DNA from: a virus
Direction: 5' to 3' (one strand)
DNA: 21,438 nucleotides
IMG/VR virus record: IMGVR_UViG_3300042549_001930
Span: 1-21,438 of that record
The position numbers and the translations under genes were made by a program. The notes below the pieces were generated by a model, which saw nothing but the letters and a program-made list of their open reading frames with translations, was not told the DNA's origin and made no database searches. How positions within the stretch are numbered: position 1 is the stretch's first letter; each line of letters begins with the position of its first letter. Below are positions 1-21,438 of this stretch, piece after piece.

Positions 1-57
1 GGATTGCCACACGATTGGATAGTGATTAAAAATGACAGATCAAAACGACTGGATTAA
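1..57 (+). CDS. Possible C-terminal end of an upstream plus-strand gene (partial)
   Basis: Frame 1 is open from the window edge and reads GLPHDWIVIKNDRSKRLD before a TAA at 55-57. It would overlap the start of the next plus-strand gene (ATG at 32) by 26 bases, an arrangement common in compact phage genomes. The residues look protein-like, but 18 codons cannot establish a gene and no family is recognisable. It could equally be a chance open frame. Confidence 0.2.
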   Translation, partial: GLPHDWIVIKNDRSKRLD

Positions 58-310
58 AAACTTTCTTCCCGAAGAAGATATAAACCAGATATCAGCAAAA
101 GCTGAACGCATCATCAGCCAAGACTCGGAGTATTACGAGATGAGTGTTATGATGACACAAGCAGACATGCTGGACGCAGTACGTGCAGGCTATGGCATGC
201 GCATGGGTGACCCAACATCATGGATGATAGGAACAAGCGTCCTGATGTCTCTGCTAAGCACTATGGAGTACGCATTGAAGCGTGACAATATAGATATATG
301 GGAAGATTAA
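32..310 (+). CDS. Hypothetical acidic 92-residue phage protein, convergent to the late operon
   Basis: I do not recognise this protein. It is 92 residues, acidic, Met-rich and likely helical, with a DWIKNFLPEED-like N-terminus and a WED C-terminus. Residues around 64-80 (W-M-I-G-T-S-V-L-M-S-L-L) are moderately hydrophobic but interrupted by polar residues, so I do not call a membrane segment or a holin. The upstream bases (GGATAGTGATTAAAA) give only a weak ribosome site, so translation may be coupled to whatever lies to the left. It is the only complete plus-strand gene here. Its TAA at 308-310 shares the palindrome TTAA with the stop of the facing peptidase gene, so the two genes meet tail to tail. 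It may be the last gene of a plus-strand (early or middle) unit; this rests only on orientation. Confidence 0.65.
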   Translation: MTDQNDWIKNFLPEEDINQISAKAERIISQDSEYYEMSVMMTQADMLDAVRAGYGMRMGDPTSWMIGTSVLMSLLSTMEYALKRDNIDIWED

Positions 311-747
311 CCCTTGATACGTTCTGAAACCTTGCGTTTGTCTCCCCAAGACTCACGTGAGGTTTCAACATGTATCCACTTAGCCCACGGCTGACCAAAA
401 CCTGTAGAATCTGGTGTAGCGGCTTTCCAGCCACGACCAGCAATCCAAATACAACAACCAACATAGTCTTGCACGACTTGGATTCCCAGTACCTCATGAT
501 TGAGTACTATCCAGTCCATGACTTCTTTACCCTCCTCACGGGTGTCGTAGCGCCAATCAAGAGCCGCTCCAAACGAATGAGTAGAAGGAACAGTGCCACC
601 ACGAACAGGGCGCTTAACAAAAATTCCCAGGTTAGTACCACCCCAACGCTTCGCCAGATAGCGATTCAACACCTCAAGGTTTGGTGATGCAACACGAAAC
701 TTCACGTAGTCAAGTTTCGATGGTTTCTGCCAGTTATAATACTTCAT
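307..747 (-). CDS. M15-family zinc peptidase-like endolysin (putative)
   Basis: The 146-residue protein starts at the ATG at 747, which lies just past the TAG (751-749) of the giant gene. A longer frame to 861 would only overlap that gene and has no extra support. Residues 55-64 read STHSFGAALD and match the M15 signature S-x-H-x-x-G-x-A-x-D, giving metal ligands H57 and D64. Residues 124-128 read WIHVE and supply the third ligand, H126. M15 enzymes cut D-Ala or D-Glu peptide bonds in peptidoglycan, and phages use them for lysis or cell-wall passage. The position at the end of the late operon fits an endolysin. Oddly, the residue three before H126, where Asp or Glu acts as general base in Ply500 and VanX, is Lys123. 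The protein may use another acid such as E128, belong to a divergent subfamily, or be inactive. I see no holin next to it. Confidence 0.75.
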   Translation of the reverse strand: MKYYNWQKPSKLDYVKFRVASPNLEVLNRYLAKRWGGTNLGIFVKRPVRGGTVPSTHSFGAALDWRYDTREEGKEVMDWIVLNHEVLGIQVVQDYVGCCIWIAGRGWKAATPDSTGFGQPWAKWIHVETSRESWGDKRKVSERIKG

Positions 748-748
748 G

Positions 749-3700
749 CTATTCTGCTTTCTGAATGTTACGTTGTTTTTCGGATAGTTTTCTGAGTTGT
801 TCAAGCTTACCAAAAGCCACACCATCTTTTTGTTTTTGTGTAACAGTCTGGACTGGTACACCTAAGTAACTGTTGATACCTTTGTCTCCGACACGCTGTG
901 CTTGTCCAATAGGTGGTATTATCTGTGTCAAAGCACGAACAAACTTTGATGGGGCGACAGGGTCTCCCGCTTGATTATAACTAAGTTGACCAGTGGCTTG
1001 CAAGAACGGAGCTAACAAAAGAGTAGCACCCGAAAGTTTCTCCTGCTTATCAGTCATAGGTTTGCCTGTGTATAGGTCTTGATTAAACATTGTTTCCAAA
1101 GGAACACGAATACCAGGGTTCAAGTACCCAAGAAGTCTTTTAGGGTCAGTCAGTGAGTCAATTTGATCGTTCACTCTGCTGAACGGCAAATCGGGGTTAA
1201 GGAATTTATCTCCACCAAGACTAATAGCGTTACGCATGTAAGCAGGCATGACAGACATGTCCTCACCCTCTTGAGAGTTCGAAACCATACGCTGATACAT
1301 TAGATACGGCTTGGGGTTAGCCCAGCGGTTAGTAATCTGCAAAGGCAAGTTGCGGCTCATCCATGTCCAGAATGGAACAATGTCTTGCATTGATTCATCC
1401 AGCAACGACTTCTCTGAATAATCAAACAAGTAACGCTTTGTTCTGTTGAACGACTGGCTAGGGTCAAAACCCTTTACAAAAGAATCGTAAGCCAGCATGA
1501 AATGAGCAGAGCCTTCAAGCTTGCCACCAATTTTCTTTGAATAGTTAAGAGCAGCGTTAGAGTTAATTCTAGCGTTGCCTCTAGCCATGAAACTGCTTAG
1601 AGCATCTTGCGTTCTACCGCCACCCATGCCAAGCATCACGCCAATACTGTTTCGTGCAATTTCTTTTTGGGCATCTGGCAAAGTTGCAATAAACGAATCA
1701 ACACTTCCACCACCAGAAAAATGAGTGTCAGCCATACGCCACAACTTAAACCCATCATACATGTTCTTAACATCCGCACCAGCAGCAAACATAGAAAACA
1801 CGTTGCTTATCTCGTTACGCAAATGGAAACCAGGGCTAAGAGTAGCATACGCCTTAAAGAACTGAGTGTATCCGCTCATAAACCTACCAAGGTCATTAAC
1901 AACACCAAGTTGGTTTAATCGCCCAACGCTATTAAGAAGGGTAAGTGCTTCACTGTCACCAACAAGATTGGGGAATCCCTTTTTGTCTATGCGCTTCATG
2001 TCTTTGTATAAGCCCATCTCTTTGGCGGCCTTTTCCCACTCTTTAGAGAACGGTTCAAACACTCTAGTTGTCCATTCAGGTGCACTAGCACCTGCAATGG
2101 CAAGCAACTCACCAGCATGAGTCAATTCTAAATCAATCAACTGCGAATCAGCCATAGCCGCAGCAGCCCATGCCTTGTTAACAGGATCATCAGGTGATTC
2201 AGAAAGCATTTCAAACACACGCTTGTTATCTTTCAACCATTTGTTGTAAGATTCAATTGCTGCAGCCTGCTGAGCAGGAGTAACCTTGCGTCCACCTTTA
2301 GCAGTAGACATGGACTTAAATACATCCATTGTGTCCTTGGCTGGCATTGAAGCAACCAACATGTTAACTTCATCAAGTTGTTGCTGCAAAGAAGCAGCCA
2401 ACTGACGACCATCGTTCAATGCTTCCATAAACTGGTCAACACCACCAGAGGTTACTTCAATCTTGATACGCACTTCTTCAGCCGCACCACTAACCGCTTT
2501 GATAATATCCTCAACAGCCGCTCTTTGTGTGCGCTTATTTTCCAAAGCAGTCTTAACTGTTTTCATAGTTTCATCTCTCAAAGATGGTAGCGTCTTACGA
2601 CCAGTAGCAGGATCAACACGCTTTTCAGTCCACAAAAGACGAGCTTCCTCAGCATCATCAGCCTGAATCTTTCCGAAACCAACGTTGTATCTGTTTTCAG
2701 CCTGAACAGCCTGAGCAGCAGACAACCTAGTATTAGGTGTAGTACCAGGCTCTACAAAAGTACCACCAGGAGCAGACTGTGCAGTAATAGCCTGACCAAA
2801 CTCATCAACAGCAGCAGGTGACGTTGGCAATTCCAACGGAACACCATCAGGACCAACAGGTCCAGCACCTCTAAGTGCTTGCAAACTATCACTAGCAGCC
2901 TGTGCGTCGGCTAGAATTTCTTGCTCAAGTCTAGCAACATTGGTAGGACCAGACAAAGCACCCCTAGCAATTTCAAGTTCTTTAGCAAGTTCATTAGCAT
3001 AGTTTTGCATCGATTCAGCAGAAGCTCTAGTGTTTTTATGCAAAGCAACAACAACATCATTCTCCATCTCGGCAAGTTCCTGAAGATGCTTATACTCTGG
3101 AGTTGATTTAAAAGCCCTATCTAGGTTTGCTCTACGCATCTCAAGATCACGTCCACCAACCTTGTAGCCCTTGTCTAGACGCTCAGACACAGACTTGGGG
3201 GTGCTACGAGCGTTAACTCCCAAAGCAGTTAGTTCGTCCATCTCTTTAAGACCGTCACGACGTGCAACATCAACAAGAGTAGGATGCGTGTTGTCAACCC
3301 AGCGACCAACGCCAACTTCATCAAAAACAGCACCAGCACGCTTGGAACCATTAACAAGAATACTCATCTTCTTTAAAGCAGAAGCTTGAACCTTTGGGTC
3401 CAATGCTCTTTTAGACACCTCAAGAGGTACAAGGTCGGCGTTCAAGCCAGCAACTCTTGCATTGATTCTATCAATTTCATTGTTGAACTTTACAAATGCT
3501 TGTTGGTAAATGTCTCCATCAACAGCAGACACAGACATAGCAAAACCAGATCTACGCTGACCAGATGGCATTCTACGACGAACCGCATCAAAAGCAGCGC
3601 CAGCTGCTTTGTATTGCTGTTCAAGAAGTTTCTTCTCTTGTAGTATTTCACGAATAGAATCATTAACGTTTTCGGAAGTAACAGAAGATCTTACCGAACC

Positions 3701-6700
3701 ACCAACATACAAAGACTCTGCTTCTTCGGGAGTGAAAACAACTTTAGTTCCATTGTCAAATGCAGCATACTCTCCATCAACAGTTTTAAAACCATCAGTA
3801 AAAGTAGAAAGATCATATGCAGCAACATCATTCATGACTTGTACAAGTCTTTCATCACCCTTAGCCTTAGCAGTCATAACACTGTTCGCCTTTTTGTTGT
3901 ATGTGTCAATAATCTTCTTGGCTTGTTCAGCATAAGGAGCAGAAGGGCGTCCAGGGCGTGCAGTCTGACCAGTTATAGGGTTGGCTGCTTTCATTGTTGG
4001 TTCAGCCTTAACCAAATCAACAAACTTGGACTCATTAGGAGTCAACGCAGGAACATTGGCTCTAGCTTTCTGTACCGTGTCAAGCTGCTTCTGAGCAGAC
4101 TTGACTGCAGGAGTTAAACGCTCAATACGGGTAGACTCTGTGTTTGTTAAAGGGCGCTTTCCTTTTTTGCCAGAAGAAACCCAGACTTCTTGTTTTGCAG
4201 CAATAGAATCTTGAACCTCTGCAAGCTTTGCAGTTACATCATCCAGTTTTGATTGAGCAGCAGCAACTGCCTTGTCAGCAGTTTCAATGGCTTTAATCTT
4301 TGGCTCCACAGCCTTGACCTTAGCAAGGAAGTTTGCAGGAACGGCTTTACCCTTGGACAACAGATCAGCTTCTGTTTGAAGAACAGTAGCAGATTCTCTC
4401 GCAGATACAGCATCACGAGTACGCAAAGCAAAGTTATCTGCTTCTGTTTGTGCTTCTTTAGTAGCTGCCTGCCAACGCTCTGAAGTGTGCTGCATAATAC
4501 GCACCTTCATGCTAGGACGAGTCTGTGGTGCGCCTGGGTCACGAAGGAAAGTTTCCATATCCAAATCTTCATCCAACATCTGACCATAACGAGCTTTAGA
4601 TTCTTTCAATGCTTTAATTTTTGTCTGCAAAGTATTCTCTCCACCAACAACTTTAACCATCGATCCACTACCAGACTCGCCAACATACCCGACAGGGGTG
4701 GCGCTTCTTCCTTTAATAGTTGAAGCACCCAAATGCTTTTCAAAGAACGATTTGACAATAGCAGCATCAGCTTCTTCAGCGAACGGAGTCATGTACGTAG
4801 ACTTGGCTCCCTTTCTTTGAACAGGTGCAAGCTCTTTAAGAGCAGCAGTCTTGTCGCCCTTGTAGTTTCTTCCTTCAGGGAAAGCCTGTGTATACCATGG
4901 ATCTACTTTTTCTTTGTAGAAATCATTTTCTAGTTTAGTTATTTCTGAACGAGTTGCACCAGCCTTACGTGCCCTGCCCTTGATTGCTTTTAGTTCCATG
5001 CGGAGACTATAGGCGTCTCCACTTGCTACAGACTTGTTTCCTAAAGCAACTTGGATTGTTTCACGCTCGGCAGAACTCAGTTTGTCCCATTGGTCTTGAA
5101 AAACACGACCAGCAGATACAGAAAGGTCTGGGTTGTTAATAATATCGGAAACAGCCCTTTCAAACTTTTCAAGATTCAAAACACCAATACGTGTAGAAGT
5201 CAAGTTGCTATCAATAATATCAATAAACTTTTGTGAAACATTCTTACTGATACGAGTGAACACTCTTTCACTAGGTGCAATACCAAACGTAGAGAATATT
5301 TCGCTTACAGTATTCCAACGTTTTCCAAGGTCGGAAACAATATGGTAGTCAAACAAAGCACGACCAAGTTCCTCGTTTGTATGTGCAACACTTTGGAACC
5401 ATTCAGGTCGTGTTAAAGAACCACCACTAGTGATTTCTTTAATAGTGTTAAGTGCATCGTCAAGTTCACGGGCAGCAGACAAAGACTCTGTTCCAGATGT
5501 TTTTGCTGCTCTAAGTTGTTTAACCTTTGCACGAGCAGCGGTTAATTTAGCGTCAATTTCAAGAAGCGACTTTGCCGAATATGTCTTTCGTCCAACACCA
5601 GCACCAGTAGCAAAAAACTCTGGTCTATCGTAAGCCTCTTTAGCTAAAGCAGAATATCTATCTATTTCACCCATCAAGTCATTATACGTAATGACGTTAC
5701 TTCCACGAGGTCTTGCGCCAGTAGACTGCGAGAAGTCTCTAACCGCCATAGACTCCACAACATCTTCTCCTGGTTTAAACTCTGGAGTAACATCCAGTCC
5801 TTTATCTCCAGACCAAGGAGCATAACCAGCAGCACCATCGACAGTTTTACCACCAGAAACATTATCGTAATAACCCATCAAGTCTTTAATTGCTTCTTCA
5901 TTTAAGTACGCAACATCATTGTCTGGAATAAACTGAGACAACCAAGGCTTAGACCTTGCATGTGATTCAAACAAACCCCAAGAAATTTCCGTGTCTCCAA
6001 GATTACGAAGAAGATCAGTGTTTCTCATAAGGTTGACAAACTCATCCATTTGATCAATGTTCTCACGCAGCAACTTTGCTTCAGCAATCTTTGGCTTGGT
6101 TTGTGTTTTCCAAATACTACCAGAGTTCTTACGGGCACCACCACCAGCATCTTTAGCTATTTCCGCAGCAATAACTTCAGCCTCGTCCGCTTCCTGCAAG
6201 TTTTTAAGAAGCTTATCCCTAACCGCTACAAGAAACTCTGGAACATTTTCTCCATAGATACGCTCATCATTTAACAAAGTATAGATAGACATACTACGAA
6301 CTTCACTAGAAGAAAGCTCGCCAGTAAAAACCTTTGGAAGATTGTTATTAAACAGGTTGTCATTCATTTTAGACACAGAAGTCTTATTTAATTTTGTGTT
6401 TTTAGTAAGGCGCTGGAAAAGACCACCCTCTTTATTAATTAAATTACGCAAAGCAGTTTGACGAACACGTTCTGCCTTTTCAGCATTCTTAACACCAGCA
6501 GCAGTCTTGTCTACAATACTAGAAACAGCAGTATCAGTAAGCATTCCCTTTTCGCCTATAATACCAAGAATATCTGTGATGTCTCTAGCGTATGTCTGTC
6601 CAGAAATAACACCCTCAAGAACGCTTTCAAGTTGGTTACCAAACTCTAAAACAATTTTAACGTTTTCTTCAGAAGCGGCCAAACGCTCCAAAGCAAGTTT

Positions 6701-8842
6701 ATGTGCAGCATCAGTCTTGTCGGCAATACTTTTAAGTTCAATACCTGTAAGGTCTTTACCTAAAACAGTCGCTTGTCTTTCAAGATCCAAGAAGTCATCC
6801 TGGATGCTATCCAGATGACCAAGTATACCATTTAACAAATACGTAGACTCAGTAGCCTCACGACCCGTATCTTTAAGAACAAGCTTTCCCCCTTTTGTAT
6901 ATGCGTATCCAAACAAATCAACCAAGGTCTTTTTACTTTTATCAAGAGCATTAGCAGCCAACCCAAGTTGGTCTGCACTAATAGTTAAACCACCAGTAAG
7001 GATGTCATTCAAAGCAGCTTCTGTGTCCAAAAGAATCTCTCTTGAACCAACAGCACCAGTGTCACCCAGTAGTTCTTTAATTTCACCACTAAGTTTTGCT
7101 TGGTGTGCAACCAGTGCGTCGTTGAAAGTTAAATAAGCTTTTGAAGATTGCTTATACAAAGCGTTCAAATCACCAGCGATAGAACCAGCAGACTTTTTAA
7201 TGGACTCAAGCATGATCTCGTCAACAAATTCGCCACTCATGTCTATAGCTGCAGCACGTTCCCAAAAACCAGCATCAGCAAGGTGCTTGTGTTTAAACAA
7301 GATACCAGACTCTTTAACAAACTCGTCAACATACCTAGGTGCAACAATGCGGATATCTGTTTCAAAGAAATCACCAATGAAACCACCATCTTTGGCAAGT
7401 TGATTAAGTCTGTCTGTGCTCTTCAAATCATCAACAGTTAACTTGTGACCAAACCAGTTGTCACCCTCTGTCATTGTACGAGTCTTAAAGTTCTTACCAC
7501 CAGCCATAGGGTCCCTGGAATAAATACTATTAAGGTCAGCAGCATGAGGACTGTTGGGGTTAGCACGATAAGCCATTGCAGCGTCTGATTGTATTCTAGG
7601 GAAATAGTTTGTAACGCCATCAAACCCAGGAGAAGTAGGGTCAACTTCTTTCATCGCTGCACCAACACGTGCCTCGTAAGAATCAAAGAATTCTGGTCCC
7701 CACTTTTGTACAGCAGCTTGAATTTCTGGAGTAGCAGTAGCCAACAACTCAGGATTCTCAAGATACTTATAAACTTCCTTAGCGTAACCTTCAAGACCCG
7801 CACCAGCTTCAGTCTCTAAAGTTTTAGCCAACACTTGACGTTCGCTCTGCGCAAGCGTACCCATAAACTGTTTCATAGCTGGAGTAGCAGAAAAATAAGC
7901 AATCAATGCAGTGCTTGTATCTGTGGACAAAGGCTTTCCACTGGCAGTAGCTCCTTTAAGCAAAGCTGTACGGGCAACAAGATGCTCGTTAGGTAAAGTC
8001 CACTTACGAACAAATTCACCCATCTTAGTTTCTGAACCCATCATGCGCATCTTAGCCATAGCGTTATCGCCAAACGCACCTATAGCACCACTGCCTGGGA
8101 TACGCAAACCCATTCTTTCACCGCTAGCAGCATTTAGTTTACCAACTTTAATACGCTTACCTAGCATATACAAACCATGGTTATTAGCACCAAGGTCAGT
8201 AAGTAGGTTTTGATCTTTAATAGCAGCACGACCGAAACGAGCGACAGAAGCAGCAAGAGCTTCGTCGCCGTTGTGCGCAAGAACAGCTTTAGCCAAATCA
8301 AGCTTACCAGCATATCCAGCAAACTTGCCAGCACCAAAAGTTACATAAGTAATAGGGTCAAGAGCAACGTCACCAGCAAAACCAATAGCTCTATCCAGCC
8401 ATTTAGAACCAGTGTCAATATTGAAAGCAGTACCAAAACCAAAAGAAACATCTTTTGCTTGCTTCTTGAAATCACCAAAGGAAGCTTTAGTTTTGTTGTT
8501 ACCATCTACGGCATCACCAAACTCACGCAAACCAGAAATAACAGTACGACCTGGCAAAGCCAAAAGACTAAGAGGTTTAAGAACACCCTGCACCACAGAG
8601 TTACCAAGAACACTACCAAGGACACCACCCTGTGGAGACTTGGAAGTTTTGCCCTGACCAATAGCGTCAATAGCGCTCTTCAAATCAAAGTTAGTTGACA
8701 TCATATTAGACGCCTGACGCCCATAAGCCACACCAGTAGCACTAGTGGTCTTGTTTACTGGGGTGAACCCAGGTTGTGTTTGCTTCTGTTCACGCATGGC
8801 CTTAGCCATTGCGTAACGCTGGTCATTATAAGGATTAGCCAT
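749..8842 (-). CDS. Giant internal virion (ejection) protein, 2697 residues
   Basis: This single uninterrupted frame is probably a virion protein ejected with the DNA, in the place of T7 gp16. The N-terminus is Met/Gln-rich and followed by a Gly/Leu/Val-rich stretch around residues 73-106. A segment with N-Y-F-P-R-I lies near residue 410. Long Ala/Lys/Glu/Gln helical or coiled-coil stretches occur near 550-600, 1510-1555 and 1960-1990. The region from about 2300 to the end is the most domain-like. It includes FDYSEKSLLDES followed by IVPFWTWMSRNLPLQ near 2475-2500, resembling the C-terminal part of large phage polyvalent or internal proteins. I see no lysozyme or transglycosylase signature and no recognisable RNA polymerase motifs, so no enzymatic role is assigned. 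The start has no clear Shine-Dalgarno sequence (CTTACAGTAT before ATG). It follows three smaller ejection-type genes and precedes the endolysin. Confidence 0.8.
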   Translation of the reverse strand: MANPYNDQRYAMAKAMREQKQTQPGFTPVNKTTSATGVAYGRQASNMMSTNFDLKSAIDAIGQGKTSKSPQGGVLGSVLGNSVVQGVLKPLSLLALPGRTVISGLREFGDAVDGNNKTKASFGDFKKQAKDVSFGFGTAFNIDTGSKWLDRAIGFAGDVALDPITYVTFGAGKFAGYAGKLDLAKAVLAHNGDEALAASVARFGRAAIKDQNLLTDLGANNHGLYMLGKRIKVGKLNAASGERMGLRIPGSGAIGAFGDNAMAKMRMMGSETKMGEFVRKWTLPNEHLVARTALLKGATASGKPLSTDTSTALIAYFSATPAMKQFMGTLAQSERQVLAKTLETEAGAGLEGYAKEVYKYLENPELLATATPEIQAAVQKWGPEFFDSYEARVGAAMKEVDPTSPGFDGVTNYFPRIQSDAAMAYRANPNSPHAADLNSIYSRDPMAGGKNFKTRTMTEGDNWFGHKLTVDDLKSTDRLNQLAKDGGFIGDFFETDIRIVAPRYVDEFVKESGILFKHKHLADAGFWERAAAIDMSGEFVDEIMLESIKKSAGSIAGDLNALYKQSSKAYLTFNDALVAHQAKLSGEIKELLGDTGAVGSREILLDTEAALNDILTGGLTISADQLGLAANALDKSKKTLVDLFGYAYTKGGKLVLKDTGREATESTYLLNGILGHLDSIQDDFLDLERQATVLGKDLTGIELKSIADKTDAAHKLALERLAASEENVKIVLEFGNQLESVLEGVISGQTYARDITDILGIIGEKGMLTDTAVSSIVDKTAAGVKNAEKAERVRQTALRNLINKEGGLFQRLTKNTKLNKTSVSKMNDNLFNNNLPKVFTGELSSSEVRSMSIYTLLNDERIYGENVPEFLVAVRDKLLKNLQEADEAEVIAAEIAKDAGGGARKNSGSIWKTQTKPKIAEAKLLRENIDQMDEFVNLMRNTDLLRNLGDTEISWGLFESHARSKPWLSQFIPDNDVAYLNEEAIKDLMGYYDNVSGGKTVDGAAGYAPWSGDKGLDVTPEFKPGEDVVESMAVRDFSQSTGARPRGSNVITYNDLMGEIDRYSALAKEAYDRPEFFATGAGVGRKTYSAKSLLEIDAKLTAARAKVKQLRAAKTSGTESLSAARELDDALNTIKEITSGGSLTRPEWFQSVAHTNEELGRALFDYHIVSDLGKRWNTVSEIFSTFGIAPSERVFTRISKNVSQKFIDIIDSNLTSTRIGVLNLEKFERAVSDIINNPDLSVSAGRVFQDQWDKLSSAERETIQVALGNKSVASGDAYSLRMELKAIKGRARKAGATRSEITKLENDFYKEKVDPWYTQAFPEGRNYKGDKTAALKELAPVQRKGAKSTYMTPFAEEADAAIVKSFFEKHLGASTIKGRSATPVGYVGESGSGSMVKVVGGENTLQTKIKALKESKARYGQMLDEDLDMETFLRDPGAPQTRPSMKVRIMQHTSERWQAATKEAQTEADNFALRTRDAVSARESATVLQTEADLLSKGKAVPANFLAKVKAVEPKIKAIETADKAVAAAQSKLDDVTAKLAEVQDSIAAKQEVWVSSGKKGKRPLTNTESTRIERLTPAVKSAQKQLDTVQKARANVPALTPNESKFVDLVKAEPTMKAANPITGQTARPGRPSAPYAEQAKKIIDTYNKKANSVMTAKAKGDERLVQVMNDVAAYDLSTFTDGFKTVDGEYAAFDNGTKVVFTPEEAESLYVGGSVRSSVTSENVNDSIREILQEKKLLEQQYKAAGAAFDAVRRRMPSGQRRSGFAMSVSAVDGDIYQQAFVKFNNEIDRINARVAGLNADLVPLEVSKRALDPKVQASALKKMSILVNGSKRAGAVFDEVGVGRWVDNTHPTLVDVARRDGLKEMDELTALGVNARSTPKSVSERLDKGYKVGGRDLEMRRANLDRAFKSTPEYKHLQELAEMENDVVVALHKNTRASAESMQNYANELAKELEIARGALSGPTNVARLEQEILADAQAASDSLQALRGAGPVGPDGVPLELPTSPAAVDEFGQAITAQSAPGGTFVEPGTTPNTRLSAAQAVQAENRYNVGFGKIQADDAEEARLLWTEKRVDPATGRKTLPSLRDETMKTVKTALENKRTQRAAVEDIIKAVSGAAEEVRIKIEVTSGGVDQFMEALNDGRQLAASLQQQLDEVNMLVASMPAKDTMDVFKSMSTAKGGRKVTPAQQAAAIESYNKWLKDNKRVFEMLSESPDDPVNKAWAAAAMADSQLIDLELTHAGELLAIAGASAPEWTTRVFEPFSKEWEKAAKEMGLYKDMKRIDKKGFPNLVGDSEALTLLNSVGRLNQLGVVNDLGRFMSGYTQFFKAYATLSPGFHLRNEISNVFSMFAAGADVKNMYDGFKLWRMADTHFSGGGSVDSFIATLPDAQKEIARNSIGVMLGMGGGRTQDALSSFMARGNARINSNAALNYSKKIGGKLEGSAHFMLAYDSFVKGFDPSQSFNRTKRYLFDYSEKSLLDESMQDIVPFWTWMSRNLPLQITNRWANPKPYLMYQRMVSNSQEGEDMSVMPAYMRNAISLGGDKFLNPDLPFSRVNDQIDSLTDPKRLLGYLNPGIRVPLETMFNQDLYTGKPMTDKQEKLSGATLLLAPFLQATGQLSYNQAGDPVAPSKFVRALTQIIPPIGQAQRVGDKGINSYLGVPVQTVTQKQKDGVAFGKLEQLRKLSEKQRNIQKAE

Positions 8843-8860
8843 ATACTGTAAGACTTTTCG

Positions 8861-9913
8861 TTACTTAGACGAAGCAATGAACTTCATGATCATTTTCATG
8901 GCGTCAGTAGTGGGAGTAGCCCCACTCTGCCTAGCATAATCCATTTGACCCTCACGGACAGCCTGCTCACGCTGCTTGGCAGCATTAGCACTTCCTTCCA
9001 TGTCTAGCATTGCTTGCATGGCGTCATCATATTTTTTGTTAGCAGCCTTATTGTAGCCAACCCCACGAGATGACCCAGCTTTTTTAGTAATGTTTTTAAC
9101 AGCCTTACCAAACCCTTTAGCATCTCCTCCACGATTATTTGAATACTTCAAAGAATCAGAACCAGACTTATCCAAAACACCAGTTAAATCAGATACAGAT
9201 ATATCATCAACAGGGTTATTTTTAAAGTAAGAACGAGCACGATTCAACCCAAGAGCACCTCGTCCTTTTGAACTTTCCTCATCAAACCATTTTAAAACAT
9301 CAGCAGTCTTTATGCGCTTGCCCTCTTCAGTGGCGGAACTACCTCGTCCCAAACCTTCTCTAGCAGCATTAACTTTGTATTGTGCATCTCCATAACCTTT
9401 AACTTTAGGTACCAAATCTTCTTGAAGTTTCCTAATGTACTGCTCATTAATTGACGAAAGAGGAACAGTAGAAGTGTTGTACAGCTCCGTAGGGTCAGGT
9501 ATACCAGCTTTTTGAGTTGCGGTCTTATTTTTAGAACTAGAAGAACCAGTGCTAGTTCCAGTGTATTCTTTATACAACTCGCCAGCGACACCCTTTAAAT
9601 CAGCAACCTGAAAACCACCCAAATCTATACCTGGCGCAGCAATAGAATCAATATAACTACTAATTTGAAACTTATCTGCACCACTAGTTATCTTGGAAAT
9701 AACATCCTGAATAATAGGATTTTCAGACTGCGAATACCTAGACCAGTAACTACCAGCACTAGGACCAGACTGCTCAGCAGTACGTGGATCATAAGCACCC
9801 GCCATTATAGCAAGCAACTGACTGTCCATGTTGTTTAAAACACCACTAAGGTTTTTGTTTCCACCTCTAGCAGCAGCCATAAACGCCATCATCTGCATCT
9901 CTTGATCGGTCAT
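8861..9913 (-). CDS. Putative internal virion protein, 350 residues
   Basis: I do not recognise a named family. The protein begins MTDQEMQMMAFMAAARGG, with a helical, Met/Ala-rich N-terminus. It has a low-complexity Thr/Ser/Lys linker near residues 117-132 (TGTSTGSSSSKNKTATQK), a central charged region and a Lys/Ala/Gln-rich helical C-terminus ending in FIASSK. No signal peptide, catalytic motif or Cys cluster is visible. Its ATG overlaps the stop of the upstream gene as TAATG, so translation is probably coupled. It lies between two other internal-protein candidates and the giant gene, in the region corresponding to T7 gp14-gp16. A role as a core or ejection protein is inferred from that position and composition; a scaffold-like or tail-assembly function is also possible. 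Confidence 0.65.
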   Translation of the reverse strand: MTDQEMQMMAFMAAARGGNKNLSGVLNNMDSQLLAIMAGAYDPRTAEQSGPSAGSYWSRYSQSENPIIQDVISKITSGADKFQISSYIDSIAAPGIDLGGFQVADLKGVAGELYKEYTGTSTGSSSSKNKTATQKAGIPDPTELYNTSTVPLSSINEQYIRKLQEDLVPKVKGYGDAQYKVNAAREGLGRGSSATEEGKRIKTADVLKWFDEESSKGRGALGLNRARSYFKNNPVDDISVSDLTGVLDKSGSDSLKYSNNRGGDAKGFGKAVKNITKKAGSSRGVGYNKAANKKYDDAMQAMLDMEGSANAAKQREQAVREGQMDYARQSGATPTTDAMKMIMKFIASSK

Positions 9914-11019
9914 TAGAACAACTTACCTTTCTTCGGAACTCCACCCTTGGCCATAGCAGCAAGCATCTGTTTAATCAAATCATTCTGTTGACCAGTTTTA
10001 TTCTGTGCAACACTCTGCGTGCCCTGCAACAACCCCTGATTATAAGTCTGCTTATTCTGTGAATAATTCTGGTTAACATTAGAAGTATCTCCAAGCAAAC
10101 CCTTAGAAATATCAAAAGTATTCTGATCGTAAGCCTGACCCATCTTCAACTTATCAGCAAGCAAACCCTGGGTTAATTGATTACCATAAGCCTGGTTGTT
10201 ACTAGCAAGTTGACGAGTAGAAGCATCACGCTGCACAGCAACATCAGCCAAAGCACCCTGCTGATTAGCACCAGAAATACTACGCAAAATACCAGCAAGA
10301 TTATTAAACGCACCAGCAGAACCAGCATTCTGAGCATTCAAAACCTGAGCATAATCCTGTGTCTGCTGATCACCAACATTTTGCCCCTGCAAAAATGATG
10401 ACAACTGCGCAGTAGGAGTAACAGCCTCAGCTTGCAAATTAGCATAAGGATTAGCTTGTCCTTTCAGCATGGCTTCTAAACTGTCCATAGAAGAATTAAT
10501 AGTTTTACCAGCCTCAGTATTTAAACCAGCAAGACTAGTACGTGCAGTATCATATCCAGTTTGCAGATTAGTCAAACCCTGTGTGTTTCTAGTGTTTAAA
10601 TTTGTTTGCGCATTGCCATACAAAGAGTTCAAACCAGACAACTGAGCATCACGATCAGTTGTCAAATCAGCCTGTGCACCACCATACATACCCTCAAGTT
10701 GAGACTGCAACTGATCATAAGGTTTACCATAAGAACCACCAGTAAGCAAAGACTGAAGTTGCTGGGTGTAATCATTCAAAACATTACGACCGCCACCACC
10801 GCCACCAGCAGTAGCAGCAGCAGCAGCCTTTGCAGCATCAGTACGAATTTTAGTTAATTCAGACTGTCCAACCAACCTAGAAGTAGCTTTATCTTCAAAT
10901 TTTTTGTTTGTCACACGACTAGTAGGACCAACATCAGCAGAAGCAACCGTTGTTGCCTTACCCTTGTTTTTCTTGTTGGCATCTATAGCCGCTTGACGTT
11001 TGTTTTTTTCTTTTGCCAT
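9913..11019 (-). CDS. Putative internal virion protein with 22-residue helical repeats, 368 residues
   Basis: I place the start at 11019 (MAKEKNKRQ) because AGGAG lies at 11027-11031, seven bases upstream. An in-frame ATG at 11046 would sit inside the previous gene. Residues 1-60 are very basic and contain PTSRVTNKK (32-40) and TSRL (46-49). Residues 63-77 form an Ala-rich stretch followed by six Gly, a likely hinge. Three tandem 22-residue units follow at 111-132, 133-154 and 155-176, each beginning near a Y-G/D-x-A motif. Related units occur at 296-317 and 318-339, with a shortened copy at 277-295. Gln and Asn are abundant and the end is basic (PKKGKLF). Such 11/22-residue periodicity suggests long amphipathic helices. 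The family is unknown to me. The location before the other ejection-type genes suggests an internal virion protein that may contact membrane or DNA. Confidence 0.65.
   Translation of the reverse strand: MAKEKNKRQAAIDANKKNKGKATTVASADVGPTSRVTNKKFEDKATSRLVGQSELTKIRTDAAKAAAAATAGGGGGGRNVLNDYTQQLQSLLTGGSYGKPYDQLQSQLEGMYGGAQADLTTDRDAQLSGLNSLYGNAQTNLNTRNTQGLTNLQTGYDTARTSLAGLNTEAGKTINSSMDSLEAMLKGQANPYANLQAEAVTPTAQLSSFLQGQNVGDQQTQDYAQVLNAQNAGSAGAFNNLAGILRSISGANQQGALADVAVQRDASTRQLASNNQAYGNQLTQGLLADKLKMGQAYDQNTFDISKGLLGDTSNVNQNYSQNKQTYNQGLLQGTQSVAQNKTGQQNDLIKQMLAAMAKGGVPKKGKLF
10003..10191 (-). repeat. Second block of related 22-residue coding repeats
   Basis: Residues 277-339 of the same protein contain one 19-residue and two 22-residue units. 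They begin AYGNQ, AYDQN and NYSQN and carry QGLL or KGLL at a similar place. They resemble the first block in length and in their leading aromatic residue but are richer in Asn and Gln. Confidence 0.5.
10492..10689 (-). repeat. Three tandem 66-base (22-residue) coding repeats
   Basis: These encode residues 111-176 of the 368-residue internal protein. The units begin MYGGAQADL, LYGNAQTNL and GYDTARTSL, share hydrophobic spacing and end with L-N/Q-S/T or I-N-S. They are diverged at the DNA level, so they are old repeats held by protein structure rather than a recent expansion. Confidence 0.6.
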
Positions 11020-11021
11020 GA

Positions 11022-11471
11022 CTATGCTCCTAAAAACGGTTTCCAAGCAGTCAAAGACGCTGCTGTATTTGCAATATTACTTTGTTTCTCAAAATCCAAA
11101 GCTTCCAACTCAGACTGGTAAGCAGCCTGGTCATAAGCATCACCAAGTTTAGACTGTTGAATTTCACCAGCAGTATCCATCTCGCTATTGTTTATCGACT
11201 CGGTTTTCTGATTAGCAAAATCAGTTAAACCCTTTTTATAGACACCAGACTGAACACCAGGACCAGCCAAGCCACGCTTAGTAAAACTACCAACAACCCC
11301 AGGGGCTGCCTGTTCAAACTGTTTGTTAATATCAAACACCTTGCGGTTGCCACGCTGTTGAGATAGAAACTGACTATAGGCAGATTGGGCTGCTTTGGCG
11401 CCATACTGGCTGCCAGCTGCCCGCTTACGCTTGCCATACCCTAGGTAGTCAAAATTACTTGTGTCGCTCAT
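11022..11471 (-). CDS. Putative internal virion protein, 149 residues
   Basis: I do not recognise a family. The protein begins MSDTSNFDYLGYGKRKRAAG and has a basic, Ala/Gln/Tyr-rich helical first half with a QYGAKAAQSAYSQFLSQQRG segment. A Gly/Pro-containing middle (APGVVGSFTKRGLAGPGVQSG) is followed by an acidic helical C-terminus ending in WKPFLGA. The start at 11471 has AGAGGA at 11477-11482. The stop lies two bases before the next gene's ATG, and that gene's ribosome site sits inside this gene's last codons. The size and first place in the block of internal proteins recall T7 gp14, a small membrane-associated ejection protein, but this is an analogy of position and not of sequence. Confidence 0.65.
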   Translation of the reverse strand: MSDTSNFDYLGYGKRKRAAGSQYGAKAAQSAYSQFLSQQRGNRKVFDINKQFEQAAPGVVGSFTKRGLAGPGVQSGVYKKGLTDFANQKTESINNSEMDTAGEIQQSKLGDAYDQAAYQSELEALDFEKQSNIANTAASLTAWKPFLGA

Positions 11472-11510
11472 ACAGATCCTCTATATAGTGTTTATTGTTA
11501 CGGATTGGCA
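11472..11510 (-). promoter_or_regulatory. Intergenic gap with ribosome site and possible promoter-like motif
   Basis: This 39-base gap separates the fibre genes from the ejection-protein genes and is one of the longest non-coding gaps in the operon. Read on the minus strand it contains GTAACAA (11501-11495), TATAGAG (11485-11479) and the ribosome site AGAGGA before the ATG at 11471. A similar pair of motifs occurs upstream of the scaffold gene. A dedicated late promoter here is possible, but the spacing between the motifs differs, so the evidence is weak. Confidence 0.3.
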
Positions 11511-12305
11511 TTATGCAGGTCCTATATCTTCTACGCTAAATTTCCATGCAATAGGGTCACGGACTGCAGCGCCGTAATAATAAACACCCATTGCTGATGA
11601 GTTGTGTCTGAGTTTTCTTGTCACAGAACCAGACGAAGCAAATGTTTCAACATAATCAAGAAAACCAGTTTGATAGTTAACTCCACCAGCAACAGCAAAA
11701 TAAGTAAAATATTCACGAATAACATTATTGCTAGAATCAGTTATATGAGTACTCATAGGTCCAACGCCATCATTAACAATCAAACCAGTTGCAAAATAAC
11801 GATAACGGCGACCTGCAACAGCAGTAAAAGTTACACTAATAAGGTCTGTGGTTGGGGTTATATATCCAGTTCCTGCAGCAAGTGTTGCTAGCGTTACAAG
11901 CCCCCAAGCCGTATTCCAGGGGCGTGAAGCCATCGTTGCAATCTGAGTTGTATTAGTACCAGCAGAAGCAGTAGGTGCTGTAGGTGTACCAGTCAATGCA
12001 GGTGAAGCAATATTGGCTTTCAAGTTTAAAGCAGTCTGTTGCGCAGTGGAAACAGGCTTGGCTGTGTCTGCAGTGTTGTCGACAGACCCAAGACCAACCA
12101 TTGATTTGGTTATTCCGCTAACCGTTCCCGTAAAAGTAGGGTTGTTAGCTGACACATAGTTCACCACCCAAGCAGAACCATTCCAAACATATTCAACGTC
12201 CGTATCAGTCTCGTAGATGTGTTGACCTTCGTACGGGGCTGTAGGGCGTGTTGTTGATGTGCATACACCTGGGCGTATACCGCTTGCGTTGTTACTAATA
12301 GCCAT
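11511..12305 (-). CDS. Tail fibre / receptor-binding protein, paralogue of the next upstream gene
   Basis: This 264-residue protein is a probable adhesin. Residues 13-49 (GVCTSTTRPTAPYEGQHIYE followed by TDTDVEYVWNGSAWV) match the N-terminal region of its neighbour and probably form the attachment domain. Residues 70-97 contain VGLGSVDNTADTAKPVSTAQ, a shaft motif widespread in phage fibres. Residues 99-134 repeat the neighbour's shaft almost exactly (ASPALTGTPTAPTASAGTNT and onward to AWG). The tip (about 135-258) differs strongly but keeps V-x-F-T-A-V-x-G-R near 158-166. The end is SVEDIGPA. The gene overlaps the upstream paralogue by TAATG at 12305. Tandem duplication followed by divergence of the tip would give a phage two binding specificities; which surface molecule is bound cannot be read from sequence. 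Confidence 0.75.
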   Translation of the reverse strand: MAISNNASGIRPGVCTSTTRPTAPYEGQHIYETDTDVEYVWNGSAWVVNYVSANNPTFTGTVSGITKSMVGLGSVDNTADTAKPVSTAQQTALNLKANIASPALTGTPTAPTASAGTNTTQIATMASRPWNTAWGLVTLATLAAGTGYITPTTDLISVTFTAVAGRRYRYFATGLIVNDGVGPMSTHITDSSNNVIREYFTYFAVAGGVNYQTGFLDYVETFASSGSVTRKLRHNSSAMGVYYYGAAVRDPIAWKFSVEDIGPA

Positions 12306-13072
12306 TATGCAGGCCCTACATCTTCAACCATTAAAGCGTTCGCATAGCCACCAGTATCAGCATAAACTTGACCAGTGCCAGCACCCATTGCACATTGAAC
12401 ACTGATTGTTGTGGAACCACTCGCTCCGCTAAAGTAGGTGAACAATGTTGGAGAGTGCCATAGATTGATGGTTGGTGACATATAATAATCTGCTCCCTGT
12501 ATTCTTGTAGAACCATTGTAAATGGCACAGTTAATATATGTTGCACTACTTGCACTTTGAAGGTATAACTCTGTTGTCACTTTATACATTCTCCCTGACA
12601 CCGCTGTGAAGTTTACAGAAAAAACCGTAACAGGAGGGCTATTAACTATGCTTGTTACGGTCGTTTTTTTAACATATCCAACCTGACCCCAAGCAACATT
12701 CCATGGTCGTGAAGCCATAGTTGCTATCTGTGTTGTGTTTGTACCAGCAGAAGCAGTAGGTGCCGTAGGCGTACCACTTAATGCTGGAGATGCCAATTTT
12801 GCGTAACCTTGACCCACAACATAAGCAGTAGTGGCAACCTGTGTTGTATTTGTGTCAACTGCAGCCGTAGGAGCAGCAGGTACACCAGTAAAAGTAGGTG
12901 ACGCAGACGATGCATAGTTATTAACCCAAGCAGAACCATTCCAAACAAACTGCAAGTTTGTATCTGTCTCGTATATATGTTGGCCTGCGTATGGTGAAGC
13001 TGGGCGTGTACTGCTTGTGCATACACCCCACTTGATCATTGACGATGCACCTATTTGCTGTGAAATACCCAT
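12305..13072 (-). CDS. Tail fibre / receptor-binding protein, first of two tandem paralogues
   Basis: This 255-residue protein shares its N-terminal domain (residues 16-50, with PYAGQHIYETDTN and VWNGSAWV) and shaft with the downstream gene. It has two shaft units typical of phage fibres, at about 57-85 (SPTFTGVPAAPTAAVDTNTT) and 95-122 (SPALSGTPTAPTASAGTNTT). The tip begins after AWG at 129 and contains VNFTAVSGRMYKV near 153-165. The C-terminus is MVEDVGPA, nearly the same as in the paralogue. The start lies two bases after the stop of the collar gene. By my hand alignment the shared shaft DNA of the two genes differs at about 17 of 107 positions, so the duplication is not very recent. An inverted repeat lies at the start of the tip region. 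Confidence 0.75.
   Translation of the reverse strand: MGISQQIGASSMIKWGVCTSSTRPASPYAGQHIYETDTNLQFVWNGSAWVNNYASSASPTFTGVPAAPTAAVDTNTTQVATTAYVVGQGYAKLASPALSGTPTAPTASAGTNTTQIATMASRPWNVAWGQVGYVKKTTVTSIVNSPPVTVFSVNFTAVSGRMYKVTTELYLQSASSATYINCAIYNGSTRIQGADYYMSPTINLWHSPTLFTYFSGASGSTTISVQCAMGAGTGQVYADTGGYANALMVEDVGPA
12624..12661. repeat. Inverted repeat with flanking T-tracts inside a fibre gene
   Basis: ACCGTAACA at 12624-12632 pairs perfectly with TGTTACGGT at 12653-12661 across a 20-base loop. On the plus strand it is followed by CG and seven T (12664-12670). On the minus strand the second arm runs directly into a T-tract (TTTTTT, counting the arm's last base). It therefore resembles a bidirectional terminator, although it lies inside the fibre gene at about residues 138-150. 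Confidence 0.55.
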
Positions 13073-13074
13073 GA

Positions 13075-13761
13075 TTATTGCGCCTTGATGATGTAGTTAA
13101 GAACCATTGTAGGTTGCATGTTGTCGTGTGCTGAAGCTGCGTTAGCAGCCGTGTTGAGCTGATTGCTCATAGTTACAGAACCTGCAACAGTACCAGCAGG
13201 TGTAATGGATGTGGTTTGGTTTGTTGCGGTATTAGCCTCTACATACCCACCGCCAATACCGTAAGGACTAGAGTATGAAGGAACATTCATGTTTAGTCCA
13301 ACACCTTGAGAACCTCCCCATCTAACAGTAAAATCATGAGCGTGAGCATTTTGTGTATGTGTATGACTTGCAGCAGTACCAGTAAATGAACCACTAAATG
13401 AAGCGGTGTTTGCATGAGAGTGAGCAGGCAAACCAGACTGTGCAGAAGTTAAAGTTACTGTTTCTGTACCAGTAGTTGTACCGAGAGTATTGGCAATACT
13501 TAAACGACCAGCATCCGTACCACCCATATTGTCGACACCCGCAACAGCACGACCACGCATATCAGGAATATTAAAAGTAGTAGACCCATCACCAACACCA
13601 TAAGTGGTGCTTAGGGTGTTGAACAAGGCAGGATATTGAATACGGCTAACTTCCTGTCCGTAGCACAGCAACCACCCAGCAGGTGCGTTAGCACCAGCAA
13701 AAGGGTTTACAACCCCAACAGGAACAGCACCAGCAGCACTCAGAACAGCAGAAATACCCAT
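13075..13761 (-). CDS. Tail collar domain protein (T4 gp12-like short fibre)
   Basis: This 228-residue protein carries a clear phage tail-collar domain at about residues 15-75. It includes APAGWLLCYGQEVSR, YPALFNTLSTTYGVGDGSTT and FNIPDMRGR. The second half has His-rich metal-site motifs (LPAHSH; SHTHTQNAHAHDF near 132-145) and the usual end NMQPTMVLNYIIKA. In T4 gp12 and related short tail fibres, such domains form trimers whose His pairs hold metal ions and which bind host surface sugars. The gene overlaps the stop of its upstream neighbour by TAATG at 13761. It sits among fibre genes, which supports a baseplate or fibre-tip role. The exact receptor is unknown. Confidence 0.85.
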   Translation of the reverse strand: MGISAVLSAAGAVPVGVVNPFAGANAPAGWLLCYGQEVSRIQYPALFNTLSTTYGVGDGSTTFNIPDMRGRAVAGVDNMGGTDAGRLSIANTLGTTTGTETVTLTSAQSGLPAHSHANTASFSGSFTGTAASHTHTQNAHAHDFTVRWGGSQGVGLNMNVPSYSSPYGIGGGYVEANTATNQTTSITPAGTVAGSVTMSNQLNTAANAASAHDNMQPTMVLNYIIKAQ

Positions 13762-14108
13762 TACAGTGTTTTATTCCATCCAACAACAGTAATGTTCACA
13801 GAACTACCAGCGTCTGAGTAGCCCCAAAGTCTGTCGCCAGCATTCAAAACCATCGCAGTATCCAAAACAATAGTGTCATTGCCACCAATAGGTAAAGCAT
13901 GAATAAAACGGCTAGATGTTCCACCCGTAACTGTAGTGCCAATACCCAAATATACTAGCCTGTCTATCGATGCTGTGTTGCACAAGATGACTTGTTTAAT
14001 AACCCATGCATTACCTGCAGGAACGACAGCAGCACCAAGTGCTGCGTCTGTTGCTGTCAACGTTGTTGGGTCAACTAGTCGTGTTTCTACTCTGTCGCCA
14101 CTTGCCAT
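13761..14108 (-). CDS. Small beta-rich tail/fibre accessory protein, 115 residues
   Basis: I do not recognise a named family. The sequence is rich in Val, Thr, Gly and Leu with alternating strand patterns (WVIKQVILCNTAS, LVYLGIGTTVTGG, IVLDTAMVLNAGDRLWGYSD, NITVVGW) and looks like a small beta-sandwich. The pattern of an NTAS segment, a GGTSSRF turn, and an L-N-A-G-D-x-L-W segment near the end is common in small phage virion proteins encoded beside fibres. It begins two bases after the preceding fibre gene ends (stop and start run together as TAATATG) and its stop overlaps the collar gene. A role as a fibre decoration or adhesin-tip subunit is inferred from context only. Confidence 0.6.
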   Translation of the reverse strand: MASGDRVETRLVDPTTLTATDAALGAAVVPAGNAWVIKQVILCNTASIDRLVYLGIGTTVTGGTSSRFIHALPIGGNDTIVLDTAMVLNAGDRLWGYSDAGSSVNITVVGWNKTL

Positions 14109-14109
14109 A

Positions 14110-15243
14110 TTAAACTCCTACATCCATTAAAATAATTGCACTAAACTTAGAATCATTCATTGGATCAGTAGAAATGATCTGATTAGCCCACTGTGTACCC
14201 GTATAAACCAAAGCTTGCCCACTACTAGGAGTGGTAATCGTTACGTCCGTAAGGTCATCTAATGTTGTGGCAGGGTTGTTTGTTATCCACTGTGTATTGT
14301 AGTTTGTGCCGTCAATCTTGGAAAGAATCTGACCTGCAGTACCACCAGTAGCAACACCAGCCCCAACCGCTCCTGTAGCACCTGTAGTACCAGTAACACC
14401 CTGAATACCCTGTGGACCAGTAGCACCAGTAGGACCAGTAGGTCCAGGAACAGTAGAAGCAGCACCCGTAGCACCAGTCGCACCCGTAGCCCCCGTAGCG
14501 CCCGTAGGAATAACAAAATCAAACACTGCAGCACCAGACGTGCCTGTATTAGTGACAGTAGCAGAAGTACCAACAGCACCCGTAGAAGTGGTACCAGCTG
14601 CAATAGTTGCAGCGGCACCTGTAGCACCCGTGTTTCCTGTGATACCCTGGATACCCTGTGGTCCTTGAGGACCTGTTGCTCCAGTAGCCCCAGTGGCTCC
14701 TGTAGCCCCCGTAGCGCCCGTAGCGCCTACGGGTATGGTAAAGTTAAAGGTAGCGGCACTTGACGTCCCTACGTTCGTTACAGCAGCACTAGTGCCAACT
14801 GCGCCTGTTGTTGTTGTACCAGCAGCAATTGTCGCTGCAGTACCAGTAGCACCAGTAATTCCTTGTGGAACTGTAAAGTTAAATACAGCAGCCGCAGATG
14901 TGCCAGAGTTGGTTACTGTAGCTGAACTACCCGCTGCTCCTGTCGTAGTAGTCCCAGCAGACACGGTGGCAGCCGTACCTGTGGCACCAGTAGCACCTGT
15001 AGGACCTGTCGCTCCTATTGGACCAACTGGTCCTTGAATACCTTGTATACCTTGAGATCCCGTTGCGCCTGTTGCGCCTTGAATACCTGAAGAGTAGGAT
15101 AATGCGCTCCATGTGTTTACTCCGTTACCAATCTTAAACTTACCAGTATCGTATTCATATCCTGGTTCACCTTGTGCAAGGATGGGGTTGGCAGCAGTCC
15201 ATTGTGCTGCGGTTCCTCTACGATGTTGAACTACTACAGCCAT
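14110..15243 (-). CDS. Large collagen-like tail fibre with Mtd-type N-terminal domain
   Basis: This is a 377-residue fibre. Residues 5-50 (VQHRRGTAAQWTAANPILAQ, then GEPGYEYDTGKFKIGNG) match the N-terminal domain of major tropism determinant proteins, used to anchor receptor-binding trimers. Collagen-like Gly-x-x runs follow at 53-88, 173-209 and 247-293. Three 45-residue beta units interrupt them at 90-134, 135-179 and 210-254, each with a G-T-T-x-T-G-A-x-G turn and F-x-F-x-x-P. The C-terminus contains a GQILSKIDGTNYNTQWI segment and LDDLTDV, standard fibre elements, and ends ILMDVGV. No lectin-like variable domain or associated reverse transcriptase is visible, so there is no sign of a diversity-generating retroelement here. 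The gene overlaps its upstream neighbour by TAATG. Confidence 0.8.
   Translation of the reverse strand: MAVVVQHRRGTAAQWTAANPILAQGEPGYEYDTGKFKIGNGVNTWSALSYSSGIQGATGATGSQGIQGIQGPVGPIGATGPTGATGATGTAATVSAGTTTTGAAGSSATVTNSGTSAAAVFNFTVPQGITGATGTAATIAAGTTTTGAVGTSAAVTNVGTSSAATFNFTIPVGATGATGATGATGATGATGPQGPQGIQGITGNTGATGAAATIAAGTTSTGAVGTSATVTNTGTSGAAVFDFVIPTGATGATGATGATGAASTVPGPTGPTGATGPQGIQGVTGTTGATGAVGAGVATGGTAGQILSKIDGTNYNTQWITNNPATTLDDLTDVTITTPSSGQALVYTGTQWANQIISTDPMNDSKFSAIILMDVGV
14482..14976 (-). repeat. Three 135-base beta-unit repeats with collagen spacer
   Basis: Units at 14976-14842, 14841-14707 and 14616-14482 each encode 45 residues beginning TAAT or AAAT and ending GATG. The first two are directly abutting; the third follows a 30-residue Gly-x-x spacer. 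An exact stretch beginning GTAGCCCCCGTAGCGCCCGT occurs twice on the plus strand, near 14488 and 14703, which could promote unequal recombination. Confidence 0.7.
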
Positions 15244-15625
15244 TATGCATACCCCGCATCAACTAGTGGTGTTCCACCATAAATAGAATCTGGATGTCCA
15301 CCATCCAGGTTTAAAGAAGAAAAACCATTAGGACCAGCAGGACCTGTTGGACCTGCGGGTCCAGTAAGACCAGTAGGTAGCGTCAGGCTTAATGTTTGGC
15401 TTGGAAATGTGCCTGTTATTGTTGCTCCAGCTGTTCCTGCAGATACAGACCCGATACCCAGGTTGTAGTAGTTTGCATTTATGCTTGTTTGTACTCCAGC
15501 TAGATAATCTTTTAATGATGTAAAAACATGTTGTAGGGTGCGGGCATCACTGGAACGTAGTTGTCCCAGTAGTGGTGCGGTCCATCCTTGTATTGGTGGA
15601 TTATCTCTTGGTGTTTCTGTAGCCA

Positions 15626-15626
<1 letters not shown>
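15243..15626 (-). CDS. Short collagen-like fibre-associated protein, 127 residues
   Basis: The N-terminus (METHR-free start MATETPRDNPPIQGWTAPLL) leads into a helical region (residues 24-50, with SSDARTLQHVFTSLKDYL). A beta segment follows, then a brief collagen-like stretch GPAGPTGPAGPNG near 89-101. The C-terminus is distinctive: L-N-L-D-G-G-H-P-D-S-I-Y-G-G-T-P, then LVDAGYA. This Gly/Asp-rich ending recurs, in my general knowledge, at the ends of small phage proteins, but I cannot name a characterised function. Both ends overlap neighbours through TAATG. It may be a fibre linker or adaptor between the S74 fibre and the large collagen fibre. Its D-A-G ending resembles those of three other proteins in this cluster. 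Confidence 0.65.
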
Positions 15627-16515
<889 letters not shown>

Positions 16516-16516
<1 letters not shown>

Positions 16517-18141
16517 TATGCTTTAACCTTTCTAGGATTATACTTTAATGTGAAGCTATTGACACCCCACGTTTGTGCTGGCGAACCAACAAATTCTAAC
16601 TGTACAGACTTTGCAAGCCCAACACTTCGACCATTAACAACCTGGGATCCAGGGTTCGCAGCACCCCAAGTAGCAGAACCCCAAAGAGAATAACCCCACA
16701 ACATACTACCACCAGACGCTGGAATATCAATAACGTACTGTTTCATTTCGCCATCTTCAGCTTCTTCATAGTTGCCATAAACAAAAACATTCAACTGTGA
16801 AGCAGAAGGTGTTTGCTTAACAACCAAACTAGGACGTCTAAACATTTTATTTTGAGCATACGAACCAGCATCAAACCAGCGAGTACGATAACGACTAGTG
16901 AACTGATTATCTGTACCAGTAACATTGTCCAAAGCATTGCCGTAGTTGTCTACGGTCAATGTGTACGGCTGTGTAGGGTGAGCAACAACATGTTTAGTTG
17001 TGCCGTCTGTCTGTGTGAAAGTTAAACCAGCAGAAATACCACAACCATCGTAAGAAGAAAACATTAGCCAAGCACCAGATTTGTTTACTGTATTATCATA
17101 TACAAAAGAAACGGTCGGCGTGGTTGCGCTTGTTGTTTCACTGTATGGAACAGAAACCCAAACACGACGATTAACATAGTTAACGTTAATGGCGTTAGTT
17201 GCTGCAGAGTTAACATAACCATTAACTAAAGCGGGACGCAAAGGTTGAAACAAGTCAACAATACCATTACCATTGTAAAGCATTAAACCATCAGGGTGTG
17301 AATAGAAATAAACACCAGATTCTGTAGTTGCAACAGAACCAGGATTTACGGCACCAACAGAACGAGAAACTTCAACAACTTGAAAAGTGTCTGAATCGTA
17401 ACCAAAGATAGCAAACACTGCGTCCTCTTTGAAAACAACAATATGACCAGAGAAAACAGCAAGAGCTGTAATTCCTACAGATCCAGTATTAATATCGATG
17501 TAGTCATCAGCGGCCCAGTTACCAGGAAGGTTGGGGTGTGACCATCTGATACGGTTGGGGTATGCTACGCCGTTTTCGTTTGTGTTAGCAGCAAAGATTT
17601 TACCTGCATGAGTAACAACGTGATTAGCTTTGGGAAAGAACACTGCAGGCAAAGTAGGGGCAGTATAAGAGTTTTGAAACGTAGGACCAGAAGCTGTCAA
17701 AGCAGTCTTGGTGGTTCCATCCCACTTGTAAGACACACTACCAGGTCCAGTAGAAATATAAAGATCCTCACCCCAAGAAGCAAAAGAAGCACCAAAAGAA
17801 GTAGTCACAGGAATAGCAAGACTTGCATAAGAAGAACAGTTGCTAGACCAAAACACGTCACCATTAGTTCCACCACCAGCAGAAGAATAAGCAGTAGACA
17901 ACATCAACCTATGTGTAGAAGCAAAAAACGAATACAAACCAGCAGGGTTCCAGTTAGTAGGGGTAATAGCAGTAGTGTTAGTACGGCGCATAGCGCCACG
18001 ACTAAAAATACCACCACGAGGATCAATCTCGACATTAAGCATTTTAGGTGACTCGTTAGGAGCCAACTGAAACTGGTCAGCACGAAGATTCAACCCACCA
18101 GTGAAATCGTCCTGACGAAGAACTCTAAGATTAGTAGCCAT
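16516..18141 (-). CDS. Tail nozzle / tail tubular protein B-like
   Basis: This 541-residue protein probably forms the distal tail tube of a short-tailed virion. The N-terminus ([20 protein letters not shown], then [18 protein letters not shown]) is the usual opening of nozzle and stabilisation proteins. The body consists of repeated beta-strand segments with [24 protein letters not shown] and [11 protein letters not shown], consistent with a beta-propeller. The C-terminal part contains [13 protein letters not shown], where other nozzles also read the sample range of residues for tube contacts. T7 gp12 is longer, so this is a compact version. It overlaps the adaptor gene upstream by TAATG, the same gene pairing as T7 genes 11 and 12. 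The fibre genes follow at once. Confidence 0.8.
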
Positions 18142-18839
18142 TACTGACCTAGCGTTCTACCAAGAGACTGCAACCAGTAATGCTCAGACGGACGTGCAGT
18201 ACCCCTAGACATAATCATAGGACGATGACCAGAAGCACGCATCATATCCTTACGAGCAAGAGAAACAGCCTCCTCAAAGGACTGTTTGTATATGCTAGCC
18301 ATCTCATTATCTTCCTGACGTTTGTAAGCCTGAGAGATAGCATAATAGGCAATAGCAAGATGTAAACGCTCATCACAATCAACCTCTAAGGTTGTTGTGA
18401 CAAAAGGAGAATAACTAGGTTTACGATATCCACGAACAGTCAAAGCATACGCAGTGTCGGGTTTAGGATACAGTTTTATTGTTTCGCTCCACTCAGCAAA
18501 AAACAAAGGACGACTAGGCGTGTCAAAAGAACCATGCCAAACATTCTCGGCTTCATCCAAAGAAATAACAGACAGTCTGTTTCCACTAGTTGTGGTGTCC
18601 ACAATTGAGACTATTTCACGCATGTCGCCATTACCAATGGCGGAAATGGCGTAGTCACGCTGACTGGCGATCGTGCTGAGCGCATAGGTTGTTTCAAGAA
18701 ACGGCCAACGGCGTTCAAGATTGATTACACGCTGGAACCCATCTTTAAGATACTGATACACCAAAGCAGTTGGCAAGTCAGCAGCGTCAAGATCTAAAAT
18801 TTCATAAACAAAATCTTTAAGTTCAGCAGTTGTGCTCAT
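18141..18839 (-). CDS. Head-tail adaptor / tail tubular protein A-like
   Basis: This 232-residue protein begins with a helical segment (TTAELKDFVYEILDLDAADL, then LVYQYLKDGFQRVINLERRW) typical of podovirus adaptors, in which short helices line the ring below the portal. A beta-rich middle (RDYAISAIGNGDMREIVSIV; LSVISLDEAENVW; TIKLYPKPDTAYALTVRGYR) precedes a second helical bundle (DERLHLAIAYYAISQAYKRQ, then MASIYKQSFEEAVSLARKDM). The length is close to T7 gp11 (about 196) and related proteins. The start overlaps the upstream gene as ATGA and the stop overlaps the nozzle gene as TAATG. Its place between head and nozzle genes supports the call; the sequence match is to the general adaptor pattern rather than to one characterised homologue. 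Confidence 0.8.
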   Translation of the reverse strand: MSTTAELKDFVYEILDLDAADLPTALVYQYLKDGFQRVINLERRWPFLETTYALSTIASQRDYAISAIGNGDMREIVSIVDTTTSGNRLSVISLDEAENVWHGSFDTPSRPLFFAEWSETIKLYPKPDTAYALTVRGYRKPSYSPFVTTTLEVDCDERLHLAIAYYAISQAYKRQEDNEMASIYKQSFEEAVSLARKDMMRASGHRPMIMSRGTARPSEHYWLQSLGRTLGQ

Positions 18840-19054
18840 TCAGTTTCTTTCTTTGTGTTTGCACGTAGATGCCCGATACAGTATTCTGTGCCTTTGGCTT
18901 TAGGGCCTTCACAGGTGTCATCGTTGGCTATGCAACGTTGACGACCAACATAGGGCAGTCCGCCAATTTGTAGTTGGGAAGTAGCAGACTGGTTTACAGG
19001 CAGGCTACCACCAACAAGGGTTCCATATAGGGCATTAACAGTTTTAAAGGTCAT
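18836..19054 (-). CDS. Small Cys/His protein, possible zinc-binding, 72 residues
   Basis: I do not recognise a named family. Residues 38-64 contain C41, C48, C59 and H62 in a C-x6-C-x10-C-x2-H arrangement (within RCIANDDTCEG and TEYCIGHLR), which could bind one zinc ion. The N-terminus (TFKTVNALYGTLVGGSLPVN) is Gly/Ser-rich with little charge, and the C-terminus is charged. It lies between head and adaptor genes and overlaps the adaptor by four bases (ATGA), so its translation probably controls entry of ribosomes into the adaptor. The start codon at 19054 and the AGGG before it lie in or beside a 13-of-14-base-pair hairpin, and the AGGG is only about one base from the ATG, so initiation is likely weak or regulated. 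The function could be in virion joining or in regulation. Confidence 0.65.
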   Translation of the reverse strand: MTFKTVNALYGTLVGGSLPVNQSATSQLQIGGLPYVGRQRCIANDDTCEGPKAKGTEYCIGHLRANTKKETE

Positions 19055-19066
19055 ACCCTATATGGA
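19022..19066 (-). promoter_or_regulatory. Inverted repeat / RNA hairpin over the start of the Cys/His gene
   Basis: The arms are 19022-19035 and 19053-19066, complementary at 13 of 14 positions (mismatch 19033 with 19055), with a 17-base loop. In the transcript the 5' arm reads TCCATATAGGGTAT. It contains the only Shine-Dalgarno-like bases, and the start codon ATG (19054-19052) straddles the inner end of the stem. The 3' arm codes for part of N-A-L-Y-G. There is no T-tract, so this is not a terminator. It may limit translation of this gene and the coupled adaptor gene, or be a DNA operator. Confidence 0.6.
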
Positions 19067-19074
19067 TTTGTTAC

Positions 19075-19539
19075 TTAACGGTAATTCTTGTTTCCAGCTG
19101 GCGGAGCAGCCTTCTTGTACCCAGCAGGTTTCTTTGTTACACGACTAGTTGGTGCAGAACCTTGCTTTGCTGATGTGGCCTTACGGCTTGCAGCAGCCGC
19201 ACGACCTTGCTTAGCCATCGTCATCATCTTGTCATCAGAAGCCTGCACTGAAGCAGACACACGAGATGCTACTTTGGCTTTTGCAGAAGCAACAGCTTTT
19301 GGACCAGAAGTACGAGAAACTACACGACTACTAGATGATGCCGCTGCTTTCTTTTTAGCTGAATCAAGACTTTCTGGAGAAACACCTCTAGATGTTGGAC
19401 CTTTATTCTTGTTTGCTGGGTTGTAAGGAGAATCCTTTTTCCAAGGAGTACCCTTAGGGACGTTCCAGTTTCCTTTGTAGCCCTTAGGAACTGGCATATA
19501 TGCCTTGTTGTTTCCTGGACCATTTTTCTTTGCAGCCAT
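19075..19539 (-). CDS. Basic Lys/Ala/Ser-rich protein with SRV motifs, 154 residues
   Basis: The start is at 19539 (MAAKKNGPGNNK), chosen because AGGAG lies at 19545-19549. An in-frame ATG at 19680 would overlap the capsid gene and its terminator. The protein is strongly basic and low in hydrophobic residues, so it is probably largely disordered. The first part has V-P-K-G-Y-K-G and V-P-K-G-T-P-W. The rest carries recurring Ser-Arg pairs at 50-51, 71-72, 75-76, 92-93, 118-119 and 132-133, several as T-S-R-V/G or S-R-V. PTSRVTKK (130-137) closely resembles PTSRVTNKK in the 368-residue internal protein. Its position after the capsid gene allows a role as a capsid-associated or DNA-binding internal protein. 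I know no characterised homologue. A terminator lies just upstream, so its expression should be below that of capsid unless a further promoter exists. Confidence 0.65.
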   Translation of the reverse strand: MAAKKNGPGNNKAYMPVPKGYKGNWNVPKGTPWKKDSPYNPANKNKGPTSRGVSPESLDSAKKKAAASSSSRVVSRTSGPKAVASAKAKVASRVSASVQASDDKMMTMAKQGRAAAASRKATSAKQGSAPTSRVTKKPAGYKKAAPPAGNKNYR

Positions 19540-19559
19540 AGCTACTCCTTCATTATTGA

Positions 19560-19598
19560 AATTAAAAATACTTAAAAGAGGGGGGCTTGCGCCCCCCA
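19560..19598 (-). terminator. Intrinsic terminator downstream of the major capsid gene
   Basis: On the minus strand GGGGGGC and GCCCCCC (19597-19580) form a perfect seven-pair stem closed by a GCAA loop, a GNRA tetraloop. It is followed by TCTTTTAAGTATTTTT. It begins 16 bases after the capsid stop. A terminator here is well known in T7-like phages (T-phi after gene 10) and sets capsid expression above that of the tail genes. Read-through is probably needed for the downstream genes. Confidence 0.85.
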
Positions 19599-19613
19599 AC
19601 TTTCGATAGCTAT

Positions 19614-20576
19614 TTAGGCTGTCTTTGCAGTCAGCTTGCCTTGCTTTGCTCGGTTTGAGCAAACAAGGTTTCCGTAGCACATGATGAGCGCATAACGAGC
19701 GTCCATGTTCTCAGGACGAACGAATTCAGTCTGTGAGAACCACTTGTCGGAGTGACCAACAAGCTTGAGGTACTTAGAGTTCAAGAAGTACACAACACCT
19801 GAAGTACAAGCTGTATCGTACATGATTGGTGTAGCCTTGAACAGCAAGTTCTGGAATCCAGCATCTGCAGTCTTTGTATCAGCATAACGAAGGTTAGGCG
19901 TCAACAATGATTCGTACTTTTCAAACAATGCTTGAGTAGTAAGGATAACGTCAGGATGGTCACTACCAACAGAAGCACTGTTATAAGCAGTGGTCATGTT
20001 TGCAAGCGACAAAGCTTCAGCAGTGTTCTGTTCGTATGAACGCCAGAACTCGTTACCAGCAGTAGCTGAGTTAATACCACCAACGGTGTTACCAGACTCA
20101 ACAATGTTGCCAAGACCGTTCCAGGACTTACCTGAGTCAGCACCAGCTGCACCAAGAGTATCTGTACCGTTACCAAAGAACATAAGGTTGAAACCTTCAC
20201 GCATTGACTCTTCAGCCTGCATGATTTTAGCTTCAAGCAAGTTAATGATAGCATGCTCGCCGTTGTTCTTAGCTTCTTCAATACCACTGATTGAGATTGA
20301 AGCAGCGTACTGCTTCCAATCGTATTCAGCAGCTGAAATGCCGTCTTGTGCGGTCAAAGAAATAGTGTCGTAACCAGCGTATGGTCCAACAGTAGTGTTC
20401 TTGCCGTAGATGAGCTGTTCAACAATTTTCGTACCACCCGATTCGGTGCGGATACGGCCCTTGTCCATAAGCCAATAAGTAAGTGGACGTGCTGTGAACA
20501 CGTTGTCCGTGAGCTTGTCACGGTAGTTTGCAAGTGTTGTTGACAACAGTGCATCAAAGTTAGCATTAACTGCCAT
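19614..20576 (-). CDS. Major capsid protein
   Basis: This 320-residue protein is the probable head shell subunit. It is preceded by a scaffold gene and followed by a strong terminator, the standard setting for a capsid gene. The N-terminus (NANFDALLSTTLANYRDKLT, then TARPLTYWLMDKGRIR) and the central helix (NNGEHAIINLLEAKIMQAEE, then SMREGFNLMFFGNGT) match the pattern of HK97-fold major capsid proteins: an N-terminal arm, a long spine helix before an F-x-G-N-G-T segment, and a beta-rich C-terminus (AYVLNSKYLKLVGHSDKW-like with FVRPENMDARYALIMCYGNL). I cannot assign a subfamily or tell whether it crosslinks. The ribosome site AGGAGG (20584-20589) is the best in the window, as expected for the most abundant virion protein. 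The gap from the scaffold gene is 24 bases. Confidence 0.85.
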   Translation of the reverse strand: MAVNANFDALLSTTLANYRDKLTDNVFTARPLTYWLMDKGRIRTESGGTKIVEQLIYGKNTTVGPYAGYDTISLTAQDGISAAEYDWKQYAASISISGIEEAKNNGEHAIINLLEAKIMQAEESMREGFNLMFFGNGTDTLGAAGADSGKSWNGLGNIVESGNTVGGINSATAGNEFWRSYEQNTAEALSLANMTTAYNSASVGSDHPDVILTTQALFEKYESLLTPNLRYADTKTADAGFQNLLFKATPIMYDTACTSGVVYFLNSKYLKLVGHSDKWFSQTEFVRPENMDARYALIMCYGNLVCSNRAKQGKLTAKTA

Positions 20577-20583
20577 AGTAGTT

Positions 20584-20589
20584 CCTCCT
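20584..20589 (-). promoter_or_regulatory. Strong Shine-Dalgarno site of the capsid gene
   Basis: AGGAGG on the minus strand lies seven bases before the capsid ATG at 20576. It fixes the start and predicts very efficient initiation, in contrast to the weak sites at most coupled junctions of the operon. Confidence 0.85.
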
Positions 20590-20600
20590 AGGAAAAGTTT

Positions 20601-21380
20601 CTACGAAATGCCAAGCTGCTGTTTAGCTGCCGTAAAGGCATCTCTTAGAGATGATATAGGTTGTGAATCCACTGAGTTTCCCTGAGCGCTAGAACCACCA
20701 GCTACAATACCACTAGAACGCTTGGCTTGAACAATTCCTTGTTCCTGCTTAGCCTTGTTAGCTTGTATTTGCCGTGATGCTTGTTCCCGAGCGTGCATGC
20801 GGTCAAAAGCTGACTGCTTATACACTGATTCTAAATCTGTAGAGCCCATGGCTAAAGCCTGGGCGACAACTTCGTTAGCATCGAAATCCTCACCGTATTT
20901 CTGCTGTAGATTGTTGAGATTACGTTCCAACTCGTTAAACGCCTGCTGGTCCTCAAAGGACTTTAGACGACTATCAAGTTGACGATACTGTTTCTCCATT
21001 GGATCTGCAAAAATGTCATCCTCTTCAAAAGGATCCATTTCATTTAGACCGTAGTGGCTTTTCAGTAGATCAATAGTTGCATTCGGGTCATTGTCCAACG
21101 CTTGTTGGATTGCCGCTGCAAATTGAACGCTTTTACGCTCTTCAGCTAATTGTTGTGTCTTGCGAGTATAATCCGCTTGACGTTGATAACCCGAAACAGC
21201 CTCACCAAAAGGTACTTCAACCTCTTCACCATCAATAGTTACCCTGACGTATTTGTCAGCGTATTGATCAGTATCAAGATATTCGTATTCTGTAGGTTCC
21301 GCAACTTCATCTCCACCATCAACTTGTCCATCATATTCGACGGGGTCAACAATTTCTGAATCAAAATTTTCAGTTTCCAT
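20601..21380 (-). CDS. Capsid scaffolding protein
   Basis: This 259-residue protein is the probable assembly scaffold for the procapsid. Residues 1-45 are very acidic and likely disordered. Residues 46-82 contain VTIDGEEVEVPFGEAVSGYQ, then RQADYTRKTQQLAEE, a pattern common to many phage scaffolds (a G-Y-x-R-x-x-D-Y-T-R-K motif leading into a helix). Residues 83-225 are mostly helical with charged and Gln-rich heptads. The C-terminal 40 residues have a Ser/Gly-rich linker and a final helix (SSLRDAFTAAKQQLGIS), which in other scaffolds is the part that contacts the capsid protein. The start at 21380 has GGAG at 21386-21389. It lies directly before the capsid gene, as in T7 (genes 9 and 10). No protease domain is visible. 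Confidence 0.85.
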   Translation of the reverse strand: METENFDSEIVDPVEYDGQVDGGDEVAEPTEYEYLDTDQYADKYVRVTIDGEEVEVPFGEAVSGYQRQADYTRKTQQLAEERKSVQFAAAIQQALDNDPNATIDLLKSHYGLNEMDPFEEDDIFADPMEKQYRQLDSRLKSFEDQQAFNELERNLNNLQQKYGEDFDANEVVAQALAMGSTDLESVYKQSAFDRMHAREQASRQIQANKAKQEQGIVQAKRSSGIVAGGSSAQGNSVDSQPISSLRDAFTAAKQQLGIS

Positions 21381-21438
21381 ATTTTCTCCAGAGTCCCTAG
21401 GGTTGCTCTATAGTAGTAGTTTTTTGTTACATTTGTGT
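21381..21438 (-). promoter_or_regulatory. Upstream region of the scaffold gene with possible phage promoter
   Basis: This 58-base stretch to the window edge contains, on the minus strand, GTAACAA (21430-21424), TATAGAG (21412-21406), the palindrome CCCTAGGG (21402-21395) and the scaffold ribosome site. CTACTATAGAG is loosely like the core of a T7-type promoter (CACTATAGGG), and TACTAT could also serve as a host -10 element, so the type of promoter is uncertain. The presence of a promoter here is reasonable because capsid and scaffold genes usually have their own, but sequence support is limited. Confidence 0.35.

Follow-up and report, generated by a model that had tools for sequence, protein, structure and literature searches.

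The window, a virus record of 21,438 bases, carries on its minus strand, in order, genes for a scaffolding protein, a major capsid protein (MCP), a head-tail adaptor and a nozzle-like protein, a collagen- or fibre-like region, three ORFs of 149, 368 and 350 aa, a giant gene, and an M15-peptidase-like gene. The positions of these genes, and of the segments that we distinguish within the giant protein, are listed in Table 1.

Table 1. Features of the window, with positions counted from its first base
Feature	Position	Strand	Basis
M15-peptidase-like gene, probable lysis gene	307-747	minus	STHSFGAALD ... WIHVE in translation; immediately downstream of the giant
Giant protein, putatively ejection-type, whole gene, 2697 aa	749-8842	minus	open frame, ATG to TAG
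Conserved C-terminal domain, residues 2290-2697 (PGFHxRN, VPFWTxMSRNLPLQ)	752-1975	minus	alignment; AlphaFold2; BFVD Foldseek
Hypervariable helical/coiled-coil middle, residues ~561-2280	2003-7162	minus	low occupancy and identity in family alignment; AlphaFold2
Conserved N-terminal module, residues 60-560	7163-8665	minus	family alignments; hhalign to gp16 ~330-680, 82% / 73.5%
Residues 310-427, ending near NYFP motif	7562-7915	minus	aligned to T7 gp16 555-679, hhalign 82.0%, score 46.4
GFAGDVALDPITYVTF motif, residues 154-169	8336-8383	minus	aligned to T7 gp16 331-345, hhalign 73.5%, score 41.4
350-aa Cys-free ORF, probable internal/ejection protein	8861-9913	minus	directly upstream of the giant; position Cys-free in 84/87 loci
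368-aa Cys-free ORF, probable internal/ejection protein	9913-11019	minus	position Cys-free in 83/85 loci
149-aa Cys-free ORF, near-constant length across family	11022-11471	minus	position: median 145 aa, Cys-free in 67/78 loci
Nozzle-like virion protein	16516-18141	minus	phrog_3287, E 9.8e-17
Head-tail adaptor (SU10 type)	18141-18839	minus	PF24175, E 7.3e-21
Major capsid protein	19614-20576	minus	phrog_9953, E 3.8e-75
Scaffolding protein (Cys-free)	20601-21380	minus	phrog_3927, E 5.5e-14

The giant frame is uninterrupted, and its ATG is backed by homologues that open with the same MANPYxDQRYAMA sequence. We found the frame intact in three near-identical IMG/VR contigs (2697, 2697 and 2699 aa; 95-99% identity). 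Comparison with L001, a 39.6 kb contig that is the nearest longer relative of the window, gave 454 synonymous versus 140 non-synonymous codon differences, and the frame is therefore a selected gene under purifying selection and not a chance frame. An earlier sequence-only reading had described a single intact 8.1 kb frame (naming no strand) at the end of an internal-protein block, with long helices, a better conserved C-terminal domain, and no visible wall-cutting domain or other lysozyme or RNA polymerase motif. These points were borne out: the frame lies on the minus strand with the three Cys-free ORFs directly upstream of it, alignment and AlphaFold2 agree on the helices and on the C-terminal domain, and searches of Pfam, PHROGs, NCBIfam and PDB sequences with the window protein returned chance-level matches or none, with neither a lysozyme nor an RNA polymerase among them. 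That reading had overlooked the N-terminal module, which is as characteristic as the C-terminal domain.

L001 adds to the genes of Table 1 a terminase, a P22/SU10-type portal, a DnaB-type helicase, a primase and a sigma-70 region 4 protein, and the gene set of the window and L001 taken together is that of a short-tailed phage. The labels "fibre-like" and "M15" are our own reading of the translations. The gene downstream of the giant had no Pfam match; it contains a motif of the H-x2-G-x-A-x-D type, which we take to be that of M15 peptidases, and this type of motif was present in the first two downstream ORFs in 30 of 61 loci, versus 2 of 332 upstream ORFs. None of the three ORF families upstream of the giant exceeded 3.3% in hhalign comparisons with known gp14/gp15 equivalents, which is no match, and the 149-aa ORF has conserved NAYxRFLSQQRGxR and RGLxGPGVxSG stretches without a known match.

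Several other features of these surroundings may be recorded here. A single ORF of 1086 aa in the near-identical L001 (L042:12703-15963) corresponds in position to several short fibre-like ORFs at 11511-15243 of the window, and the receptor-binding region appears to have been replaced between these close relatives. Two adjacent ORFs of this region (11511-12305 and 12305-13072) begin with the same type of domain (GVCTSTTRP..PYxGQHIYETDT) and are apparently duplicated fibre or adaptor proteins, and proteins with long collagen-like repeats are encoded in the fibre region at 14110-16516. The nozzle-like protein also matches phrog_5107, named "amidase" (E 5.2e-9), and p52 of Mx8, which occupies the same position, is annotated "amidase" as well; this label may have spread through misannotation of a nozzle protein. 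Two adjoining genes of L001 (L043:15704-17871, minus strand) encode proteins with 12 and 17 cysteines, one of them class-II glutamine amidotransferase-like and the other amidoligase-like.

The giant belongs to a widespread protein family found in short-tailed phages. We assembled this family from a scan with the C-terminal domain (with 13 further distant relatives), a scan with the N-terminal motif (best 80 of 145) and two annotated records, and it comprises at least 59 distinct closed ORFs, that of the window included, with lengths of 351 to 3535 aa and a median of 2261 aa. The count includes the doubtful L132 (351 aa); clear members range from 1068 to 3535 aa. The window giant is 51st by length among the 59, and its size is therefore ordinary within its own family. 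Both ends of the window giant were matched in 54 of the 58 other closed ORFs (BLAST, E <=1e-3), three others matching at the C-terminus only and one at the N-terminus only. In the layout of the family, the N-terminal module and the C-terminal domain are conserved and flank a helical middle that is hypervariable. Scans of genome contigs found no relative with the C-terminal module and three MAG contigs with the N-terminal motif; the MAG contigs L131 and L132 were not accepted as secure members because the similarity spans only ~40 residues. Two annotated proteins from uncultured podoviruses of Manatee Spring, UOF82138.1 (MW202803.1; 1312 aa) and UOF81946.1 (MW202795.1; 1106 aa), share with the window giant its two end domains and its gene order, at well under its length. 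UOF82138.1 (L004:14313-18251) is named "chromosome segregation", which is likely a misnomer stemming from matches of its middle to SMC-like coiled coils (E ~3e-5).

In AlphaFold2 models, residues ~2317-2697 are mainly helical and mostly have pLDDT values of 80-98. A Foldseek search of BFVD with the C-side model gave 21 matches at E <=0.001, and several of the top matches bear the name "Large polyvalent protein associated domain-containing protein" (E 6.2e-29 to 3.3e-11); other matches carry LT_GEWL, zeta toxin and helicase names, and one is named LPD38 (E 1.8e-3). These Foldseek results come without aligned ranges, and it is presumably the C-terminal domain, rather than the rest of the model, that resembles large polyvalent proteins. 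The Pfam LPD38 family (PF18857) had no match in the scanned family members and none in 11 records at E 10, a threshold at which control genomes gave nothing either. Rows from VIA for the C-side model cover mainly the long helices of the middle and are hence uninformative on this domain.

The middle is modelled mostly as long helices (the models omit residues 1201-1497), and it is here that relatives differ most. L067/L068 and L070 form a natural pair in which the entire central part of the giants has been exchanged. DNA identity between L068 (1440 aa) and L070 (1221 aa) is 94-96% on both flanks, with nothing alignable in between, and the exchanged region of L068 includes, from residue 712, a segment resembling ParB/sulfiredoxin that is absent from L070. 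PHROG ParB families matched one member of the set that holds L067, which is near-identical to L068, the assignment to L067 having been made by sequence reading and not by a second scan of that member. A phosphatase-like stretch was found in L020 (phrog_335, E 4.7e-15). Among the 50 family sequences scanned, these two lineages were the only ones with convincing enzyme-type domains, and no effector domain was recognised in the window giant by Pfam, PHROGs or other family searches. An undetected enzyme, which had been suggested earlier for the giant, was not found in the window copy, although in two lineages of relatives the middle of the giant contains a domain that can be recognised.

These observations bear on a reading of the giant as one of the polyvalent proteins described by Iyer et al. 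(2017, PMC5512222), that is, as mainly an effector delivery vehicle whose ends are handles for packaging or injection and not parts of a DNA channel. The giant resembles the polyvalent proteins of that paper in the predicted fold of its C-terminus, and its relatives resemble them in carrying inserted effector-type domains, as the ParB-like domain present in L067/L068 and missing from L070 and the phosphatase-like match in L020 indicate. Unlike them, the window copy has no recognised effector or MPTase domain and no sequence match to the Pfam LPD38 family, and the scarcity of enzyme-type domains across the family speaks in the same direction. Also, the gp16-like N-terminal module described below argues for a role in a channel, although both roles may coexist. 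We regard this polyvalent reading as possible, though somewhat doubtful.

At the other end of the protein, the N-terminal module is a remote homologue of the core of T7 gp16 (residues ~330-680), recognizable at the level of profiles only. Our gp16 profile covered T7 gp16 residues 300-720 and was built from T7 and ~80 IMG/VR homologues, to which at most six other, distant ones were added; it is shallow (Neff 3.3), holding the best 80 of 118 homologues, mostly close T7 relatives. Two stretches of the module matched this profile in hhalign (Table 1), pairing GFAGDVALDPITYVTF with GIIGAGVDPLSYVPM and NYFPR (NYxPH in the family) with TYVPHV of T7 gp16, and the matches are collinear, occurring in the same order in both proteins. 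The best of 60 column shuffles, which preserve the content of columns and not their order, scored 22.4 (0.8%), the reversed profile reached 0.1%, the C-terminal domain 0.2% and the three upstream families 0.1-0.2%; hhalign E-values in these comparisons refer to one template. With an earlier gp16 profile the matches fell at the same positions (53.7% and 23-38%), and again none of 60 shuffles exceeded 0.9%. A single T7 gp16 sequence reached just 5.7% against the module profile, and the link to gp16 therefore needs both profiles. No higher value was obtained with single sequences of T7 gp14, gp15 and gp16, P22 gp7, gp20 and gp16, SU10 gp19-24, or proteins of Mx8, BUCT555 and a Bradyrhizobium phage against the N- and C-terminal profiles. 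The only match to the module in family databases was phrog_36598, of unknown function, which was found in 2 of 15, 11 of 18 and 8 of 17 scanned members, the window protein not being among them; it sits at the GFxGDVALDPxTY motif in the members shown individually.

Structure prediction added little to this comparison. The AlphaFold2 model of residues 1-1200 has a mean pLDDT of 68.8, with values above 80 for most of residues 290-530, and Foldseek searches of the PDB with the N- and C-side models gave nothing at E 0.001. Among the 50 VIA matches listed, the only row within the globular part was 8vb2_A of the phiM1 ejectosome (residues 266-539; Z 6.5, rmsd 9.1, 210 residues), which falls below the helical noise level of the tool and may be taken as weak agreement with the sequence result, no more. 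An hmmsearch of the PDB with the N-terminal alignment returned coiled coils.

Could the likeness to gp16 have arisen because short motifs of helical proteins converged, the family being one of unrelated ejection proteins? The low identity to gp16 (~15%), the failure of the single-sequence comparison and the VIA score of only 6.5 would be in keeping with convergence. However, the two matches are separate and collinear, and each lies far above the shuffled, reversed and other-domain controls; convergence is in our estimation unlikely.

T7 gp16 is the tetrameric internal virion protein D, and like the giant it is the largest protein and the last gene of an internal-protein cluster, is helical and Cys-free, and has the matching core. 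According to a 2022 review (PMC8954989), its residues 243-410 are a putative membrane region, and residues 411-1118, which have DNA-binding activity, are placed in the cytoplasm; the matched stretch of gp16 spans the border between the two. In the giant itself the best 19-residue hydropathy mean is 1.39 (residues 78-96), and no strong transmembrane segment stands out. The giant differs from T7 gp16 in being twice as long, in its large variable middle, in the actinobacterial hosts of some of its relatives, in a C-terminal domain for which hhalign found no match in gp16, and in lacking an N-terminal transglycosylase. No Pfam or PHROG match to such an enzyme was found in the window giant, and there is no room for one because the conserved module begins near residue 60. 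P22 gp16 has a gp16-like position and no cysteine, and according to PMC8954989 it likewise has no hydrolase domain; it differs from the giant in its length of 609 aa, and no sequence match between the two was found. With the transglycosylase present in T7 and absent in P22, the enzyme is not needed for the wider gp16 type.

A further property that the giant shares with known ejection proteins is the exclusion of cysteine, which does not occur among its 2697 residues. A single Cys, in the truncated L122, was present in 82 family sequences or fragments longer than 900 aa (170,383 aa in all), a set that includes fragments, duplicate contigs and the doubtful L131 and leaves out L001-L003. Other ORFs of >=250 aa at the same loci had 1004 Cys in 177,622 aa (0.565%); 173 of 451 such ORFs were also Cys-free, and 135 of the 173 lie within ~4.5 kb upstream of the giant on the same strand. 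Cysteine is likewise absent from T7 gp15 and gp16, P22 gp7, gp20 and gp16, N4 gp50, gp51 and gp52, and SU10 gp20-24, the last of which are described in PMC9509320 as present in the virion and gone after genome release. Exceptions of the ejection type are T7 gp14 with one Cys and N4 gp54 with three. Freedom from cysteine is not exclusive to ejection proteins, as it was also observed for scaffolds, the N4 major head protein and two other SU10 ORFs. We found no printed statement of Cys absence in ejection proteins in the open-access literature searched, and the word "cysteine" does not occur in the text of PMC12633501, PMC11784390 or PMC11440229. The lack of Cys would fit a protein that unfolds and then refolds in an oxidising compartment.

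We found WhiB in 10 of 50 relatives' records, and it is also annotated in MW202795. As stated in PMC6802176, WhiB is restricted to the actinobacterial phylum and is used to call actinophages. The WhiB genes thus point to Actinobacteria, which are Gram-positive, as hosts for part of the family; WhiB was not found in the records of L001-L003, which represent the window's own lineage.

In the aggregate, these results favor the view that the giant is a gp16-type ejection protein of a short-tailed phage with a variable spacer or cargo region, a view that we consider probable. It is based on the homology of the N-terminal module to gp16 with no hydrolase before it, the last position in a Cys-free cluster, the conserved C-terminal domain and a hypervariable middle that close relatives have exchanged. 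The assignment to the ejection class, which had been proposed from the letters of the sequence, is thus upheld by gene position, by the remote link to the gp16 core and by a Cys exclusion held in common with known ejection proteins. The gene order behind MCP, adaptor and nozzle and the P22/SU10-type portal of L001 lend it further support. Weighing against it are the low identity to gp16 with a link that needs profiles on both sides, the structural match below the noise level and the empty Foldseek searches of the PDB, the want of a strong transmembrane segment, the Cys-free proteins outside the ejection class together with the cysteines of T7 gp14 and N4 gp54, and the upstream families' lack of a match to gp14/gp15. 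The suggestion that the missing wall-cutting domain implied a different way across the envelope gained no support: P22 gp16 is described without a hydrolase domain as well (PMC8954989), an M15-like peptidase gene follows the giant, and at least some members of the family belong to phages of Gram-positive Actinobacteria.

Two other readings fare worse. A structural protein of the tail or tape-measure kind, retained in the particle, would also be helical and large, one family member matches a tape measure PHROG (2.3e-5), and weak tape measure rows appear in Foldseek; but the gene set with adaptor and nozzle is that of a short tail, the N-terminal module is gp16-like, and the clear members vary in length, as given above, with no long-tail genes seen in their genomes, which makes this reading very improbable. 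That the giant is an N4-type early enzyme (virion RNA polymerase or another) that has diverged beyond recognition is hardly credible: N4 gp50 (3500 aa, 0 Cys) is comparably very large, Cys-free and last in the virion block, so that the likeness noted in the sequence-only reading holds for size and position, yet the giant has no polymerase domain or RNAP family match, hhalign of either end module against gp50 gave <=0.5% and thus no detectable similarity, the middle consists mostly of long helices in its modelled parts, and the sigma-70 region 4 protein of L001 is more in line with use of the host RNAP.

Most likely, then, the giant works like gp16. As an ejection protein of this type it would be packaged in the head together with the three smaller proteins encoded upstream, and would exit through portal and nozzle before the DNA, largely unfolded, to refold in the envelope. 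If gp16 is taken as a guide, the N-terminal module would provide that part of an entry channel which lies in the membrane and clamps the DNA. The helical middle would then be a spacer or carry cargo, and packaging or ejection would be the task of the C-terminal domain.

The giant may accordingly be described as a distant, much enlarged relative of T7 gp16 that is probably packed in the head and pushed into the host ahead of the DNA. The 2022 review (PMC8954989) sorts the known ejection proteins into T7, P22 and SP6 groups and describes them as common among podoviruses that infect Gram-negative hosts, phi29-like phages of Gram-positives having none. A gp16-related giant in a family with actinobacterial phages would extend ejection proteins to a different envelope, and would raise the question of what is spanned there. 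The shared core without a transglycosylase, together with a near-identical pair that differs in the whole middle, ParB-like segment included, makes the distinction between channel and optional cargo parts of gp16 testable, and Cys exclusion offers a simple and quantitative means of predicting the virion proteins that are ejected. Joining these strands, we put forward as plausible, and hold only tentatively, that short-tailed phages of Actinobacteria use an expanded, hydrolase-less gp16 whose swappable middle would deliver into the host enzymes peculiar to a lineage, such as a ParB-like nuclease or a phosphatase, and that a near-complete lack of Cys along thousands of residues is a general mark of proteins that have to pass the portal unfolded and fold again outside the cytoplasm. 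If this is true, the whole ejected set of a podovirus would be readable, through its exclusion of cysteine, from sequence alone.

What the first reader, a model, noticed from the sequence alone, without database searches (positions are those of the whole stretch)
19022..19066. Long hairpin covering the start codon of a small Cys/His gene that is coupled to the adaptor gene
Seen: arms of 14 bases, 13 paired, enclose the ATG at the stem/loop border and bury the only Shine-Dalgarno-like AGGG. The gene then overlaps the adaptor by ATGA. Inference: unfolding of the hairpin could gate synthesis of the Cys/His protein and, through coupling, of the adaptor. The protein itself, with a possible zinc site, could bind the hairpin as an autoregulator. 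The second arm lies in coding sequence (N-A-L-Y-G), so the symmetry is kept despite protein constraints.
Basis: partly seen in the sequence, partly recalled or inferred. Interest (0 to 1): 0.6.

Follow-up and report, generated by a model that had tools for sequence, protein, structure and literature searches.

The report
Conserved hairpin hiding a start codon
In a group of uncultured phages, messenger RNA folds into a selected hairpin over the start codon of a small virion-region gene, probably so that the gene is read only from a transcript that begins right at it, a known trick of phage T4 in a new setting.

Summary
The hairpin is real. It makes this start the least accessible of 16 in the window (19.5 versus 0.9-7.7 kcal/mol). 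In relatives sharing AGGGTATGA the two arms covary beyond a phylogenetic null, so in that clade it is a selected RNA structure. It is clade-limited: three relatives with nearly the same protein, and the wider family, lack it.

AGGG lies one base from ATG and is not a usable Shine-Dalgarno. Autoregulation by the Cys/His protein is unsupported: the Cys/His motif is conserved where the hairpin is absent, and no second hairpin copy was found.

It looks like a compact promoter giving near-leaderless mRNA. Best model: as in T4 gene e, read-through mRNA is silenced and mRNA starting at the element is translated. The promoter step is inferred.

The parts
19053..19066 (-). 5' (upstream, mostly non-coding) arm of the RNA hairpin, UCCAUAUAGGGUAU; ends in the A and U of the start codon
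   Evidence: covariation
19022..19035 (-). 3' arm of the hairpin, AUGCCCUAUAUGGA, over codons N-A-L-Y-G
19052..19054 (-). ATG of the small gene, at the stem/loop border
18836..19054 (-). 72-aa gene with C-x6-C-x10-C-x2-H motif; no Pfam, PHROGs or NCBIfam match
18141..18839 (-). adaptor gene (SU10_adaptor, PF24175), overlaps the small gene by ATGA
19070..19074 (-). GTAAC of the repeated start-associated element (GTAACAAATCCATATAGGGT-ATG); candidate compact promoter
19075..19539 (-). Lys/Ala-rich ORF directly upstream; its stop codon abuts GTAAC with no terminator between
19572..19597 (-). intrinsic-terminator-like GGGGGGCGCAAGCCCCCCTCTTTT after the major capsid gene, upstream of the Lys/Ala-rich ORF
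   Evidence: sequence
21426..21430 (-). GTAAC element before the scaffold gene (GTAAC-N15-TAGAGC)
11497..11501 (-). GTAAC element before the 149-aa gene that starts at 11471
8860..8864 (-). GTAAC element before the 2697-aa gene that starts at 8842

Best explanation
A start-codon hairpin in the sense RNA of a small virion-module gene, kept by selection in one clade of uncultured phages. SHOWN by computation: the pairing, its sense-RNA character, its covariation, and that it buries the start on any transcript that comes from upstream. SHOWN as a pattern: its upstream arm lies inside a repeated element (GTAAC-N15-17-ATG) that precedes about five genes per genome, which as a class lack a Shine-Dalgarno. 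INFERRED: the element is a compact promoter whose transcripts begin at or within a few bases of the ATG, so they lack the upstream arm and are translated as near-leaderless mRNA, whereas mRNA reading through from the capsid/Lys-Ala-rich genes carries both arms and is silent for this gene and, by coupling, partly for the adaptor. This is the logic of T4 gene e.
For: Fold z -4.6 on the sense strand only. Start-region opening energy 19.5 kcal/mol for this gene versus 0.9-7.7 for 15 others in the window; in 18 strong-hairpin relatives the mean is 15.3 on long RNA but 6.8 if the RNA starts at -4. Covariation against sequences simulated on the tree: excess 23.7 paired cells (sd 3.6, 0 of 1000) in the model alignment, 14.7 (sd 2.8) on rows needing no gaps, 15.7 (sd 3.6) in a worst-case gapless register; slid registers give -9.2, -3.4 and +6.8. 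Tyr-wobble pair A-U/G-C changed at least twice; Gly-wobble pair is U-A, A-U, G-C or G-U. G-U wobbles exceed A-C 18 to 3, pointing to sense RNA. GTAAC is the most enriched of 1024 pentamers at its place, 39 genes versus 3.6 expected, mostly 20-22 nt from ATG, or 19-21 nt from TAGAGC before the scaffold gene. GTAAC genes have weak anti-SD pairing, mean -1.8 versus -4.7, P 2.5e-7. In several relatives a terminator ends just before GTAAC. Strong hairpin and adjacent terminator never co-occur: 20 hairpin only, 13 terminator only, 38 neither, 0 both. Relatives' early region encodes a sigma-70 region-4 protein. T4 gene e precedent: PMC3014915.
Against: No transcript ends are known; the element is not a recognisable sigma-70 promoter, and its TA-rich part lies closer to the ATG than a usual -10 box would for a leaderless gene. 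No phage single-subunit RNA polymerase was found, though that search had no positive control. Hairpin versus terminator is not significant after allowing for kinship. Many relatives have an abutting upstream ORF, no terminator and no strong hairpin, so the hairpin is not the only solution.
Confidence: 0.45

Rival explanations
1. Translational coupling: the hairpin keeps the small gene closed unless ribosomes translating the Lys/Ala-rich ORF stop next to it and melt the upstream arm. It would link small gene and adaptor to translation of the ORF before them.
For: In strong-hairpin relatives with enough upstream sequence the upstream ORF ends 17-25 nt before the ATG, next to the arm, sometimes with the stop codon inside GTAAC.
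Against: Weak-hairpin relatives have the same ORF spacing; there is no usable Shine-Dalgarno for re-initiation; the GTAAC element also stands right after terminators where nothing upstream is translated.
Confidence: 0.25
2. The pairing is mostly a by-product: TATAGGG is fixed by the GTAAC start element and CCCTATA by Leu-Tyr codons, and the long stem has no role.
For: TATAG also occurs in GTAAC elements of other genes, and the A/T-L-Y-G codons are conserved without the hairpin. Three close relatives and most of the family lack the stem.
Against: Silent third bases and non-coding partner bases covary beyond a tree-based null, and 5000 of 5000 arm swaps pair worse than the native arms.
Confidence: 0.12
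3. Autoregulatory operator: the Cys/His protein binds the hairpin and represses itself, or a host or phage protein or temperature opens it.
For: The protein has a plausible C-C-C-H metal site.
Against: The motif is invariant where the hairpin is absent; single hairpin per genome; no family match, model too poor to judge (pLDDT 45); no Rfam match.
Confidence: 0.08
4. DNA operator: the inverted repeat flanking the start is bound by a dimeric repressor of the promoter.
For: Arm centres are 31 bp apart, about three helical turns (coordinates); the arms flank the putative transcription start.
Against: G-U over A-C bias (18:3) and one- or two-base bulges in relatives keep RNA pairing but spoil half-site symmetry.
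Confidence: 0.05

Closest known systems
T4 gene e (lysozyme) start-site hairpin, with the soc, 49 and I-TevI hairpins (PMC3014915)
   Same: Helix sequesters the start region on long transcripts; its 5' arm overlaps a late promoter region; pairing predicted in relatives.
   Different: T4 hides a real Shine-Dalgarno and uses TATAAATA late promoters; here no usable Shine-Dalgarno, an unknown GTAAC element, a virion-module gene and an unrelated uncultured phage group. Promoter and long transcripts are not demonstrated here.
Start-associated sequences (SAS/ESAS) of cluster K mycobacteriophages (PMC3203893)
   Same: A repeated asymmetric motif placed immediately upstream of several phage start codons; function not settled in that paper.
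   Different: SAS is GGGATAGGAGCCC and lies at the start site itself; here GTAAC lies about 20 nt upstream and its genes lack Shine-Dalgarno sites.
Leaderless gene starts, common in Actinobacteria (PMC3160421, PMC4633059; from abstracts and general knowledge)
   Same: Start codons without Shine-Dalgarno and with a promoter-like element close by.
   Different: GTAAC and its spacing do not match the usual TANNNT signal; transcription starts are unknown.

Membership tests
T4 gene e type start-site hairpin | helix sequesters the start codon or Shine-Dalgarno in long RNA | tested here: met
   (start codon; there is no functional Shine-Dalgarno)
T4 gene e type start-site hairpin | pairing maintained by compensatory change | tested here: met
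   within one clade
T4 gene e type start-site hairpin | promoter inside or at the 5' arm gives RNA lacking that arm | tested here: inconclusive
   GTAAC element pattern; no transcript data
T4 gene e type start-site hairpin | long transcript exists and is poorly translated | not testable with these tools
   needs RNA and reporter data
Cluster K SAS | GGGATAGGAGCCC next to the start codon | tested here: not met
   sequences carry GTAAC-N15-17-ATG instead
Known structured RNA (Rfam) | covariance-model match | tested here: not met
   none at E<=1
Autoregulatory RNA-binding protein operator | operator kept wherever the protein is kept | tested here: not met
   hairpin absent in L006, L008-L010 and the wider family
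Autoregulatory RNA-binding protein operator | protein binds the hairpin | not testable with these tools
   needs a binding assay
T7-like promoter | phage single-subunit RNA polymerase encoded | tested here: inconclusive
   PF00940 not found in 18 related records, but no positive control rang

The most novel reading that the evidence does not exclude
GTAAC-N15-17-start is a new compact late promoter, perhaps read with the phage's own sigma region-4 protein, that launches near-leaderless virion mRNAs; at one of these starts a covarying hairpin overlaps the promoter and shuts out read-through messages, in lineages where a terminator does not.
Probability: 0.3. Interest if true: 0.65.

Novelty: new variant of a known kind. 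Interest (0 to 1): 0.45.

Why it matters
It extends the T4 gene e logic to an uncultured phage group whose late starts seem to lack Shine-Dalgarno sites. It also hands over a sharply defined, testable element (GTAAC-N15-17-ATG) for late transcription in phages whose regulation has, as far as I found, not been studied.

Tried and rejected
T7-like promoter: the GTAAC to TATAG distance varies (7, 11 and 13 nt in the window) and no such polymerase was found. Autoregulation: protein and hairpin do not track each other. Rfam, Pfam, PHROGs, NCBIfam and PDB sequence searches of the small protein gave nothing useful; AlphaFold pLDDT 45, so no fold search was run. No relative of the small protein in GTDB genomes or in the annotated phage collection. 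Second hairpin copy in the genomes: none. Kinship-corrected test of hairpin versus terminator: too few independent pairs. My first terminator finder missed long-loop terminators (L006, L010) and was widened. The tally used a score cut of 16, so L006, L010 and L020 (15.4-15.8) count there as without terminator; their terminators are visible.

Full report
OBSERVATION. The 72-aa gene lies on the minus strand, 18836-19054, and overlaps the adaptor gene (PF24175 SU10 adaptor, 18141-18839) by ATGA. On the sense RNA the single 'mismatch' is U-G, so all 14 pairs form; the fold beats 200 of 200 shuffles (z -4.59), while the opposite strand is unremarkable. The window's other genes have start regions that open for 0.9-7.7 kcal/mol; this one needs 19.5.

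RELATIVES. The protein alone retrieves 59 related viral loci and a profile matches 334, of which the best 80 are held; the adaptor retrieves 24. I compared 76 distinct start regions. Strong hairpins occur in the window's closest relatives (L002-L005, L007) and in many 'MSKQLAHTLYG' relatives (L011-L016, L148-L159, L162, L163, L167). Partial ones occur in L070, L072, L073, L077, L161 and L165. L006, L008/L009 and L010, with proteins 88-92% identical to the window's, lack the upstream arm, and so does the wider family.

COVARIATION. Within the AGGGTATGA clade, native arms pair better than arms swapped between species in 5000 of 5000 trials (-15.6 versus -13.5 kcal/mol). In a gap-free set of eight, 92.9% of cells pair, three pairs show two-sided changes, and slid controls fall to 21-52% (that set was chosen for having no bulge). 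To allow for kinship I simulated each column independently on a tree built from downstream DNA: the excess of paired cells is 23.7 (sd 3.6) in the model alignment, 14.7 (sd 2.8) in rows needing no gaps and 15.7 (sd 3.6) in a worst-case gapless register, never reached in 1000 simulations; slid registers gave -9.2, -3.4 and +6.8. The positive value of one slid register (P 0.02) shows that the null is not perfect. The changes sit at the silent third bases of the Tyr and Gly codons and their non-coding partners. G-U outnumber A-C cells 18 to 3 (rows are related), as expected of selection on sense RNA and not on DNA symmetry. A covariance model finds one such hairpin per genome.

THE ELEMENT UNDERNEATH. 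The upstream arm lies in GTAACAAATCCATATAGGGT-ATG. GTAAC recurs in the window before the scaffold gene, the 149-aa gene and the 2697-aa gene, and in related genomes before a small Cys-rich gene, the scaffold gene, this gene and the large internal-protein region. At this position GTAAC is the most over-represented of all pentamers (39 of 637 genes, 3.6 expected). Its distance to ATG is mostly 20-22 nt; before the scaffold gene, which has a leader and a Shine-Dalgarno, the same distance leads to TAGAGC. GTAAC genes as a class lack Shine-Dalgarno sites (P 2.5e-7). In several relatives the element directly follows an intrinsic terminator, leaving little more than 20 bases for any promoter. Inference: the element is a promoter and RNA starts at about the ATG, or at TAGAGC for the scaffold gene. 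A near relative carries a sigma-70 region-4 protein (PF04545, above cut-off) and a transglycosylase-like protein of the kind known from Actinobacteria, so an actinobacterial host, where leaderless starts are common, is a reasonable guess. The element is not a classical sigma-70 promoter, and no T7-type polymerase was detected (without a positive control).

MECHANISM. In L006, L008 and L010 the capsid gene ends about 75 nt before the small gene with a terminator between, and the hairpin is weak. In strong-hairpin relatives a Lys/Ala-rich ORF intervenes, ends 17-25 nt before the ATG, and no terminator separates the two. Strong hairpin and adjacent terminator never co-occur (20 hairpin only, 13 terminator only, 38 neither, 0 both), though kinship leaves too few independent cases for significance, and many relatives have neither. 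The simplest reading is insulation: RNA reading through from upstream is closed at this start, RNA beginning at the element lacks the arm and is open (mean opening 15.3 versus 6.8 kcal/mol). T4 gene e works this way, and relatives of T4 keep a late promoter in the sequence that encodes the 5' strand (PMC3014915). The main rival is translational coupling to the Lys/Ala-rich ORF.

VERDICT. A real, selected, clade-limited RNA structure. It works like the T4 gene e hairpin; whether it is one depends on transcript ends that cannot be computed. The wider lead is the GTAAC start element.

Noticed in passing
window 19070-19074, 21426-21430, 11497-11501, 8860-8864 (- strand) and related genomes: Repeated GTAAC-N15-17-start element before about five genes per genome, whose genes as a class lack Shine-Dalgarno sites; candidate compact late promoter.
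   Followed up: yes
window 11488-11503 and 11572-11587: A 16-nt inverted repeat, 94% complementary with 68 nt between, has the GTAAC element of the 11471 gene in one arm.
   Followed up: no
window 12613-12672 (- strand): Terminator-like CGTAACA...TGTTACGG followed by a run of T, inside a tail-fibre-like gene.
   Followed up: no
G002, minus strand of the oriented record, 28036-28968: Early-region protein of a near relative has a sigma-70 region-4 domain (PF04545) in its N-terminal half.
   Followed up: partly
window 19075-19539; L011 upstream of the small gene: Variable Lys/Ala-rich low-complexity ORFs, one or two, between capsid and small gene, absent in L006, L008 and L010.
   Followed up: partly
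window 749-8842: 2697-aa internal-virion-like protein in the late module; not analysed for domains.
   Followed up: no
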